This document shows, one piece after another, positions 1 to 64,000 of a DNA stretch of 64,000 nucleotides. The DNA comes from Myxococcales bacterium 68-20 (GTDB taxonomy: Bacteria > Myxococcota_A > Polyangia > Polyangiales > Polyangiaceae): contig MKVQ01000039.1 of the NCBI GenBank assembly GCA_001899635.1, forward strand, positions 1-64,000, in the 5' to 3' direction. Each line of letters begins with the position of its first letter. Position 1 is the stretch's first letter. The translations under genes and the position numbers were made by a program. The notes beneath the pieces were generated by a model. The model had not been told where the DNA came from. It saw only the letters and a list, made by a program, of their open reading frames with translations, and made no database searches.

Positions 1-93
1 GTAAGCCGTGTGCGGGAAATCCGCACGCACGGTTTGAAAGGGGGTCTTGCTCTAACGCCCGCCCTCTGGCGGGAAGGAAAGTAGGATCTACCA
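1..93 (+). mobile_element. 3' end of a group II intron (domains V and VI)
   Basis: Positions 3-35 fold as a textbook group II domain V. The AGC triad is at 4-6, CCGTG/CACGG forms the lower stem, TGCGG/CCGCA the upper stem with a GAAA-type loop, and the two unpaired bases CG sit on the 3' strand at the position of the catalytic bulge. A second hairpin follows (CCCGCC-CTCT-GGCGGG, about 58-73), with purine-rich sequence as in domain VI. The rest of the intron, including any reverse transcriptase gene, would lie left of the window. The exact 3' splice boundary is not certain but falls at or just before the start codon at 94. The domain V call is strong and the boundary is inferred. Confidence 0.8.
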
Positions 94-1056
94 ATGCGTT
101 CGACCTCACCGGTGCCCGTAACGGTCGTCACCGGCTTCCTCGGAGCCGGGAAGACGACGCTCGTGAATCGCTGGCTCGCCGACGTCCCGCGCGGCGACGT
201 GGCGGTCATCGTGAACGAGCACGGCGCGATCGGGATCGACGGCGCGCTGCTCGCGGCGCGCGTGCGCGCGCTCGTGGAGATCGCCGGCGGCTGCGTCTGT
301 TGCTCCACGCAAGCCGAGCTCGTCCGCGCGCTCGAGGAGCTTGCGTCGGCTCCGTCTCCGCCGAAGCGGATCCTCGTCGAGACGTCCGGCGCGGCGTCGC
401 CCGCCGGCGTGCTCCGCGCGGTCACCGGGCGCGCGGAGGTGCACCTGCTCGACGGCGTCGTCACCGTCGTCGATGCGACACGCGTGGAAAACCTGCAGGA
501 GCACGATCTCGCGATCGAGCAGGTGGGCTACGCGGACGTCGTCGTGCTCTCGCGTGCGGACCAGTGCGATTCCGAACGGCTCGCGCACGCCAGAGACGTC
601 GTGGCCACGCACAACGGCGCCGCCCTGGTCGCGACCGCGGCGTCGGGTGAGCTGGAGGATCCCGACCTCGCAACTCTCGAAGCCCTGCTGGATCGGAGAC
701 GTGCGGACTTCGGCGCCGCGACGCCGGTCGCGTCGACGAGCAGGCACGTGTACGAATCGGTCTCGCTCGTCCTCGAGGGCGATGTCGACGGCGAGCGCTT
801 CGCCGACTTCATGGAATCGGAGCTCGCGCGCTTTGCCGGGCGCCTCTTCCGCACGAAGGGGATCCTTGCCGTCGACGGCGTGGCGGAGCGCATGGTCGTG
901 CAGGGCGTGGCCGATCTCGTGGACGTGACGTTCGGCGAGGTCTGGGGGAATACGACGCGGACGAGCCGCCTCGTCGTGGTCGGCTTCGGCCTCGATCAGG
1001 CGGCGCTCGCACGCGCCTTCGCTGCGTGTGCCGCCGCGCGCGCGCCCCTCGGGTGA
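94..1056 (+). CDS. CobW/P47K-family GTPase (metal-chaperone type, COG0523)
   Basis: A 320-residue G3E-family P-loop GTPase. Walker A is GFLGAGKTT (about residues 14-22). The CxCC metal-binding motif reads CVCC at 67-70, the ETSG element is at 96-99, and SRAD (153-156) sits where the base-specificity (N/T)KxD motif is expected. The C-terminal part (LFRTKGILAVDG) matches the CobW C-terminal domain. Members deliver Zn, Co or other metals to target enzymes using GTP; the metal cannot be read from the sequence. The only Shine-Dalgarno-like sequence (AAGGAAAG, about 73-81) lies in the group II intron tail, so the insertion may have replaced the native leader. It could also be annotated as a generic COG0523 protein. 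Confidence 0.9.
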   Translation: MRSTSPVPVTVVTGFLGAGKTTLVNRWLADVPRGDVAVIVNEHGAIGIDGALLAARVRALVEIAGGCVCCSTQAELVRALEELASAPSPPKRILVETSGAASPAGVLRAVTGRAEVHLLDGVVTVVDATRVENLQEHDLAIEQVGYADVVVLSRADQCDSERLAHARDVVATHNGAALVATAASGELEDPDLATLEALLDRRRADFGAATPVASTSRHVYESVSLVLEGDVDGERFADFMESELARFAGRLFRTKGILAVDGVAERMVVQGVADLVDVTFGEVWGNTTRTSRLVVVGFGLDQAALARAFAACAAARAPLG

Positions 1057-1162
1057 ACGCCGCGACCTACGCGTTGCTGCCGGAGTCGACGATCGCTCGG
1101 CAAACCCTCATGCGCCCGGGCGACCGCGTGCGGGCGAATCGACGCAGGTGTGCCCTGCCGGA

Positions 1163-1185
1163 GGTGGTATTGCTCCACCATGCGG
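1163..1185 (+). promoter_or_regulatory. 23-bp element overlapping a lipoprotein start codon (copy 1 of 2)
   Basis: The core GGTGGTATTGCT is followed by YCAYC and the start codon ATGCGG. The same 23-bp arrangement, with two mismatches, occurs at 3286-3308 over the start of the next lipoprotein gene. Because it covers the initiation region it may be a shared promoter/leader or a translational control site. Its role is unknown. Confidence 0.45.
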
Positions 1186-3186
1186 CGACACAGAAGGCAT
1201 CCGGGCCTCTCCACCGCGCTCGCGACGATGGCGCTCGCCGCATGCGCCGCGCAACGAGACGTCCCCGGAACGAAGGCGCGCTCAGTCGCCACCAAGCAAA
1301 CGTCGTCACCGTCCGCTCTCTCCGCCCCGGTGAGGCGTGTCGAGATCGCTCCTGTCTTCGGACACACGGATGTGATCCAAGACATGGCCCTCTCGCCGTC
1401 CAAGCGCCTTCTCGTCACCTCCTCTTCGGACCCCACCATGAAGGTGTGGAACGTGGAGACCGGCGCGCTCCTGCGCACGGTCGACTCGAAGGCGTGCCGA
1501 GGCCGGTTCGTCCGCGTCGCCGACGAGGAGATCGCGGTCAAGAGGTGTGACGACGGCACGCTCCGCAAATGGGACCTCCGCGCTGGTACGGAGACACGCG
1601 TCCAACAGGCCCACCGGGGCTTCTTCGTAGCCGCCGTCGATCGTGACGGCCGGCGTGCGTTGACGGCTGCAGCCGGCACGGACGAGCGTGACGGCAATGG
1701 TCGCCAGGAGCTCCTCCTCTGGGACCTCGAACGGCTCGAGCGCGTGCGTGTCGTGGCCGAGGTCCCTGGTCACGTCGCGCGCCTCGCATGGAGTGACGAC
1801 GGCCGCCATGCGCTCGTGTCGACTTACCGTGCTCAGGATGGCACGGCGCTCGTCGACCTCGAGAGCGGCAAGACGCTGCGTCGGTTCGAGCCAAAGAGCG
1901 AGAACGCGGTCGAGCTCCTCGGATTCGACGGCGCGAGCCGCCGCGCAATCGTCGGTCACGCAGGCGGTCCCACGCTCGTCTTCGACGTGGCTACGGGCAG
2001 GCTCGAGCAGCGCATCGAACGGGAGACCCCTCCGTTCGTCGTCGGGCCGGATGGATACCTCCTCTCGATCCAACGCGGGCTCAGTCGGCGAGACGCCGGA
2101 CATCTGAGCACCGCAAAGGAGTACGGCTGGCGCGGGCATGTCTTCGCGAGCGCGTGGGCTGCAGATCGATCGGCGGTTGTCGTCGCCTCGGCGGATGGGC
2201 TCCGCGTGCTCGACACCGGCTCGGGCAGCGTCCTTCGCGAGCTCGGAACGGAAGCCATCGCTGGTTGGAATGCGGCGATTGCGCCCGACGGTCTCACAGT
2301 CGCCACGCAGCGGTGCCGGTTTGCTGACAGTCTCGACGACCGCTCCCCGGCCATGGTGCGATCGGAGATCGACATCGTGAGTCTCCGGACCGGGACGGTC
2401 GTAAAAACGCTGCGCTCTCCGCGAGCCGATGAGCTGTGCGGCTCCAGCCTCATGTTCTCGGCACGCGGTTCACTCCTGCTCGAGGGGAGCGTCACGTTGG
2501 GCCTATTGCGCGTCTGGGACGTCGCGAGCGGCACGATCAAGTCGGTCGCGAAGATGGTGGATCCGTTCTTCACGGTGGCGCCGTTTCCGGACGAGCGTAC
2601 CGCGCTCGTTGGAATGCGAAACCGCGTTGCGCGGATCGATCTGGAGACGCTCTCCGTGGTCGCGCGCTTCGACTTCGGCCCGACGCACGCGCTGAGCAGC
2701 GCGGTCTCCCCTGACGGCAGCCTGATCGCGGTCGAGTCATTCGAGGAGCTCCGCGTCTGGGACACTCGCACGTTCGCAGTCGTCTCCAAGATCGCTCTCC
2801 CGAAACCACAAGGCGGCAACGGGAGCTCCACCAAGCTCGCCTTCAGCCCGGATGGCGAGCTGCTCGCCATCGGAGAGGTGGGCTGCACGATGTGCTCGGT
2901 CCGGCTTCACGACGCGCGAACCGGCGCGTTCGTTCGCGCGTGGCTTGTCGGGCGGCGCGACGTGACCGTCGTCCGTTTCATCGATGCCGGACGGCTGGTA
3001 TCCGCCGACTGGAACGGAGAGGTGGCGATCTGGGACATCCAAACAGGCCAGCAGCTTGCGAGGGATACAAGAGCCAGCGCGCAAATTCTGGACGTTCGCG
3101 CGGTCGATGGCGCGGTGATCAGCGCCAGCCGAGATACCGCGGTCCGGGTCCTCCCGCTCCCCGATACGGGCACGCGTATGCCGTGA
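1180..3186 (+). CDS. WD40-repeat lipoprotein
   Basis: The start at 1180 gives a basic, hydrophobic N-terminus ending in a lipobox (LAAC, Cys22); the in-frame ATG at 1150 would bury this signal, so 1180 is preferred. The 668-residue product is probably anchored in the outer membrane or periplasm. It carries at least seven WD40-like blades: FGHTDVIQDMALSPSKRLLV with KVWNV near the N-terminus, then LRKWDL, LLLWDL, LRVLDT, LRVWDV, LRVWDT, VRLHDA and VAIWDI further on. This suggests one or two beta-propellers used for protein binding. No catalytic domain is seen. A 123-bp gap separates it from the CobW gene, and it shares a start-region element with the next gene. Confidence 0.85.
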   Translation: MRRHRRHPGLSTALATMALAACAAQRDVPGTKARSVATKQTSSPSALSAPVRRVEIAPVFGHTDVIQDMALSPSKRLLVTSSSDPTMKVWNVETGALLRTVDSKACRGRFVRVADEEIAVKRCDDGTLRKWDLRAGTETRVQQAHRGFFVAAVDRDGRRALTAAAGTDERDGNGRQELLLWDLERLERVRVVAEVPGHVARLAWSDDGRHALVSTYRAQDGTALVDLESGKTLRRFEPKSENAVELLGFDGASRRAIVGHAGGPTLVFDVATGRLEQRIERETPPFVVGPDGYLLSIQRGLSRRDAGHLSTAKEYGWRGHVFASAWAADRSAVVVASADGLRVLDTGSGSVLRELGTEAIAGWNAAIAPDGLTVATQRCRFADSLDDRSPAMVRSEIDIVSLRTGTVVKTLRSPRADELCGSSLMFSARGSLLLEGSVTLGLLRVWDVASGTIKSVAKMVDPFFTVAPFPDERTALVGMRNRVARIDLETLSVVARFDFGPTHALSSAVSPDGSLIAVESFEELRVWDTRTFAVVSKIALPKPQGGNGSSTKLAFSPDGELLAIGEVGCTMCSVRLHDARTGAFVRAWLVGRRDVTVVRFIDAGRLVSADWNGEVAIWDIQTGQQLARDTRASAQILDVRAVDGAVISASRDTAVRVLPLPDTGTRMP

Positions 3187-3285
3187 CTCACGGCACGCGA
3201 CGTGGCGGATCGTCCACCGAGAACACGCAACGCTTCGCGCGCCGGGCGTAGCGGAGAGAAGCGATGGCGATCTCCATCGGCCAGC

Positions 3286-3308
3286 GGTGGTATTGCTTCA
3301 TCATGCGG
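3286..3308 (+). promoter_or_regulatory. 23-bp element overlapping a lipoprotein start codon (copy 2 of 2)
   Basis: Same core as at 1163-1185 (GGTGGTATTGCT) and the same distance to the start codon; 21 of 23 positions are identical. Sequence outside the element differs between the two loci, so this is not simply a long duplicated segment. Confidence 0.45.
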
Positions 3309-5669
3309 ACGAATGCCTGGCTTCTCGGCGCCCTAGCGGTAGCTGCCACACTGGCTGCCTGTTCCTCCTCTGAAGCCGTAAGCGACGGCAACGGTATCCC
3401 GATCGACGGCGGCGACCGCGGCCCCCCAGGAAACGGGAGCACTCCGGGCGGTGACGGCGGCGGCAGTGGCGGCGTCGATGCTGGTGACGGCGGCGGCCTC
3501 GTCAGCCCGACGTTGAGCAAGCTGGTGATCTCTCCAGCCGCGCTGCAGCTCGTCGTCAAGGGCAACACGGCGGTCGTTCAGCCCTTCACCGTCGCCGGGA
3601 CCTTCTCCGACGGGCACACCGAGGACGTGACGAGTCAGGCTGCCTTCAGCATCGACGATGCGCGGCTGGGCACGTTCGTCAGCGGCTCGTCGTTCACGTC
3701 CGGCACCGCCATCGGTGGCACCAGCTTCGTGCGCGCTCGGGTAGGCACCACGTCCGCATCCACGGGCATCACCGTGAAGCTCGAGCGGAGCGTCTCGGAC
3801 TCTCCTCCCGCTGCCTCGGGACTGCCCCCGGTGCCGGCCACACCGGAGACGAAGTTCGGCGGAGCGGTCGACGGCACGTACAAGCCGAAGATCGTCTACC
3901 CCAACGATGGCGTCATGGTGCCGCCCAACGTGGGGCCGACGGAGATCCACTTCCTTCCGAAGAATGCGAGCACGACGCTGTTCGAGCTCGCATTCACGAA
4001 TGGCAGTGTCGACCTGCGTGTCCACCTGCGCTGCTACCTACCGGCGGACGTGACGGCGCCGGCGGGCGAGCGTGGGTGCATCTACACCCCGGACGAGGAG
4101 GTGTGGAAGCTGCTGGCCGAGAGCAATCGCGGTGGTCAGGCCGTGAAGCTCACCGTGCGTGCCGCGGACGACACGGGCACGGGCACGGTCGGCGTCTCCG
4201 ACCCCATCTCGATCGAATTCGCCCGCACGGACGTCAAAGGCGCGCTCTATTACTTCACGACCGCGGGCGGCACGGGGGTGATGCGTCATGACTTCGCCGA
4301 CGCGAGCGCCAAGCAGGCCACCCCCGTGCTCAGAACGTCGAACGTCGCGACGTCTGTCTCCTGCGTGGGCTGTCACGCGGTGAGTCCGAACGGCAAGACG
4401 CTGGTGGCCGAGGTCAACGGTCAAAACGACGGCCGCCTCGTCCTGGTGGATCTGTCCCATCCCAGTCAGTCGACGAACAAGTCGCCCCTCGCGCGAAGCG
4501 GCGCGAAGCTGAGCAACTTCCAGTCCTGGAGCCCCGACGGTTCCCGGTTCGTGGGGGTCTACGCCGACAGCGGCGCCACGAGTTACAACCTCCGACTCTT
4601 CAACGGGACCACCGCGGCCTTCGAGGGCGACATCGCCAACACGGGCACTCAGACGAACCCCGCCAACCATCCCGACTGGAGCGCGGATGGAAAGACGATC
4701 GCCTACCAATCGATGGGTATCGCCGGGACGAACCAGCGAAGCTACAAAGGCGCCATCAAGGTAGTGACGTCGACCGCCACCGGTTGGAACGACCCGGTAA
4801 CGGTGGTGCCCTCGCAGAGCGGAAGGAATCGCTATTACCCGGCCATCGCGCCCGACAACTCCTTCCTCGTATTCAACGAGTCCCAGTGCCCGACCGGTGA
4901 AGCGCACACGCACTGCAACGGGGATAGCGATCCCTCCGCACGGTTGTGGGCCGTTCCGCTCGGGCAGAGCGGAGTCCCGATCGATCTAGTGAAGGCCAAC
5001 CTGGCCGGTCCGATGGATTCGACCTCGCAGCTCACCAACAGCTTCCCGAAGTGGAGCCCATTCGTCGGACGCGGCAACAAGGGTGAGACCAGCCGTCTCC
5101 TGTGGATGACGTTCGCTTCGACGCGCAACTACGGCCTGCGCACGACGCCGTCCCTGGGCGGCTCCGAGAACGACAAGGCGAAGCGCCTCTGGATGGCCGC
5201 GGTGGATCCAGATCAGGTGAAGCAGGGGAGCGATCCGTCCTATGCGGCTTTCGCGTTGCCCTTCCAGGAGCTCGGTTCCGCTGCGAACCATGTCGCCCAG
5301 TGGACGAAGTACTTCGTGAGCAACGGCTGCTCCACCGTGGGTGAAGGATGTGGCTCGGGGGGCTCGTGCTGTAACGGCCTGCAATGCGTGCAGCCCGACA
5401 AGAATCCGGTCGCGCCTTGCGATGGAGCGAACGGGTGCCAGTGTCAGGACGTCCCTCAGTGCGCGGCCGCGTTCCAGAAGTGCAGCACCGCAGCGCCCTG
5501 CTGCGACGGCCTACGCTGCCTCGACGACGCCACCGGTGGCGACTGCCAGGGGAATAGCTGCACCTGCACGCCGCCGTGCTCCGGCTCGGGCCAGGCCTGC
5601 GGCGGCTCCTTGGCATGTTGCGATGGTCTCTCCTGCGCCTCCTCCCCGAGCGGAAATACCTGTCGCTGA
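3303..5669 (+). CDS. Lipoprotein with Ig-like domain, CxxCH motif, beta-propeller repeats and Cys-rich tail
   Basis: The start at 3303 gives a lipobox (LAAC, Cys20); the upstream ATG at 3264 would hide it. The 788-residue protein begins with a Ser/Gly/Asp-rich linker (about 21-60). A BIG2/Ig-like beta domain follows (about 65-165). A CVGCH motif near residue 354 is a possible c-type heme site. TolB/PD40-type blades follow, with repeated WSPDGSRF, WSADGKTI and IAPDNSFL. The C-terminal 110 residues contain three disulfide-rich repeats of the form CxxxxxCCxGLxC. It is an extracellular or outer-membrane binding protein with no recognisable enzyme domain. The combination of one CxxCH motif with a propeller resembles other large myxobacterial surface lipoproteins. 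Confidence 0.85.
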   Translation: MRTNAWLLGALAVAATLAACSSSEAVSDGNGIPIDGGDRGPPGNGSTPGGDGGGSGGVDAGDGGGLVSPTLSKLVISPAALQLVVKGNTAVVQPFTVAGTFSDGHTEDVTSQAAFSIDDARLGTFVSGSSFTSGTAIGGTSFVRARVGTTSASTGITVKLERSVSDSPPAASGLPPVPATPETKFGGAVDGTYKPKIVYPNDGVMVPPNVGPTEIHFLPKNASTTLFELAFTNGSVDLRVHLRCYLPADVTAPAGERGCIYTPDEEVWKLLAESNRGGQAVKLTVRAADDTGTGTVGVSDPISIEFARTDVKGALYYFTTAGGTGVMRHDFADASAKQATPVLRTSNVATSVSCVGCHAVSPNGKTLVAEVNGQNDGRLVLVDLSHPSQSTNKSPLARSGAKLSNFQSWSPDGSRFVGVYADSGATSYNLRLFNGTTAAFEGDIANTGTQTNPANHPDWSADGKTIAYQSMGIAGTNQRSYKGAIKVVTSTATGWNDPVTVVPSQSGRNRYYPAIAPDNSFLVFNESQCPTGEAHTHCNGDSDPSARLWAVPLGQSGVPIDLVKANLAGPMDSTSQLTNSFPKWSPFVGRGNKGETSRLLWMTFASTRNYGLRTTPSLGGSENDKAKRLWMAAVDPDQVKQGSDPSYAAFALPFQELGSAANHVAQWTKYFVSNGCSTVGEGCGSGGSCCNGLQCVQPDKNPVAPCDGANGCQCQDVPQCAAAFQKCSTAAPCCDGLRCLDDATGGDCQGNSCTCTPPCSGSGQACGGSLACCDGLSCASSPSGNTCR

Positions 5670-5693
5670 GGGGCCCGGAACGAGTTCACGTCA

Positions 5694-5815
5694 TCGGGCT
5701 CGCGAGTGAGGCCGCGAGCCTCTCAGCGGCTCGGTCGGGGGGGAATCGGGCTCGATTCGCAGGTCTTCAGCTGTCGCGACGATCGGTGTCCCGACCGTCG
5801 CGATGGCGGTCTTGT
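5694..5815 (-). pseudogene. Remnant of an XRE/MmyB-type regulator C-terminus
   Basis: Read on the minus strand, about 40 codons give TAIATVGTPIVATAEDLRIE, which aligns with the C-terminal end of the intact regulator at 6962-7768 (TTIATIGTPIDATADDLRIE). DNA similarity extends through the stop region (GCTCGCGAG(T/C)GAGGCC). No helix-turn-helix or start remains. It is the decayed tail of a paralogue or partial duplication, now separated from the intact gene by the lipoprotein at 5836-6738. Confidence 0.7.
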
Positions 5816-5835
5816 CGCTCGAGACGCTCGTGTCT

Positions 5836-6738
5836 TCAGTGGACCGCGAGCGCTGCTGACACCGACGACTCGTGCCTGAGCGAGATCGCGTAGTCGTCAG
5901 CATCGATCGGGACGTGGCTGCGACCCGTCAACGTGAGCTTCAAGCACGACGCGCAATTCTCGAGCGCGGCGGGCTGGGCAATGACTTCGGCGACGCGCGC
6001 TTGCGGCACGACGAGATGTGTCGCGGGCGCGTCGATGCTGCAGGTGACGGTCTTCACCGCGCCATCGAGCTTCACGATGATCTTCGTCGCGTTCGGGATC
6101 GAGCTCCAAGCAACGTCGAACGGTGCATCGGCAATGCCGTTCGTCGCCGATGTCAGGAGCACCGGCTCGGGAACAGGTTTGATCGGCCCGAGAAACCCAG
6201 GGACCGTCGCGCCGAGGGCCGATGCTCCCATCGTGGTACCGAGCGAGACCGGCCCCGTCAGATTGAGCGGCGACATCTCCTCGTAGCCGCCGTCGTTGGG
6301 ACGGAACGTGAGCCGCGCGACGGCGGTGCCCATCGTGATCGAGACGTCTCCTGCGCTCACACCGATGGCCGGGACGCCCGCCGGATCGGGATGTGGGTCG
6401 ACCCGACATCCGTCGGCGCCGAGCCCGTCTCCGGGATCTGCCGTGTCGAAGAACCTCGCGACGGCGCTCGTGCCTTCGCCGCGCACGGTTCGAATGGCGA
6501 CGAAGCCGTAGCCAGCCGCTCCCGGACTCGAGGGGGGCTTGCCCGAAGAACCGCTACTCGACCCTCCTCCTTTCGACCCTCCTCCTTTCGACCCGCCGAG
6601 CGTCGACCCGAGCGGGGGCCCGTCGTCCTCGGTACGCGGGCGAGGCGCGCTCTCAGGCGCCACGTCGTCCGTGATCGTCGTTCCTCCGCAGGCGCAGGCG
6701 AGCGCGATGGAGCCGGAAGCGAGAAGCAACCTGAGCAT
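5836..6738 (-). CDS. Lipoprotein of unknown function with Gly/Ser linker
   Basis: A 300-residue protein with a hydrophobic N-terminus and a lipobox-like LACAC (Cys15 or Cys17). A long flexible linker at about residues 38-75 includes GGSKGGGSKGGGSSSG, encoded by a short direct repeat. The remaining 220 residues look like a secreted beta-rich domain without a family I recognise; paired cysteines (CRVDPH, CSIDAP, CASCLKL) suggest disulfides. It is transcribed alone, between the remnant at 5.7 kb and the XRE regulator gene. Confidence 0.7.
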   Translation of the reverse strand: MLRLLLASGSIALACACGGTTITDDVAPESAPRPRTEDDGPPLGSTLGGSKGGGSKGGGSSSGSSGKPPSSPGAAGYGFVAIRTVRGEGTSAVARFFDTADPGDGLGADGCRVDPHPDPAGVPAIGVSAGDVSITMGTAVARLTFRPNDGGYEEMSPLNLTGPVSLGTTMGASALGATVPGFLGPIKPVPEPVLLTSATNGIADAPFDVAWSSIPNATKIIVKLDGAVKTVTCSIDAPATHLVVPQARVAEVIAQPAALENCASCLKLTLTGRSHVPIDADDYAISLRHESSVSAALAVH

Positions 6739-6961
6739 TGCAGTTTTTCTACTGCAGATTCCACGCCAGCTCTGTCGTGCGAAATCGTGCGAGATCTAGA
6801 CCTTGCGTCAATTTGCTGACGGGGAATCGCCTGAGGGCAATTCGCGATTGTCGACAACTGCCAAGCGAACACGGGCGCTCCCGAGTCGAGTCGAGGCGTG
6901 GCTTGTACCGTGACGGACCCGGCGTTGCGCGTGTCGGTGCTCGTGGTGGAGCGAGGTCATG

Positions 6962-7768
6962 TCATGCGGGGCTCGCGAGCGAGGCCACGAGCTTCTCGGT
7001 GTGCTCGTCGGCCGGAAAATAGGTCTCGATTCGCAGGTCGTCCGCGGTCGCGTCGATCGGCGTCCCGATCGTCGCAATGGTGGTGAAGAGCCGGGCCTCG
7101 ACGTCGCCCCGGCGCAGATGCACCGTCAGAAATGGCCCCTCTGCCGTTCGAGAAGTGGGGCGCGGCAGTGGAAGGTCCGGGATCCTCGCGAGCTCGTCGC
7201 GGAGGCGGCCGAGCTCGGGATCGTCGGCGAATCGAGCGGCCTCTCGGCGCACCCGATCGAGGAGCAGGGGCGCCACCACCTCGAAGTTCACGATCGCGCT
7301 CCGAAGCCCAGCGGGATGGAGCGTCGCGACGAGTGCGTTCTGCATGACCGTCGGCGGTGCGTTCGTGACGTCGGCGAAGAGCGCGAACAGACGCGAGGCC
7401 CCCGAGTTCATCCGGACGATGTTCCAGGCGCGGTCGCACGCGATCGCGCCGTTCGGTTCAATCCCGTCGAGAACGAGGTCGATCGCGCGACGGAGGGACG
7501 CGGCCTCCGGCGCCTCGAGCGGGACATCGCGGAAAGCGGCGACGAACCCGGCGGCCTCGAGGAGACCATTCCGGTCGCGTAGCGGCAGATCGAGGGTCGC
7601 CCCCAACAGCAAGACCATTGCCTGACTGGGAGACGCCCGTCCCGTCTCGAGGCAGCTCAGATGGCGGGGCGAGATCTCCGCTTCGTGAGCGAGTCGTTCC
7701 TGACTGAGTCCGCGCGCAGTGCGAAGGCGGCGGAGCAGGGGACCAAAAGGCGACGTTTGGGGCGTCAC
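6962..7768 (-). CDS. XRE-family transcriptional regulator with MmyB-like ligand-binding domain
   Basis: A 268-residue protein. The N-terminal helix-turn-helix covers about residues 12-67 (LRTARGLSQERLAHEAEISP, then LSCLETGRASPS). The remainder matches the MmyB-like ligand-binding domain (GAIACDRAWNIVRMNSGASR, LHPAGLRSAIVNFE, FLTVHLRRGDVEARLFTTIA). Regulators of this type are usually repressors that bind a hydrophobic ligand in a PAS-like pocket; the ligand here is unknown. It diverges from a small membrane protein gene across an 84-bp gap holding a strong dyad, so autoregulation and control of that neighbour is likely. A decayed copy of its tail lies at 5694-5815. Confidence 0.9.
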   Translation of the reverse strand: MTPQTSPFGPLLRRLRTARGLSQERLAHEAEISPRHLSCLETGRASPSQAMVLLLGATLDLPLRDRNGLLEAAGFVAAFRDVPLEAPEAASLRRAIDLVLDGIEPNGAIACDRAWNIVRMNSGASRLFALFADVTNAPPTVMQNALVATLHPAGLRSAIVNFEVVAPLLLDRVRREAARFADDPELGRLRDELARIPDLPLPRPTSRTAEGPFLTVHLRRGDVEARLFTTIATIGTPIDATADDLRIETYFPADEHTEKLVASLASPA

Positions 7769-7800
7769 ATCTCGAGACTACCCGTTCGATGTCTGGGCGC

Positions 7801-7831
7801 CATGACCTCGGAGGTCATGGTCGTCATGACC
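7801..7831. promoter_or_regulatory. Probable operator of the XRE regulator
   Basis: CATGACCTC-G-GAGGTCATG at 7801-7819 is a perfect inverted repeat with a one-base centre. A third half-site, CATGACC, follows at 7825-7831, so GGTCATG at 7813-7819 can also pair with it across 5 bp. It lies between the divergent starts at 7768 and 7853. Confidence 0.65.
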
Positions 7832-7852
7832 GCTTCGGCCCACTGTGCTCGC

Positions 7853-8164
7853 ATGAAAAAGCACCTCGTCTCCGTGACGCTCGTTGGCTTCCTTGCGTAC
7901 AGCTCATGGGTGGTGGTCCGTTACGGCTACCTCGGCTTCTTGAGCCTCGCTTTCCGTGAGCCTTGGGCGATGCAGATGTTGCTCGACCTCTCGATCGCGC
8001 TCTTCCTCGTGGGAGCTTGGATGCGTCGGGATGCACGCGAGCGCTCGCTTCCGGTCGTGCCTTACCTCGCGCTCCTCCCGCTGGTCGGAGCGATCGGCGC
8101 GCTCGCCTACCTCGTTCACCGAACCGTAGTCGACTCGAGCTCGACGAAGGCTCCCGTGCCCTGA
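7853..8164 (+). CDS. Small three-helix membrane protein (DUF2834-like)
   Basis: A 103-residue product beginning MKKHLVSVTLVGFLAYSSWV. There are three hydrophobic segments, at about residues 5-20, 40-58 and 70-92, separated by short charged loops. Size and layout resemble DUF2834-type proteins, but that assignment is tentative. The open frame extends upstream to 7661, but that part overlaps the regulator and the operator, so the ATG at 7853 is used. It is the likely target of the divergent XRE regulator. No enzyme motif is visible. Confidence 0.7.
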   Translation: MKKHLVSVTLVGFLAYSSWVVVRYGYLGFLSLAFREPWAMQMLLDLSIALFLVGAWMRRDARERSLPVVPYLALLPLVGAIGALAYLVHRTVVDSSSTKAPVP

Positions 8165-8374
8165 CGAGAGACATACGGAGCTGAGCGTGAGCTACACGTC
8201 GACCCTCCGCTGCCGGTCCAGGGCTCGTGTTCGTCGATCGCCCTGCGAGTGCTGCTGACACCGATGACTCGCGCGCGGCTCAGCGGAGCGAACGATCCGG
8301 CAAAGCAGCACGCCGTCAGCTATCATCCGCCCCGCCGGCGAACGCTCACGTTCGCTTCGGCCGGGGAGGTTGGC

Positions 8375-8890
8375 ATGGCGATGACCCGTAAGCAGTTTCT
8401 GCAGAGCGCAGCGGCCCTCGCGACCACGGGGCTGTTCGCGTGCATCGGCGACGACCCCGCGGGCGGGGGATCGAACACCTCGAGCACCGGCGGCTCGCGC
8501 GGAGAAGGCGAAAGCGACGGCGGCGGCTCGACCACGAGCGGCGGTGATTCCGGTGCGGGCGACGGCGATTCCGGTGCGGGCGATGCCGGCGTCGGCGGCG
8601 GCGATGCCGGCGGAGACGGCGGCGGTGGCGGTGGCGGTGGTCCGCGGTGCCTCGACAACGGCACGAACGTCGCCATCGGCAACAACCATGGGCACGCGCT
8701 GGTCGTCTCGAAGCAAGACGTCGCCGACGCCGCGGACAAGACCTACAGCATTCTCGGCGGCGCCGGGCACTCCCACGAGGTCACGCTCACGGCCGCGCAC
8801 TTCGCTCAGCTCGCGCAGAACCAGTCGGTCACGGTCGCCTCCACCACCGACGCGGGCCACTCCCACACGATCACCGTGACCTGCGTCTGA
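8375..8890 (+). CDS. Secreted lipoprotein with HGH/HSH histidine motifs
   Basis: The start at 8375 is set by GGGGAGG about 7 bases upstream and gives a 171-residue product. The N-terminus (TRKQFLQSAAALATTGLFAC) resembles a Tat-type signal with RK in place of RR, ending in a lipobox (Cys23). A low-complexity Gly/Ser/Asp linker runs from about 27 to 90. The last 80 residues contain HGH, GHSHE and GHSHT spaced along a small beta-rich domain, suggesting metal binding. One Cys pair (RCLDNG and the penultimate Cys) could close the domain. Function unknown. Confidence 0.7.
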   Translation: MAMTRKQFLQSAAALATTGLFACIGDDPAGGGSNTSSTGGSRGEGESDGGGSTTSGGDSGAGDGDSGAGDAGVGGGDAGGDGGGGGGGGPRCLDNGTNVAIGNNHGHALVVSKQDVADAADKTYSILGGAGHSHEVTLTAAHFAQLAQNQSVTVASTTDAGHSHTITVTCV

Positions 8891-9014
8891 AGGCGCAGAG
8901 TCGAGTGTCGTCGACGAAGAGGAGGAACGCGGGGTGCCCGTGGCGGCGTGCCGTCGTGGAAGGTGGCTGCACGTAGCTAGCGTTGCGGGGCGCACGGTAT
9001 GCTCCGCGCTCCAA

Positions 9015-9890
9015 ATGACGGCAGATAATCTGATCGCGCAGGGCCAAAGGCATGAGCAGAACCGCGAGTTCGCCGCGGCAGCGGAGAGCTACCTGCGCGC
9101 GTTCGAGCTCGCGCCGACCGATGGTCGGCTCCCGTGGGAAGCCGCGCGGCTGTACCTCTACTTCGTCCCGGACGCGGCCCTCGCGGTGCGGTGGTTCGAG
9201 GCGGCGCTGCCGCTGCTCGACAACCCGTTCATGGCGCGTGACACGCGGTACCACCTGGGGCTGGCGCACACGTTCCTCTCGGACGATGCGCGGGCGGCGG
9301 TGCGGTTCGAGGAGGTGCTCGCAGACACGCCCTCTCACGTGCTGGCATGCATCGAGCTCGGCAAGCTCCTCACGCGGCGGGGCGACCACGCGCGGGCGAA
9401 GGACCTGCTGCAGCAGGCGGTGCTGCACAACAACATGCGCTCGACGCTGCCCGAGATGTTCCCCGACGGACAGAAGGGGAGCGGGCACGCACACGCGCTC
9501 GCTTGGATGAACCTCGGCCGCCTTGCGCTCGTCGCGGGCGACGACGAAGCGCTTGGACAGACCGCGGTCACTCATCTGCTCGAGGACCTCGACGACCACG
9601 CGCGGGGCATGACGCTCGCGAACGAGGCGCGCGCCGCGGGCAAGCCACACTCGGCCATCGTCGCCCTCGACGGCCTGCTCGCCCGCTACCCGGATCACGA
9701 GAACGGCGGCGAGCTCTGGTTCGCGATTGCCCTCGACGACCTGAAGCGGCTCGACGAGGTCGTCGAGATGGCCACCTCGATCGCCGCCGATGACCCCGAC
9801 TGGGCCGCGCGCATGGTCTCCGAGGTCCTGCGGCGCGACTCCGCGCACCCCGCCGCGCTTGCCTTCCGCCCGGCGGCACACCCGTCGTAG
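9015..9890 (+). CDS. TPR-repeat protein
   Basis: The start at 9015 (MTADNLIAQGQRHEQN) begins just before the first tetratricopeptide repeat; the upstream in-frame ATG at 8934 adds Arg-rich sequence unlike a signal peptide. The 291-residue product has about four to six TPR-like helical pairs (AAAAESYLRAFELAPTDG, RYHLGLAHTFLSDDARAAVR, IELGKLLTRRGDHARAKDLL, MNLGRLALVAGDDEAL). No signal peptide or membrane segment is seen, so it is probably a cytoplasmic scaffold. A decayed partial copy of this gene lies near 29.25 kb. Confidence 0.8.
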   Translation: MTADNLIAQGQRHEQNREFAAAAESYLRAFELAPTDGRLPWEAARLYLYFVPDAALAVRWFEAALPLLDNPFMARDTRYHLGLAHTFLSDDARAAVRFEEVLADTPSHVLACIELGKLLTRRGDHARAKDLLQQAVLHNNMRSTLPEMFPDGQKGSGHAHALAWMNLGRLALVAGDDEALGQTAVTHLLEDLDDHARGMTLANEARAAGKPHSAIVALDGLLARYPDHENGGELWFAIALDDLKRLDEVVEMATSIAADDPDWAARMVSEVLRRDSAHPAALAFRPAAHPS

Positions 9891-10187
9891 TCGCGCCCGA
9901 GTCGACATCTGCAGATCCGCGCAGCCTTGGTCGCGGGCCGGCGTGGAAGAGGGCTCGCAGTCGGCACGGACGAAAGGGGCGGGGAGCGTTCAACCGCTGC
10001 GCCAGGCAGGAAGACATCGATTGCCGACGCGCGGATCTGTCACGCTCGCAGCGCACCTCGCTCGGCACATTCAGCCAGACGTGCCTTGTGCTGCTCCGGC
10101 TGACGACTGCTCGACGCTGCTCCGGTGCATTTGTCACCCGAATCGTCGCTCTCTTGCGGTCCACGCCGGAGTCGATACGGTTGGAGC
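9891..10187. other. Intergenic, no gene recognised
   Basis: No coding frame with recognisable protein features, RNA gene or strong hairpin was found. Part of the sequence just downstream (10208-10242) is repeated at 29433-29468. Confidence 0.5.
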
Positions 10188-11567
10188 GTGGGGAATCTCC
10201 AGCCTTATCGGCTGTCTGCTCGTGCGACGCGGGCGCGCGACGTCGTCCCGAGGAGCGTCGCGATCGGACTCCGCGTGGCGACCTGGGGCTTCGCGACCGG
10301 CGCTTTCATGTGGATCGTCGCTCGTGCAGTCATCCTCTTCGATTGGTCGCAGCGCGCCTCCGACTATGTCGAGTCGCTCTACGTGTGGACGGTCGACGCG
10401 GCGTTCATCGTCGCCGCTGCTCTATGCGCCTGGCGGCCAATCCCGGGCACCCGTTCGCACGTCTTCGCGCGGGTTGCGGTCGTTGGGTGGCTCGTCGCGG
10501 TCGTCGCGGGATGGTGGCCGAGCCACACGATCACGCACTACGACGAGTGCGGGCTCGTGCGGGACGTGGTGAGGGATCCCCCGGGGCTGCTCGCAGTGTC
10601 GTCGATTGGGCGCCTGCTCCTGTTCCTCTCGCTCGCCGGAAGCGTTCTCGCATCGGGGCGACGGTTCGCGTTGCCACGCTGGACGCCGGTCATCGCTGCG
10701 GGGCTCGGAGCGACCTTGACGAACGTGGGGTTCGACGAGCTCCTGTCTCGAGCCGCCTTCAGTCCCGCTCATCTCCCGACGTACACGCTGGCGCTCACCG
10801 AGCTCGTCATGCTCATCGCCTTCACCGCGGCCTTTACGACGGCGGCGTTTGCCCTGCGGAGGCGCCCATTCCTCGATGAGGAAGCGGTTCTCTCGACTCC
10901 TGCGCCGGGGACGCCGAACGCGAGCGACGCCCGCGCCTTTGCCTACTGGCGGGCATCGATCAGCGCAGTGCTCGCTTTCACGTTCGCCTTCGCGAGTCTT
11001 GCGGGCGAAGCGCTCGGCTTCGTCCCGTCGCTCGCGGGTTGGGGCTCGAGCCGATCGATCGTGTTTGCACTCGGTCTGGTGGTGTTCCTCGTCCTCGTCG
11101 AGCGCGCGCGCCGTCGACATGCGGAGGCGAGCTCGTTCGCGCTGACGATCGGCTCGGGGGTCGCCGCTCTCTTCGGGGCAGCGTCCGTCTACGCCACGTT
11201 GGGGGCACGGCCGCTCATCCTTCGTGAGATGAGCCTGGTGACCACCGCCTTTACGCTGGGCGGGATTGCGCTCCTCCTTCCGAATATTCCCGCGGTTGGG
11301 CGCGAGGTCGCGAAGGTGAAGGGGGCGCTCTATCTCGGCGCATTGTTCTTGGCCCTGTCCGCCGGCGCCAAGCTGTCCGCAGCCTCACGATCGAGTGCGC
11401 CCGAGCGGACCGAGCCGTGGATCAACGGCGAAACGATTCTGCTGCTCGCGGCCTTTTTCTTCGTGACGCTCGCGGTTCATCTCACGCGTCCGATCGAACG
11501 CGAGGCTTTGATCGCGGAAGCGCTTGCGAGTGAGCAGTCGGAGCACGCGGGCGACGACGACTACTAG
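10188..11567 (+). CDS. Polytopic membrane protein of unknown function
   Basis: About 459 residues from a GTG at 10188 (VGNLQPYRLSARAT); the frame is open upstream to 10125 and the start is uncertain. Roughly ten to twelve hydrophobic segments are visible, including GLRVATWGFATGAFMWIVAR, VDAAFIVAAALCAW, VAVVGWLVAVVAGWW, ELVMLIAFTAAFTTAAFAL, FALGLVVFLVLV and TILLLAAFFFVTLAVHL. One loop has CGLVRDVVRDPPG with a Tyr/Asp/Cys cluster. No transporter signature is recognised. The C-terminus is acidic (EHAGDDDY). Confidence 0.65.
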   Translation: MGNLQPYRLSARATRARDVVPRSVAIGLRVATWGFATGAFMWIVARAVILFDWSQRASDYVESLYVWTVDAAFIVAAALCAWRPIPGTRSHVFARVAVVGWLVAVVAGWWPSHTITHYDECGLVRDVVRDPPGLLAVSSIGRLLLFLSLAGSVLASGRRFALPRWTPVIAAGLGATLTNVGFDELLSRAAFSPAHLPTYTLALTELVMLIAFTAAFTTAAFALRRRPFLDEEAVLSTPAPGTPNASDARAFAYWRASISAVLAFTFAFASLAGEALGFVPSLAGWGSSRSIVFALGLVVFLVLVERARRRHAEASSFALTIGSGVAALFGAASVYATLGARPLILREMSLVTTAFTLGGIALLLPNIPAVGREVAKVKGALYLGALFLALSAGAKLSAASRSSAPERTEPWINGETILLLAAFFFVTLAVHLTRPIEREALIAEALASEQSEHAGDDDY

Positions 11568-11740
11568 CCTAGAGCCGCGGTCCCCGCGGTCGGGCGCCTG
11601 CCAACGCTCCTGGCCTTCGCTTTGCGTTCACGTCGGTGGCAGAACGGTGAAACGAGGAAGAGTCGACGTCCTCCACGCGTGAACCGCTCATCTGCGGTGC
11701 GCGCGAACCCGCACGCTCGACGTCGGAAAGAGGCGACCTC

Positions 11741-12610
11741 ATGCGAGTCGAACGAAGCCGTCGCGATCTCGAAACGGCCAACCGGGTTCGTCGGACCGTC
11801 GCCGACAGCGCGCGACTGCCGGCGCCGTTGACGGTCGAAGCCGCCGTGAGCGGGGTCATGTGCGTGCTCTCCGAGCGCCTCACGGCGGGGGAGGCGACCG
11901 ATCTCTTCAGCAGCGTACCGCTGGCCATCGCTTCGATGTTCTCGCGCTGCGAGCTCCATCGCAAGTTCATGCCGACGAGCAAGATGGACCGGGCCGAGCT
12001 CTTGACGAGGGTTGCCGACCACCTCGGTGTGACGCCCGCGCACGCCGAGCTCGTCTGCTCGGCAGTCTTCACGGCCGTTCGCGCCGAGCTGCCTGCGGAT
12101 GTCGTCATGACCGTTGCCGCTCAGCTTCCGCACGGGATCAAGGAGCTCTGGTTGGGGCCCCCGACCTCTGCGCCCGACCTCGACGTCGAGATCCCTCCCG
12201 AGGAGGCGCGGCACGCGATGGAGAGCGATCTCACACGACGAGCGAAGCTCCCGCCTCACGTGACGCCGGACGCGGCCTTCGCGGCCGTTATGTGCTGTTT
12301 CGCACGGAGGCTGAGCGGCGGCGAGACCCGGCACGTCGTGCTCGGGCTACCAGCGAGCCTCCGCGCGCTCATCGAGCGATGTTCCGTGCATCGCGAACGC
12401 CCCGCGATCTTCGGTCGGGACGAGCTGATTCGCGAGGTCGGCGACCACCTGATCATCACGGACCCGGACGACATCGAACGCATTCTCCTCGAGGTCCTGA
12501 GGAGCGCGAAGCGCGTCTTGCCTCAGAAGACGATCGCCGAGGTCGGCTCGCAGCTGCCGCTGGACCTCCGCGAGCTCTGGACGAAGGCGTTGCCTCCGCA
12601 CGAAGCCTGA
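11741..12610 (+). CDS. Tandem DUF2267 protein
   Basis: A 289-residue soluble protein made of two copies of the DUF2267 fold. Each half has the pattern VMCxxxxRL(T/S)xGE followed by ELLTRVADHLGV or ELIREVGDHLII, and ends AAQLPHGIKELW or GSQLPLDLRELW. Most DUF2267 proteins carry one domain of about 130 residues, so this is an internal duplication. The family is associated with stress-related loci in other bacteria, but its biochemical role is not established. It lies alone, with 173 bp upstream and 261 bp downstream. Confidence 0.8.
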   Translation: MRVERSRRDLETANRVRRTVADSARLPAPLTVEAAVSGVMCVLSERLTAGEATDLFSSVPLAIASMFSRCELHRKFMPTSKMDRAELLTRVADHLGVTPAHAELVCSAVFTAVRAELPADVVMTVAAQLPHGIKELWLGPPTSAPDLDVEIPPEEARHAMESDLTRRAKLPPHVTPDAAFAAVMCCFARRLSGGETRHVVLGLPASLRALIERCSVHRERPAIFGRDELIREVGDHLIITDPDDIERILLEVLRSAKRVLPQKTIAEVGSQLPLDLRELWTKALPPHEA

Positions 12611-12871
12611 CGCGGGCATCGAGAGCCTCCGCGAAGACGGTCTCCCGAGACGATACGAGCCGCTTCGAAGGCATCGATTCGCGAGGCGCCTCTGCACCGC
12701 CGATTGCGCGCGCCGATCGCTCTCGCAACTGACCCCTCGCCGCGCTTGTTGAACGGCTCCCCAGTCGACGTGGAGCTTGGCGCGACGGAACGCGGCGATG
12801 ACCGATGGACCACGACCGCTGGCGGCGAATCTAGCGGTCGACTAAGAGCTCGCCTCGAGGAACGGCCGGGC

Positions 12872-13801
12872 ATGGGTAACGAGTTCAAAGGACAGGCGGC
12901 GCACTCCGCGGAGCACTTCGGCGACACTCGTGACCACTGGTGGAACCGCGACTTCCTCCAGCTCATCGCGAAGCGGTGGAACCTCGACGCCGTCCGCGAC
13001 GTGCTCGACGTAGGTTGCGGCGTTGGGCACTGGGGCATGTTGCTGGCATCGGTCATGCCTGAGCACGTTCGTGTCACGGGCATCGATCGGGAGACAATCT
13101 GGGTCGAGCAGGCGACCGCGCGAGCGCTTGCCCGCGGGCTCGCGAAGCGCTTCGCGTATCAGCAGGGAGAAGCGCAGCGCCTTCCGTTCCCTGATGACTC
13201 GTTCGATCTCACGACATGCCAGACGGTGCTCATCCACCTGCCCGATCCGAGCGCCGCTATCGCCGAGATGCTACGCGTGACCAGGCCGGGCGGGCTCGTC
13301 ATGGTCGCGGAGCCTAATAACCTCACCGAGTCGCTGCTCCTCGACTCCATCTCGAACCAGGCAAGCATCGACGAGATCGTGGAGCTCGTACGCTTCCAGC
13401 TGACGTGTGAGCGGGGCAAGGCCGCGCTCGGTGAAGGCGACAACTCCGTGGGCGATCGCGTGCCGGGACTCTTCGTTGCGCAGGGGCTGGCCAACGTCGA
13501 GGTGTACGTGAATGACAAGGCCATTGCAGTGTTCCCGCCGTATGCCTCGCCCGAGCAGCGCGCATTCACCGAAGACGCGCGCGACCGCATGGGGCGGCGC
13601 CTCTGGAACTGGAGCGAGGACGAGGCGCGCCGAGTCTTCCTTGCGGGCGGCGGCGCTCCAGGCGACTTCGCCGTCCACTTCGCGCGCGCGCTCGCCTCGC
13701 GTGAGCGCATCGTACGCGGCCTGGACGACGCGGCGTACCACGGGATCATCGGTGGCGCGTTTTACCTCGTCGCGGGCCGAAAGCCCGCTCGCGCGGACTA
13801 G
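12872..13801 (+). CDS. Class I SAM-dependent methyltransferase
   Basis: 309 residues from the ATG at 12872 (MGNEFKGQAAHSAEHF), chosen because the upstream part of the frame (from 12704) has no family similarity and GAGG lies about 11 bases upstream. Motif I is LDVGCGVGHWG (about 45-55), the acidic residue after strand 2 is in TGIDRE, then LPFPDDSFDLTTCQ and LIHLPDPSAAIAEMLRVTRP follow, as in Methyltransf_11/25 (UbiE/Coq5-like small-molecule enzymes). The C-terminal 130 residues form an extra region seen in some SAM enzymes with lid domains. Substrate unknown. Confidence 0.85.
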   Translation: MGNEFKGQAAHSAEHFGDTRDHWWNRDFLQLIAKRWNLDAVRDVLDVGCGVGHWGMLLASVMPEHVRVTGIDRETIWVEQATARALARGLAKRFAYQQGEAQRLPFPDDSFDLTTCQTVLIHLPDPSAAIAEMLRVTRPGGLVMVAEPNNLTESLLLDSISNQASIDEIVELVRFQLTCERGKAALGEGDNSVGDRVPGLFVAQGLANVEVYVNDKAIAVFPPYASPEQRAFTEDARDRMGRRLWNWSEDEARRVFLAGGGAPGDFAVHFARALASRERIVRGLDDAAYHGIIGGAFYLVAGRKPARAD

Positions 13802-13896
13802 GTCTATCCGCCGTTCTTCCCCAATCCGGCAAAGCCGTCAGCCGTCGCGCAGTCACGGGATGGACGCGTCCTCTTGCATGTCAGTCGGAGCGCCGC

Positions 13897-15114
13897 TCAG
13901 GCTCCACGCTGCGCGGATGCAGGGAGGAGCCTGACCACGAGCGCGAGGAGGGCTGCCGTCGCGCCGAGGAGCATCACGCTGCGGGGGCCATACTCGGCGA
14001 AGAGGCGGGTCGCGATCGCGGAGCCGGCTGCCATGCCCACGAACATCGCGCTCACGAGGACGGCGTTGAGGCGGCTCCGCGCCGCCGGGTCGAGCGCATA
14101 GACGATGCTCTGGTGCGCGATGAGCGCGCCGTGGACGCCGAGATCGAAGAGCAGCGTCATCGCGACGAGGAGCGCGATCGAGCCCGGCGCCGCGGCCATC
14201 GCGAGGAACGACAGGGCGACGAGCAGGCTCCCCGCGCGGACGATGCTCTCGGGCCCCCGTCGGTCCGCGAGCGAGCCTGCGAGCGGGGCCACGAGCGCGC
14301 CTGCGGCCCCAGCGAGCCCGAACGCGCCCGCAACGGCGCTGCCGTAGTGGAACGGGGGCTTCGCGAGGACGAGCGCGAGCGTCGACCAGAAGCCGCTGAA
14401 CGCGACGCTGAGGAGAGCCTGCGCGAGGGCAGCCCGCCGGAGTGGCGCAAACCTCACAGCCAGCCCCGCGATCGAGCGCAGGAGCGCGCCGTAGCTCTCG
14501 CCGGACGCGCGAGGCATCGACGGAAGCTTCCTCGAGGCGATCGCGACGAGGCCGGCGACCGCCACGGATGCGCCGAGATACATGGTGCGCCATCCGAAGG
14601 CGCTGCCCACGATGCCGCTCACGACGCGCGAGAGCAGGATTCCGAGGAGGAGGCCGGTCATCGCCGTCCCCACGGTCTTGCCTCGTGCCTCCGGAGCCGC
14701 GAGCGCGGCGGCTGCCGGGACGAAGTCTTGTGCGGTGGTGGCGAGGAGCCCGATGGCCAGGCTCGCGGCACCGAGGAGGTGAATCGAAGGCGCGACGCCG
14801 GCCAACGCGAGCACGACCGCCAGCGCCGACCCTTTCACGAGGATCACGCGGCGGAGGTCGAGGCGATCGCCGAGCGGGGCGAAGAGAAAGATGCCAGCCG
14901 CGTATCCGACCTGCGTCAGCGTCGGCAGCATGCCGGAGGCGGCCGGCGACACCGCGAGGTCGTGCGCGATGCGATCGAGGAGCGGCTGGTTGTAGTAGAG
15001 GCTCGCGACCGAGATCCCCGCGCCGGCGGCGAGGAGCGCGACATGGGAGGGCGTCTCGGTCGCGCGTCTCGATGGGACGGCGGGGAGTGCGTGCAGCGTG
15101 GTCATGGACGTCAT
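13897..15114 (-). CDS. MFS transporter (DHA-type drug/metabolite exporter)
   Basis: A 405-residue protein with about 12 transmembrane segments. YYNQPLLDRIAHDL in helix 1, the loop 2-3 motif GDRLDLRRVI, and SLADRRGPESIVR in the second half are MFS signatures. YNQPLL is typical of the YnfM/YbjJ-like and related efflux branch. It diverges from a LysR gene with only 63 bp between the starts, a common arrangement in which the regulator controls the exporter. Substrate cannot be predicted. Confidence 0.88.
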   Translation of the reverse strand: MTSMTTLHALPAVPSRRATETPSHVALLAAGAGISVASLYYNQPLLDRIAHDLAVSPAASGMLPTLTQVGYAAGIFLFAPLGDRLDLRRVILVKGSALAVVLALAGVAPSIHLLGAASLAIGLLATTAQDFVPAAAALAAPEARGKTVGTAMTGLLLGILLSRVVSGIVGSAFGWRTMYLGASVAVAGLVAIASRKLPSMPRASGESYGALLRSIAGLAVRFAPLRRAALAQALLSVAFSGFWSTLALVLAKPPFHYGSAVAGAFGLAGAAGALVAPLAGSLADRRGPESIVRAGSLLVALSFLAMAAAPGSIALLVAMTLLFDLGVHGALIAHQSIVYALDPAARSRLNAVLVSAMFVGMAAGSAIATRLFAEYGPRSVMLLGATAALLALVVRLLPASAQRGA

Positions 15115-15177
15115 CGTGCCGAGCCCCGAGCGCGATCGGTAGCCGTATGAGCCGTCTAGCCGTTATACGTATGGCGT
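15115..15177. promoter_or_regulatory. Divergent promoter/operator between MFS and LysR genes
   Basis: The 63-bp gap contains ATACGTAT (15165-15172), a perfect 8-bp palindrome, flanked by repeated GTATG (15153 region, 15170 region, 15176 region). It overlaps where the LysR promoter must lie, consistent with an autoregulatory LysR site. Confidence 0.45.
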
Positions 15178-16098
15178 ATGAATGCCAAGGGTGACCGGCT
15201 CGCGCTCGCGGAGACGTTCGTGCGAATCGTGGAGGCCGGCAGCCTCTCTGCTGCGGCCTTGCAGCTCGCCACCACCCAGCCGACGATCAGTCGGCGCCTT
15301 CGAGTACTCGAGAGCTCGCTCGGTGCTCCTCTCCTCCTGCGGACGACGCACTCGATGCAGCTCACTCCCGCCGGTGAACGCTACTTCGCGCGCGCCCGCG
15401 ATCTCCTTGCGGAGTGGCAAGCGTTCGAGGCCGAGCTCCGCGGGGGCGATGAAGTCGTCCACGGCACGCTACGCGTCGTCGCTCCGCACGCGTTCGGGCA
15501 GCAGCAGCTCATGGGACCGGTGACGGAGTATCTCGCGCGCCATCCTCGGATGACCGTGGAGTGGCTCCTCGACGACAAGCCGCTCCGCCTGGTCGAGGAA
15601 GGGATCGACTGCATCATCCGCGTAGGCGCGCCGGAGGGTGAGTCACTCGTCGCGCGAAAGCTCGGCGAGGTGAAGCGCGTCGTCGTCGCCGCGCCCGGTC
15701 TCGTTCGTCGTCCCGTCGTGCGCCCGGCCCAGCTGGAGGCGCTCCCCTGGGCCGCGTTGGGCACCTTCTATCGCAACCGGCTTCGGCTCGAGCGCGATGG
15801 CCGTGCGACGACGATCAAGCTCCAGCCTCGCTTCGTGACGGATAGCCTCTTCGCGCTTCGCAACGCGGCGCTGGCTGGTATCGGCGCGGCGGTCGTCTCG
15901 ACGTGGATCGTGCGCGAGGAGCTTGCCGCGGGCACGCTCGAGCATCTCCTCCCGCGCTGGGAGGCTCCGTCCTTGCCGCTCTACATCGCGTATCCGCGCG
16001 CGCGGTTCTACCCGGCCAAGCTGCGGCACTTCGTGGAGATCGTGCGAGCGGCGCTCGGGCAGGGGAGCGCGATGACGGGAATCGTCGCGGCGCGCTGA
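15178..16098 (+). CDS. LysR-family transcriptional regulator
   Basis: A 306-residue LTTR. The winged helix-turn-helix is at about residues 5-65 (LAETFVRIVEAGSLSAAALQ, then TQPTISRRLRVLESSLGAPL), followed by the linker helix and a LysR substrate-binding domain (TLRVVAPHAFGQQQLMGP, GIDCIIRVGAPEGESLVARK). It resembles the CrgA/YafC-like branch. It is divergent from, and probably controls, the MFS exporter at 13897-15114. Confidence 0.92.
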   Translation: MNAKGDRLALAETFVRIVEAGSLSAAALQLATTQPTISRRLRVLESSLGAPLLLRTTHSMQLTPAGERYFARARDLLAEWQAFEAELRGGDEVVHGTLRVVAPHAFGQQQLMGPVTEYLARHPRMTVEWLLDDKPLRLVEEGIDCIIRVGAPEGESLVARKLGEVKRVVVAAPGLVRRPVVRPAQLEALPWAALGTFYRNRLRLERDGRATTIKLQPRFVTDSLFALRNAALAGIGAAVVSTWIVREELAAGTLEHLLPRWEAPSLPLYIAYPRARFYPAKLRHFVEIVRAALGQGSAMTGIVAAR

Positions 16099-16179
16099 CG
16101 GTCGCCGCAAGGGCGATGCCGTTCCAGCTTTTCGTCGATCGCCATCCAGGTGGAATCGACGACCCCTCGGCACGCGAGC

Positions 16180-17544
16180 TCAGGGCGCCGCGCTTCTCGA
16201 AAAGACGGCTTTGCGCGAGGAATCGAGGCTGTCGACGAGGGCGTCGATGTCTTGCTCGCGCGTGTTCGGGCTGGTCACGCAGGCGCGCAGCACGCGAGTG
16301 CCGGAGGAGAAGCGGACGAGCGTGATCCAGCCCGCGCCGCGCGCGTCGACCTCGCGTGCGATTGCGGCGAGGCGATCCGGCCGTGCACCGTCCTCGTGCG
16401 TCGCATCTACGAAGCAAACGACGGGAAGCGGCGTGTCGTTTACCACCGACCATCCGCGTTCGCCGAGCGCACGACGCAGCCGGTCGCCGAGCGCGACCTG
16501 CCGAGCGAGCATCTCCGCGACTCCCGACCATCCGAGTGACGCGAGCACGGCGTACGTCGGTGCGCCGATGAAGCGCCGCGACCACATCGTGGAACGCGCG
16601 TAGGGGTCGCGTGAAGCATCCCGCGGCATGTAGCCGGCTTGCTCGTGGAAGGCGGACGCGAGCGCGCGTGGATGCCTCGTCAGGAGCATGCCCGCCCCGA
16701 GCGGGACGGCGAGCGTCTTGTGAGGGTCGAACGTGATCGAGTCCGCGCGTGCGGAGCCCTCGAGCACGGAGGCGAGCTCCGGGACGAAGGCCGCGAGCCC
16801 GCCCCATGCCGCGTCGAGGTGGAGCCAGAGTCCGGCGCGCTCCGCGATGGCGGCGATCTCCGGGATGGGATCGATGGTGCCGGCAGAGGTGGCTCCCGCG
16901 GTCGCGACGACGAGGAACGGGATCGCGCCTCGTGCGCGGTCACGCGCGATCGCTTCGCCGAGCGCTCCTGGCTTCATTCGGAGCTTCCGGTCGACCGGCA
17001 CGATGCGTACGCCGTCGCTTCCGAGCCCTGCGAGCCTCGCCGCCCGCGCGGCGGTCGCGTGACCTTCGTTCGAAACATAGAGGACGGGGTCCCCCGCGAG
17101 CGCGCGCAGGCCTCGCTGAGCGATCTCCGGGAATGCGCGCGCGAGGGCGAGGGCGAGCGCCATTGCGTTCGCCTCCGCGCCGCCGGATGTGAAGGTGCCG
17201 TCCGCCGTGGCGGGCGCGTAGCCGAAGCGGCTGGCGAGCGCGCGTACCGTGAGGTCCTCGACATCGACGGCGAACTGCGCGTGGCTCCGCGTCGCGAGCT
17301 GCGGGTTCGCCTCGGTCGCAATCGCAGAAGCGCGAAGGGCGATCTCCGAGGGCGCCGTGGTGAAGTGCCCGAAGTACCGCGGTGAGGCTGTCGACACGGT
17401 GCCTTCGCGGAGTCCGGCAGCGAGCGCGGCAAGCACGGTCTCGGACGCACGCGGGACCGCGAACGGATCGTCGTCGGTGCGCGGCTCGGGCGGCATGCCC
17501 GTCTGCGCGTCACGGTCGAGCTCGTGGTCCTCCATCCGCGCCAC
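16180..17544 (-). CDS. PLP-dependent group II decarboxylase
   Basis: A 454-residue member of the glutamate/aromatic amino acid decarboxylase fold. TSGGAEANA (about 119-127) binds cofactor phosphate, LHLDAAWGG holds Asp244 that contacts the pyridine nitrogen, and FDPHKTLAVPLGAG carries the Schiff-base Lys276. GHATAARAARLAGLG takes the place of the usual HSS region. Candidate substrates are acidic or aromatic amino acids. The C-terminal small domain (RVLRACVTSPNTREQDIDAL) is present, so the gene looks complete. It is convergent with the LysR gene and shows no operon partner. Confidence 0.88.
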   Translation of the reverse strand: MARMEDHELDRDAQTGMPPEPRTDDDPFAVPRASETVLAALAAGLREGTVSTASPRYFGHFTTAPSEIALRASAIATEANPQLATRSHAQFAVDVEDLTVRALASRFGYAPATADGTFTSGGAEANAMALALALARAFPEIAQRGLRALAGDPVLYVSNEGHATAARAARLAGLGSDGVRIVPVDRKLRMKPGALGEAIARDRARGAIPFLVVATAGATSAGTIDPIPEIAAIAERAGLWLHLDAAWGGLAAFVPELASVLEGSARADSITFDPHKTLAVPLGAGMLLTRHPRALASAFHEQAGYMPRDASRDPYARSTMWSRRFIGAPTYAVLASLGWSGVAEMLARQVALGDRLRRALGERGWSVVNDTPLPVVCFVDATHEDGARPDRLAAIAREVDARGAGWITLVRFSSGTRVLRACVTSPNTREQDIDALVDSLDSSRKAVFSRSAAP

Positions 17545-17968
17545 GATAGCGCGCGTCGCGTCCCGCGATGAGCGTCACGAACGCGAAGCGGCCCGAAGCG
17601 CCACGAGCAGCGGTCGAGGCGCGGGAATCCGATCGTGTGGCGCGACCGAGGGGAACCCGCCGACGGCGGTCCCGCGACGTCCGTGTCGCGCGCGTAATGG
17701 GCCGCATACGCGAAGGGCGCGGCACGCGCTTCCCGCCGTCACCGCTGCCGACGAGGCTCGGCACCAACGAAGTGTGTGTGCGTGGACGCGTGACGTTTCG
17801 GATGCGAGGATCCCCGCGCCACGTCGCTTGCCACACGAGGCGTCGTGGTGCTCCGGCTCGAGAGGGGCGTCTACTGCTCAAAGGGAACAGCGGTACAGCA
17901 AAGGGAGCATTCGGTGAGCTCTCTCGCTGCCTTGTGCGTTCCATCCTCGTGAACAAAGGACGGTTGAT
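17545..17968. other. Intergenic, no gene recognised
   Basis: 424 bp between divergent genes. Several open frames cross it, but none has a recognisable domain, signal sequence or ribosome binding site. Base composition falls toward the DUF2165 gene. Confidence 0.5.
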
Positions 17969-18417
17969 GTGATTCTGCGATGCGTCAAGATCCTGACAGT
18001 GGCTTCCATCGCCGTATGGGTGAGCCTGATCGCGATTGGAAACCTCACCGATTACGGTTCGAACTTCATGTACGTCAGCCACGTGATGAGCATGGACACC
18101 ACGTTTCCAGGCAGCCGGCTGACCTACCGAGCCATTACAAGCCCCATCCTTCACCACGTTGCCTATTGGTTGATCATTTTGGTGGAACTGGGCATTGCGG
18201 GCTTGTGCTGGTGGGCCACGGTGGCCATGTTTCGCGCCCGGACCAGCCCGGTCGCCTTTCACGCGGCCAAAGGCATGGCCACAGCCGGCTACGGTTTGGC
18301 CCTTGCCTTGTGGGTCATCGGGTTCATGGCGATTGGCGGTGAGTGGTTCGCGATGTGGCAGTCAGCTACGTGGAATGGTCAAAACGCGGCCTTTCAGCTT
18401 GCCGCAGTCGTTGCGAT
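17969..18417 (+). pseudogene. DUF2165 membrane protein gene, 5' part, interrupted by IS66
   Basis: From a GTG at 17969 the frame encodes about 150 residues of a DUF2165-type integral membrane protein. Four hydrophobic segments are visible (LTVASIAVWVSLIAIGNL, YWLIILVELGIAGLCWWATV, YGLALALWVIGFMAIGG, QNAAFQLAAVVAM), and YGSNFMYVSHVMSMDTTFPG is the conserved loop. The frame ends at 18421 only because an IS66-family element begins at 18418. Joining this part to the sequence after the element restores a 195-residue frame. Base and codon use are less GC-rich than neighbours, suggesting acquisition by transfer. Confidence 0.85.
18410..18417. repeat. Target-site duplication, left copy
   Basis: GTTGCGAT, identical to 20725-20732. 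The 8-bp length is the one typical of the IS66 family. Confidence 0.85.
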
Positions 18418-18469
18418 GTAACCGTCCGGGGATCGGCCTGAACGGCAGATCTCGCCGGCAGCGCCGAGG

Positions 18470-19933
18470 TCAGGCGTCGAAGAGCGACGTTTCGTTCGGG
18501 TCAGCCGGCTTGGGCGGCGGCTTCCAGCGGTCCGGCAGCAGCTCGGCGTAGTTGGCGTCGGCGGTCTTGTCGATCCGGTCGAGGACGTCGGCGAGGTATT
18601 CGACGGGATTCACGCCGACGCGGGTGCACGAGACGACCAGCGAATAGAGAAGCGCGAGCTCTTTGCCGGCCTCCTCGCTGTGGACGAAGAGAAAGTTCTT
18701 CCTCCCGAGGGCCACAACACGGAGGGCATTTTCAGCTCGGTTGTTGTCCAGCGGGATGCGAGGGTCGCGGAGCGCGCGGGCGAGCTCGCGCTGGTTGCTC
18801 CAGGTGTAGCGCGCCGCGCGACCGAGCAAGGTTTTCGGTCCGTGCATGCGGCGAAGCTCGCGCGCGAGGCGCAGAAGGCGGACGAAGAACGCACGCGTGT
18901 AGTCGCGCCGGAGCGCGAGATGCTCGGGTGTGCCGACGACGCCTCGCCGCTCGGCCTCGTACTCGACGGCGTACATCGCGCCGATGATGATGAGCGCATC
19001 CTTCGCTTCGGCGACGTCCCCAGCTTCGAAGAACTTCCGCCGTGCGTGCGCGAGACATCCACATCGGAATCGGGCGCCCTTCTTTGCGAGCGGGTCGTAC
19101 CCGCGATAGTCGTCGCAGAGCACCGCGCCCGATGAGTCGCCGAGGACGCTGATGGGAACGTCGCCGCCGCGCGAGAGCGCAAACATGTAGCCCGTCAGGC
19201 TTCGACCAACGAAGGCCCAGATGAACGCCTTCGACTTCTGCTTCGTCATCGTGAAGGACGTCTCGTCGACGTGGACGAGGAAGTCGTTCTTGATCGCGTC
19301 GAAGAGCGGAGCGCGGAGCGGCTCGAGCTTCTGTCCAGCACGCCGAAACAGGTCGTTCATCGTGCTGCGCGCGACGGGCATGCCGAGTCGCGCGAACGAC
19401 TGCTCGAGGCGATAGAGCGGCGTGACGATGAGGCACTTCGAGACGACGAGGTGCGCGACGAAGCTGGCGTCGTAGCGCGTCTTCTCCGCCCAGCGCTCCG
19501 GCGCGGGCGCAGTGATCACGCACCCTCCGCACCGGCACGCGATCACCTCGCGCGTGCGGATCACGCGTCGAAAGTAGCCGGGAACGTAGGAGTAGATCTC
19601 AGCAGGCCTCCCCGTGCCGACGGAGCGGAAGTTGGTGCCGCCGCACAGATGACACTTCTTGAGCCGGTCGGGAACGGGCTCGGTCTTCTCCTCGGTGACG
19701 ACCTTCTCAGCGCGAAGAAGCGCCTGCTCCGTGCGCCGCTCCGCGATCTCCTCCGGCGTCCGTGGCGGGCGCGGAACTTTGGGCATCTTGCCCATCTTCT
19801 CGGTGCGCCGTGCGAAGGCTCGCTTGAGCACCTCGAGCTCGGCCTGCAAGGCATCGACCTTGGTGCCAAGGTGCTCGGCGTACTCGCGCCAGGCGCAGCC
19901 GTGGTCGTTGTCGTCGGGAGGCGGAACCAACAA
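18470..19933 (-). CDS. tnpC: IS66-family transposase TnpC
   Basis: A 487-residue DDE transposase. The N-terminal coiled coil (VDALQAELEVLKRAFARR) is followed by a zinc-binding region (KKCHLCGGTNF and IACRCGGCV). The catalytic core has VHVDETSF, VLCDDYRGYDPL with CLAHARRKF, and LDNNRAENALR, supplying the D-D-E acids. The short C-terminal domain (VSCTRVGVNPVEYLADVLDR) is complete. It catalyses strand transfer of the element. Confidence 0.93.
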   Translation of the reverse strand: MLVPPPDDNDHGCAWREYAEHLGTKVDALQAELEVLKRAFARRTEKMGKMPKVPRPPRTPEEIAERRTEQALLRAEKVVTEEKTEPVPDRLKKCHLCGGTNFRSVGTGRPAEIYSYVPGYFRRVIRTREVIACRCGGCVITAPAPERWAEKTRYDASFVAHLVVSKCLIVTPLYRLEQSFARLGMPVARSTMNDLFRRAGQKLEPLRAPLFDAIKNDFLVHVDETSFTMTKQKSKAFIWAFVGRSLTGYMFALSRGGDVPISVLGDSSGAVLCDDYRGYDPLAKKGARFRCGCLAHARRKFFEAGDVAEAKDALIIIGAMYAVEYEAERRGVVGTPEHLALRRDYTRAFFVRLLRLARELRRMHGPKTLLGRAARYTWSNQRELARALRDPRIPLDNNRAENALRVVALGRKNFLFVHSEEAGKELALLYSLVVSCTRVGVNPVEYLADVLDRIDKTADANYAELLPDRWKPPPKPADPNETSLFDA

Positions 19934-19943
19934 CCAGCTTTGA

Positions 19944-20342
19944 TCATGCGCGTCGCCGAATGTCGATCCCCTTTGAAGCGTCGCCGGTCGTCTTTGCCGG
20001 TTGCCACATCGGCGTGCGTCGGACGAGGCGCAGGTCGACCCCGTCGAGCAACATCGTCAGCGAGGCCGCATCGAGCGCGATCTGCGACGCGCCCTCGGGG
20101 ATGCGTGGCATCGAGAAGCGGCCCTTCTCGAGGCGCTTGTAATAGACAACGAAGCCGCCAGCGCTGAAGAACAGGATCTTCACGCGATCCATGCGGCGGC
20201 CGAAGAAGACGAACAGCGTGCCGCTGTAGGGATCGACCCTCCAGAGCGACTGCACGAGCGAAACGAGTCCATCGTGCCCGCGCCGGAGATCGACCGGTGC
20301 AGTCGCGAGCACGATCTCGACGCCCGGACCGAGGCTCAGCAC
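19944..20342 (-). CDS. tnpB: IS66 accessory protein TnpB
   Basis: 132 residues, matching the IS66 Orf2 family: APVDLRRGHDGLVSLVQ, LFVFFGRRMDRVKILFF, GGFVVYYKRLEKGRF. It is required for transposition of many IS66 elements, but its biochemical role is not settled. Its start overlaps the end of tnpA by 7 bases, consistent with translational coupling, and tnpC begins about 10 bases downstream. Confidence 0.93.
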   Translation of the reverse strand: MLSLGPGVEIVLATAPVDLRRGHDGLVSLVQSLWRVDPYSGTLFVFFGRRMDRVKILFFSAGGFVVYYKRLEKGRFSMPRIPEGASQIALDAASLTMLLDGVDLRLVRRTPMWQPAKTTGDASKGIDIRRRA

Positions 20343-20677
20343 GCCCGTGCCGACGCGGCGACGAGCGCGGCGAGATGCTCTGCCGTCACGGCGCCGCGCA
20401 TCGTCATGCGCGTCGGCCCAACCTCGACGACGAGCTCGACATCGGTGCTAGCCGCGGCGACGCGCACTGGCGACGGTGACACGACGACGGGTAGCAATCT
20501 CGTCGCCGCCCGCTCCGTCTTGCGCTCACGGCGACGGAGCTCGGAACGCCACCAGAGCAGCGTCTTGGGCCTCACTCCGTACCGCCGAGCGATGCCATCC
20601 GCGTCACCGCTCTGCGCAAGCTCTTCGATCCGCTCAGCCCACCACTCCGCGCCATGTCTCGACATGTGCGCACTCAA
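20336..20677 (-). CDS. tnpA: IS66 DNA-binding protein TnpA
   Basis: 113 residues with an N-terminal helix-turn-helix (AERIEELAQSGDADGIARRY, then GVRPKTLLWWRSELRRR), followed by a short variable region ending AVTAEHLAALVAAS. This is the usual IS66 TnpA layout. A second in-frame ATG four codons in (MSRHGAEWW) is an alternative start. Confidence 0.88.
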   Translation of the reverse strand: MSAHMSRHGAEWWAERIEELAQSGDADGIARRYGVRPKTLLWWRSELRRRERKTERAATRLLPVVVSPSPVRVAAASTDVELVVEVGPTRMTMRGAVTAEHLAALVAASARAC

Positions 20678-20724
20678 ACATCACGACCACCGAACGCGCA
20701 CGGCGTCGATCTCCGTACGGATAC

Positions 20725-20732
20725 GTTGCGAT
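20725..20732. repeat. Target-site duplication, right copy
   Basis: GTTGCGAT, the perfect partner of 18410-18417. Confidence 0.85.
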
Positions 20733-20871
20733 GTTCATGATCTTTCTGCACGTGCCCGAGGAGCAGCTTGGGCAAGCTGATCTGGCTACCCAAGTCGGTG
20801 CCAAGTTGCCGATCGCCGTGCAATCAGCTCCGGAAAGTGGGCAAGTCGACGTTGGTCGTTCGCCCAGTTAG
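20725..20871 (+). pseudogene. DUF2165 membrane protein gene, 3' part
   Basis: After the right target duplication the frame resumes exactly in phase: VAM from the duplication, then FMIFLHVPEEQLGQAD and about 30 further residues to a stop at 20869-20871. With 17969-18417 this rebuilds an uninterrupted 588-bp gene. There is no initiation site of its own, so the fragment should not be expressed as a functional protein. Confidence 0.8.
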
Positions 20872-20955
20872 TGTGCTTCAATCCAGGATTGTGGCGAGCT
20901 CCCGTCAAGCCAGGTTGGCTTGATATCGTGTGGCCGCACGCTCGTGGAGGCGCTC

Positions 20956-21150
20956 CGGTCGTCCGTCAGCCTCGCGCCGGCAGCGGAGGCCTTTGAGGCG
21001 CTCGACGCCGACTATGCGAAGCTTCCGGACGAGGCCCTCCGCCCATCAATCGTCGACATCCCGCGTGCCGTTGCTGTGGTCCTCGGTGCGGAGCGGCGGG
21101 TGCAGTCGCTCCTCGCCGCGATGGAGGCCGCGCCAAGAGCCCGCCGAAAG
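20956..21150 (+). pseudogene. Truncated copy of the hypothetical gene at 51863-52714
   Basis: About 195 bp align closely with 51915-52110. Both translate around PAAEAFEALxAxYAKLPDEA, followed by IPRAVAVVLGAE. The copy has neither the original start region nor the remaining three quarters of the gene, and its frame breaks after the ATGGAGGCCGCG block. It is joined directly to an RCC1-like fragment. Changes are mostly single substitutions, so this is an old partial duplication. Confidence 0.75.
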
Positions 21151-21559
21151 CACGCGACTTCGCCCGCGACTTCTCGCCTTCCCGATCGCGGCCATCTCGT
21201 TCGTGGCGCTCGGCTGCGCCGCGAAGATCGACGTGAATGCCCAGCGGCAGGCGAACCAGTCTTCGGCCGAAGCGGACGACGTCGCTCCGGTCGCGCTCCC
21301 CGACGAGCGCGGGTTGCTCAGCGGCGGTTACGGACACGTCTGCGCGGTGAAAGCCGACGGCACCCTCGCGTGCTGGGGCTGTGACCGTGCGCTGCTGGGG
21401 GACGGCCCGCAAGCTCGCCTGACGCCGCCGGAGGGCTCGTTCCGGGGCCTCACCGTCGGCTACGACCACGCATGCGGCGCCCGCGACGATGGGACTGTTG
21501 TTTGCTGGGGGCACCCGAGGGTTACGGCGCCCGATGGTCTGCGACTCTTCATTCCGTAG
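21151..21559 (+). pseudogene. RCC1-repeat lipoprotein fragment
   Basis: The frame gives an N-terminal hydrophobic stretch with a lipobox (FPIAAISFVALGC), a short linker, then about two RCC1/BNR-type repeats (GGYGHVCAVKADGTLACWG, VGYDHACGARDDGTVVCWG) before a stop at 21557-21559. RCC1-like lipoproteins of myxobacteria normally carry five to seven repeats, so this one is truncated. No start codon of its own is visible near the signal peptide; the frame runs back into the 20.96-kb remnant. Confidence 0.6.
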
Positions 21560-21604
21560 ACCACCGAAGCAGCGCTGCTACGGCGCACGCTTTAAGCTGT
21601 CGTC

Positions 21605-22090
21605 ATGCACCTCGAGGGTTCGTGTCATTGCCGTCGCGTCTCCTTCTCGTGCGAGGCGTACGCTCCCGTGCCGTATCAGCGCTGCTATTGCTCGATCTGT
21701 CGCAAGACGGGCGGCGGCGGCGGCTACGCCATCAATCTCGGCGCTTGGAAGAAGTCGCTCGAGGTGAAGGGCCGCGAGAATCTCGGCGTCTACCGCGCAC
21801 GCATCGAAGAGAAGGGCCGCGTTCGCACGAGCACGGGACGCCGGCACTTCTGCAAGCGCTGCGGGAGCGCGCTCTGGCTATATGATCCCGAGTGGCCGGA
21901 TCTCGTGCATCCGTTCGCGTCGGCGATCGACACGCCGCTCCCACCACCGCCCGAGCGCGTGCACATCTGCCTCGACTTCAAGGCACCGTGGGTGCAGCCG
22001 CGACGCGGCAAGCATGACCCGCACTACGCACGCTTCTCGAAGGAGTCCCTCGAGGATTGGCATCGCCGTCACGGACTCCTCGACGAGTGA
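21605..22090 (+). CDS. GFA/CENP-V family zinc protein
   Basis: 161 residues with the zinc ligands of the glutathione-dependent formaldehyde-activating (GFA/DUF636) fold: GSCHCRR near the N-terminus, RCYCSICRKTG about 20 residues later, and FCKRCGSALW in the middle. Family members bind two zinc ions; enzymatic activity is proven for only a few, so formaldehyde detoxification is only one possibility. The protein appears complete and stands alone. Confidence 0.88.
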   Translation: MHLEGSCHCRRVSFSCEAYAPVPYQRCYCSICRKTGGGGGYAINLGAWKKSLEVKGRENLGVYRARIEEKGRVRTSTGRRHFCKRCGSALWLYDPEWPDLVHPFASAIDTPLPPPPERVHICLDFKAPWVQPRRGKHDPHYARFSKESLEDWHRRHGLLDE

Positions 22091-22352
22091 CGGGCGTGAT
22101 GAGCACGCCCGGTCGCGACGACGAGGAACGGGATGGGCGTACCCATCCGCAGGTCACGGTCGCGGTCGTCGTCCACATGCGGAGCCCACCACAGCGCGCG
22201 CATGCGAGTGTCGGGCGTCGAGCAATGTCGATGAGCAGTCAGACTACAGCTTGAGTTGGATTCGAGCCCGATGTGACGCGCGGCTCGGTCGGCGAGCCCG
22301 TCGTCCGCGCCTTGTGCCGACCTCTGCGCCGCGATAAGCCACTGCTTCCTCG

Positions 22353-23066
22353 ATGCGGAAGACACCGGCGGAGCGTCGTGCGTTCGTGCTCGAGCAGACG
22401 CAGCTAGCGGGGGTGCCGCTCGTGCCGGAGCTCCGCGTGTACCAGGCGCGCGCCGTGAACGCGGTCTGGTTCGAGACCGCGCGGTGGCTCGAGCGTGACG
22501 ATGCGGACGTGCCGTTCTGGTGTGTGCCGTGGGCGGGCGGCCAGGCGCTCGCGCGCTATCTCCTTGATCATCCGGAGCTCGTCCGTGGCGCGCGCGTTCT
22601 CGACTTTGCGTGTGGCGGTGGCGTTGTTGGCATCGCGGCGGCGCGCGTTGGCGCGCGCGTCTGCGCGGTGGACATCGATCCGCTCGCGCGCACGGCGACC
22701 GAGCTCGCCGCGGAGGCGAACGGGGTGACGCTCGAGGTGACGACGCGCGACGTCGTGGGCGCTCCGCTCCCGGACGTCGATGTCCTGCTCGCGGGCGACG
22801 TCTGGTACGAGCGCGCGCCTGCCGCGCGGTTCCGGCGGTGGTTCGAGCGCCTCGCGGGGCGTGGGCTCACGATCCTAACGAGCGACGCCGGCCGCCACTA
22901 CGCACCGCGACGGGCTCGCGAGCTCGCGCGGTACGAGGTGCCGACGCCATTCGATCTCGAGGCAGCGGCTACGCGAATGACGCGCGTACTGGCGATCGAG
23001 CCTCCAGCGCCGGTCCCATCCCACGACGACGTGCCCGACCCGGCACCGTCGTGCCAGAACGGGTAG
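22353..23066 (+). CDS. SAM-dependent methyltransferase of the ETFB-lysine/PrmA type
   Basis: 237 residues. Motif I is VLDFACGGGVVGIAAARVGA, followed by CAVDIDPLA and LLAGDVWYE, a pattern shared by ETFB lysine methyltransferase (METTL20-like) and ribosomal L11 methyltransferase homologues. The N-terminal FVLEQTQLAGVPLVPELRVY and FWCVPWAGGQALARYLLDHP match the ETFB-type branch best. Probably a protein lysine methyltransferase; the target is not shown by context. The C-terminal 25 residues are Pro-rich and not conserved. Confidence 0.8.
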   Translation: MRKTPAERRAFVLEQTQLAGVPLVPELRVYQARAVNAVWFETARWLERDDADVPFWCVPWAGGQALARYLLDHPELVRGARVLDFACGGGVVGIAAARVGARVCAVDIDPLARTATELAAEANGVTLEVTTRDVVGAPLPDVDVLLAGDVWYERAPAARFRRWFERLAGRGLTILTSDAGRHYAPRRARELARYEVPTPFDLEAAATRMTRVLAIEPPAPVPSHDDVPDPAPSCQNG

Positions 23067-23280
23067 GGGACGACGACGAAGACCGTGATTGCGTGGAGCG
23101 TTCCGATCGCGCCGGGCCTGATGGTCGCTGCTCGCCGTGAGGGCTGCGATGGCGTCGAACCCGATGTGCGGGATGACGCCGTAGCGATCGGATCGCGACG
23201 GCACTCGCGCAAGCGCGAGCATGAACCGGGCGCGGAACACGCTCGTCGTCCCGCGCCGGGTGTGCCACCGTGGTCCTGCA

Positions 23281-25032
23281 ATGGCTCGACTCGACCCTCA
23301 CTCCTACGCCGACGATACGCAGCCCCGAACGAAGAGCTTCGACTGGCAGGCGAGCGTCGACTTTCCCGGGCGGGTACTCCACGCCGAGATCACGCTCCAC
23401 TTCGAGGAGCCCGCCGCCGGTGGGCCGCTCGATCTCGACACACGCGCGCTGAGCATCGATGCGGTGCTCGACGCGAACGGTGCACCGCTGGAGCACACGC
23501 TCCACACCGCCGATCCGATCCTCGGTAGTCGGCTCGAGATCTCCGTGCCGTCGGGGGCGCGGTCGGTTCACATCCGCTATCGCACGTCGCCGGAGGCCTC
23601 GGCGCTTCAGTGGCTGACGCCGGAGCAGACGCTCGGCAAGCAGCACCCGTACCTCTTCTCCCAGTGCCAGGCGATCCACGCACGAAGCGTCATCCCTTGC
23701 CAGGACACGCCATCGATCCGGCAGACGTTCACTGCCTCGCTCGACGTACCGTCACAGCTGCGCGCCGTCATGGCGGCCGCCCCTCGGGCGCGTGAGGAGC
23801 GCGGAGATCGTGCGGTCGAGCGATTCGAGATGCCGCAGCCGATCCCGCCGTACCTCGTTGCACTCGCGGTGGGGGATCTCGCGTCGAAGGAACTCTCGCC
23901 GCGCTCGCGCGTGTGGGCCGAGCCCGCGCAGCTCGAGGCCGCCGCGTGGGAGTTCGAGCAGGTGGAGGATCACGTCCGCGCGGCCGAGGCGCTCTTCGGG
24001 CCGTACGACTGGGAGCGCTTCGACCTGCTCGTGATGCCTCCGTCGTTTCCCTACGGCGGGATGGAGAACCCGCGCCTCACGTTCCTCACTCCGTCGCTGC
24101 TCGCGGGCGATCGCAGCCTCGTGAACGTCCTCGCGCACGAGCTCGCTCATTCGTGGACCGGCAACCTGGTGACGAATGCCAACGCCGAGCACTTCTGGCT
24201 CAACGAGGGCTTCACGGTCTTCGCGGAGCGGCGCATCCTCGAGGCGCTCGAAGGACCCGAGATGGCCGGGCTGCACGCCGCGGTCGGCCATCAGAAGCTG
24301 CAGCAGGCGTTCGCGCAGCATGCGGAGCGACCCGAGCTCACCAAGCTGCGCACGCATCTCGCCGGGATCGATCCCGACGACGCGTTCAGCGTCGTGCCGT
24401 ACGAGAAGGGCTACTTCTTCCTGAAGGCTCTCGAGGCGGCGGCCGGGCGCGAGGCCTTCGACACGCTCCTCTCGCGCTGGCTCGGCGCGCACCGCTTCGG
24501 CGCGGTAACGACGGACGACTTTCTCGCGCTGGTGGAGCGGGAGAGCCCCGGCCTCCTCGCAAAGGTCGACGCGAAGGCGTGGATCGATGCGCCCGGGCTG
24601 CCAAGGGCGTTCCGCAAGCCCGATTCGGCGCGCCTCGGCGCGGTGCTCGAGCTGGCCGGGCGTGTGCCGGCGGCCAATGAGACAGAGGGCTGGAGCGTGG
24701 CCGAGTGGGTGCTCTACCTCGACGCGATGCCGAGGCCCTCACCGCTCACCGTGTGCGAGGAGCTCGACAAGGCATACGCGCTGACGAATGCGAAGAACCC
24801 GGAGGTGCTCGTCAGCTGGCTGACCCTGGCATGCGAATCGGGCTACGCCGCGGTGCTCCCGCGCGTCGAGGCGGTGCTCGGTCAGACGGGGCGCATGAAG
24901 TACTTGAAGCCCCTCTACCGAGCGCTCGCCGGGCGCGCCGCGACGAAGCCGCTCGCGCAGAGCCTCTTCGCGAAGCTCCATGGGCAGTATCACCCGATTG
25001 CCCAGCAGGTAGTGCGCAGCGTCCTGAAGTGA
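23281..25032 (+). CDS. M1-family zinc aminopeptidase (leukotriene A4 hydrolase-like)
   Basis: About 583 residues from MARLDPHSYADD; the frame extends upstream to 23221 without similarity. The exopeptidase motif is YGGMENPRL (about 258-266). The zinc site HELAHSWTGN starts at His286 with Glu309 in WLNEGFTVF, giving HEXXH-x18-E. A conserved Tyr is in VVPYEKGYFF. The C-terminal 180 residues form an armadillo-like helical domain as in LTA4 hydrolase and cold-active aminopeptidases. No signal peptide, so cytoplasmic peptide breakdown is likely. Confidence 0.92.
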   Translation: MARLDPHSYADDTQPRTKSFDWQASVDFPGRVLHAEITLHFEEPAAGGPLDLDTRALSIDAVLDANGAPLEHTLHTADPILGSRLEISVPSGARSVHIRYRTSPEASALQWLTPEQTLGKQHPYLFSQCQAIHARSVIPCQDTPSIRQTFTASLDVPSQLRAVMAAAPRAREERGDRAVERFEMPQPIPPYLVALAVGDLASKELSPRSRVWAEPAQLEAAAWEFEQVEDHVRAAEALFGPYDWERFDLLVMPPSFPYGGMENPRLTFLTPSLLAGDRSLVNVLAHELAHSWTGNLVTNANAEHFWLNEGFTVFAERRILEALEGPEMAGLHAAVGHQKLQQAFAQHAERPELTKLRTHLAGIDPDDAFSVVPYEKGYFFLKALEAAAGREAFDTLLSRWLGAHRFGAVTTDDFLALVERESPGLLAKVDAKAWIDAPGLPRAFRKPDSARLGAVLELAGRVPAANETEGWSVAEWVLYLDAMPRPSPLTVCEELDKAYALTNAKNPEVLVSWLTLACESGYAAVLPRVEAVLGQTGRMKYLKPLYRALAGRAATKPLAQSLFAKLHGQYHPIAQQVVRSVLK

Positions 25033-25070
25033 CGCGCGCGGACGGGCCAGCCCCACCGGCACGACCTCGC

Positions 25071-25098
25071 TCCGTGCCTACGGCGCCGTAGGCACGGA
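25071..25098. terminator. 28-bp perfect palindrome after the aminopeptidase gene
   Basis: TCCGTGCCTACGGC is immediately followed by its exact reverse complement, 39 bp after the stop at 25032. There is no T-tract, so it may be a hairpin-dependent end site of the high-GC type or a protein-binding dyad. Confidence 0.5.
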
Positions 25099-25369
25099 CT
25101 CACCCGGCGACTGGATCGTGCATGAGCTCGAGCGTGCGCCTCTACGTGAGTCGCATGTGCTTTGGAGCAACGCGTCGGGATCGATCGACGCGTGCAGCCC
25201 CAACGTGCTCGGCGTCGGTTCGAGATGGCCGCGCGACGTTTGAGCGATCAAGTTTCCCCGCTCGGGACATTAGTCGGAGCACCGCCGGTGCATCCCGCGA
25301 AGGTCGACCTCAGCAGTTTGGCTGAGGTCGCTTGGTCGAGGTACGCGCGGTGAGGGAGGTTCGCTTCGA
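25099..25369. other. Intergenic, no gene recognised
   Basis: With the palindrome just upstream this makes a 337-bp gene-free stretch. GGGAGG at about 25353 is the ribosome binding site of the next gene; nothing else was recognised. Confidence 0.5.
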
Positions 25370-26056
25370 ATGGCCTTGCACGTTTTGGTGACCGGCGGGA
25401 ACCGTGGATTGGGACTCGAGCTCGTACGGCAGTACCTTGAGGCTGGTTGGAGCGTCACGGCGACGTGCCGGAGCCCGCACGAGTCCGATGCGCTGAAGGC
25501 CCTCGACGCACGCGTCGAGCAGCTCGACATGCGAGAGACGTCGAGCTTCCCCAGGTTTGCGGAGCGGCTCGCCGGAGCGCCCATTGATCTGCTCGTCAAC
25601 AACGCGGGGGTCTACGGCGCGCGTGGGCCCGCGCAGGTCCTTCCTACGCTCGACGTCCCTTCGTGGCTCGATACGGTTCTCGTCAACGCGATCGCGCCGA
25701 TCAAGCTGACGGAGGCGTTGCTGCCGAACCTACAAAATGCGGCCGCGCCGAAAGCCATCTTCATCTCGACGGACATGGCATCGTTCAGCGTCGACACGGG
25801 CGGGGGCGAGTACATCTACCGCTCGTCGAAGGCGGCGCTGAACAGTGCCGTACGGTTGCTGGCGATGGATCTCGTTCCGAAGGGCATCACCGTCGCTGCG
25901 CTTCATCCCGGGTGGGTTCACACGGACATGGGGGGGCCGAACGCACCTCTCTCTCCGCGGACCTCGGTCGAGGGAATGCGTGCCGTGATCGATCGACTGG
26001 CGTCGCCGTCTGGGCCGTCGTTCCTGAACTACGACGGTCGGCCGATCGGCTGGTGA
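25370..26056 (+). CDS. Short-chain dehydrogenase/reductase (C-factor-like)
   Basis: A 228-residue classical SDR. The cofactor motif TGGNRGLG is at 8-15, NNAGVYG follows strand 4, a Ser is in AIFISTDMAS, and YRSSKAALN carries the YxxxK pair. Length and motif style match the C-factor/CsgA-like subgroup, which in Myxococcus includes the C-signal protein; similarity to that group is no proof of a signalling role. GGGAGG precedes the start by about 10 bases. It appears monocistronic. Confidence 0.85.
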   Translation: MALHVLVTGGNRGLGLELVRQYLEAGWSVTATCRSPHESDALKALDARVEQLDMRETSSFPRFAERLAGAPIDLLVNNAGVYGARGPAQVLPTLDVPSWLDTVLVNAIAPIKLTEALLPNLQNAAAPKAIFISTDMASFSVDTGGGEYIYRSSKAALNSAVRLLAMDLVPKGITVAALHPGWVHTDMGGPNAPLSPRTSVEGMRAVIDRLASPSGPSFLNYDGRPIGW

Positions 26057-26194
26057 ACGTTCGTCGGGCGGTTCGCCCTCGGCCGGGAACCTCTCTGCGT
26101 CGGCTGCGCACGTAGACGAGCTTGTTGATGCACGGCCATCCGGCGCCCTGCGAGCTCGCCGCGGTTTGGTGGGTGTAGAGGCGCCCCTGGGTGG

Positions 26195-26701
26195 ATGCAC
26201 CGCGATCGTCTGGAGCTACTCGACCTCCTCTTGGCGCTCGATGGCGTGCTGCAGTCGCCGCGCTATCATCCAGAGGGCGACGCGCTCTTTCATTCCCTCC
26301 AGGTCTTCCAGCTCGCGCATCGCGAATCGAACGATCGGGAACTCTGGGCCGCGGCCCTCTTTCACGACGTGGGTAAAGCAATCGACGGACCGACCCATGA
26401 CGAGATCGGCGCCGATCTCCTCGACGGGCTCGTCACGCCACGCGTCGTCTGGCTCGTACGTCATCATCTCGACCTGCTCCGTGAACCGCGCCGAACACGA
26501 CGGCGTCATCACGGGACACCCGAGCTCGCCGATCTCGAGCGTCTCCGGCGCTGGGACCTTCGGGGCCGGTCTCCTCATGCCACGGTCCTCTCCCCCGAAG
26601 AGGCCATCACGATGATCCTCGACCCCGAACACGAGACCACCCCGTGTCTCACGCGTGGAACGCCACGCACACTCCATGGAAGGACGCTCGACGAATGCTG
26701 A
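26195..26701 (+). CDS. HD-domain hydrolase, first gene of a three-gene operon
   Basis: 168 residues. His33 (LFHSLQVF), the HD pair at 57-58 (ALFHDVGKAID) and the HH pair at 90-91 (VVWLVRHHLDLL) match an HD metal-dependent phosphohydrolase. The short length and the opening YHPEGDALFHSLQV resemble tRNA-nucleotidyltransferase-associated HD domains. Its 3' end overlaps the next gene, which overlaps a nucleotidyltransferase gene. In bacterial CCA-adding enzymes NTase and HD domains occur together, so the trio may process an RNA or nucleotide, but the substrate is unknown. Confidence 0.8.
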   Translation: MHRDRLELLDLLLALDGVLQSPRYHPEGDALFHSLQVFQLAHRESNDRELWAAALFHDVGKAIDGPTHDEIGADLLDGLVTPRVVWLVRHHLDLLREPRRTRRRHHGTPELADLERLRRWDLRGRSPHATVLSPEEAITMILDPEHETTPCLTRGTPRTLHGRTLDEC

Positions 26702-26981
26702 AGCCCTCTCCGACAACCCCGAAGTAGACGACGCGGTTCGGCACGCGGTCGCGACCGTGCTCACGCCGAAGCAACGCGAGGCCGTCGAGCTCTTCTTCTT
26801 CGAAGGGTTCAGCCAATCCGAGATCGCGCGCCGACTCGGCGTTTCGCAGCAAGTGATCCAGAAGCGAATTTTCGGTGCTCAACGTCGCGGCGTCTTCGTC
26901 GGTGGCGCAGTGGCGAAGCTTCGCAAGGTGCTCGCGCCGCTCGCATCGCGAACGACGGGCGCGACCGCCTCCTCGTCATGA
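26655..26981 (+). CDS. Small sigma-70 region 4-like helix-turn-helix protein
   Basis: 108 residues from 26655; an alternative start at 26676 (MEGRSTNAEAL) shortens the overlap with the HD gene. The core VLTPKQREAVELFFFEGFSQ, then SEIARRLGVSQQVIQKRIFG, is a sigma-70 region 4-type HTH. No region 2 is present, so it is not a full sigma factor. It could be a transcriptional regulator of the operon. It overlaps both neighbours; the downstream ATG lies within ATGA at its stop. Confidence 0.78.
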   Translation: MERHAHSMEGRSTNAEALSDNPEVDDAVRHAVATVLTPKQREAVELFFFEGFSQSEIARRLGVSQQVIQKRIFGAQRRGVFVGGAVAKLRKVLAPLASRTTGATASSS

Positions 26982-27745
26982 GCTGGGAGCGGTACGGCGG
27001 TCTCCGCGCGGCGATCGCGCAGCTGGCCGCCCAGATCATGTACGGCGAGGGCGTGAAGCAATACTTCACTGCCAAGCGGCTCGCCGCGAAGCGTCTCCTC
27101 GGAAGCTCGACGGCGCGCACGGTTCGCTATCGCCCTCGTGACCTTCCCTCGAACGGCGAAATAAAAGCCGCGCTCCTCGAGCTCGTCGAAGAGATCGAAG
27201 GAGACACCCGAACGCGGCGTCTGTTCGCGATGCGGATCGCGGCGCTCGAAGCAATGAAGGAGCTCGAGCCATTCTTCCCCCGTTTGATCGGATCCGTCGC
27301 GACGGGCCATGCCCGATCGGGCAGCGACGTCGACATCCACGTGTTCGCGAACGATCCCGAGGACGTCGTCGAGCATGTGAAGCGTCTCGGCTGGACCCAC
27401 GAGGTTCAGCACGTGAACATCATGAAGCACGGACGCGTCATGGAGTTCGTTCACGTCCTCGTTCCCGACATCTTCCCGATCGAGCTCACCGTCTACGCGC
27501 CGCGAGAGCTTCGCATCCGACCGCGAAGCAGCACGGACGGGAAGCCCATCGTGCGCCTGAAGACGAGCGTGCTTCGTCGACTCATCGACCGCGAGCACCC
27601 GGAGGCCTGGGCGAGGTACCTCGAGACGGACGAGGTCCCTTCGTTCGAGGAGCTGTGTGACGGCGACGACGAGAGGGAGCCCGAAAGCGGGCAACCTCGC
27701 CTCGGCGAGGACGCGACCGGTGTGCTCGGGTTCGGCGACGAGTAG
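26978..27745 (+). CDS. Nucleotidyltransferase-fold protein
   Basis: 255 residues. GS at 105-106 with DVD at 117-119 (GSVATGHARSGSDVDIHVF) is the Pol-beta-type nucleotidyltransferase motif, and ELTVYAPREL about 60 residues later may supply the third acid. The N-terminal 95 residues are helical and basic; the C-terminal 40 are acidic and probably disordered. Its start overlaps the HTH gene stop as ATGA, indicating translational coupling. Possible roles include RNA end addition or protein nucleotidylation, alone or opposed by the HD enzyme. Confidence 0.82.
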   Translation: MSWERYGGLRAAIAQLAAQIMYGEGVKQYFTAKRLAAKRLLGSSTARTVRYRPRDLPSNGEIKAALLELVEEIEGDTRTRRLFAMRIAALEAMKELEPFFPRLIGSVATGHARSGSDVDIHVFANDPEDVVEHVKRLGWTHEVQHVNIMKHGRVMEFVHVLVPDIFPIELTVYAPRELRIRPRSSTDGKPIVRLKTSVLRRLIDREHPEAWARYLETDEVPSFEELCDGDDEREPESGQPRLGEDATGVLGFGDE

Positions 27746-27840
27746 GCATCGTTTCGGGCATCCGTTGAACACCCCCCTCGGGAGTTATCGCCGGATGCCC
27801 TGTCGCGACGGCCGCGGCCACGCGCGATGAAGCTTCCTGT

Positions 27841-28977
27841 TCATGATGAACGGCGAGGTCGCAACAAGGACCGAGCGTGGAGCTGTCCACACGCTGCGCT
27901 GATCGATGAGCCGAACTGCTGCCGCCGTGTCGCGTGGACTCCCCGAGCATCGAGCTCGGCGACGAACTCCGAAACGCGATGGGATGGCGGCGTTCGGTAG
28001 CTTGGGTCGGCACCGGACGCTGCGTTGTATCGGATCACGCTCACGTGAAAGAGCTCCGGGCGCGAGCGCGACTTCACGAGCTGGGCGAGCTCCTCGAGAT
28101 GATCTGCGGAGTCGTTGACACCTTCGATCAGCAAGTACGCGAGATAGACCTTCCGGCGCGTGGAGACGACGTGCTCATCGAGGATCGCGAGGTTCTCGCT
28201 GAGTGGGAAGCGCCGCTCGAGCGGAATGAGCTCGGCGCGCTGCTCGGCGAATGGCGAGTGGACGGAGAGCGTGATCGTCACCTGGGGGTGTTCTTTCGCG
28301 AGCCGTCTCAGATTCGGCGCGAAGCCCACGGTCGAGACCGTGATGCGCCGCGGAGAGAAGCCGCCATATCCGGGCGTCGTCAGCAGATCGAGCGCTGTAA
28401 AGGTATGAGGATTCGCCAAGGCTTCTCCCATCCCCATGAACGCGATGCTGTCTGCGAACGTCGGGATGACCTTCTGCCATCTCGGATGCACGACCTGGGC
28501 ACAGATCTCGTCGGCGGTGAGGTTCTGGACGAGCCCGATCGCACCGGTCGCGCAGAAGGTGCAGGCGAGGCCGCACCCTGCCTGCGAGGACACGCAGATC
28601 GACGACCAGCCGGCTCGGTACCGAGACAGCACCGTCTCCACGCGCGCCCCTGAGCGCGTCTCGAAGAGGACCTTCTCTACCTGCTCCGCCTCCTCTACCG
28701 CGACGGGCGTGAGCGGAGCGACGTTCGGGCCGAAGCGTGCGGCGAGCGCCTGGCGAAGGGGCTCCGGGAGCTCCCGCAAGTCTTCGAAGGCCGTGCCCCG
28801 CTGCTGCAGAGAGAGAACGAGCTGTCGGTAGCGATAGTGCGGCGCTCCGATGTGCCCCAGATACTGGTGGATCTCGCGGAGGATCGTTCCAGGGGGCGGA
28901 TGGGCAAGCACATTGACGAGCGATGAACGGTGCCGAGCAGTTTTCGATCGAGAAGCCGGACCCATGGGGTGCTCCAT
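27841..28977 (-). CDS. Cfr-like radical SAM 23S rRNA (A2503) methyltransferase
   Basis: 378 residues; an in-frame ATG at 28965 with GGAG six bases upstream is an equally good start. The 4Fe-4S cysteines are Cys135, 139 and 142 (GCGLACTFC), with Cys128 in CVSSQ and the catalytic Cys363 in AACGQL. Several positions follow Cfr rather than RlmN: MGMGEALAN (RlmN has MGMGEPL), TLSVHSPF, VYLAYLLIEGVNDS and RRQQFGSSISAACGQL (RlmN has TRGDDIDAACGQL). Cfr methylates C8 of A2503, giving resistance to phenicols, lincosamides, oxazolidinones, pleuromutilins and streptogramin A. Function is inferred from these motifs. Confidence 0.85.
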   Translation of the reverse strand: MEHPMGPASRSKTARHRSSLVNVLAHPPPGTILREIHQYLGHIGAPHYRYRQLVLSLQQRGTAFEDLRELPEPLRQALAARFGPNVAPLTPVAVEEAEQVEKVLFETRSGARVETVLSRYRAGWSSICVSSQAGCGLACTFCATGAIGLVQNLTADEICAQVVHPRWQKVIPTFADSIAFMGMGEALANPHTFTALDLLTTPGYGGFSPRRITVSTVGFAPNLRRLAKEHPQVTITLSVHSPFAEQRAELIPLERRFPLSENLAILDEHVVSTRRKVYLAYLLIEGVNDSADHLEELAQLVKSRSRPELFHVSVIRYNAASGADPSYRTPPSHRVSEFVAELDARGVHATRRQQFGSSISAACGQLHARSLLRPRRSS

Positions 28978-29248
28978 CTTTGGTGAGTGGTGAGACGTGA
29001 CGTGACGACGGTTGGTCGAGCGACGCGTGTCGCTCGACCTCGAGGAGAGGGAACGGCGCCGACTCGCGCGAGCGTCGTCATCCGCGGCGCTAGCGCGCGC
29101 AGGAGACAGTCCTCCGGGAACGAATGACCAACCAAGCGCGCGAATGGGCGCTCGGGACGCAGGACGGAGGGGCGTCTAACGGTTGGGCATCGACGACGCG
29201 AAGGACGCGTCGGGATGGAAGATAGCACCGACGTGCGAGGAGGCCAGC

Positions 29249-29470
29249 GTCAGAAGGGGAGCGCACGCGCACACGCGCTCGTCAGGATGAACCTCCGCCG
29301 CCTGCGCTCGTCGCGGGCGCCGACGACGCGCCTGGACGAAGCGCGGATACGCATCGGCTCGAGGACCTCGAGGAGGAACGAGCTCTGGAGCTTCGCCAAT
29401 CTTCTTCCGGAGCGAGATTAGCGAGGCCACGATCGGCTGTCTGCGTCGTGCGACGCGGGCGCGCGAACGC
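29249..29470 (+). pseudogene. Decayed partial copy of the TPR gene and following DNA
   Basis: From CAGAAGGGGAGCG at about 29253, roughly 120 bp align with 9471-9590 of the intact TPR gene (matching ATGAACCTC(G/C)G(C)CGCC and GCGCTCGTCGCGGGCG). Further on, 29433-29468 matches 10208-10242 (ATCGGCTGTCTGC, then GTGCGACGCGGGCGCGCGA) in the same order and orientation. About 600 bp between the two matches are missing. Frames are broken by indels. Confidence 0.65.
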
Positions 29471-29513
29471 CGCTCTCGCGCGCAGCCGGCGTCTGCGGCA
29501 TGCTGTGGTCCGC

Positions 29514-30002
29514 ATGGCGAGGATCGCGGACTTTCGCTTCGACGAGACGACCTGGAAGGGCGCTCGGGACATGCAGCGTGCCGAGTGGAAGCTCTTGCTC
29601 GAAGAGCTGATCGACGACGGGGACTTCGACGAGGCGCTCGCAGGACGCTACCTGTTGGCCACCGCGACCGCCGGGGCGGTGCTCTTCGAGGCGCTCGACG
29701 AGGAGGGCGTGGTCGCGCATGCGGTTCGTCTCGACCTGAGCCCGCTCGCTGAACCGATCCGTGAGTACGCCAGCATCATCCGCCGGATGCATGTCAGCGA
29801 AGAGAGCTACAACACCGCGTTGTTCCGAGCCCTCGACACGGCGAAGAAGGTGGTGCACGACCGTGCCGCCGACATCCTCTCCCGGGCGATCGGAACGATC
29901 TCGACCGAGCCAGCCACGCTACGGCGGATCTTCTCGATCGTCTTCTCGCTCCGCGTCGATACGGCGAAGCTGCCCTGGGCGCATCGACACGGCTTTCGGT
30001 GA
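29514..30002 (+). CDS. UPF0262-like protein
   Basis: A 162-residue product from MARIADFRFDETTW. It has the length and pattern of UPF0262: LAGRYLLATATAGAVLFEA, VRLDLSPLAEPIREYASI, YNTALFRALDTAKKVVHDRA and LRRIFSIVFSLRV at the end. The family is of unknown function and is best known from Alphaproteobacteria. No signal or membrane segment is present. The frame runs upstream to 29448 but overlaps the decayed copy region, so the ATG at 29514 is chosen. Confidence 0.65.
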   Translation: MARIADFRFDETTWKGARDMQRAEWKLLLEELIDDGDFDEALAGRYLLATATAGAVLFEALDEEGVVAHAVRLDLSPLAEPIREYASIIRRMHVSEESYNTALFRALDTAKKVVHDRAADILSRAIGTISTEPATLRRIFSIVFSLRVDTAKLPWAHRHGFR

Positions 30003-30096
30003 CCGTTCCGAGCACCCGTCGAGCACGGGGACATTGCAGCTCTGCTGTGCCGAGCGGCCGGCGGAGGGCATCTCCGTCTCCTGGTTGCGCCCAGGC

Positions 30097-30456
30097 TCAG
30101 GGCTGCTTCGTCGTCTTCTCACACGTTCCGTTCACGCACACCGCGACGGTCATGCAGTCCATCGCGCAGGTGGACCGTGAGTAGCAGCTCGCGTTGGCCT
30201 CTCGACGCGCCGACCGCAGGCTCTCGGTGTCGCGAACCGCCTGGTCGTTCCCGCAGCAGTCGTGACACTTGACGATGGGGGCGACCAAGACGCAGTCGGT
30301 GTCGACAGAGCAGCTGCGATCGAAGACGCTCGGATCGAACGGACGGTCGTCGCTGCCGCCGGCACAAGCGACGACGACGCTCGCAAGCACGCCCACGAGA
30401 ACCAGTGGTCGTTGGATGCGCGACGATACGTGAGGAGGGCGGAGGCACGACTTCAC
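30097..30456 (-). CDS. Small Cys-rich lipoprotein
   Basis: 119 residues. A basic N-terminus and hydrophobic stretch end in VVVACAGG (lipobox Cys31). The mature part holds ten cysteines in a compact pattern (SCSVDTDCVLV, KCHDCCGND, SCYSRSTCAMDCM, VCVNGTCEK), suggesting a disulfide-stabilised extracellular domain of a kind common in myxobacterial lipoproteins. It is convergent with the UPF0262-like gene. Function unknown. Confidence 0.75.
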   Translation of the reverse strand: MKSCLRPPHVSSRIQRPLVLVGVLASVVVACAGGSDDRPFDPSVFDRSCSVDTDCVLVAPIVKCHDCCGNDQAVRDTESLRSARREANASCYSRSTCAMDCMTVAVCVNGTCEKTTKQP

Positions 30457-30593
30457 GCCCGACGCTTAGCAGTGCACCTACCAGCCGTCCAAGCAGCGAT
30501 TCCGGGCGAATCACGGAAGGCGGAGAATCGGTGCGGATCGCTCGGCCGGCCCGGCCTTCACGCGCTCGGGCGAGACGCACCGAGGCTGCTCCG

Positions 30594-31274
30594 TCAATCC
30601 AGCCGGCGCTCGTCGGAGAGCCGTATCGCCTCGTCGATCCCGTCCAGGATCTCGGCCGTCGTCTTCGGGGCGCCGGTCGTCGACGTGAGGATCTCCATCG
30701 TTCGCGCGTCGATGTCCGCGTTCCAGGGCAGCTTGGCGCGATCGTAGAACGGGCCGAGGTTGGCGTTTCCGGGATCGAGCCAGATCGTGTAGGGCAGCTC
30801 GAAGTGCGCGATCCACGGGTCGAGGTCCCTCTGCTTCGCAGGGGTTCCGGGGGGCGGCCCCTCTGCGAGGCTGACGAGCCACGTCACCTTCCTCGCCTCG
30901 AGGTCGGCTTTCAGGGGAACGACCAGCTTGGTTTGGGCTTTCGAGAAGGCAGACCAAACGCCCACCGCCTGGATGTGGATGATGCGGTACTCCGAGCCCG
31001 ATGGATCGAAGTACTCCGCCAGGGCGATCGGCTGGAGCCCGCGGTCGATGTCGTCGCCCTCGCGGTAGCCGAGGAACTTGTAGTTCGCGATCCGGTCGCC
31101 GAAGCGCGATCCGCTCCGCGCGTTCGTGCCGAACCCCGTGAGCGGGTAGGGGGCGGATGGCGGCGGGGGGGCGGGCCAGACCGGGGAATCATCGTGCGTG
31201 GGGGGGCTCTCGTTGGACGAGCAAGCGGCCCCTGCCAGGAGAGCAGCCAATGTGAGGCAAGCCTGGAGCTTCAT
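30594..31274 (-). CDS. Thioredoxin-fold lipoprotein lacking CxxC
   Basis: 226 residues from MKLQACLTLAALLAGAACSS, with a lipobox at Cys18; the frame extends far upstream, but only this start gives a signal peptide. After a Pro-rich linker the sequence follows a TlpA/thioredoxin layout: FGDRIANYKFLGYREGD, then IIHIQAVGVWSAFSKAQTKL, where a CxxC active site would be expected, then LEARKVTWLVSLAEG and YTIWLDPGNANLGPFYDRAK. Both catalytic cysteines are absent, so it cannot act as a disulfide reductase and may be a binding protein. Confidence 0.65.
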   Translation of the reverse strand: MKLQACLTLAALLAGAACSSNESPPTHDDSPVWPAPPPPSAPYPLTGFGTNARSGSRFGDRIANYKFLGYREGDDIDRGLQPIALAEYFDPSGSEYRIIHIQAVGVWSAFSKAQTKLVVPLKADLEARKVTWLVSLAEGPPPGTPAKQRDLDPWIAHFELPYTIWLDPGNANLGPFYDRAKLPWNADIDARTMEILTSTTGAPKTTAEILDGIDEAIRLSDERRLD

Positions 31275-31458
31275 CGAGCAAGTGCCGCACACGCTGTCGC
31301 TCCGGCGGGCGGAAGGCAAGCGCGGAAGCGCAGGCGACCGCGTTCGGCGAGAAGGAAGCCAAGCAAGCTGCTGAAGGGCGGGAACGATGGATCGATCCCA
31401 GCTCGCGGTCGCGGGAGCGCCGCTCCAACCCAGAAGGCGCGAGGCTCCTACGACCGCG

Positions 31459-32514
31459 TCATTGAGAGCCGCAGAAGGCGACGCAACTCGCAGTGCCACT
31501 GCCGTCGGGCTTGACGCAAGCACCCTGACACTCGGAGCCGAGCTCGTTGCTGCAGCGTGTTCCGGCGGCCTCACGTGGCGCGCAGAGCCTGCCGCCGTCG
31601 GCGCTCTTGCAATACAGCCTCTCTTGGCAATCGGAGTTTCGCTTGCATGGTGCGTCGGCAAGCGCCGGTCCGTCTGTTCCGCACACGCCCAACTGGCAGC
31701 GGAGCCCGTCGGCGCACTCGTCGTGCGAATCGCACGAACCGTCCGCGAGCTTCGAGGGCCGGCAGGTGCCTTGCTGGAGGGCGCTCGAAGCACAGTAGGA
31801 GCCGGCGGCGCAACGCGGATGGGTGCCGAAGCCCCAGCGCAGCAACTCGATGAAGCCGCCGCCGTCAGGGATCGCGTAGCCGCAGAGAGCGCCTTCACCG
31901 GGGGGCGCCTTGCAGCTGCCGTCGCTCTGGGGCGTCCAGCCGATGCACGTGAGCCCGTCGAGGCACTCGTAGTCGTTTGCACACGGTGCGTCGGCGCCTT
32001 GCCGACCGACGAGCACTTCGGAGCAGCCCGCCGCCTCCTTGAAGATCGACCTCGCCGGCTCGTTGCTCGGCGTGCGTAGGACGTCGGGACACGTTCGTGC
32101 CTCGATCTCGCCGCTCACGTTCGTTTCGCACGTCGCCGCCGCCGCCGTAACGAACGCGGCGCGCCCGCTCTGGATGCTCTTTCCCAGAGACGTCGTGCAG
32201 GCGAGGACGAGGTTCTTCAGGAGCGCATCGTCAAACGAGTACTGCTTCGGCGCGGCGCTCGGATCGCAGCACTCCTCGTACTTCGGCGCGTAGAGGCCGA
32301 GCGTTCCCTTGCAGAACGCATCGAGATCGCTGTCGGCCGGCAACGTCGCGTCTGCGTGCGTGACGTCGAACGTCGACGCGTCGGGCGGTGAGCCATCCGG
32401 AGTCGAGGTCGTCGTCACGTCGGCCTCGTCGCCGCACGCCATAGCGAAGGACACCAGCGCGCCTCCGAGAGAGAGAGCGGTGAGCACTCGCCAGCGAAGC
32501 GCTTGGGGAACCAT
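31459..32514 (-). CDS. Cys-rich repeat lipoprotein
   Basis: 351 residues. The start at 32514 (MVPQALRWRV) gives a signal ending FAMAC (Cys27); upstream in-frame sequence is not signal-like. After a Thr/Asp/Pro-rich linker there is a helical region (FCKGTLGLYAPKYEECCDPS). The C-terminal 150 residues have repeated Cys modules (CANDYECLDGLTCIG, CDSHDECADGLRCQLGVCG, CKRNSDCQERLYCKSADGGR), as in Dickkopf-like or myxobacterial cysteine-rich repeats. It is probably an outer-membrane adhesion or binding protein. Confidence 0.8.
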   Translation of the reverse strand: MVPQALRWRVLTALSLGGALVSFAMACGDEADVTTTSTPDGSPPDASTFDVTHADATLPADSDLDAFCKGTLGLYAPKYEECCDPSAAPKQYSFDDALLKNLVLACTTSLGKSIQSGRAAFVTAAAATCETNVSGEIEARTCPDVLRTPSNEPARSIFKEAAGCSEVLVGRQGADAPCANDYECLDGLTCIGWTPQSDGSCKAPPGEGALCGYAIPDGGGFIELLRWGFGTHPRCAAGSYCASSALQQGTCRPSKLADGSCDSHDECADGLRCQLGVCGTDGPALADAPCKRNSDCQERLYCKSADGGRLCAPREAAGTRCSNELGSECQGACVKPDGSGTASCVAFCGSQ

Positions 32515-32819
32515 CTCGATAGAGATTATTTGATTCCGAGAGACGCTGCCATGAGAACAAGAGATCAACCCTCCACGCTCATGGTTCGGACGACAAGGCG
32601 CCCGTACAACTACATGGGCCTTCCCTGGGAACTCGAACTCTAGCCGGCCGAAACCGGAACCGAAGATGACTCCGTCGACGCACGAAGGCGCACTACAGGT
32701 GCGTGCTCCACGGATATCGGCAGTGCACGCCGCGAGCTCCGCCTCGCCGAGGGTCGAGCTGGGCCAACGTTCTACGAGCCGGACAGAATTTTTCGATGAG
32801 ATCGTGATATGCGTGTCAA

Positions 32820-33203
32820 ATGACATCCGTTCGATATCTGGGACGAGTGGCGGCCTCTCGAGCGCTGGGGCCATCGCTACTCATCGCGTGCCTCCTTGCA
32901 GCCGCGCCGGCGTGTAGCAGCAACGACGATGCCCAGCCGTCGCCTTCCGGAGAAGATGCCGGGGGGACGAACGAGAAGGATGCAGCCGCCGTGGATAGCG
33001 GGTCGGGTCCGGCACGGTCGACGTGCGAGGACACGGGAGCGTTCGTCACTGTCGATGGCGGGGAGTCCCCGTGGACCGAGGCCGAGCCGCTGGACGGAGA
33101 GGCGTGCTCGTCGGTCGGCGCAAAGTGGCGCGACGCATGCCAGTGCGGCAAGCGCTGCGACTGCACCGCAAGCGGTTGGGTGTGTGCGTTCCTGGCTTGC
33201 TAA
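32820..33203 (+). CDS. Small lipoprotein with Cys-rich C-terminus
   Basis: 127 residues with a signal peptide ending PACSS (lipobox Cys32). An Asp/Ser/Gly-rich linker is followed by about 60 residues holding eight cysteines (TCEDTGAFV, ACSSVG, ACQCGKRCDCTASGWVC). An upstream ATG at about 32808 is closed by a stop after four codons. It diverges from the Cys-rich lipoprotein on the other strand. No family recognised. Confidence 0.65.
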   Translation: MTSVRYLGRVAASRALGPSLLIACLLAAAPACSSNDDAQPSPSGEDAGGTNEKDAAAVDSGSGPARSTCEDTGAFVTVDGGESPWTEAEPLDGEACSSVGAKWRDACQCGKRCDCTASGWVCAFLAC

Positions 33204-33257
33204 GTCGATTGCTCCCCACGCCGACGCGCTCCTCGGCGTGGGCACGTCCCTGCGGCG

Positions 33258-33408
33258 TGTGACGGGACCCGTCCTGAGCTCGTGAGGAGGGGACCCATCC
33301 TGTGGGGCCGGCCCTGAGCTCGTGCTGGGGAGTCCTGAAGGGACCAAGGGACCAGTCCTGAGTTCATCTCCCGGGAGTCCTGAAAGGACCAGTCCCAAGG
33401 TTGCCCGT
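33258..33408. repeat. Degenerate GGACC/CCTGAG repeat cluster
   Basis: CCTGAGCTCGTG occurs at 33273 and 33313 and as CCTGAGTTCATC at 33357. GGGAGTCCTGAA followed by GGACCA occurs twice, at about 33328 and 33373. Spacing is roughly 40-45 bp. It fills most of the 303-bp gap between the two flanking genes; no gene is seen there. Confidence 0.55.
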
Positions 33409-33506
33409 GATCGTCGAGCCGTTCTCGCAGGCCACGACGATCGCGCGGGCGTTCTGGGGCAGCATGCAGGTGGTCCCCGCTCAAGGCCCCGTTCGGGGAG
33501 ATGCGC

Positions 33507-34121
33507 TCAGCCGAGCCGGGCGTAAGCGGCGGCGACGGCGAGGGCGAGGAGGCGATCGAGCTGCGTCTCTTCGAAGACGGGCGCGCCGAAGCGGAGTGTC
33601 GTCTCGCCGCCTGCGTAGGCGCAGACGAGCGGTTCACCGTTTGCGACGAGCGCGTAGACCGCGGCGCGGAGCTGTGGGTTGAGCCAGGCGAGCGCAGCAC
33701 GGGGGTTGTCGCTTTGGATGCTCACGTTGGCGTCGAACGCCGGATCGCCTGTCGGGATCGCGCCCCGCGCACTGCCCGGTGCCAAGGTGACGCTGAACGA
33801 GACCGGACTTGGCGCGATTGCGCGGAGCATGAGCTCCGCGGTGCCGTTGATGCCGGCTCGCCGCGAGTTCACGAGGCGTGACGAGCGGAGCGTGACCGGG
33901 ATGCCCTGCACCATGCCCTGGAGGGTGCTCGTCTCGAGGCCGGTGGTGTGCGAGCCGAGCGACACGGGGGGATGGAACGTGAGCCCCCTCTTCCGGGCCC
34001 ACGGTTCGAGCTGTCTCGAACGCGCCTGGGGCGCCTTGATGAAGATGTACCAGAGGGCGGTGAGGGCGAGGGCGCCCACGACCGTGAAGAACAGGTACTG
34101 CATCATCTCGTTCGAGCTCAT
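33507..34121 (-). CDS. Single-pass membrane protein of unknown function
   Basis: 204 residues. One N-terminal transmembrane helix (MQYLFFTVVGALALTALWYI) is followed by a soluble domain beginning QARSRQLEPWARKRGLTFHP, with a beta-rich pattern (TLQGMVQGIPVTLRSS, VSFSVTLAPGS, LVCAYAGGETTLRFG) and a C-terminal helix rich in Ala/Leu. This layout occurs in hypothetical proteins of myxobacteria. No catalytic motif recognised. Confidence 0.65.
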   Translation of the reverse strand: MSSNEMMQYLFFTVVGALALTALWYIFIKAPQARSRQLEPWARKRGLTFHPPVSLGSHTTGLETSTLQGMVQGIPVTLRSSRLVNSRRAGINGTAELMLRAIAPSPVSFSVTLAPGSARGAIPTGDPAFDANVSIQSDNPRAALAWLNPQLRAAVYALVANGEPLVCAYAGGETTLRFGAPVFEETQLDRLLALAVAAAYARLG

Positions 34122-34433
34122 GCCCGTTCAGGGTATGCAGGGATGCCGACCGCCCACAAGAGGTCGCGCAGCGCCTACGGTGCCGTGGGCTGCAACCGCG
34201 CTGCGCGTCACGGGAACGACAGAACGGACCATCGAGCGCGCCCGGGGCGACATCGAGTGGGCCTCGCACCGGCGGCAGGGGCGCGGCGCGCTTCGGGCAG
34301 TCGAACACGCGCGGCGCCGGCTCGAGCTTCGGTGCGGTCGCATCCAACCGCAAGACCACGGGCGGCGAGCGCCGTCGTGTCTTGACGATCGAGTCCGGCG
34401 AAGCGCGATAATCTGCAACGCGAAAAGTCGGAG
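34122..34433. other. Intergenic, no gene recognised
   Basis: 312 bp between divergent genes. It includes an imperfect hairpin near 34165-34185 (GCCTACGG with CCGTGGGC). No coding frame with recognisable features was found. Confidence 0.45.
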
Positions 34434-35237
34434 ATGACCATGCGCCGCGTGATGCTCATGTTCGTTTTCGTCGCCGCCTGCCGTTCGCCCTCGGCGGACG
34501 AGGCGCGGTCGTGGCTCGCGTCGACCGATCCAGCGAAGCGTCATGACGGAGCGATGGCGCTCCAGAAGATGTACGAGAGAGACCCGAAGTCCGTTGGGGA
34601 CCATGGCGAGGCGTACTGGGCCGACCGCGTCGTGCGCACCCGCGGGCTGCCGGCGTCGGAGGCCCTTGGCATCCTCGGCAACCCGAAGCCCATGGGAGGC
34701 GAGGCCGGCGGCGGCGGAGCCAGCGAAGGCTGGCGCCTCGACGACTTCTGGCTGGTCACGCTCCATCGCAGCACGCGCGGGGACGACACGATCTTCGGCA
34801 GCACGCCGCCTCGCCGGGGCGTCATCCATGTCGATGTCACCGCCCCCGCGGCGTTCACGGGCACGTGGAGGACGTACTTCGTGAACGGTGCGCTCTACGA
34901 GTCCGTCGAGTTGGAGCGCGGCGTACGTCGAAGCGTTCGCGTGTTTCACGACAGCGGCAAGGTCCGTTACGAACGACGCTACGTCGACGGAAAGCTCGAC
35001 GGGACGGTTCTCAGTCGAGATGCGAACGGCGTCCCGGAATGGGAGGAGACCTACGCGATGGGCAAGCAGGTCGGCGTCGCGAAGATATTCCACCCGAACG
35101 GCACGCTCCATCAGGAGGCGCATTACGCCGACGGCCGACTCGAAGGCACCCTGAGGAACTTCTCTCCACAAGGGACCGTCACGTTCTGCGCCCAGTACCG
35201 CGCGGGCGTAGCAGTCGACGGTGGCTGCGCGCCGTAG
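34434..35237 (+). CDS. Lipoprotein with YwqK/MORN-type repeats
   Basis: 267 residues with a short signal ending VAACRS (lipobox Cys16). The C-terminal half (about 145-255) is built of MORN_2/YwqK-type units: YFVNGALYESVE, FHDSGKVRYERRYVDGKLDG, DANGVPEWEETYAMGKQVG, FHPNGTLHQEAHYADGRLEG. Such repeats are annotated as YwqK-family antitoxin, but a secreted lipoprotein without a neighbouring toxin gene makes that role unlikely here. The N-terminal half (EARSWLASTDPAKRHDGAMA) is unrelated and helical. Confidence 0.78.
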   Translation: MTMRRVMLMFVFVAACRSPSADEARSWLASTDPAKRHDGAMALQKMYERDPKSVGDHGEAYWADRVVRTRGLPASEALGILGNPKPMGGEAGGGGASEGWRLDDFWLVTLHRSTRGDDTIFGSTPPRRGVIHVDVTAPAAFTGTWRTYFVNGALYESVELERGVRRSVRVFHDSGKVRYERRYVDGKLDGTVLSRDANGVPEWEETYAMGKQVGVAKIFHPNGTLHQEAHYADGRLEGTLRNFSPQGTVTFCAQYRAGVAVDGGCAP

Positions 35238-35289
35238 TCATCGGCACCACGAGGAAGCCTCTCGCCGTCGCGTCCGGTATGCTCGTGGC

Positions 35290-36072
35290 GTGGAGCTCTT
35301 GATCGTCATCGGACTGGATGCGGACTTGGTCCAACGTCTGCGCAGTGTCCTCGAGGCGCGTGTTGTGGCCTATCCCGCCGTGCCGCGAATCTACTCTCTG
35401 GAAGGCCGGGTCTTCGTCGAGAGCGCGAGCGTCGTGGGGAAGTGGCTCGAGCCGCGTCGCGTGGTCTTCTACGGATACTTCGACGATGCCGGAGCGGCGC
35501 GTCGCGCGTTGGCGCTCGGTTCGACGCCGACCTTCCCCGACGTCGGAATGACCTTGCCGCTCGACGAGCGTGCGATGGCGTTGCTCTTGGCATCACGCGC
35601 AGACGAGGGAGCACCCGGACGCGGGTACCTACCAGCAGGCATCTCGCTCGCGCTCGACAAGGAACAAGTCCTGAAGTGGGGTAGTCGGCATTGCGGCGAA
35701 GACAAGGCCAGGGTGGTCGGTCCAGTCGATGTGACAGAGGCGGCGGTCGTCGAGCCCTTCCTCCAAGGGCGAAGCGAGCGCATCTTGCTCGTCGGGGATC
35801 ACGCGTGGCATCTGCGCTACGAAAGCGCGGATTGGCGGAAGAACGTCGGCGCGAGCGTCACCACGATCGCGCCTGATCCAGCGCTGGTCGCACGCGCACG
35901 CCGCACGGCCCAGGCGCTCGGGCTCGTCATCGCAGGTGTCGACTACGTCGTAAACGAGCACGGAGCGACGCTGCTCGAGGTGAACGCCTATCCGGGCTTC
36001 GACGGCGAATCGCAGGCTGCAGATGCGTTCATCGATCTGGTGGAGAGGTGGTGGCGGCAAGTGACAGGATGA
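35290..36072 (+). CDS. ATP-grasp-like protein
   Basis: 260 residues from a GTG at 35290 (VELLIVIGLDADLV); the frame extends to 35221 and no ATG fits, so the start is uncertain. The C-terminal half has VDVTEAAVVEPFLQGRSERI, GLVIAGVDYVVNEHGA and LLEVNAYPGFDGES, the last being the metal-binding strand of ATP-grasp ligases (LEVN with Asn). The N-terminal part is a short Rossmann-like region. A ligase joining a carboxylate to an amine is possible, but the substrate is unknown. Confidence 0.6.
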   Translation: MELLIVIGLDADLVQRLRSVLEARVVAYPAVPRIYSLEGRVFVESASVVGKWLEPRRVVFYGYFDDAGAARRALALGSTPTFPDVGMTLPLDERAMALLLASRADEGAPGRGYLPAGISLALDKEQVLKWGSRHCGEDKARVVGPVDVTEAAVVEPFLQGRSERILLVGDHAWHLRYESADWRKNVGASVTTIAPDPALVARARRTAQALGLVIAGVDYVVNEHGATLLEVNAYPGFDGESQAADAFIDLVERWWRQVTG

Positions 36073-36234
36073 GGAGGTGGGCCGTCACGGACGTGCTCGC
36101 GACGATGCGTCCGAACCCGGTGCCTGCCGCTCTTCCTCTGTCCGCTACCCGGATGCCAAAGGACATCGCCTGAACGAGCCCTGAGCACCGGGCCGGGGAC
36201 GAGGATGACGTGCGCAACCGGGGGGCGAGCTTGA

Positions 36235-37305
36235 TTACGGGATGATTCGCTCGCGGCGGAGCTGGTCGAAGAGGTCGATGAACGACCGCTCCGAGTCTTG
36301 GTACTCGAGAAAGCCGAACCGGCGGCTCTTCGACATGTCGTTGACGGTCTCGAACGGGCGTCCGAGATCCGCGTCCGTGTGCCACGGCGAAGCGAGATGC
36401 CGGAGCTTGTTCGGTTGGAGTCCGTGTTCCTTCACGAGCCGCTCCCAGATGGCATCGGTGCTCTCGCCGGCCATCTGGCGCTCGAGCGGCTCTCCGGGCT
36501 CCGTCCCCGGCTCGACGTCGAAGTAGCGGGCGATCTTCGGCCAGAGATGCTTCCAGCGGAACACGTCACCGTTCACGACGTTGAAGGCTTCGTTTCGCGC
36601 GCTGGGGGTCGTCGATGCCCACGAGAGATGGCGCGCGAGGAGCCGCGCGTCGGTCACGTCGGTCAGCCCCTCGAATTGGGCTGGGGATCCGGGGAAGACC
36701 AACGGCCTTCCCGTGGCCTTGCAGATCGATGCCCACGTCGCGAGCGTGACGCCGATGTTCATCAGGTTGCCCACGGCGTAGCCGACGATCGTGTGCGGGC
36801 GATGAACGCTGAACCCGAACCCATGACGGGCGGCGAAGTCGAAGAGGATGTCCTCCTGCGTGTAGTAGAAGTTCTCGCCGGAGAGGCGGGGCTGATCCTC
36901 GCGAAACGGCGTCTCGGGCTTGTTCTTCGCGTAGGCCTCGAACGGCCCGAGGTAGTGCTTGGTTCCGGTGACGAGGGCCACGTGTCGAACCGACTTCGAG
37001 CGGGCGGTGACGGCCTCGAGGACGTTTCTCACGAGCGCTCCGTTGACACGGACGTTCTCGACCTCGGTCGCCATCCTCATCCACGCGCTCACGAAGACAT
37101 GCGTGGGCTCGACTGCGGCGAGCCGCGCTCTCGTCGCGTTCTCGTCGAGCAGGTCGACCGCAACCGTCTGGACCTCCGAGTAGCCGACGAGCGGCCGGCG
37201 TGAGACGCCGAAGACGGACCAATCGCCTTCAGTGAGGAGCTCACGCGCGAGGTTTTGACCCACGAGACCGCTGGCTCCAATGATGAGTGCTCGCTTTTCG
37301 AACAT
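36235..37305 (-). CDS. PRISE-type NAD(P)H-dependent reductase (atypical SDR)
   Basis: 356 residues from MFEKRALIIGASGLVGQNLA; the frame extends to 37356. The GASGLVG cofactor loop, SRRP after strand 2, VALVTGTKHYLGPFEAY and FYYTQEDILFDFAARHGF match the progesterone 5-beta-reductase/iridoid synthase-like (PRISE) extended SDR family, including its GTKHYLG motif and catalytic Tyr/Lys region. Plant and bacterial members reduce enones and other activated double bonds. It diverges from a LysR gene with 75 bp between the starts, suggesting inducible expression. Confidence 0.85.
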   Translation of the reverse strand: MFEKRALIIGASGLVGQNLARELLTEGDWSVFGVSRRPLVGYSEVQTVAVDLLDENATRARLAAVEPTHVFVSAWMRMATEVENVRVNGALVRNVLEAVTARSKSVRHVALVTGTKHYLGPFEAYAKNKPETPFREDQPRLSGENFYYTQEDILFDFAARHGFGFSVHRPHTIVGYAVGNLMNIGVTLATWASICKATGRPLVFPGSPAQFEGLTDVTDARLLARHLSWASTTPSARNEAFNVVNGDVFRWKHLWPKIARYFDVEPGTEPGEPLERQMAGESTDAIWERLVKEHGLQPNKLRHLASPWHTDADLGRPFETVNDMSKSRRFGFLEYQDSERSFIDLFDQLRRERIIP

Positions 37306-37380
37306 GCGTTGAACATGCGACCGTCTCGACCTGAGAGCTAGACTCTCGAATGGCACATCACTTATGAGGTGAGCTCACAA
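37306..37380. promoter_or_regulatory. Divergent regulatory region with two dyads
   Basis: GAGAG-CTAGA-CTCTC at 37333-37347 and the perfect palindrome GTGAGCTCAC at 37369-37378 lie between the PRISE reductase and LysR starts. GAGGTGA at 37366-37372 also serves as the ribosome binding site that fixes the LysR start at 37381. Confidence 0.5.
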
Positions 37381-38298
37381 ATGGGAAGGCCCGACCTCAA
37401 CCGCTCCGGAGACATGGAGGTGTTCGTTCGGATCGTGGAGACAGGCAGCTTCTCTGCCGCCGCGCGAGCCCTTCGGATGACACCGTCGGCGATCAGCAAG
37501 CTGATCACCCGACTCGAAGCTCGGCTCGGCGTTCGACTCTTCGACCGATCCACGCGGAAGTTGCAGCTCACGCCGGAGGGAACGCTCTTTCACGAGCGGA
37601 GCGTCCGCGTCCTTCGCGAGCTCGACGCCGCCGAGCTCGAGATCTCGCCGGGCGTGGCCCCGCGAGGGATCCTCCGCGTGAACGTGAATGTGGCCTTCGG
37701 ACACCACTACTTTCTTCCGCTCGTCCCGGAGTTTCTAGTCCTCTACCCCCAGATCAAGCTGGAGGTGATGCTCACGGACGCCGTCGTCGACCTGCTCGCC
37801 GTGCGGGCCGACGTCGCGATTCGCACCGGTCCGCTGCGTGCGTCGCGCCTCGTCGCACGAAAGCTCGGCGAGACGCGTCCCATCGTCGTGGCGTCACCGG
37901 AATATCTCGAGCGGCACGGGACGCCGCGCAAGCCGTCGGATCTGACGAAGCACAACCTGCTCGGCTTCACCTTCGTTCGGCACCTGAAAGCGTGGCGCTT
38001 CGTCGATCGTGCTGCCCGCTCGACGACGGTCGCACCCCAGGGGAATGTCCTCGTGAGTGATGGCGACGCGATGCGACGGCTCGCCGTCGCGGGGGGCGGG
38101 ATCGCGCGCCTGCTCGAGTACGAGGTCAGGCCCGACATCGAAGCCGGACGGCTCGTTCCGCTCCTCGAGGGCTACGGTGCAGGAGACGTCGAACCAGTGC
38201 ACGCGGTGTTCGTCGCTCAGGACGGGAAGATGCCGGCACGCGTACGTGCGCTCCTCGACTTCATGGTCGCGAACGTCGAGTTGAGCGCCCGCTCGTGA
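37381..38298 (+). CDS. LysR-family transcriptional regulator
   Basis: 305 residues. The ATG at 37381 is preferred to the in-frame GTG at 37369 because GAGGTGA sits 8 bases before it. HTH: MEVFVRIVETGSFSAAARAL, then TPSAISKLITRLEARLGVRL. The effector domain follows (LRVNVNVAFGHHYFLPLVPE, ADVAIRTGPLRASRLVARKL), resembling the CrgA-type subgroup. It is divergent from and likely controls the PRISE reductase; it could also influence the convergent biosynthetic cluster. Confidence 0.92.
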   Translation: MGRPDLNRSGDMEVFVRIVETGSFSAAARALRMTPSAISKLITRLEARLGVRLFDRSTRKLQLTPEGTLFHERSVRVLRELDAAELEISPGVAPRGILRVNVNVAFGHHYFLPLVPEFLVLYPQIKLEVMLTDAVVDLLAVRADVAIRTGPLRASRLVARKLGETRPIVVASPEYLERHGTPRKPSDLTKHNLLGFTFVRHLKAWRFVDRAARSTTVAPQGNVLVSDGDAMRRLAVAGGGIARLLEYEVRPDIEAGRLVPLLEGYGAGDVEPVHAVFVAQDGKMPARVRALLDFMVANVELSARS

Positions 38299-38353
38299 GA
38301 GTCGCTCCGAGGGCGAGGCGGAGATCCAGAGCCCCACGGACCGGAGGGTGACG

Positions 38354-39646
38354 TCATCCGGCGCGTTCGGCATGAGCGGGGCGCCCCAGCTTCCCGCGTG
38401 CCCGGAGGGGCTTCGCGACCGAGTCTTCGATGATGGAGAGGGCCATGTCGAGGTCGGCCCGCGAGTGGCCCGCGGAGATCGACGCACGGAGGCGGACGCG
38501 GTCCTCGGGCACCGCCGGATAGTCGATCGGCAGGATGTAGAGACCGCGTTCGAGCATCTCGAGCGCCGCGTCGTAGAGCAGATCGCGCTCGGCCCCGACC
38601 ATGATCGGGACCACGTGCGTCGTCGACAGCCCCGTATCGAGCCCCATCGAGTGGAGCGCGCCGCGGAAGTAGGTTGCGTGCTCGGCGAGTCGCGACCGCC
38701 TCTCGGGCTCCGCGCGAGCGATGCGTACCGCCTCGATGTTGGCGGCGACCACCGGCGGAGGGAGCGAGGCCGAGAACCCGAAGGGGTGGGCGTAGAGTCG
38801 GGCGTACTCGAGCAGCTCGCGTGGCCCGGAGGCGAAACCACCCATGCTCGCGATGCTCTTCGAGAACGTGCCGAAGAGCAGCCGAACGCGGCGCGCGACG
38901 TCGTAAACTTCGGTCGCCCCTCCGCCATGCTCACCGATCGCGAAGATGCTGTGCGCCTCGTCGACGATCAGGCCCACCTGATGCGCGTCGCAGACGTCCA
39001 GGATCGCAGGCAGGTTCGCGACGTCGCCGTCCATCGAATAGATCCCGTCGACGACCACGAGCCGGCGCTTGCCCTTGTGTCTCGTGAGCTCCTCGTCGAG
39101 AGAGCTCGCATCTTCATGGCGGAACATCGCCAGCTGTGCGCCCGATGAACGGACGCCGTCGAGCCAGCACATGTGCGCCTTCTCGTCGGCGATCGCAACG
39201 TCTCCACGACGGAGGAGCCCCGACATGAGGCCAAAGCCGCCACTGAATCCGCTCGGGAAGAGCATCGTGGAGGGACGACCGAGCGACTCGCTCACGCACG
39301 ACTCGAGCTCGAGATGGAGCGCCGTCGTACCGGAGAGGAGGGCGACACCACACGAGCCGGTGCCCCACGTCTCGAGCGCGCTGCGTGCGGAGCGGACGAC
39401 CCGCGGGTCCCGGTTGAGCCCGAGATAGTCGAGGGAAGCGAGGTTGACGAGCTCGCGCTCCGAATCGCCGATGTGAAAGCGGGTACGTGCGCCCGACGCG
39501 GAGGCGAGCGGTCTTCGAAAGAGGCTCTGCTCGGGCCGCGTGGCCTCGCGCCAGGCGGAGAAGTCCGGTGGCGCGGCGAGCGGGTCGTCGTCGTGACCCT
39601 GCCAGAAGTCGCCCAGGTTCTGTTGCTTCGCCGTTTGCCGATCCAT
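38354..39646 (-). CDS. Alpha-oxoamine synthase (KBL/BioF/SPT family), last gene of a biosynthetic operon
   Basis: 430 residues from MDRQTAKQQNLGDFW, the first ATG after the SDR stop; the longer frame reads into the SDR gene. LNLDYLGLNRDP-like ASLDYLGLNRDPRV, TWGTGSCGVALLSGTTALHL, IVDEAHSIFAIGEHGGG and TFSKSIASMGGF (PLP lysine) identify the alpha-oxoamine synthase family, which joins an amino acid to an acyl thioester with loss of CO2. Members include 8-amino-7-oxononanoate, serine palmitoyl and CqsA-type signal synthases. Here it sits with FabD, FabZ and FabL-like enzymes, so a chain-release role giving an amino ketone is inferred. Confidence 0.85.
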   Translation of the reverse strand: MDRQTAKQQNLGDFWQGHDDDPLAAPPDFSAWREATRPEQSLFRRPLASASGARTRFHIGDSERELVNLASLDYLGLNRDPRVVRSARSALETWGTGSCGVALLSGTTALHLELESCVSESLGRPSTMLFPSGFSGGFGLMSGLLRRGDVAIADEKAHMCWLDGVRSSGAQLAMFRHEDASSLDEELTRHKGKRRLVVVDGIYSMDGDVANLPAILDVCDAHQVGLIVDEAHSIFAIGEHGGGATEVYDVARRVRLLFGTFSKSIASMGGFASGPRELLEYARLYAHPFGFSASLPPPVVAANIEAVRIARAEPERRSRLAEHATYFRGALHSMGLDTGLSTTHVVPIMVGAERDLLYDAALEMLERGLYILPIDYPAVPEDRVRLRASISAGHSRADLDMALSIIEDSVAKPLRARGKLGRPAHAERAG

Positions 39647-39647
39647 G

Positions 39648-40451
39648 TCACAACCCCCGCTTCTCGCGCTCGGAGTAGAGGTGCGAGATACCGTCGCTGA
39701 ACGTCGCTCCGCGATCGACCGTGATGACCTGCCCACGTACGGCATCGAAGAAGCCGCTGCCGAGGGCAAGGGCGGCTTCGGCGACCTCGTTGCAGGTCAT
39801 GAACCACTCATCGTCGACGAAGCGACGCAGGAAGCCATAGAACTCGCCACCGAACGTCGAGTCGAACGACTCGGTGCGAATCGCACGCGAGCGAATGACG
39901 TTGATGTTCACCGGCTCCTCGCGCACGCGAAACTGCACGTAGCGCATCAGCGTCTCGAGCACGGCCTTCGAGGCCGCCACGAAGTCGTACGCGTTCGTGT
40001 ATCGATCCGGACCGTCCGACGACATGATGATGGCGTGTCGCGGAAAGCGCGTCGTGTGCTTGCGTAGCGCCAACAGATACTCGAACGTGGGCCAGGCGCT
40101 CGCCCGGAAGCTCTGATAGAGGCCGCGTTCGCTGTAGTCGTCGAGGCTCTTCACGAGGAGCGCCATCGACGCGTTGCTGACGAACACGTCGACCTTACCG
40201 TAACGCTCCGCGATCCGAGCCGCGAGGCTGTCGGTCTCCTCCTTGTTCGCGACGTCCGCCTCCACGAGCCAGGGCTCCGGCCCGCCGACGTCGCGAAAGG
40301 CCTGCCTGATCTGCGCCTCGTCCGCCGTGCCCCAGCGGTAGGTGAGGATGGCTTTCGCCCCGTACCGCGCGTAGGCGAGGGCCGTCGCGAGGCCGATGCC
40401 TCGCGTTCCGCCGGTGACGAGCAGTACGGTGTTCGAATGATCGAGACTCAT
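39648..40451 (-). CDS. SDR enoyl reductase, FabL-like
   Basis: 267 residues. TGGTRGIGLATALAYARYGA is the cofactor loop. VSNASMALLVKS replaces NNAG. YDFVAASKAVLETL gives a Tyr-x6-Lys pair, which is the spacing of enoyl-ACP reductases (FabI/FabL) rather than the Tyr-x3-Lys of ketoreductases. The C-terminus (VRGQVITVDRGATFSDG) also fits FabL. It starts within ATGA of the upstream gene and ends two bases before the synthase start, so it is translationally coupled on both sides. Likely reduces an enoyl thioester intermediate of the cluster. Confidence 0.82.
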   Translation of the reverse strand: MSLDHSNTVLLVTGGTRGIGLATALAYARYGAKAILTYRWGTADEAQIRQAFRDVGGPEPWLVEADVANKEETDSLAARIAERYGKVDVFVSNASMALLVKSLDDYSERGLYQSFRASAWPTFEYLLALRKHTTRFPRHAIIMSSDGPDRYTNAYDFVAASKAVLETLMRYVQFRVREEPVNINVIRSRAIRTESFDSTFGGEFYGFLRRFVDDEWFMTCNEVAEAALALGSGFFDAVRGQVITVDRGATFSDGISHLYSEREKRGL

Positions 40452-40660
40452 GAGCCCGACAATGCGGTCTCGTTCGCGACGCGGTGAAGGAGGTCGACGA
40501 GCCCGTTCATGCGTGGCAGGTGCCGTCCGCCGAGAGATCGGGCGAAACGACGACCGAGCTCGCGGACCATGGCCTCGCCGAGCGCGTTCTGACCCGCGGC
40601 GTCGTTCATCGTCACGATGGCGATACCGTCCTCACGCTCGATCTCGACCAGGGAGCTCAT
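40448..40660 (-). pseudogene. Enoyl-CoA hydratase gene with an internal deletion
   Basis: The start at 40660 has GGAGG five bases upstream. The first 45 residues (LVEIEREDGIAIVTMNDAAG, then QNALGEAMVREL) match the N-terminus of crotonase-family proteins, especially the ECH enzymes of polyketide beta-branching cassettes. A normal length is about 250 residues; here the frame goes directly into a 25-residue tail (RHLPRMNGLVDLLHRVANET) and stops. The oxyanion-hole and catalytic regions are missing, so it cannot be an active crotonase. It keeps coupling to the downstream SDR. Confidence 0.65.
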
Positions 40661-41233
40661 GACGTCCTCCACGGAACTTCTCCGTCGATGAAGCTCCTCC
40701 GCGTCGACCGCCATGCCATCGGGATGCTCCGGACGTTGGACCGAAGACGCCGCACGGATGCGAAGAAGGAGCGAAGGCGGTCCTGCACGCGTTCGTCGGC
40801 GAGCTTGCTCGGCGGAGCGCTCGGCCCCCTGCGCGATCGCGGCGGCGACCGAGTTGTGCCCGGACACGACGACGGACGAGGTGTCGGGCTCGAGCTCGGC
40901 GGTGGTGAGCCCAGCGTCGTGCCAGGCGGCCGTGCCGAGAAGCATCGATAGCTTCGTCGTCCACGGCGCGCGCGCGACGAGCTTGCGAAGACGCTTGTGG
41001 ATCGGTCCCGGGAGCACGGCTTCCAGCGATGCGACCTTCGCCTCGACGTCGTAGTCCGAGATGTCGCCCCCGATCTTGCTGTAGACGCGGTCCGTCGGGA
41101 ACGCGCGCCAGCGCCGGATCGACGATCGGCCTTCGTAGAGTGCGTCGCGAAAGCCCTCCAGCGTGTCGCCGAGGCCCGTGTTGATCGACATGCCGGTGAT
41201 GACCACGCGAGCTCGGGGATTGTGCTCACCCAT
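40661..41233 (-). pseudogene. Beta-ketoacyl synthase, N-terminal remnant
   Basis: From MGEHNPRARVVITGMSINTG about 127 residues match a ketosynthase N-terminus (GRSSIRRWRAFPTDRVYSKI, VHKRLRKLV-like IHKRLRKLVARAPW, LLGTAAWHDAGL), ending at VVVSGHN near 40853. The active-site Cys and both His regions are absent. Past that point another frame (LADERVQDRLRSFFASVRRL to a TGA overlapping the ATG at 40660) looks like the end of a different gene. A deletion therefore joined two genes out of frame. The start overlaps the FabZ stop by 8 bases. Confidence 0.7.
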
Positions 41234-41750
41234 CGATGTAGGCCTCCGAGACGGCATACGCGGCGAGAGCGCCGCGGCAGTAGATCTGACCGAGCGCCGA
41301 GACGAGCATCCCGTCGTCGACTGCCTGCGCGTGAATCTCGATCTCGTCGCCGGCGTGGATGGGCGCGATGAAGGCCGCGTCGCGTACGCGCGTGAATCGG
41401 GCGAGGCGCGGCGTTCCGGTGTCCGGGCGCCCGGTCTTCGAGCGTACGAACGGCAGGACGGCGAGGGCCGCTTGCGCCATCGATTCGACGAGGAGCACGC
41501 CCGGGTAAATCGGCGCGTCCGGGAAGTGTCCGGCGAAGACCGGATCGCGCGCGTCGATTACGCGCTGGGCGCGGATCCGTGCGCCAATCGGGTCCACCGC
41601 AAGGATCGCGTCGAGGAGCAGCATCGGAGCCCGATGCGGCAAACATCTCGCAGGGTCTGCGTCCTCTTCCCCGACCACGAGCCCCTCTCCCTCGGGGAGG
41701 AGCGGTCCGCGACGGAGGCGTCGCACCCAGTCGTCGACATGATCACGCAT
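41226..41750 (-). CDS. FabZ-like beta-hydroxyacyl thioester dehydratase
   Basis: 174 residues of hot-dog fold. HRAPMLLLDAILAVDPIGAR opens the domain, GHFPDAPIYPGVLLVESMAQ holds the catalytic His (GHFP) and Glu (VES), and FTRVRDAAFIAPIHAGDEIE is the conserved later block. It has a 40-residue N-terminal extension compared with FabZ. Start and stop overlap the neighbouring genes by 8 bases each. It would dehydrate a 3-hydroxyacyl-ACP intermediate ahead of the FabL-like reductase. Confidence 0.85.
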   Translation of the reverse strand: MRDHVDDWVRRLRRGPLLPEGEGLVVGEEDADPARCLPHRAPMLLLDAILAVDPIGARIRAQRVIDARDPVFAGHFPDAPIYPGVLLVESMAQAALAVLPFVRSKTGRPDTGTPRLARFTRVRDAAFIAPIHAGDEIEIHAQAVDDGMLVSALGQIYCRGALAAYAVSEAYIDG

Positions 41751-42681
41751 CGCGGAGCGCTCCGACCGTGGCCTGGAAGGTTGCTCGAAGGTCTTCCCCG
41801 ACGTCCGTCGCCAGCCTCCGGTTCTTGATCCAGCGGCGCCCGAGCAGATTGGAGAGGATGTTGCCCGGCCCCACCTCCACGAACGTCACGTCGGGCATCT
41901 CGGCGACGCATGCCTCGACGGATGCACGCCACTGGACCGGCCGGTGGACGTGCTCGGTCAGGCAGCGAACGACGTCGGCGGCCGAGGCACCCCGCATCGG
42001 CGAGCCGGTCACATTGGGCCGGTACACGAGCCGCGGCGCTCGGAACGGCGCTCGTTCGAGGTGCCGTCGAAAGCGATATGCGACCGGCTCGAACGTCGAG
42101 GTGTGCATCGGTACGCGTTCTTCGATCGTCCGCGTCTCCAAGTAGTGCTCGCGTAAGAGGTATTCGACGACACGGTCGACAGCAGCACTATCTCCAGCGA
42201 TCACGTGCTGGGTGGGCGAGTTCACGTTCGCGATCTCGACGCCTCCGTTCCCGTCGAGAGCCCGCCGGATCGCGATCTCGAGCTCTTCTCGGTCGAGCGG
42301 GAAGACGGCGACCATCTTTCCGGATGGCCCACGGTCGTACTCGGTGCCGCGAGCGTCCACGAGACCGAGCAACGACGCGTCGTCGAGCGCGCCGACGTGG
42401 CGCAAGTGCGCGTATTCGCCGAGGCTCAGGCCGAGCGACGTCTCGGCACGGAGGCCCGCGTCTTCGAGGGCCGCAAGATGCATCAGCGTCGTGACGAACA
42501 CACCGACCTGCACGTGGCGGTTGTCGCGCGGCATGGGCTCTGCGTCCTCGATCCGAAGGTCGCGGCCGAGGACCTCGCACGCCCAATCGAGCACGCGCGC
42601 GCTCGGGTCTCCGAGCGAGCATGCTCGCCCCATCATCCCCGCCCGCCACGAGCTCTGTCCTGGGAACAGGAAGCAGATCAT
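41743..42681 (-). CDS. Malonyl-CoA:ACP acyltransferase, FabD/trans-AT-like
   Basis: 312 residues from MICFLFPGQSSWRAGMMG; the open frame runs on to 42822 through the regulatory dyads. FPGQSS, the nucleophile elbow GLSLGEY (Ser86), VNSPTQHVIAGD and PMHTSTFEP (catalytic His) define the acyltransferase. GxSxG reads G-L-S-L-G, as in FabD and the stand-alone acyltransferases of trans-AT pathways. It is the first gene of the operon running to 38354. No acyl carrier protein gene is found in the window, so a carrier must come from elsewhere. Confidence 0.88.
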   Translation of the reverse strand: MICFLFPGQSSWRAGMMGRACSLGDPSARVLDWACEVLGRDLRIEDAEPMPRDNRHVQVGVFVTTLMHLAALEDAGLRAETSLGLSLGEYAHLRHVGALDDASLLGLVDARGTEYDRGPSGKMVAVFPLDREELEIAIRRALDGNGGVEIANVNSPTQHVIAGDSAAVDRVVEYLLREHYLETRTIEERVPMHTSTFEPVAYRFRRHLERAPFRAPRLVYRPNVTGSPMRGASAADVVRCLTEHVHRPVQWRASVEACVAEMPDVTFVEVGPGNILSNLLGRRWIKNRRLATDVGEDLRATFQATVGALRDA

Positions 42682-42720
42682 GACGACGTTGACGCTATCG
42701 TCACTGCGAAGCCGGCGGGA

Positions 42721-42773
42721 GTCGCCCTTAAGGGTGACGCGGCTTACACGTGTCTCCACTGCTCGTGTAAGCC
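42721..42773. promoter_or_regulatory. Two inverted repeats in the divergent promoter of the biosynthetic cluster
   Basis: 42721-42738 is GTC-G-CCCTTAAGGG-T-GAC, a dyad with one mismatch. 42741-42750 (GGCTTACACG) pairs perfectly with 42764-42773 (CGTGTAAGCC) across 13 bases. Both lie between the FabD start (42681) and the dehydrogenase start (42822), followed by an AT-rich stretch (GATTATTATCG) near 42804. They are the likely binding sites of a regulator controlling both directions. Confidence 0.6.
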
Positions 42774-42821
42774 ATTTGAATCGTGACTTGGTATTGGGGC
42801 TCTCGATTATTATCGTAAGCA

Positions 42822-43829
42822 ATGAAAGTGCTGGTAACTGGAGCGACCGGCTTCATCGGAGGACGTCTCGCGGAGCGGCTCCTCGATCGAGGCGACGATG
42901 TGCGAGTCCTCGTTCGCCGTCCGGCAGCAGCACGCGCGCTCGCAGAGCGTGGCGCCGAGGTCTGCGCAGGAGATCTGCTCGATCCGGATAGCTTCGGGGC
43001 CGCGCTGTCGGGCGTCGACGTCGTCTTTCATTGTGCTGGCCTCTCCGCCGACTGGGGACCTCGCGCTGACTTCGAGCGGATCAACGTCGACGGCGCACGT
43101 GAGCTCGCGAGGGCTGCAGCGACCCAGCCCGTGAAGCCGCGCTTCATTCATGTCAGCACCACCGACGTCTACGGATATCCATCGCTCGCATGCGGCGACG
43201 ACGGCCCAACGCGTGACACTGGGCTTCCGTACAACAGCAGCAAGCTGCGTGGTGAGCTCGCAGTGCGAGCGGTCGCGGAGGCGTCGAAGCTTCCGCTCGT
43301 CGTGGTCCGACCCGCGACCGTGTACGGGCCCGGCAGCAAAGATTGGGGCCTCGAGATGGCGACGCTCCTCGCACGGCGCGCGATGGTGGTCGTCGACGGA
43401 GGTAGCGCGCCGGCAGGTCTCGTCTACGTGGACAATCTCGTCGACGCCCTCCTCGCGGCGGCCGAGCCCTCCGTCCCGCTCGGCGGCATCTACACGGTGC
43501 GGGACGAGACGAAGGAGACGTGGAGGCAGTACCTCGATGCGCTCGCTGACGGTCTCGAAGTGCCCCGGGTGAAGACGAATCTTCCGTACTGGCTCGCGCT
43601 GGCGCTCGGTGGTGCGTCGGAGGCGTTGTGGAAGCTCGGTCGAGCGAAGTCGCGTCCGGTGGTGACGCGCCACGCCGTGCACATCCTGGCGAAGGACCAG
43701 TGCTACGGGATCGACCGCGCGGTGAAGGACCTCGGGTTCCGCTCGCGGGTCTCGTACGACGAGGGGGTTCGACGAACGGTCGCCTGGCTCCGCTCGTCGG
43801 AGCTCCGAGGAACCACGACGGCGTCGTGA
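42822..43829 (+). CDS. NAD-dependent epimerase/dehydratase (3-beta-HSD/OleD-like extended SDR)
   Basis: 335 residues. TGATGFIGGRLAERLLDRGD is the cofactor loop, LVRRPAAARALAERGAEVCA follows strand 2, FHCAGLSADWGPRADFERIN and HVSTTDVYGYPS carry the Ser/Thr, YNSSKLRGE the Tyr-x3-Lys pair, and VVRPATVYGPGSKDW is the usual downstream block. The 3-beta-HSD/OleD branch acts on beta-keto or hydroxy substrates, which would suit reduction of an alpha-oxoamine product. It diverges from the FabD operon across shared dyads, so co-regulation is likely. Confidence 0.85.
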   Translation: MKVLVTGATGFIGGRLAERLLDRGDDVRVLVRRPAAARALAERGAEVCAGDLLDPDSFGAALSGVDVVFHCAGLSADWGPRADFERINVDGARELARAAATQPVKPRFIHVSTTDVYGYPSLACGDDGPTRDTGLPYNSSKLRGELAVRAVAEASKLPLVVVRPATVYGPGSKDWGLEMATLLARRAMVVVDGGSAPAGLVYVDNLVDALLAAAEPSVPLGGIYTVRDETKETWRQYLDALADGLEVPRVKTNLPYWLALALGGASEALWKLGRAKSRPVVTRHAVHILAKDQCYGIDRAVKDLGFRSRVSYDEGVRRTVAWLRSSELRGTTTAS

Positions 43830-43973
43830 CTGCCTCCGATGCTCGTATGTTCGCGTCCCGAACCTACGAACGCAGGCGCTGGATTGACTTGGCGTGTCGA
43901 TGTCGTCGAACGGGCGCTCTTGCTACGGGCAGGCGTCAACGCCTCGCACGCTCTCTCGCGAAGAGCGCTTTGC

Positions 43974-44705
43974 TCAAGCTTTCGACTCGTTGCCGCCGAC
44001 GTTGGTGTTCATGAGGCGTCGAAGTAGCCGCTTGGCGCTCATCGCACCGAACGCGGCGACGGCGAACACGACGGGCGCGGCAACGCGTCCGGTGAGTGCA
44101 ACGACGCTGACGCCGAGGAGCACTCCCGCACCCGTGGATGCTCCGCCGGCCACACCTTTCCTGGCTATGTGCAGGGCCGCGCCCTTCCGATCCATCGAGC
44201 CATCACGAACCGCGCTCACGGCCTCGAGAGTCGCGAGTGCTCCGTCGATCGCGAATCCAAATCCGCCCGCTCTGCCGGCGCCCTTGAGGACCTCCTTCGC
44301 GGCCGCGAGCACCGCAAGTGGGCGGGTAGCAGAAGCGACGTCGACGGCCTCCGCGACCATGCCCGGCAGCCTAGCCGTCGTCGCCGGTCCGAGGAGCGGA
44401 GCTGCGGCGGAGCCGAACGCGCGGTCTGCTCCGCGCTGTGCGGTGGTGCGCACGAGCGTCCTCGTCCGTTCGTCGAGGAGAGCTCTGCCTCCGGCGTCGA
44501 ACAGCGCCGCTGACGAGCTCATGACGCGGGCGGCGGAGCCTCCTGCGATCATCGCCCCGATCGCGTCACCCACGCTGCGTGGCTGGGAGACACGGCCATC
44601 CGCCCTCGTGACCGCCTCAACCACGGTCTTCACGTTCTCGAAGTCACGGGCGTCCATTCTCGACTCGTAGCTCGCACCCCGTGACCGCGCGAGCTCCTCG
44701 ACCAT
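43974..44705 (-). CDS. Ala/Gly-rich protein with C-terminal membrane segments
   Basis: 243 residues. The N-terminal half is helical and Ala-rich (ENVKTVVEAVTRADGRVSQP, then AIGAMIAGGSAARVMSS). The C-terminal part has Gly/Ala/Val-rich hydrophobic stretches (GVAGGASTGAGVLLGVSVVA, APVVFAVAAFGAMSAKRLL) that may be glycine-zipper-type membrane helices. No family recognised; it could act in membrane insertion or be a storage/structural protein. It is convergent with the upstream dehydrogenase gene. Confidence 0.6.
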   Translation of the reverse strand: MVEELARSRGASYESRMDARDFENVKTVVEAVTRADGRVSQPRSVGDAIGAMIAGGSAARVMSSSAALFDAGGRALLDERTRTLVRTTAQRGADRAFGSAAAPLLGPATTARLPGMVAEAVDVASATRPLAVLAAAKEVLKGAGRAGGFGFAIDGALATLEAVSAVRDGSMDRKGAALHIARKGVAGGASTGAGVLLGVSVVALTGRVAAPVVFAVAAFGAMSAKRLLRRLMNTNVGGNESKA

Positions 44706-44836
44706 CCGAAGGCGCCACAGATCGGCTTCGCCAACGTCCGACTCCGTAGGCCTGCATCAGCCGCGCGTGGCGGCGCCGTAGGAGACTGCCGGTCGAGTCG
44801 AACGTGGTCCGCACGATGCATCGAGGAGACGAAGTC

Positions 44837-45475
44837 ATGCCCGAGATCATCGCGGGGATCCGAGTGCCGGATAGCAAGCTGTGCCAAGAGGTTCGCGAGC
44901 TCGTCCGCGACACCGAGACGGACCTCCTCTATCACCACTCCAACCGAGTGTTCCTGTTCGGCGCATTGACGGGCGAACGCAGAGGGCTCGAGTTCGATTG
45001 CGAGCTCCTCTACGTCGGCGCCATGTTTCACGACATGGGCCTCACGGACAGGTACAGCACGAACGAGCGCTTCGAGGTCGACGGTGCGAATGCTGCACGA
45101 GACTTCCTGCGCCGCCACGCGATTCCCGAATCGGATGTCGACGAGGTGTGGGACGCGATTGCGCTGCATACGACGCCGGGCATCCCACAGCACAAGCGCC
45201 CCGTCGTCGCCCTCGTCACGGCGGGGGTGGAGATGGATGTGGTGGGCGTCGCCTACGAGGAGCTCACGAAGGAGCAGCGCGACCAGGTTCTCGCGTCGCA
45301 TCCACGTGGTCTCGACTTCAAGGAGGGCATCATCGACGCGTTCACGCGTGGGATGATCAAGAGGCCGGAGACCACCTTCGGGACGATGAACGCAGACGTA
45401 CTCGAGCGGATGGATCCGAAGTTCCGGCGGGTGAACTTCTGCTCCTTGATCCTCGAGTCCCCCTGGCCGACTTGA
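44837..45475 (+). CDS. HD-domain phosphohydrolase (cyanamide hydratase-like)
   Basis: 212 residues from MPEIIAGIRVPDSK, preferred because GAGGAGA lies about 8 bases upstream. YHHSNRVFLFGALTGERRG supplies the first His, LLYVGAMFHDMGL the HD pair, and VWDAIALHTTPGIPQHK further His ligands. This layout resembles DDI2/cyanamide hydratase-type HD proteins, which hydrate or hydrolyse small molecules. It appears complete and monocistronic. Substrate unknown. Confidence 0.82.
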   Translation: MPEIIAGIRVPDSKLCQEVRELVRDTETDLLYHHSNRVFLFGALTGERRGLEFDCELLYVGAMFHDMGLTDRYSTNERFEVDGANAARDFLRRHAIPESDVDEVWDAIALHTTPGIPQHKRPVVALVTAGVEMDVVGVAYEELTKEQRDQVLASHPRGLDFKEGIIDAFTRGMIKRPETTFGTMNADVLERMDPKFRRVNFCSLILESPWPT

Positions 45476-45693
45476 TCTGTTCGTCGCCTCCGAGCGCCGA
45501 TCCTCCGATCGGCGCCATCCAACGGTGGACGGCCTTGGGCTGGACCTGCTTCTTCGTGCACGCGAGTTTCGGCGATTTGCACGGGAACCACAGTCTCTGG
45601 CCCCGATGTCCTTTGTAGGGACGGCGGTCGTGAAGTAAACTTCTGACCCAAGCATGCCTTTCGGACGGGAGGGCGGTTGCTCGGGGCGCTCAC

Positions 45694-46110
45694 ATGAATC
45701 GTACTTGCCTTGCAGGTCTCTTCGCTCTTCTCACGCTCAACGCGGGCTGCGCGAGCATCTTCAAGGGGAGCACCAGCTCGATGGAGATCGCGGGGCTACC
45801 CAGGGACGCCACGGTGGAGACTCCGGAAGGGTTTCCGCTCGAACGAGAAGCCGGCACGGATTCCGTTCTCATCCCGGTCGACGATCCTCCACGAGTGCTG
45901 CGGATCACGTCCCGCTTCATCGACAAGCAGGTACCCGTGAAGCGCTTCGTGGGCGCCGGTTGGATTCTGCTGGATATCGCGATGGGCGGCCTGATTGCGA
46001 TCGTCATCGATGCCGCCACCGGCAACTGGTACGAGTTCGAAGACACCTCCATGGCGGCAGCCAGGCCCTCCAAGAGGACGCAGCGGTCCGTCGAGTCCGC
46101 CGATCGCTGA
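45694..46110 (+). CDS. Small lipoprotein with a C-terminal membrane-associated segment
   Basis: 138 residues. Signal and lipobox LNAGCAS (Cys19), then a beta-rich region (SSMEIAGLPRDATVETPEGF, DDPPRVLRITSRFID) of PEGA-like style. A Gly-rich hydrophobic segment (VGAGWILLDIAMGGLIAIVI) precedes DAATGNWYEFED, a pairing seen in a widespread group of small hypothetical lipoproteins. Function unknown. Confidence 0.7.
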   Translation: MNRTCLAGLFALLTLNAGCASIFKGSTSSMEIAGLPRDATVETPEGFPLEREAGTDSVLIPVDDPPRVLRITSRFIDKQVPVKRFVGAGWILLDIAMGGLIAIVIDAATGNWYEFEDTSMAAARPSKRTQRSVESADR

Positions 46111-46316
46111 ACGGTCGCTCGGTCGACCGTAGAACCGAAGGCGTGCAGGTGGTTCGATGCTTCAGTTCGGGCATGGCCCCGCTGCGGCGCCGACCGCTGC
46201 CTAGGAAGAACCTGCGGAGCGCGCGTCCACGCTCGCGCCGTTAGGGCCGGGGAGAGGGAGCTCGTCGGAGCTCCGCGGGCAGGCGGAGCGCAGTTCGGGG
46301 CCGCCGCGTGTAACGG

Positions 46317-47420
46317 TCAGTCCTCGATGACGGTGATTGTGACCACCGCCTCGTTGCTTCTGCCTCCGCGGCCGTCTACGGCTCGGTACTTGGCCCTGTC
46401 TACACCGACGAAGAATCGGCTGTTCGGCTTGTAGCAGACGCTCCCGGTCGGCCCGGTGTTCCCAACCACCAGTTGCGTGCCTAGACCGTCCGGCTTGCTC
46501 GGATCATAGACGTAGATCTTGCCGGAGTCCGCAACGTCCGTGATCTGTACGCCGAGCGTATCGCCGTCGATGTCCGTGTCGTTGGCGGTGAGCTCGAGGC
46601 GAATGCACGTCTTGCCCCACGAGTCCGAAACGGAGTCGTCCGCTGCGGTAGGTGGCGTGTTGACGGTGATCGCGAAGTCCGCGGTCACGACGTCCTTACC
46701 GCCGTGGGCCGTGCCGCCATCGTCACGGACCTCGAGGCTGTACTGCGCGCTCCCGAACGAGCCCGGCGCTACGGACAGGCTGAGTGTGCCGGTTGCCGTG
46801 TCCAGTGTCGGCGCGACGCTGAACGTCACGCCAGGCGTGCCCTTGGGGACGAGCGTGAAGGTCACGTTCTGCGCAGCCTCGTTCGTCGGACCGCGCGTCC
46901 ATGAGGGGAGCCAACCAGGCGCGGTGACCGCGCCTGGCTCGCTATCGAGGACGACGTTCGCGGGAGCAGCGATCGTCGGCGGATCGTTCACTGGTACGAT
47001 CGCGAGCGTGACCGTCGCGCTCTTGGGTGGTGAGCTATCGAGCTCGTAGGTGAACGAGTCGTCTCCGAAGAAGTTGGCGGGGGGCTGATACTCGAAGGCT
47101 CCGTCGGCAGCGAGGGTGACGGTGCCGCCGGCCGCGGTGGTCTTGATCGCCGGGACGACGAGACCGTCGACGTCGTTGGCGAGGACGCCAGGCGCGGGCG
47201 TCGAGAGCAATTGGTCCTCGACCCCGGAGAACGTGTCGTCGGTGGCCGTGGGAGTCGATGCTTCGTACGCGTCGGCGGCATCGGTCGCGTCGGCGACGTC
47301 GGCCCCCTCGCTGTTGTCGCCAGCCGCGACGTCCGAGCTTCCGCAGGCCGAGGCCAAGACGCCGGAGAGCATGATCACTGGCACCGCGGCGAGGAACGCA
47401 AGAGCTCGCGCTGAGGTCAT
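46317..47420 (-). CDS. Lipoprotein with cadherin-like/Ig-like repeats
   Basis: 367 residues. The signal ends ASACGSS (lipobox Cys26), followed by an Asp/Ala-rich linker. Three beta-sandwich units follow, with the motifs of VCBS/cadherin-like repeats: ATDDTFSGVEDQLLSTPAPG with VLANDVDG, FFGDDSFTYE and VNDPPTIAAP, then a second unit, and AADDSVSDSWGKTC with LTANDTDIDGDTLG in the third. Conserved Asp clusters suggest calcium binding. Probably a surface adhesion or structural protein. Confidence 0.82.
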   Translation of the reverse strand: MTSARALAFLAAVPVIMLSGVLASACGSSDVAAGDNSEGADVADATDAADAYEASTPTATDDTFSGVEDQLLSTPAPGVLANDVDGLVVPAIKTTAAGGTVTLAADGAFEYQPPANFFGDDSFTYELDSSPPKSATVTLAIVPVNDPPTIAAPANVVLDSEPGAVTAPGWLPSWTRGPTNEAAQNVTFTLVPKGTPGVTFSVAPTLDTATGTLSLSVAPGSFGSAQYSLEVRDDGGTAHGGKDVVTADFAITVNTPPTAADDSVSDSWGKTCIRLELTANDTDIDGDTLGVQITDVADSGKIYVYDPSKPDGLGTQLVVGNTGPTGSVCYKPNSRFFVGVDRAKYRAVDGRGGRSNEAVVTITVIED

Positions 47421-47771
47421 TCGGACGAGCGTACCGCCAGACTCCCGTCATCGTCGACATCACATCGCGGTCGACGGGCCGCCCTCGGAAACCCGTGGAG
47501 CGGCGCGCGATTGGCTCATCGCTCCGTCGAGCCGCGACCTGGCGACGTTGCTCAGCGACGATCATGGAGGCCGGCCGTCGCTCGACGATCTCACTGACCC
47601 GCCGGTGCGCTCGTACGCATCGAGGCCCTTCTTCTGCACCTCAGGCGGGCGGGCCTACGATTGCGTCCGGTCGCAGCTTGCACGGCTTGGCGACCGCCGC
47701 TCCCGACTCGACGCAGGGATGCCCCGGTGGTGCCACGCGATTGCCAACTGCCGCTCGTAGGCTCGCACGTC
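47421..47771. other. Intergenic, no gene recognised
   Basis: 351 bp between divergent genes. An open frame continues into the DUF47 gene, but it has no ribosome binding site, signal sequence or recognised domain before the ATG at 47772. Confidence 0.45.
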
Positions 47772-48380
47772 ATGGCGCATCAGGTGCTCGCGAGCGGCGT
47801 CTTTCGACGAGATGATCGCTATTTCAGCGTACTTCGGAGACAAGCGTCGCTTTGTCGGACGAGCGCGCAGGCGCTCTGGCGTTTCACGATCGGTGATGCC
47901 GACGCGACGAGCACGATCGATGTCGTCGAACGGCTCGAGGAGGAGGGATTGTGTCTGGCGTCGGATATGGAGGGCCTGCTGACGCGCACGCTGACCACGC
48001 CCATCGATCGTGAAGACCTTCATACGCTCGCGTCGCGGTTCGGGCTCCTCCTCGATCGTACGAGCCACGCCGCTCACGCCTGCACGTTGCTCGACGAGAT
48101 CGCCCGAGGACACCAGCAGCTCGCCGAGCAATACGTCCACGCGACGGAGAAGCTCGACAACGCCATCCAGGCTCTGGCATCAGGTGCATACCATCAGGTC
48201 ATCGTGAACACTCGCGACGTTCGGCGCCTGGGGACGGACGAGTTGGCCATCGACGAGCCTGCAGACGGCTCGCGGATCGCGCTGCTCTCCTCGATCGTCC
48301 GCGACCGGCTCGTAGCGCTCTGCCGCGCCACTCGCGTCTCGGGAGAGCTGGTGACCCGTGTGGCGCTGAAACACGACTGA
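47772..48380 (+). CDS. DUF47/PhoU-like protein
   Basis: 202 residues from MAHQVLASGVFRRDDRYFSV. The helical-bundle pattern LRRQASLCRTSAQALWRF, VERLEEEGLCLASDMEGLLT and LTTPIDREDLHTLASRFGLL is that of the DUF47 (PhoU-like) family, whose TPIDREDL block is highly characteristic. Family members often accompany low-affinity phosphate transporters (Pit), but no transporter is next to this gene. It is likely a metal-binding cytoplasmic regulator. Confidence 0.78.
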   Translation: MAHQVLASGVFRRDDRYFSVLRRQASLCRTSAQALWRFTIGDADATSTIDVVERLEEEGLCLASDMEGLLTRTLTTPIDREDLHTLASRFGLLLDRTSHAAHACTLLDEIARGHQQLAEQYVHATEKLDNAIQALASGAYHQVIVNTRDVRRLGTDELAIDEPADGSRIALLSSIVRDRLVALCRATRVSGELVTRVALKHD

Positions 48381-48500
48381 CCAGCGCACGCCCGTCGATT
48401 CCAACGGCAGCGTGGCTACACCGGTTGCGTCGTCGGTCAGCTTCGCACGTCCTTCCCGAGTTGGAAGGCGATCGGGGGAAGTGGACCTGCGGGGAAGCGG

Positions 48501-49079
48501 TCAGCGCTTGCTTTTCCGCTTCGCCCCTTTGCTGTGCCGATCCTTCGACGCGACGTCCACGCGACGCATCACCTGTTCGACGCGACTCTGCACGTCGCCC
48601 TCGACAGTCAGGACCTCGACTTCGAAACCAAGTGAGTCGTCGACGAGGAGCTCATGAAGCTTTTCGTGTACGGCGAGGCGGTGCGTACCGTCCTCATGCG
48701 CCGGCAATGCGATTCGGTCGCGATCCTCGACCGGCACGAAGACGACGAGGTCGAGTGTCTGGATCGCATCGCGAATGCGATCCAACCAGGCATCGGTCTC
48801 GAAGACTTCGCTGTCTTCGTGGACGAGTAGGTATGCGAGGATGTCTGCGGGGCAACGATCGAAGAGGACGTTCTGCTCGCCCTCCTCGATTGCGACGAGC
48901 GAACGCTCGAGTTGTGCCTCGAAGTCTTCGAGGGAGGGCTCCTCCGCGCACTCGTAGCCTTCCTCCTCCAGCAAGTAGTAGGGCTCGTCTACGCTCGTGT
49001 ATCGAGGCAGTGCGTCCGCCACGTGCTCCACGAGGGTGGACTTTCCAACGCGATGGCTCCCCGAGAACGCGATGCGCAT
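48501..49079 (-). CDS. P-loop ATPase/kinase-like protein (AAA_28 type)
   Basis: 192 residues. Walker A is GSHRVGKST (7-15), close to the NadR/Ttd14-like AAA_28 pattern GxxxxGKS/T. QNVLFDRCPADILAYLLVHE resembles the lid/base-binding region of nucleoside or deoxynucleoside kinases, and LDLVVFVPVEDRDRIALPAH follows strand 4. The C-terminus is basic (KGAKRKSKR). A small-molecule or nucleoside kinase is likely, with unknown substrate. Confidence 0.75.
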   Translation of the reverse strand: MRIAFSGSHRVGKSTLVEHVADALPRYTSVDEPYYLLEEEGYECAEEPSLEDFEAQLERSLVAIEEGEQNVLFDRCPADILAYLLVHEDSEVFETDAWLDRIRDAIQTLDLVVFVPVEDRDRIALPAHEDGTHRLAVHEKLHELLVDDSLGFEVEVLTVEGDVQSRVEQVMRRVDVASKDRHSKGAKRKSKR

Positions 49080-49213
49080 GGCCGCCGTTCGTATCCGGTT
49101 CCACGAATCGCGTCGAGAGGTCGCTTCCGGGATGGGCGACTTCGTCAGTCCTCACTGTCGAACGTCACCCCACCGGTCTTCGGAATCGATCCGGCGTAGG
49201 GCAAGGGCGGTCT

Positions 49214-50047
49214 TCACGACCGTTGCTCCGAGCTCGATCCCGCTTCGGGCCAGTAGTGACTGTCGGGCAGCTCGCGGGCACCGAAGATGGCCTGGCCGAC
49301 GCGCACGACAGTGGCGCCTTCCTCGACGGCCAGCTCGAAGTCGCCGGACATGCCCATCGACAGCTCGTCCATCGCGATACCGGCCGGTGCCGCTTGGCGC
49401 ACGCGCTCACGCAGTTCGCGCAGCAGGATGAAGCAAGGACGCACACGCGCCGGATCGGCCGACAGCAGGGCGAGGGTCATCAGCCCACGTACGCGCAGCG
49501 AGGAGAACGCGGGCAGCTCACGCACGAATCCGGGCACGTCGTCCGGCGGAAGACCGAACTTGCTCGTCTCGCCCGAAGTGTTGACCTGCACCAGCACATC
49601 CAGTGCGCGCCCTTCGGCCTGAAGTCGACGGTCCAGCGCTTCGGCGCCGCGCAGGTTGTCGAGCGCTTGGAACTCGCTCGCGAAGCGGGCCACGACTTTG
49701 GCCTTGTTGGTCTGCAGGTGCCCGATCACCGACCAGCGTAGGTCGGTTAGGTCTGCCATCGCCTCGGCCTTGCGCGACGCCTCCTGCACCTTGTTCTCGC
49801 CAAGCTCGCGACAGCCGGCGGCGTAGGCCAGGCGGATGCGTGCTTCGGACACGGTCTTGCTGACCGGCAGCAGGCGCACCTCGGCCGGGGCGCGCCCGAC
49901 GCGCGCACACGCAGCGGCGATGCGCTCGCGCACCGCCGCCAGGTTCGACCGGAAGTCCTCGACGCTCTGCGCGGTGGGATAGGGCGAGGTGATGATGCTG
50001 CCTCCAAGGGCGTGCGCGCTGTTGCGCGAGCGTGTCTGTAGCGGCAC
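49214..50047 (-). CDS. YggS-family PLP-binding protein
   Basis: 277 residues. LLPVSKTVSEARIRLAYAAG holds the PLP lysine (about 64), ELGENKVQEASRKAEAM and WSVIGHLQTNKAKVV are the most conserved family blocks, and ELSMGMSGDFELAVEEGATV with VRVGQAIFGAR binds the phosphate. YggS/PipY proteins maintain vitamin B6 and amino acid homeostasis and have no known catalytic activity. Leucine is encoded mainly by CTG here, unlike the CTC-rich neighbours, which suggests acquisition from another lineage. The N-terminal 25 residues are not conserved, so a later start is possible. Confidence 0.88.
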   Translation of the reverse strand: MPLQTRSRNSAHALGGSIITSPYPTAQSVEDFRSNLAAVRERIAAACARVGRAPAEVRLLPVSKTVSEARIRLAYAAGCRELGENKVQEASRKAEAMADLTDLRWSVIGHLQTNKAKVVARFASEFQALDNLRGAEALDRRLQAEGRALDVLVQVNTSGETSKFGLPPDDVPGFVRELPAFSSLRVRGLMTLALLSADPARVRPCFILLRELRERVRQAAPAGIAMDELSMGMSGDFELAVEEGATVVRVGQAIFGARELPDSHYWPEAGSSSEQRS

Positions 50048-50156
50048 ACCGGCCTCGTGGGCAGGTCCAGAATCAAAAAGGAGGAGGGTCCAGCTCGACG
50101 CCCATGACGGTTCGGTTCAATCCGGTCGTCGTGGCGGCAAAACGAGCTCAGCCGTT

Positions 50157-51125
50157 CTAGGCATCACGCGTGTCGACACCGCGGAATTGGTCACGGTCGA
50201 GGAGGCCGCGCCAAAGCTCGGGGGCAGGCTCGAAGAAGAAGACTCGTCCCGTCCCCGCGCTCATCGTGGCGGTCTCGAACGTCTCGCGGATCATCTTGAC
50301 CTTGCGGCCGACGAGCTCCGCCACGCCGTTGCCAGTCGCGAACAGGATCCGGTCGCCGAGCGGTGCCATGTCGATGAGCTCGATCGGGTAGCGGCCAAGC
50401 TCGGTCAGCGCCGCCGCGGTGCCCACGAGCAATCGGCCCTTGTCTCCAGCTCCGGCGATCAGCACCTCCCCATCGGGTCGGCGCACAAGACCGGTGAAGG
50501 TCTCGGAGCCGTTCCGTTTGCCGGGGGGCGTCAGCTTCCGCCAGGACTGCCCGTCGAAATGCAGGAGCGTCGAATCGGTGCCCAGCGCGAAGACGTCGCC
50601 GGCAGCGCCGCCGAAGGCACGGATCGTCGGCTCGCCCAAGTCGGCCCCTCGCTGCGCCTGCGTCCAGGAACGGCCGTCCCAGCGGTAGATGTCGCCGATG
50701 TCCGTCCCCGCGTAGACGTCGTCGTCTCCGGTACCCCACAGCGCCGTCACGTTGGGCGGGAGTCGGTCGGAGTCCGACGGCGGCAGTGCCGTCACCGACC
50801 ACTTCGGCGCACGGCCGATCGCTCGGTACTCGGTGCCGTCTGCCGGAGCCTGCCAGGCGACCTTGGCCGTCGTGCCTACGCTGCCGTCGGCGCTGGCGAC
50901 CCACAACGCACCCGACGGCGACGCCCACAGCGTACGCAGCGTGTCGTTGCTGGCCAGCACCTGGACCGGCACCTCACCGTCCTTGCGTGTGTTCTTCAGC
51001 TTGAACACGTGGCCGGGGGCGCCGGCATCGTCCCCCTCCTCGGGATCGACGCGCAGGAAATACACCGCGCCGCCAACCTCCACGGCCTGCAGGATCTCGG
51101 GGACGTCGTCATTCGTGTCGCTCAT
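50157..51125 (-). CDS. Beta-propeller-like protein of unknown function
   Basis: 322 residues from MSDTNDDVPEILQAVEVGGA, with AGAGGAAG about 5-12 bases upstream. Repeated strands of the type TLWASPSGALWVASADGSVG, LWGTGDDDVYAGTDIGDIYR with WDGRSW, FGGAAGDVFALGTDSTLLHF with DGQSW and LVRRPDGEVLIAGAGDKGRL suggest a propeller with about six blades; no signal peptide is present. Like the adjacent yggS-type gene it uses CTG and GCC codons heavily, so the two may have been acquired together. Function unknown. Confidence 0.7.
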   Translation of the reverse strand: MSDTNDDVPEILQAVEVGGAVYFLRVDPEEGDDAGAPGHVFKLKNTRKDGEVPVQVLASNDTLRTLWASPSGALWVASADGSVGTTAKVAWQAPADGTEYRAIGRAPKWSVTALPPSDSDRLPPNVTALWGTGDDDVYAGTDIGDIYRWDGRSWTQAQRGADLGEPTIRAFGGAAGDVFALGTDSTLLHFDGQSWRKLTPPGKRNGSETFTGLVRRPDGEVLIAGAGDKGRLLVGTAAALTELGRYPIELIDMAPLGDRILFATGNGVAELVGRKVKMIRETFETATMSAGTGRVFFFEPAPELWRGLLDRDQFRGVDTRDA

Positions 51126-51406
51126 CAACTTCCTCTCGCTCGAAGTGCGGGGCATTCGCCGTCAACGGCGCCAGGCTACCGCGCGCTGATCCTTCGTCGG
51201 CTCCATGGATTGCGCAACAACCGTGTCCATCGGCAGCGCACTATTGATCTCCACGTCGGCGTAGGGACCGCCCGAAGACGGGGAGAAGAGTGAGGCCGTC
51301 GCGTAGCGCTCGGAGTCGTTCGACATGCGAGCGACCGCACCGAGGACGACGCGCGGCTGTACCGCTACCCGCCACGCCTCGACCTCTCCACTCCCTGCTC
51401 GATCAC
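51126..51406. other. Intergenic, no gene recognised
   Basis: With the repeat array that follows and its right flank this is a 737-bp gene-free region (51126-51862). The only convincing structure is the 41-42-bp repeat. Confidence 0.5.
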
Positions 51407-51700
51407 ACTCCCGGGAGCCATCCGCCGACGAAATCACGACGAGTGAAGCTCCCGGTAGCCGCCCGGTGACCGGATTTACACGGCGCGGGGCTCCTGGGAG
51501 CTATCCGCCGACGAATTGCCGCAGGGGAGGGCTCCTGGGAGCCTTCCGCGGACGAGATCGGCGCCGCATGGAGCTCCAGGGAGCTTCCCGCCGACGAACT
51601 GCCGCAGTGGAGGGCTCCTGGGAGCCTTCCGACGGCCACACGACGGCGAGCCGGGCTCCTGGGAGCCCTCCGCGGTATGGAATGTCGCGCCTCCGCACCA
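51407..51700. repeat. Tandem array of seven 41-42-bp palindromic repeats
   Basis: Units start at 51407, 51448, 51490, 51531, 51573, 51614 and 51655. Each opens with a short dyad, usually GGCTCC-TG-GGAGCC, then (A/T/C)TCCGCCGACGA-like sequence and a variable end (often GCCGCAG(G/T)GGAGG). Copies are diverged in the second half but the dyads are well kept. The array lies 282 bp downstream of the 51125 start side and 160 bp upstream of the gene at 51863. It is not CRISPR: dyads are too close and the intervening DNA is related between units. Confidence 0.75.
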
Positions 51701-51862
51701 CGGCGTGTGCCGAAGGTGCGTGACGCGGCCGCCGCGTCTTGACCAGGTGCCGCGGCTGCGCGACCGTGACGACGCTGTTGCGCGGTGGGGGGCCGGCGCA
51801 ACGGTGGCGGCGCGCGCCGTCGTTCGTCGTCCATCGTCGGGCCCTTCGGAGAAGGAGCCACG

Positions 51863-52714
51863 ATGAACGATCGCAATGCGCCGCACGCGAAGACGAAGAC
51901 TGCCATCAAGCCCGTCGATCGTCCGTCAGGTCTCGCGCCGGCAGCGGAGGCCTTCGAGGCGCTCAAGGCCGAGTACGCGAAGCTTCCGGACGAGGCGCTC
52001 AGCCCGATCAACGTCGACATCCCACGTGCGGTTGCCGTGGTTCTCGGTGCGGAGCCGCGCGTACGGACGCTCCTCCCTGAAATGGAGGCCGCGCTGAAGA
52101 GCCCGCCGAAGCGCGTGGTCGAGTCGCTTCGCCAGATGGCCCTCGGCGCGTGGTACGCGCATCTGGTGGCGATGCCCGCCAAGTCGGACCGACCCGCCAA
52201 GGACCTGCTCGAGCAGGCGACGGCGCTGCGCGCGAAGCTCCTCAAGGCGGCCGACGCGCTCGCCGACGCCGAGCTCGTCGACGCCACCGCGGTCGCTCGG
52301 ATCCGCGAGGGCTCGGGCAACATCGACAAGGCAAACGATCTGGTCGCGCTCGCGGCCCTCTTCAGCCAAAGCTGGGACGCGATCCACAACAAGACGGCGA
52401 TCGCTCGGGAGCAGGTCGACGAGGCGGCGCTCCTCGGTCCTCGCCTCCTGGTCGCGCTCGCCGAGGAACCCCTTCCGAAATCGGACCACGCAAACGACAC
52501 GCGCCAGCGCGCCTTCTCCCTGCTCGTCCACGCGTACGACGAGGTTCGCCGCGCGGTCACCCACGTGCGCTGGGCAGAAGGCGACGCGGACACCTTCGCG
52601 CCTTCGCTGTACACGAAGTCGCGCAAGCGGAAGTCGGGCGAAGCGGGGGAAGGGGACGGGGACGGTAGCGAGGACGACGGGGCGGCCAATCCTGTCGAGT
52701 CCCGGCCAACGTGA
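51863..52714 (+). CDS. Conserved helical protein of unknown function
   Basis: 283 residues from MNDRNAPHAKTKTAIKPVDR, with GAAGGAG about 6 bases upstream. Predominantly helical: PAAEAFEALKAEYAKLPDEA, then VRTLLPEMEAALKSPPKRVV, LRQMALGAWYAHLVAMPAKS, ATALRAKLLKAADALADAEL, QRAFSLLVHAYDEVRRAVTH. The C-terminal 35 residues are highly charged and probably disordered (SRKRKSGEAGEGDGDGSEDD). No known family. A truncated copy of its first quarter lies at 20956-21150, so the gene family has been duplicated in this genome. Confidence 0.75.
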   Translation: MNDRNAPHAKTKTAIKPVDRPSGLAPAAEAFEALKAEYAKLPDEALSPINVDIPRAVAVVLGAEPRVRTLLPEMEAALKSPPKRVVESLRQMALGAWYAHLVAMPAKSDRPAKDLLEQATALRAKLLKAADALADAELVDATAVARIREGSGNIDKANDLVALAALFSQSWDAIHNKTAIAREQVDEAALLGPRLLVALAEEPLPKSDHANDTRQRAFSLLVHAYDEVRRAVTHVRWAEGDADTFAPSLYTKSRKRKSGEAGEGDGDGSEDDGAANPVESRPT

Positions 52715-53133
52715 CGGCGAGCTGAGCGGCCTTCGAGGCGACCACCGGCGCGGCGACGGCAGCGCTGCGCCGGTGGTGGGCCTGGCTGTTCGCGCTCGCC
52801 TGCCAGGACGCGGGCGTGGAAGTTCACCGGCTACCCGCGCCGCTTGTGCCGCTCGAGCGCGGAGGGCCGGAGTCGTCGCCTCGGCAGGACCGGTATGTCG
52901 CGGGGGCAAGGGCGCGCTTCGCGTAGACTCGCCAGTTCGCAATCGCGGGGCGTAGTGCAACCAAGAAGCCGTTCAATCGGTTCCGACACCGCTCGCGCCG
53001 CGCCAGCCGCGAATGCGAGGTTTGCGTGCCTTGCGAAAGCTCGTGGTCAGCTTGCGAGGCGCGTGACAACAAGGGCGTCGAGCTGTCGCGCTGTCCTGTT
53101 TCCGTCCGCACCATCTGCTCCCCGCGAAGTCGT
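52715..53133. other. Intergenic, no gene recognised
   Basis: 419 bp between the helical-protein gene and the convergent nuclease gene. Open frames are present but show no recognisable domain. This may be the outer edge of the defence island. Confidence 0.45.
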
Positions 53134-53682
53134 TCAGCCCTCGTCGTCGGCGACCTTCTTCGGCGACACGATGGGACGAGGCGCGACCTTCTTCGGTCCG
53201 CCCCGCAGCATGAGAGTCAGCTGCGGATCGTTCGAGAAGAGCCGCTCCCCGGGGATCACCACGTCCCAAAGACCGAAGACGGCTGCGAGTACGTGGTCGA
53301 GCTCGCGTGTCGCGAGCGTTCGCTCGAGGTTCGGGCGCTCGGGCAGGCAGTAGACACCCAACCTGGAGCCTTCCAGCGTGTGGAGCACGCCCTTCGACCA
53401 GCCGCCACCTGCGTACGCGAGGCATCCTGGAATCCACATGGCTTCAAGGTCCTGGAGCGCGTACGGAATCTTCTCGTCGGTGGTCCCCTGCGAGTCCTGG
53501 TACTTGCACTCGATGCCCAGGGCACGCTGATCCGCACGGCGCAGGGCGAGGATGTCGAGCTGTCGATTCTTGCCGATGATCGTCTTCCCGAGGGCGACCT
53601 CGGTGTAGACAACGATCCCCCTGCGGGCGTAGTTCGCGTCGATGTACGCCGCGATCAGGTCCCGATACTCATGCGGCTTCAC
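53134..53682 (-). CDS. PD-(D/E)XK-type restriction endonuclease
   Basis: About 182 residues from a GTG at 53682 (VKPHEYRDLIAAYID), which overlaps the methyltransferase stop by 14 bases; an ATG at 53742 would add 20 residues. The nuclease core reads QLDILAL (Asp63, numbering from 53742), then GIECKYQ with Glu78 and Lys80, preceded by VVYTEVALGK, an ordinary D-x(n)-ExK arrangement. DEKIPYALQDLEAMWIPG follows. Together with the overlapping methyltransferase gene it forms a type II-like restriction-modification pair; the recognition site cannot be read from the sequence. Confidence 0.78.
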   Translation of the reverse strand: MKPHEYRDLIAAYIDANYARRGIVVYTEVALGKTIIGKNRQLDILALRRADQRALGIECKYQDSQGTTDEKIPYALQDLEAMWIPGCLAYAGGGWSKGVLHTLEGSRLGVYCLPERPNLERTLATRELDHVLAAVFGLWDVVIPGERLFSNDPQLTLMLRGGPKKVAPRPIVSPKKVADDEG

Positions 53683-54433
53683 CGCGGGTGATCTTACGGA
53701 CCCGACGTTCGGGAGCCCAACTTTCGGGGGAGTCGGTCGCAATGAGGCGCCCAGGTTGAGCGCTTAGCTCGAGAAGCCTCTGCTTTGTGATCCGGCAGGC
53801 GTCCTTGCTGATGTCGGTGCCGGCGAAGCTGCGACCGTTTCGGACGGCGGCGACGCCGAACGCGCCGGACCCCATAAACGGATCGACTACGAGCTCGCCG
53901 GGGAGGCTGCTTTGCGCGACAAGGACCTCCGCCACCTCCACCGGCTTTTCGGTCGGGTATCCGTTGTGAACCCGAGGCGCTTCGATGATGTCGGGGACGC
54001 CGAGGTTCGCGAGGCGGCGCTTTCCCTTCTCGAAGAAGAGGATGCACTCGTACCGGGCGCGGTAGTGGTAGCCCATGCCGATCCTCTTCTTGTCCCAGAT
54101 GAGGGGCTTCCAGAACTTGAAGCCGCTCGCCTCGGCGATCGGCTTGGCGACGAACATCGTCTCGGGATCGCAGAACAGGTAGAAGTGCGCGTTCTTCTTC
54201 AGGGCCCGGTAGACCTCGGCGAAGAACTCGGGGAAGCGGGCGTTCGGGAAGATCGAGAACCAGTCGTTGCTCGACGCCTTGCTGTGCTTGAGGCGGGTCG
54301 TCGTCCCGACCGCCCGGTGCTTCTCCAGGGACTCGTAGGCTGGGTCCGTGATGAGCAGGTCCACCGAGGCGGCGGGGAGGGAACGGAGCCACGACACCGC
54401 GTCCGTCTGCGCCAGCTCGAACACAGCCGCCAT
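53669..54433 (-). CDS. Beta-class DNA methyltransferase
   Basis: 254 residues from MAAVFELAQTDAVSWLRSLP; longer upstream frame has no similarity. Motif IV is DPAY (30-33, in LLITDPAYESLEKHR), GYPTEKP is at 158-164, and motif I VVDPFMGSGAFG is at 182-193, so motif IV precedes motif I as in class beta. DPxY rather than SPPY favours N6-adenine over N4-cytosine methylation. The gene overlaps the downstream nuclease gene, the usual arrangement of type II systems in which methylation is made first. Confidence 0.85.
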   Translation of the reverse strand: MAAVFELAQTDAVSWLRSLPAASVDLLITDPAYESLEKHRAVGTTTRLKHSKASSNDWFSIFPNARFPEFFAEVYRALKKNAHFYLFCDPETMFVAKPIAEASGFKFWKPLIWDKKRIGMGYHYRARYECILFFEKGKRRLANLGVPDIIEAPRVHNGYPTEKPVEVAEVLVAQSSLPGELVVDPFMGSGAFGVAAVRNGRSFAGTDISKDACRITKQRLLELSAQPGRLIATDSPESWAPERRVRKITRGEAA

Positions 54434-54729
54434 CCGACTTGTTTCGCGCAGAATTTGGCGAACGGACAACTTCTTGATGGTGAGGCTCCGCTTTCGGTCG
54501 TGTCGAGCCGATTGGCTACGGCTTCGCCATCTCTTCCAGGTGGTGGACCCGACCTCACCGCGGCGCGCCCTTGCCGTCGCTCTCACTCGCGCTGCGAGCG
54601 AAAGAGCATGGCGAAGGCAGGACCACTTGCTGCGTCCCCCGACGAAACCGTTTAGTGGGAACGCACGTGCCGTGTGCCGCGCGCTATCCATGCCCCTATG
54701 CCGTAGTGGAGCTCGTCGCGTGATGGCCG
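54434..54729. other. Gap between the methyltransferase and the large NTPase gene
   Basis: 296 bp. Contains the promoter region expected for the restriction-modification pair. No conserved gene is seen. Confidence 0.4.
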
Positions 54730-57700
54730 CTATCCGTCCTCTTCGGCACGCCGTCGACGTTCTCGGGCTTGTCGGCTCACTTCTTGGAGGTCGATCTCAC
54801 GCCACTTTTCGCGAGTCAGTGCGACGAGTCGTTTATAGGCAGCGTGCGCGTCATGCACGCTTGTCTGAAAGACGCGCAACTCGTTCGCGTGCTCCGCTGA
54901 GTCAGCGTGCTGGTGGGAAGCGATGAACTTTGATTCGCTTCCGCTGGGCAGCTCCCGGAAGAATTCGTCACGCGCGATCGTTCGGAGGAACGGCTTTACA
55001 AAGGCTGTAACCGCCGTCCGTGTCTCAACGTCGTAGATGTGGAAGCCGGTCGCCGCGTCGAGTGCCTCGATCTCGTCGTAGTAGAAGAAAGTTGAGTGCG
55101 GAATGATGTGGTACCCCGCACGGTCGAAAAAGTGGTCGGCCTCATCGAGCGGCAGCCGCAACCAGAAATCGCGTAACGCACGGAGATCACGCGCGCGCGT
55201 GTCCTGGCCATGCTCGGAAGGTCCGGAGGAAGGACTGCCTCCGAGGCTCGCGCCGTGGGCGCCAGCGGGCGGGACGGGCCCTTCCGTGAGGAGGGCGACC
55301 GTATACGCCGCAGCAACGTCGTAGGCGTACTTGCGCCACTTCTTTGTCTCCGGCGCGTTCTTTGATGGATTCGCATAATCGGACGCGCTCCGAATCATGA
55401 AGAAGCGCGGCTTGCTCGGCATCTCGTCGAGCATCCCCGCGGCGCCGGCGGCTTCCATTTCGACGCCGATCAGCTTGCCCCATATGCTCTGGTACTCGAA
55501 GATCAGCTCCTCGAACGCAACGACATCTCCGCCCGACGCGATGACGCCGTCGCGGCGCACAGGTGCCCCGGGGCCCGGTCGTGGCTCCTTAATGCGCTTT
55601 TCCCATCCGGCTTCGAGGTTGTGGGCACTGTCGAACAGATTGGGAGCCGTTCGATACACCTGCCACCGGACCCTCCGCCTTCCGAGGCTTCCCATGAAGC
55701 GTCGTATGCGGCCGAGGATGCCTCGCTCTGGTTCCACCTTTCCGAGCGTGTAGTCCGCGATCTGCTCGGCGATGAGCACGTCGCCGAGATCAACTTCGCC
55801 GCGCACGCCGCCAGCGATCCCGACCAAGAGGACGTGCCGCGGGCTCCAGCGCCTTACGACCGCGACGGTTTTCGCTGCCGCTCGTTGAGGTCCCATGTTG
55901 CTCAGGCAGGTCACGATGATGCGGTACGTGGCTCGGTCGGGGCGCCGCGTTTGCAAGTCGGCCTCGTAGTATGTGTGAAAGTCGTCGTCGTCCTTTGGCA
56001 GTTTGCGCGGACCGACGAGATGGGCAAGCACGGCGTCTCGCTCGTCAGGAAGCGCGGTGATGATGACGAAGTCCACAATCGTCGCCGTCGTCGTCTGCGC
56101 TGGGACGTTTTCGCGCGGAGCGGGTGACTCATCGACGCCGGGGGGCACCATCGCGGCGCGCCCCCCGAGCGGGAGTCCACTACCAACTATGTCGTGCGGA
56201 CTCTTCGAGCCTGCAGGCGTGTCCGCTCGGCTATCCGGATGCGCAAAACCTCCAGCTTGTACGGCGTTCAAGACGTAGGTCGCCGCATTGTCGGCGGCGA
56301 TCCGCTGTCGTGCCTTCTTGTCCACTCCCTTGTTGCCGTCAGCGTAATCGCAGACGGCCTTCACCAAACACCAGGCGATCTGCCTCTCGACCGCCGCCAC
56401 GTAGAGGCCGCCCCCCTCCATCTCACCTCCGAGCGCCTCCGGTTCCAGGCTCCGCAGTTCCTCCCGGGATTCATAGTTGTCGACGAGACTCTCACCGGAG
56501 AGGAGGAGGCCGAAGTCAACCTTGAATTCGGCGGTTGCCGTCCTCGATGCCCTCAGACGGCTCAGAACAGTCGGCGACGAAGAGGCTCGGTCCCCACGCT
56601 TAAGGACTTTCCGGGTCTTCCCATCCGTCCCGGTGCCGATCCTCTGCGGTCCGTACGGATGAATCTGCTTCGCGACCAGCACTGTGCCGATGGGTTGTTT
56701 CGCAGGATCAACACCGAATGCGATCCCGACCATGATGGCCGTTGCTGGGCGGATTTCATCGATCGCCGTGAGGACAGTCGCCAGCGAGCCGCCAGCGGTT
56801 GCCGTGCCCATCTCCGTCTGCACAACGACAACGCGCGCACCTCCGATCGTTCCAAGGTCATCGTAGGTTCGATGGCGACCATGGATCGGGCCCTTGGGTT
56901 GTGGGGCCCCGGTGATTGCTCGGGCCGCGCGCATGACCGCTTCGTGCTCGACGTCGGTTGCGACAACGAGCAGCAAGTCAGCCAACCGATCGCTCTGATC
57001 TCGTTCACCGCACCCACTCGAGGCGCTGACTGCGTAGACTCCGTGCATAGGTCCGCCAAGGGAATGAGCCGATTGCTCGGTCCTAGGTCTCAGGTCAACT
57101 GGCATCCCAACGTCGACGGCGATAGGCGGCGCCGCGCCATTTAGTTTGGATGTGACGGGATGACGGACGGTCGCAACAAGCGGCTTCCTAACGTGGTCCA
57201 GCGCCGTAGTCGCATTCTCGAGAAGGACGTCCAAGTCTTTCTGCACGCGCCACCCGAGCGTGCGACTGTCGCCGACCATCACGGGGCCGGTACCTAGTCC
57301 CGCTAGATTGATCGATAGGTCCGCAAGGTTCATCGCCTTGTGGGACAGGCCGGTCGCTTCCCGGAGGTCACGCCATGTAATCAGGCGGAGGGAAGGGTCA
57401 TCGAGAAGCAGTCTGCGAAGTGCCCCAAGCGTCAGCTCGATGAGCTCCAGAGCATTCCCGCCCCATCTCGATGCAAGCAGACCACGAAGCGTGACTGCGA
57501 ACGTCGTCTCTTCGTCGTTGAGCGTTCTCAGATACGAACCGGTGAGGGCGTCGATCGCCCGGTTGAGTCCCGTCGTATCTAGCTCTGGGCGCTGCTTCTT
57601 GACACGAGTGCGGATCTCGCTCCGCTTCGGCGCGCCATCGCAGAGGCCGAGGCGCAGGTGCTGCTCCAAGACGATATCGAGCACGCGCCGCTCCACATCG

Positions 57701-60700
57701 TCAATCCCCTCGACGAACTCGGAAACCGGTCCAAGGGCTGGAGGAAGCCGGAGTGCAAGGCTACGCTCTCGGCCTTCTTTCGTCAGAGCTGCCGCGTTGT
57801 CGTACGAGCGCCCTGGCCCAGCATCGGAGACCTCGACAAGCGCGTGGGTCGCAAGTTGGCGCAGGGTGTTCCAACACGCCCCTTCTGAAAGACCGGAGAC
57901 AAGGGCGACATCGTGCACTCGGACGAATCGGCCCTGCGTAGCCTGGCGTTCTTCATCGCTGAGGAAGAGGAGCAACTCCTCGTCCGGCGGAGGCTCGCCA
58001 GGTGTGGTGTGAGCACTAGGCGTCGCTGTTCTCGGTGCGTCGGAGAACCAAGACCCCCTATCATCGAGGAGCAACTCTCCCCGAGCACTCTCGGCTGTTC
58101 GAATTAACCAGCGCGCAACGGGATCGGCAGGGTCCGCCAAGACGCGCCGAATGAGGGCGCTGGAACGGGACGCGAGGAGTCCGGCGAGGCGCAGCCGTCT
58201 CCACGCAGAAGGGAGCCCCCGACTGGCCGCATCGCGGACGATTAGCTCGACGGCATCGTCCGGGATCAGCGGGCCGATTGCGGAAAATGAGCCGAGAAGG
58301 CGGTCCATACGGGGATCGGAACCACTCGCCATCTGCGCGAGACGCATAAGTGCGTCCGATGGGAATGTCGGTAGCGCCGCCTCGAATACCGACACGAGCT
58401 CGTCGAACTCGTTTGCGCTGGAGAGTCGCTCGAAGATGCCCGGGTGAAACTTCCGCATCTTGACTTGCTGGATAATGGAGCAAGCCGTCTGGTCGCCTTG
58501 ACCAGCTTTGTCGGCGATCTCTTCACTCGCAGCAGGCGGGCCGAGAGCACGCACCGCTCGAGGCATCAAGGGGGCGGTTGGCTCAGCCTTCAAGCGATCA
58601 TAGAGGAGCCGAGCGTGAAGAGGCGGCCCTGAATCGCTCCCAACGCGAACTTCGAGCCCTGTTCGGCGTTCCCAGTCGAGCCACAAGGGGAATAGCCGGG
58701 ATAGTTGGTAACCGTCAAACAGGCGTGGTTGATGTAACGCCATCCCGATCATGCGGGGCACGCCACCGGGCGTGATCTTGCAAACCGCGCCCACGAACTG
58801 CTCGAACACTCCTGGCGTGATGAGCGACGTATCGGCATGCCCGTCGGCTCGGGTGAGCCGACCGAATAGCTCGCCCATGAGCGTTTCGGGCAAGGTGTCG
58901 AGCTCAGCAAGAGCGCCGAGCGCCGGAATGCGGTCGCGATTCCCAAACGACGGGGGAAGGGCCGACAAGAGTTCGGGTAGCGCGGCCTTACCTAGGATGC
59001 GTGCCAGGGCACGCCAACCCATCGACTGGATCACCTCGGAGGTCGAGCCTATCCAAGCGCGGGCGGTGGCTTCGGTGACGATTCCCGGCTCCGCCATGCC
59101 AAACGCGCCACTGCGTGGCGGCAAGAGTCCGTAGAGAACTGTCTGTGCCCTTCCGATCCACTCGCGACCCCGGAGGTCAAATATGTAGGAGGCCGCGTCC
59201 AAACTAGATTCAGTCATCGTCGGGAGCCGCTCAATCATTCGCTCGAGCGCGGAGTCGTGAGCACAGCTCGCGATGAGCCGGCCGACGTGAAACGGCATCG
59301 AGTTACTCGGGGGCAGTCGTTCGAGTTGGTCCGCGAGCCAGTCGGCTGCCACGGCATTTCTCCCCCGCTCCGAAACGATGCGCAGCCGGTAGGATTCGGT
59401 GCTGAATAAGGGATTGTCGTGGTGCGCACACCAATGCGGCATGCTCGACGCGCACGCCACGGCTGCTGCCGATGCCTCCGCTAACGGAATCCTGCCTTGT
59501 TTGAATAGGCGTTCGAGCCACGGCTCCCATCGGTCGTCGCCGCGCGCGGCGACGACTTCGAGAATTAGCGTCCGAACGCCCTTCTGTTCGAGGTGGCGCT
59601 CCAGTCGATCACGAGCGCACCAAAGGCGCTCGAGGGGCAATGCGGCGACGATCTCATCGAAGATTGAGAGTTTCTCTCGCGTCTCGGGGAGCGAGCGAAC
59701 GGCGTGCTCAAGGAGCTCGTCGTCTCCCGCTCTGACGGCGGCGAGTGCACCTCGGTACCTCTCCGCAGCGTCCGTGTCCTCGAGCAACTCGCTCGCGCGT
59801 TTGACGACGAGTGCTCGCGCGCTCTCGCCATTCTGACCGCTATTAGGTAGTCCGGATGCAAGGAGTGCTGCGAGTTGGACATCGATCGGCGCGCTTGCGC
59901 AGACCTGTTCGGCGGTGCAAGCGACACCGGACTCCAGCGCGAGCGCGATACTGTCGCGCAGGTCGAGCCGTCGGGCGACCGATGTGGGTAAGGGGGTCCC
60001 GAGGAGCAAGAGCCCACGTCCGACGAGCCATTCCCAGTAGAGGTCGTGGACGGGGCGGAGTTGTCCACGGTGCTCGGCGAGTGTACCGATCCGAGTCAGG
60101 AGATCACGCCCTTCGGCGAGTCCCAATTTACTCGCTTGGCGATCGAACATGCCGATAAACGTGGCGTACTTCGGTGGCGTGCGCGTGCAGCAGTCTGCGG
60201 CTGCAAGGCTTATCGCGTCGAGGAGACGACTTGCCTCTCGCAGATCGCGCGTCTGATGGCGGTGGTAGCGATCGAGGAGCACTCCGCGCGATTCGACGGA
60301 ACGCCCGAGGAGCAGCGACAAGACGACTACGAGCGGAAGGTGGCTTATCGACCGCCCTGTGCTCGCGTCATGATGGATGCTGGTGTCGAGGGCAAGACCC
60401 TCCAGCGCGCTTTCGGGCATAGGCTGGAGTTCCCAGATCGTGAAGCGGGTATCGTCCTCGCGCGCGTGTCTGCCGGTCGCGATCACACGGTTGTGCGGGA
60501 ACGCTGCGAGTACGCGACGCCGCTCATGCTCTTCGCCTGGTCGAGAGGTCCGTGGAAATTCTGTCCAGCCGTCGAGGCAGATGACGACGCCCGGAGCATC
60601 GAGCACTGCAGTGGAATGCTCTCGCTCCGCGAGTTCGCGGACAAATCTGAGGAGATCGTCTGCTGTGTCGAAATCGGACGCCGTGATGAACAACCAGGGG

Positions 60701-61368
60701 GGAGCATCAGCCTCAGCCAGGGCGTCGCGCGCGGCATTCCAGAGCGCGTGCGTCTTCCCTCCACCACCTGGACCAGTGATCAGGTGGAGTCGACCCTCGA
60801 CTGATTGAAGCCGGCGGAGGTCAACCACTGTTTGCGGGTCGTCGCGGCGGACCAGGGTGCGCTTGAGCGCGGACAGGCGGCGGAGCGCTTCAGCGACGGG
60901 CTGAGGTGGCTCCGGAAAGCGAGCCGCGAGCAAAGGCGGGCTAGACAGTGACAGAAGCGCGTCTGCGAAGACCCGAGAGCCGGTAGGGGCATCGGCTCTC
61001 GTATCAAGTGCGGACAGAATCGCTGGCCGGCCCGGTTCCGTCTTGGCCGCTTCCTCCGCGCTCGCCTTCCATCCCTCAAGCAACGAGACGGGGTAGGACC
61101 CCGGGGCGGCATCAATCAAGCGCGCGCAGATGCGACATAGCCAAATGGCATTCGCAGATGACTTCCGATGCTCCTCGCTGAGCCCAGCATCATATCTCGG
61201 CCCTCCGCGGGATGCTGCCGTGATGTGCGCGGCTTCGCCAACGACCGTGCTCTTCGTTTCCTCAAGGTGGGGACCCGCGGTCACAGCGCGACAGGTTGGA
61301 TTCGAGCACCGGTAGGCAACTCGCCTAGCGAGCTGCGCGCAGAGATCTCGGGAGAAGTTGTGCGGCAC
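54730..61368 (-). CDS. Giant STAND-like NTPase with HNH-like domain and tandem nucleoside-phosphorylase domains
   Basis: About 2,212 residues from a GTG at 61368 (VPHNFSRDLCAQLARRVAYR); the frame is open to 61512 but the extra 48 residues are unlike a protein N-terminus. Order: (1) HNH-like treble clef, CSNPTC, AAHITAASRGGPRYD and NAIWLCRICARLID; (2) P-loop NTPase, ITGPGGGGKT and VVICLDGW, then VIATGR; (3) 700 residues of helical repeats; (4) winged helix (GRFVRVHDVALVSGLSEGAC, about 57.9 kb); (5) PNP domain 1, TEMGTATAGG, MVGIAFGV, GGEMEGGGLY (56.99-56.24 kb); (6) PNP domain 2, SNMGPQRAAAK, LVGIAGGV, GVEMEAAGAA, RSASDYAN (56.09-55.29 kb); (7) 150-residue tail. Such NTPase-sensor plus PNP proteins are bacterial immune effectors; ATP nucleosidase activity is a possibility. 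Confidence 0.85.
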   Translation of the reverse strand: MPHNFSRDLCAQLARRVAYRCSNPTCRAVTAGPHLEETKSTVVGEAAHITAASRGGPRYDAGLSEEHRKSSANAIWLCRICARLIDAAPGSYPVSLLEGWKASAEEAAKTEPGRPAILSALDTRADAPTGSRVFADALLSLSSPPLLAARFPEPPQPVAEALRRLSALKRTLVRRDDPQTVVDLRRLQSVEGRLHLITGPGGGGKTHALWNAARDALAEADAPPWLFITASDFDTADDLLRFVRELAEREHSTAVLDAPGVVICLDGWTEFPRTSRPGEEHERRRVLAAFPHNRVIATGRHAREDDTRFTIWELQPMPESALEGLALDTSIHHDASTGRSISHLPLVVVLSLLLGRSVESRGVLLDRYHRHQTRDLREASRLLDAISLAAADCCTRTPPKYATFIGMFDRQASKLGLAEGRDLLTRIGTLAEHRGQLRPVHDLYWEWLVGRGLLLLGTPLPTSVARRLDLRDSIALALESGVACTAEQVCASAPIDVQLAALLASGLPNSGQNGESARALVVKRASELLEDTDAAERYRGALAAVRAGDDELLEHAVRSLPETREKLSIFDEIVAALPLERLWCARDRLERHLEQKGVRTLILEVVAARGDDRWEPWLERLFKQGRIPLAEASAAAVACASSMPHWCAHHDNPLFSTESYRLRIVSERGRNAVAADWLADQLERLPPSNSMPFHVGRLIASCAHDSALERMIERLPTMTESSLDAASYIFDLRGREWIGRAQTVLYGLLPPRSGAFGMAEPGIVTEATARAWIGSTSEVIQSMGWRALARILGKAALPELLSALPPSFGNRDRIPALGALAELDTLPETLMGELFGRLTRADGHADTSLITPGVFEQFVGAVCKITPGGVPRMIGMALHQPRLFDGYQLSRLFPLWLDWERRTGLEVRVGSDSGPPLHARLLYDRLKAEPTAPLMPRAVRALGPPAASEEIADKAGQGDQTACSIIQQVKMRKFHPGIFERLSSANEFDELVSVFEAALPTFPSDALMRLAQMASGSDPRMDRLLGSFSAIGPLIPDDAVELIVRDAASRGLPSAWRRLRLAGLLASRSSALIRRVLADPADPVARWLIRTAESARGELLLDDRGSWFSDAPRTATPSAHTTPGEPPPDEELLLFLSDEERQATQGRFVRVHDVALVSGLSEGACWNTLRQLATHALVEVSDAGPGRSYDNAAALTKEGRERSLALRLPPALGPVSEFVEGIDDVERRVLDIVLEQHLRLGLCDGAPKRSEIRTRVKKQRPELDTTGLNRAIDALTGSYLRTLNDEETTFAVTLRGLLASRWGGNALELIELTLGALRRLLLDDPSLRLITWRDLREATGLSHKAMNLADLSINLAGLGTGPVMVGDSRTLGWRVQKDLDVLLENATTALDHVRKPLVATVRHPVTSKLNGAAPPIAVDVGMPVDLRPRTEQSAHSLGGPMHGVYAVSASSGCGERDQSDRLADLLLVVATDVEHEAVMRAARAITGAPQPKGPIHGRHRTYDDLGTIGGARVVVVQTEMGTATAGGSLATVLTAIDEIRPATAIMVGIAFGVDPAKQPIGTVLVAKQIHPYGPQRIGTGTDGKTRKVLKRGDRASSSPTVLSRLRASRTATAEFKVDFGLLLSGESLVDNYESREELRSLEPEALGGEMEGGGLYVAAVERQIAWCLVKAVCDYADGNKGVDKKARQRIAADNAATYVLNAVQAGGFAHPDSRADTPAGSKSPHDIVGSGLPLGGRAAMVPPGVDESPAPRENVPAQTTTATIVDFVIITALPDERDAVLAHLVGPRKLPKDDDDFHTYYEADLQTRRPDRATYRIIVTCLSNMGPQRAAAKTVAVVRRWSPRHVLLVGIAGGVRGEVDLGDVLIAEQIADYTLGKVEPERGILGRIRRFMGSLGRRRVRWQVYRTAPNLFDSAHNLEAGWEKRIKEPRPGPGAPVRRDGVIASGGDVVAFEELIFEYQSIWGKLIGVEMEAAGAAGMLDEMPSKPRFFMIRSASDYANPSKNAPETKKWRKYAYDVAAAYTVALLTEGPVPPAGAHGASLGGSPSSGPSEHGQDTRARDLRALRDFWLRLPLDEADHFFDRAGYHIIPHSTFFYYDEIEALDAATGFHIYDVETRTAVTAFVKPFLRTIARDEFFRELPSGSESKFIASHQHADSAEHANELRVFQTSVHDAHAAYKRLVALTREKWREIDLQEVSRQARERRRRAEEDG

Positions 61369-61493
61369 CGCGAACCAGTGTCGCCGCGGCCAAGCCGACG
61401 GGTCAACCGTTGTCGGGCCGATGGTTCGAGCTGCACAGCCGGTGCACAACACGACCCCACAAAACGTCGAGACCCGGAAAGAACCGGGGCCCG

Positions 61494-61516
61494 TGGTGGA
61501 GGCGCCGGGCATCGAA
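61494..61516 (-). other. Sequence resembling the 3' end of a tRNA or tmRNA gene
   Basis: Read on the minus strand, TTCGATGCCCGGCGCCTCCA followed by CCA looks like a T-loop, acceptor strand and CCA end. The 5' half of the T-stem does not pair (CCACGA precedes TTCGAT), so no complete tRNA is present. Such fragments are typical attachment-site remnants of integrated islands. It lies just upstream of the large NTPase gene. Confidence 0.4.
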
Positions 61517-62008
61517 TCGTGGGCTGCGCGACCGAGGGGGACCTAACAGGCGCAAACGACGGGATAGGCGAAGAGGCGAAGAGGCGAATGCGCCCGATCG
61601 CGACCGTTCGATAGCACCGAAAGACGATTCCGGGAAGATTCGGACCTCGCCGCGTCGCGTGCTTGCCGCCGACGGTCGCGATGAACAATGCCATCAGGTT
61701 CGGCGATCTGGCCCTGTTGCAGATCGCTCTGGCAACGCTCGCAGCATCCACTGACGGCATACGTCCAATCGGTGGCCTAGTGGAGCGGCGCGTCGCGCTG
61801 GCCGACAACCGAGGAGCGCTCTCTCTGGGCACGATTCGCGCGGCCTCGCTGAGACCCTGCGTCGAGGGAGGCATGCCTGGAGCGCGTCGTGCGGCTCCCT
61901 GTGCGACCTCATCGCAGTCTACTCGAAGACGCGGCAGCTTACGAGTGATCGCGCCCGCGGGTATTCGAGGCAGCGGGGAGACGTCACCGCTCCCAGAAAA
62001 GGAGCCTC
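61517..62008. other. Region without a recognised gene
   Basis: About 490 bp. A short direct repeat (GGCGAAGAG at about 61568-61583) is present. Long open frames cross it on both strands, but none has a recognisable domain or ribosome binding site. Confidence 0.4.
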
Positions 62009-62760
62009 ATGGACTCGAAAAGGTTCACCACCTCCTACGGCGCCGTCCTCGACTACGAAGACTCGCACTCCGACACCAGCGCCGACCCGCTGCTCTTGCT
62101 CCATGCCTCACCGGCACGAACGACGAGTTCGTTCTCGCCGCGCTCGCGAAGCGAACTCGTGTCATCCGCCCCGACGCCCGCGGTCACGGGCGCTCCACGA
62201 ACCCGTCCGGCGCCTTTCCCTTCGCGCGATGCGCGCGCGATGTCGTGGAACTGCTCGATCACCTCGCGATCGAGCGCGTCCGCGCCGTCGGAATGAGCCT
62301 CGGCGCCAAGACGCTCCTCCACCTCGCGACGATGGCGCCCTCGCGCGTGGCGGTGATGGTTTTCGTCTCGGCGACGCCGCGGTTCCCGACAGCGACGCGC
62401 GCTCTCTTCCGTGCTGCCGCCGCGGCGCCTAGCTCCGAGGGCGAGTGGACGGCGATGCGTGCAAGCCATTCGCAGGGCGACGCGGCCATCCGAGCACTCT
62501 GGTCTCTCCCGGCGCGCTTCGCCGACGACGCCTCCGATATGCAGTTCGGTCCCGAGCGGCTCGCGCTCGCCAGGCGCCGACGCTCCTCGTCGCTGGCGAC
62601 CGCGACCCGCTCTATCCGATCGAGCTGGCGGTCGAGCTGTATCGCGGGAGCCCGAGCGTCCCTCTACATCGTGCCGGGCGGCGGTCACGGTCCGATCTTC
62701 GGCGACGAACGTGAAGCCATCGTCGCGCGCTCCCGTTCGTCGATAGTGCGGGTATGGCGG
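62009..62760 (+). pseudogene. Alpha/beta hydrolase gene with three frameshifts
   Basis: Starts MDSKRFTTSYGAVLDYEDSH with GAAAAGGAG upstream. LLLLHASP should continue as GTNDEFVLAALAKRTRVIRP, which is in another frame from about 62108. That frame contains RPDARGHGRST and the nucleophile elbow GMSLGAK. A second shift near 62575 leads to APTLLVAGDRDPLYPIELA (catalytic Asp) and a third near 62650 returns to VPGGGHGPIF (catalytic His). All parts of a proline-iminopeptidase-like hydrolase are present but in three frames. Either a recent pseudogene or local sequencing errors. Confidence 0.75.
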
Positions 62761-62820
62761 GCTCAGCGCGTCGAGCCGATCAGGCACGTGACGATCGGTT
62801 ACCAACCAGTTCGCCAAACG

Positions 62821-63717
62821 CTACCCTCGGCCGGGCGTAGCGCGAACGGCCGCCTCTGCGCGCTGGGCGCAAAGATCGGAGAGCTTGTCGCGCAGGGTTC
62901 GGCCGACGGCGCCGAGATCCGAGCGGGCGTAGAGGGCGAGCTCGAGCCCGCCTACGGCAGGAAAGCCCTCCTTCTCGCCCAGCACACGATGGCCGGGCTG
63001 CACGGTGCTCGCGGGCAGCAGGCTGACGCCGAGCCCGGCGCTCACGGCAGCGCAGAGGCTCGCGAGGCTGGTGCTCGAGTAGGCAATCCGCCAGGCACGC
63101 CCGCGGCTCTCCAGCGCGTGGATCATTTCCTGCCGATAGAGCGCTCCCACGGGGAACGCCACCAGCGGCAGCGCTTCCGCGCCACGCTTGCGCCTTGCCG
63201 TCACCGGCCGCGCCGCGCTGTCGATCCAACACACGGACTCCGCCCAGCGCGCATGGGAATCGCTGTCGGCGCCCCACTGCTTGACCAACAACAGATCGAG
63301 CTCGCCGTTGCGGTAGAGGCGCAACAGGTGGTGGCTGAGCCCGCACTCGACCTCCAGGCGCAGGCGCGGTCGCTCTGTCGCGAAGCGCGTAAGCAGCGGC
63401 ATCAGCGCTTCGCCCCCGAGGTCCTCGGGCACGCCCAAGCGCAACACACCGTCGCTGCCGCCGGGGTTCAACGCAACGGACGCCTCCTCGGCCAAGCGAA
63501 GGAGCCGCTGCGCGTAGCCAAGCAGGCGCTCGCCCTCTTCCGTGGGCACCACGTGACGCTGGCTGCGGTTCAGCAGACGGCAACCCAGGCTCTGCTCGAG
63601 GCGGATGATCTGCTGGCTGACCGTCGATTGGGTCATGTGCAGGCGCTCGCCGGCTCGGGTGAAATTTCCCGTCTCGACGACTGCCACGAAGCTTCGCAGC
63701 AAGAAGAGATCGATCAT
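62821..63717 (-). CDS. LysR-family transcriptional regulator
   Basis: 298 residues. HTH: MIDLFLLRSFVAVVETGNFT, then RAGERLHMTQSTVSQQIIRL. The effector domain follows (DGVLRLGVPEDLGGEALMPL, LRLYRNGELDLLLVKQWGAD, LCAAVSAGLGVSLLPAS), close to LrhA/HexA-type regulators. It is convergent with the broken hydrolase and followed, in the opposite direction, by a lipoprotein gene. CTG-rich leucine use suggests a different origin from neighbouring genes. Confidence 0.9.
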   Translation of the reverse strand: MIDLFLLRSFVAVVETGNFTRAGERLHMTQSTVSQQIIRLEQSLGCRLLNRSQRHVVPTEEGERLLGYAQRLLRLAEEASVALNPGGSDGVLRLGVPEDLGGEALMPLLTRFATERPRLRLEVECGLSHHLLRLYRNGELDLLLVKQWGADSDSHARWAESVCWIDSAARPVTARRKRGAEALPLVAFPVGALYRQEMIHALESRGRAWRIAYSSTSLASLCAAVSAGLGVSLLPASTVQPGHRVLGEKEGFPAVGGLELALYARSDLGAVGRTLRDKLSDLCAQRAEAAVRATPGRG

Positions 63718-63839
63718 TCGGGGCTCTCCACGACGGGGCTCTCGGTCAAACCATTCAGAAGCCCACTAGGAGTCATTCTATCATTTCGTTTCCGCATGGC
63801 GTGACCGGGTACTAGATGATCTCGTCAGGAGGTGAAGGC

Positions 63840-64000
63840 GTGTCCCTGGCGAACATTTGGAGGGTCCTGCTCATGACGTTGTTCACGATGGCCTGCGCAT
63901 CTTCCTCTTCCGCGGGAGCGGGGAACGCGGACGGCGGCTCTCCCGAGGCGCCCAAGGCGCCCGAGCAATCCGAGGCGCTCTTGCGGGCCGCCGAAAAGGG
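63840..64000 (+). CDS. Lipoprotein, N-terminal part only
   Basis: Starts at a GTG with AGGAGGTGA seven bases upstream (about 63827-63835). The first 19 residues form a signal with lipobox FTMAC (Cys19), followed by a Ser/Gly/Ala/Pro-rich linker. The gene runs off the right edge of the window, so its functional part is not visible. Confidence 0.7.
   Translation, partial: MSLANIWRVLLMTLFTMACASSSSAGAGNADGGSPEAPKAPEQSEALLRAAEK

Follow-up and report, generated by a model that had tools for sequence, protein, structure and literature searches.

The stretch of DNA analysed here (the window; 64,000 nucleotides of Myxococcales bacterium 68-20) carries on its minus strand what is left of a biosynthetic gene cluster that, as judged from sequence, has most likely been disabled by two natural deletions, i. 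e. by pseudogenisation. Its ancestor would have been a discrete-enzyme polyketide or fatty-acid cluster with beta-methyl branching of the HCS (HMG-synthase) type and an alpha-oxoamine synthase. The two deletions, of about 3.4-3.7 kb and 1.6-1.7 kb, would have disabled this cluster in the present genome, and the losses may have been tolerated because a second cluster, located on contig C26 of the same genome, would supply similar chemistry. The event is of a known kind, ordinary cluster decay.

Gene layout of the window

AT, DH, the last short-chain dehydrogenase of the cluster (SDR3) and the oxoamine synthase (AOS) are kept in the window. On the minus strand the order is AT, DH, a fused 261-aa frame, SDR3 and AOS. 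The open frames of the four kept genes are intact. AT (41743-42822), a stand-alone acyltransferase resembling FabD and MdcH, has the GLSLG motif, and its homology to the nearest relative, locus L002, begins near 42672. DH (41226-41750), a FabZ-like dehydratase, has the GHF and ES motifs. SDR3 (39648-40451) has the Y-x6-K motif and is 52% identical to the L002 SDR3 over residues 4-266 of 274; its nearest NCBIfam model is the enoyl reductase FabL, with a score far under the cut-off. AOS (38354-39769), a PLP-dependent alpha-oxoamine synthase of the BioF/Kbl family with a GTFSK motif, shows homology to L002 from near 39658 on.

The open frame at 40448-41233, described in an initial annotation of the sequence, is real, lies on the minus strand and encodes 261 aa. 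It consists of remnants of KS, ECH1, ECH2 and ACP. Pfam recognises a partial ketoacyl-synthase domain alone (8e-8, profile positions 3-125 of 252), and the 70-aa piece beginning at the inner start 40660 gives a sub-threshold crotonase match (Pfam, E 0.12). The nearest NCBIfam models, PRK07103 for the KS piece and PRK07110 for the crotonase piece, both score far under their cut-offs. Automatic annotation would call one odd 'ketosynthase' at this scar.

Downstream of the cluster a PRISE-like reductase (36235-37356, minus strand) adjoins a LysR-type regulator (37369-38298); these two genes may or may not be part of the cluster. Farther away, a 471-aa frame (31459-32874, minus strand) has a cysteine-rich stretch similar to Dickkopf_N and a weak codon-usage score. 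A 2260-aa frame (54730-61512, minus strand) has a nucleoside-phosphorylase-like domain (PF01048) and candidate defence matches in PADLOC (PDC-M60C, PDC-M68A, 'Effector' models of the PN superfamily and of endonucleases, and SAVED_HNH). Beside it lies a frame matching type II DNA methyltransferases (53669-54691, minus strand), and the region has a lower G+C. The 2260-aa frame is possibly a large multidomain anti-phage protein.

The conserved cluster in relatives

When the KS piece was searched against named genome contigs, one relative was found, L002, which is titled as a Cyanobacteria MAG. At an E-value of 1e-10, KS relatives turned up in 10 of 143 further genomes from the surroundings of the window's own; the 11 genomes of the same genus had none. 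At 1e-25, and with the own genome included, a KS match was found in 35 of 317 genomes of the class and in 12 of 377 genomes drawn evenly from the phylum. With the L002 genes as queries 28 loci were mapped: L002 itself, the paralogue in the window's own genome (L016; C26:1-14000), loci from 24 of the 34 other genomes of the class and two from further genomes of the phylum.

The common gene order is AT, DH, KS, FabG, HCS, ECH1, ECH2, SDR, ACP, SDR. Where the fetched stretch includes a match to the oxoamine synthase, it sits at either end of the cluster. In some loci ACP follows both SDRs, and four loci (L059, L060, L074, L075) are arranged otherwise. L074 has two oxoamine synthase matches in one locus. 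Usable copies of KS, FabG, HCS, ECH1, ECH2 and ACP are present in 25 of the 28 loci. The exceptions are L021, which has no match to ECH1 and ECH2, L022, which has no match to HCS, ECH1, ECH2 and ACP at the locus, and L023, which matches all genes but whose copies with N were dropped before counting. Cassette genes can also lie apart from the KS locus: in genome G040 ECH2 is on another contig, and in G034 HCS and ECH2 are on other contigs. Loss of the cassette as a recurrent trend was considered and dropped, since ECH2 is present on other contigs in the genomes of L021 and L022, as is HCS in G034.

The first deletion and the ECH1 remnant

The KS remnant (40853-41233) comprises residues 1-127 of about 430 and matches the KS profile at positions 6-130 of 431 with 159.5 bits. 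It is 59% identical to the L002 KS (58% in the search of named genome contigs). The initial annotation had let the ketosynthase homology stop after VVVSGHN, and it does: this motif ends at residue 127, base 40853, and the profile homology at 40841. The remnant thus stops ahead of the catalytic Cys and His motifs as located in the relatives. The junction of the first deletion, from KS to ECH1, is placed at 40843-40853, to within a few codons. Most of KS, FabG, HCS and most of ECH1 were removed by it.

The different frame that follows had been taken for the end of a lost upstream gene. This part of the claim stands; the gene appears to be the first enoyl-CoA hydratase, ECH1, and its remnant contains a frame change near 40804 that had been missed. 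The remnant (40756-40843, profile positions 214-242 of 250) begins in the KS frame and shifts to the +1 frame near 40804. A frameshift-aware script with traceback gave an ECH1 score of 48.9, compared with a mean of 31.6 (sd 3.8, maximum 38.7) for 40 shuffles. In the frameshift-aware alignment of 40850-40655 the same score of 48.9 corresponded to a z of 4.3 and lay above all 60 shuffles (maximum 39.1). When no frame change was allowed, the best score was 32.7, which is within the shuffles (mean 29.2, sd 3.7). When the two halves were scored separately, 51 of 2000 shuffles equalled the one ahead of the change and none of 2000 the one behind it. Plain HMM searches of the three minus-strand frames of 41240-40440, with profiles derived from the mapped relatives, gave no significant match to ECH1, FabG, HCS or the SDRs. 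ECH1 reached -1.7 bits in these searches; its assignment hangs on the frameshift-aware alignment.

Codon usage, scored after training on five genes of the window, leaves the KS frame for the +1 frame somewhere between about 40830 and 40800 and is ambiguous from 40783 on. It favours the KS frame again at 40738-40694, a feature not accounted for by an ECH1 tail in the +1 frame. What remains of the scar as far as the presumed ECH1 stop (40657-40755) ends with FIDGEVPW, which by eye resembles ECH1 C-termini; for about 95 bp of it (40755-40661) neither profiles nor frameshift-aware alignment assigned a family. An origin of the scar middle from KS, FabG, HCS, ECH2, SDR2, ACP or SDR3, the seven families compared besides ECH1, was rejected with z between -1.3 and 0.8 versus 4.3 for ECH1. 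A KS running on past GHN into SVAAAIAQGAERSAEQ was also rejected (KS register -15.4 versus 25.3 for ECH1). The reading of the post-KS frame as the end of ECH1, including the frame change, is moderately supported by these alignments.

The second deletion

The TGA at 40657-40659 overlaps the ATG at 40658-40660 with which the head of the hydratase ECH2 starts, as had been observed before. The ECH2 head (40538-40660) comprises residues 1-41, possibly up to 45, and matches the profile at positions 3-43 of 249 (26.3 bits, i-Evalue 6e-10). The initial annotation had recognised this head (its first 45 residues; about 41-45 by the present analysis) and ascribed the following tail to the same hydratase; the tail does not belong to it and fits the C-terminus of an ACP. 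This tail (40448-40522) matches the ACP profile at positions 50-68 of 73 with 7.8 bits, a match that is weak in itself (i-Evalue 5e-4 for three frames), and alignments point the same way. It is devoid of the NSLD serine segment found in the relatives. It directly precedes the SDR3 gene with a 4-base overlap of stop and start, and ACP has the same placement in L002. The identification of the tail with the ACP of the cluster is moderately supported. The junction from ECH2 to ACP is located at 40523-40537, to within about 5 codons. Since an ECH2 head is joined to an ACP tail, the second deletion covers three genes: most of ECH2, one SDR and most of ACP were removed.

Ten of the 28 loci were picked for the same gene order to estimate the spans. 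The first deletion corresponds to 3398-3696 bp in nine of the ten and to 6364 bp in L018, the second to 1567-1714 bp in all ten. The total loss is thus about 5 kb, and some 310-330 bp survive as an island between both joins. The alignment with homologous clusters that had been proposed as a check locates both deletions to the precision given above; the break points are not fixed to the base, because L002, though the closest of the relatives, shares only 44-59% identity with the kept proteins. The earlier claim of two separate losses is supported. Sequence comparison establishes which genes the KS and ECH2 remnants derive from and how the genes are ordered in the intact relatives. The remnants follow each other as in the intact operon, with strong matches for KS and ECH2 and moderate ones for ECH1 and ACP. 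The identity of the lost genes (the HCS cassette and two reductase-like ones), the frame change and the existence of an intact paralogous cluster had escaped the initial annotation.

The intact paralogous cluster

A full paralogous cluster, which has its own AT, DH, SDR3 and AOS, is located on contig C26 of the same genome. The lost parts that were searched, namely the KS C-terminus, HCS, ECH2, SDR2 and ACP of L002, have their best own-genome match there, and so has the KS N-terminus beside the window itself, with 51% identity. For HCS and ACP there is no other own-genome match at an E-value of 0.001; the ACP search also missed the short ACP remnant in the window. These best matches on C26 indicate that the searched parts have not been left on another contig. 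The oxoamine synthase of the C26 locus shares only 33% identity with its L002 counterpart.

Kept genes and age of the loss

In a tree of 24 taxa calculated from the AT, DH and KS pieces, from which loci lacking one of the three were excluded, the window stands beside L002 with an ultrafast bootstrap of 94. Its branch length is 1.00 versus 0.65 for L002. Sites were regarded as conserved where the column was at least 85% uniform. DH retains 29 of 37 such sites, the lowest value of 26, and the KS piece 33 of 39, by a narrow margin the lowest of 28. The values for AT (70 of 77; ninth lowest of 26), for SDR3 (64 of 71; fourth lowest of 23) and for AOS (68 of 86; fourth lowest of 22) are not extreme, and all five pieces are under the median of the relatives. 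The ECH2 head retains 5 of 5 sites and the ACP tail 5 of 6. These mixed values and the branch lengths would agree with a non-ancient loss plus some relaxation, or with kept genes that remain at work beside C26. As the neighbouring genes retain open frames and catalytic motifs, we infer that the events were biological and probably not ancient.

Alternative explanations

An assembly or consensus error, with a cluster that is intact in the organism and an assembler that dropped two internal stretches, would be conceivable in a draft of 52 contigs where the window's contig is short (64,885 bases) and a paralogous cluster is present on C26. It is nevertheless unlikely. The searched lost parts are on no other contig save in the diverged C26 copy, which with 51% identity over the KS N-terminus seems too diverged for a collapse, and two separate losses plus a frame change would be needed. 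Decay accounts better for the frame change within the remnant than the joining of clean sequences would. The window contains no N, and its 48 called frames cover 80% of it, with gaps of up to 1,456 bp. Of the repeats in 38000-43000, those listed (20 of the 32 direct families and 25 of the 38 inverted pairs) are short and imperfect, which also speaks against misassembly; the scan is blind to repeats inside the missing DNA. Loss mediated by a mobile element or by repeats was rejected, as only the cluster's own frames are called between AT and the oxoamine synthase and the repeats listed are short and imperfect. A contaminant contig was rejected, too: the composition of all four parts of the window is closest to other contigs of the own genome, though for the 36-43 kb part by no more than 0.63 versus 0.61, and the own-genome reference has the advantage of being longer than the others.

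Even with real deletions, in which case only a duplicated cassette would have been lost, AT, DH, SDR3 and the oxoamine synthase could form a working accessory set that acts in trans with KS, HCS, ECH and ACP from C26. Their intact frames and catalytic motifs would be in line with this, as would the existence of split loci (G040 with ECH2, G034 with HCS and ECH2 on another contig). Yet all five kept pieces are under the median at conserved sites, with DH and KS lowest, the branch is longer than that of the sister L002, and C26 has its own AT, DH, SDR3 and AOS, so that such a set is rather unlikely. A function as a new protein is barely credible for the 261-aa fusion. The frame is open from end to end, with the KS, ECH2 and ACP pieces and the first part of ECH1 in one frame, but no piece keeps a recognised active site and codon usage changes frame inside. 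Moreover, the 36 other matches to the KS N-terminus are in open frames of at least 433 aa except for one of 180 aa, which lies in a locus with N runs; the query was the KS piece, not the fusion. Openness is also frequent in this composition. In 13 genes of the window, 48 out-of-frame codons are stop-free at 43% (+1) or 65% (+2) of positions, and 63 codons at 34% (+1) or 57% (+2). An open scar is thus no surprise, and the frame may well be open by chance, as had been proposed; sharing one frame across both joins has a chance of about 1/9, to be multiplied by about 1/2 for the open scar. Most likely the fusion is a non-functional scar. That selection holds the scar open, the frame from KS start to ACP stop keeping the translational coupling to the SDR3 start, is quite improbable. 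If this were true, the operon would still deliver AT, DH, SDR3 and a second oxoamine synthase, which would diversify the C26 product.

Comparison with known systems

An HCS cassette consists of five proteins: a ketosynthase, an HMG synthase, a dehydratase, a decarboxylase and a dedicated ACP (PMC7501309). Homologues of all five, named by homology, are present in 25 of the 28 loci, and the ancestral cluster would have had them as well. In the window KS, ECH2 and ACP are truncated, ECH1 is nearly absent and HCS is absent. With a KS piece short of the active-site residues, no HCS, and fragments of ECH1, ECH2 and ACP, the chemistry cannot run from the genes of the window. Like the beta-methyl-branching cassettes of bacillaene (PksF/PksG/PksH/PksI/AcpK) and curacin (CurD/CurF), the relatives combine a KS and an HCS with a pair of crotonase-family enzymes and a free ACP. 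The solved structures nearest to the L002 HCS are CurD and PksG; for ECH2 they are CurF and PksI. ECH1 is a more distant crotonase, with PksH among its solved-structure matches but not the best of them. In contrast to these systems, the L002 cassette sits together with a stand-alone AT, a FabZ-like DH, FabG, two further SDRs and an oxoamine synthase, and no modular PKS is found among the mapped genes of the locus.

The decarboxylase KSs of such cassettes carry Ser in place of the active-site Cys. In the relatives, Cys was found in 26 of 26 pattern-matched sequences (27 were examined; L071 was seen only to GGAC, and L023 was dropped for N). With a Cys, unlike the decarboxylases, the KS of the relatives may condense.

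The window AOS belongs with the alpha-oxoamine synthases such as BioF, Kbl and serine palmitoyltransferase. It matches the family (TIGR00858, TIGR01825 and solved relatives) over nearly the full length and has the GTFSK lysine. As its scores are under the NCBIfam cut-offs, the amino-acid and acyl substrates are not predicted. A possible interpretation is that AT, the FabZ-like DH, FabG and the further SDRs would act with the cassette to assemble and branch an ACP-bound acyl chain, which the oxoamine synthase would release by joining it to an amino acid. By its gene content, the cluster looks built to make a methyl-branched fatty-acid-like compound. To our knowledge no product of the conserved cluster is known, and a limited literature search at abstract level found none described. 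This conserved cluster, which joins a beta-branching cassette to an oxoamine synthase, is the more interesting part of what is exposed here, and a genome that has both an intact and a broken copy offers a good point of departure for testing the contribution of each kept gene.

Pseudogenised biosynthetic gene clusters are common in large bacterial genomes. A limited search of the literature on them found no paper on the present cluster. Like them, the window has deletion scars, open flanking genes and an intact paralogue, and there is no difference in kind.
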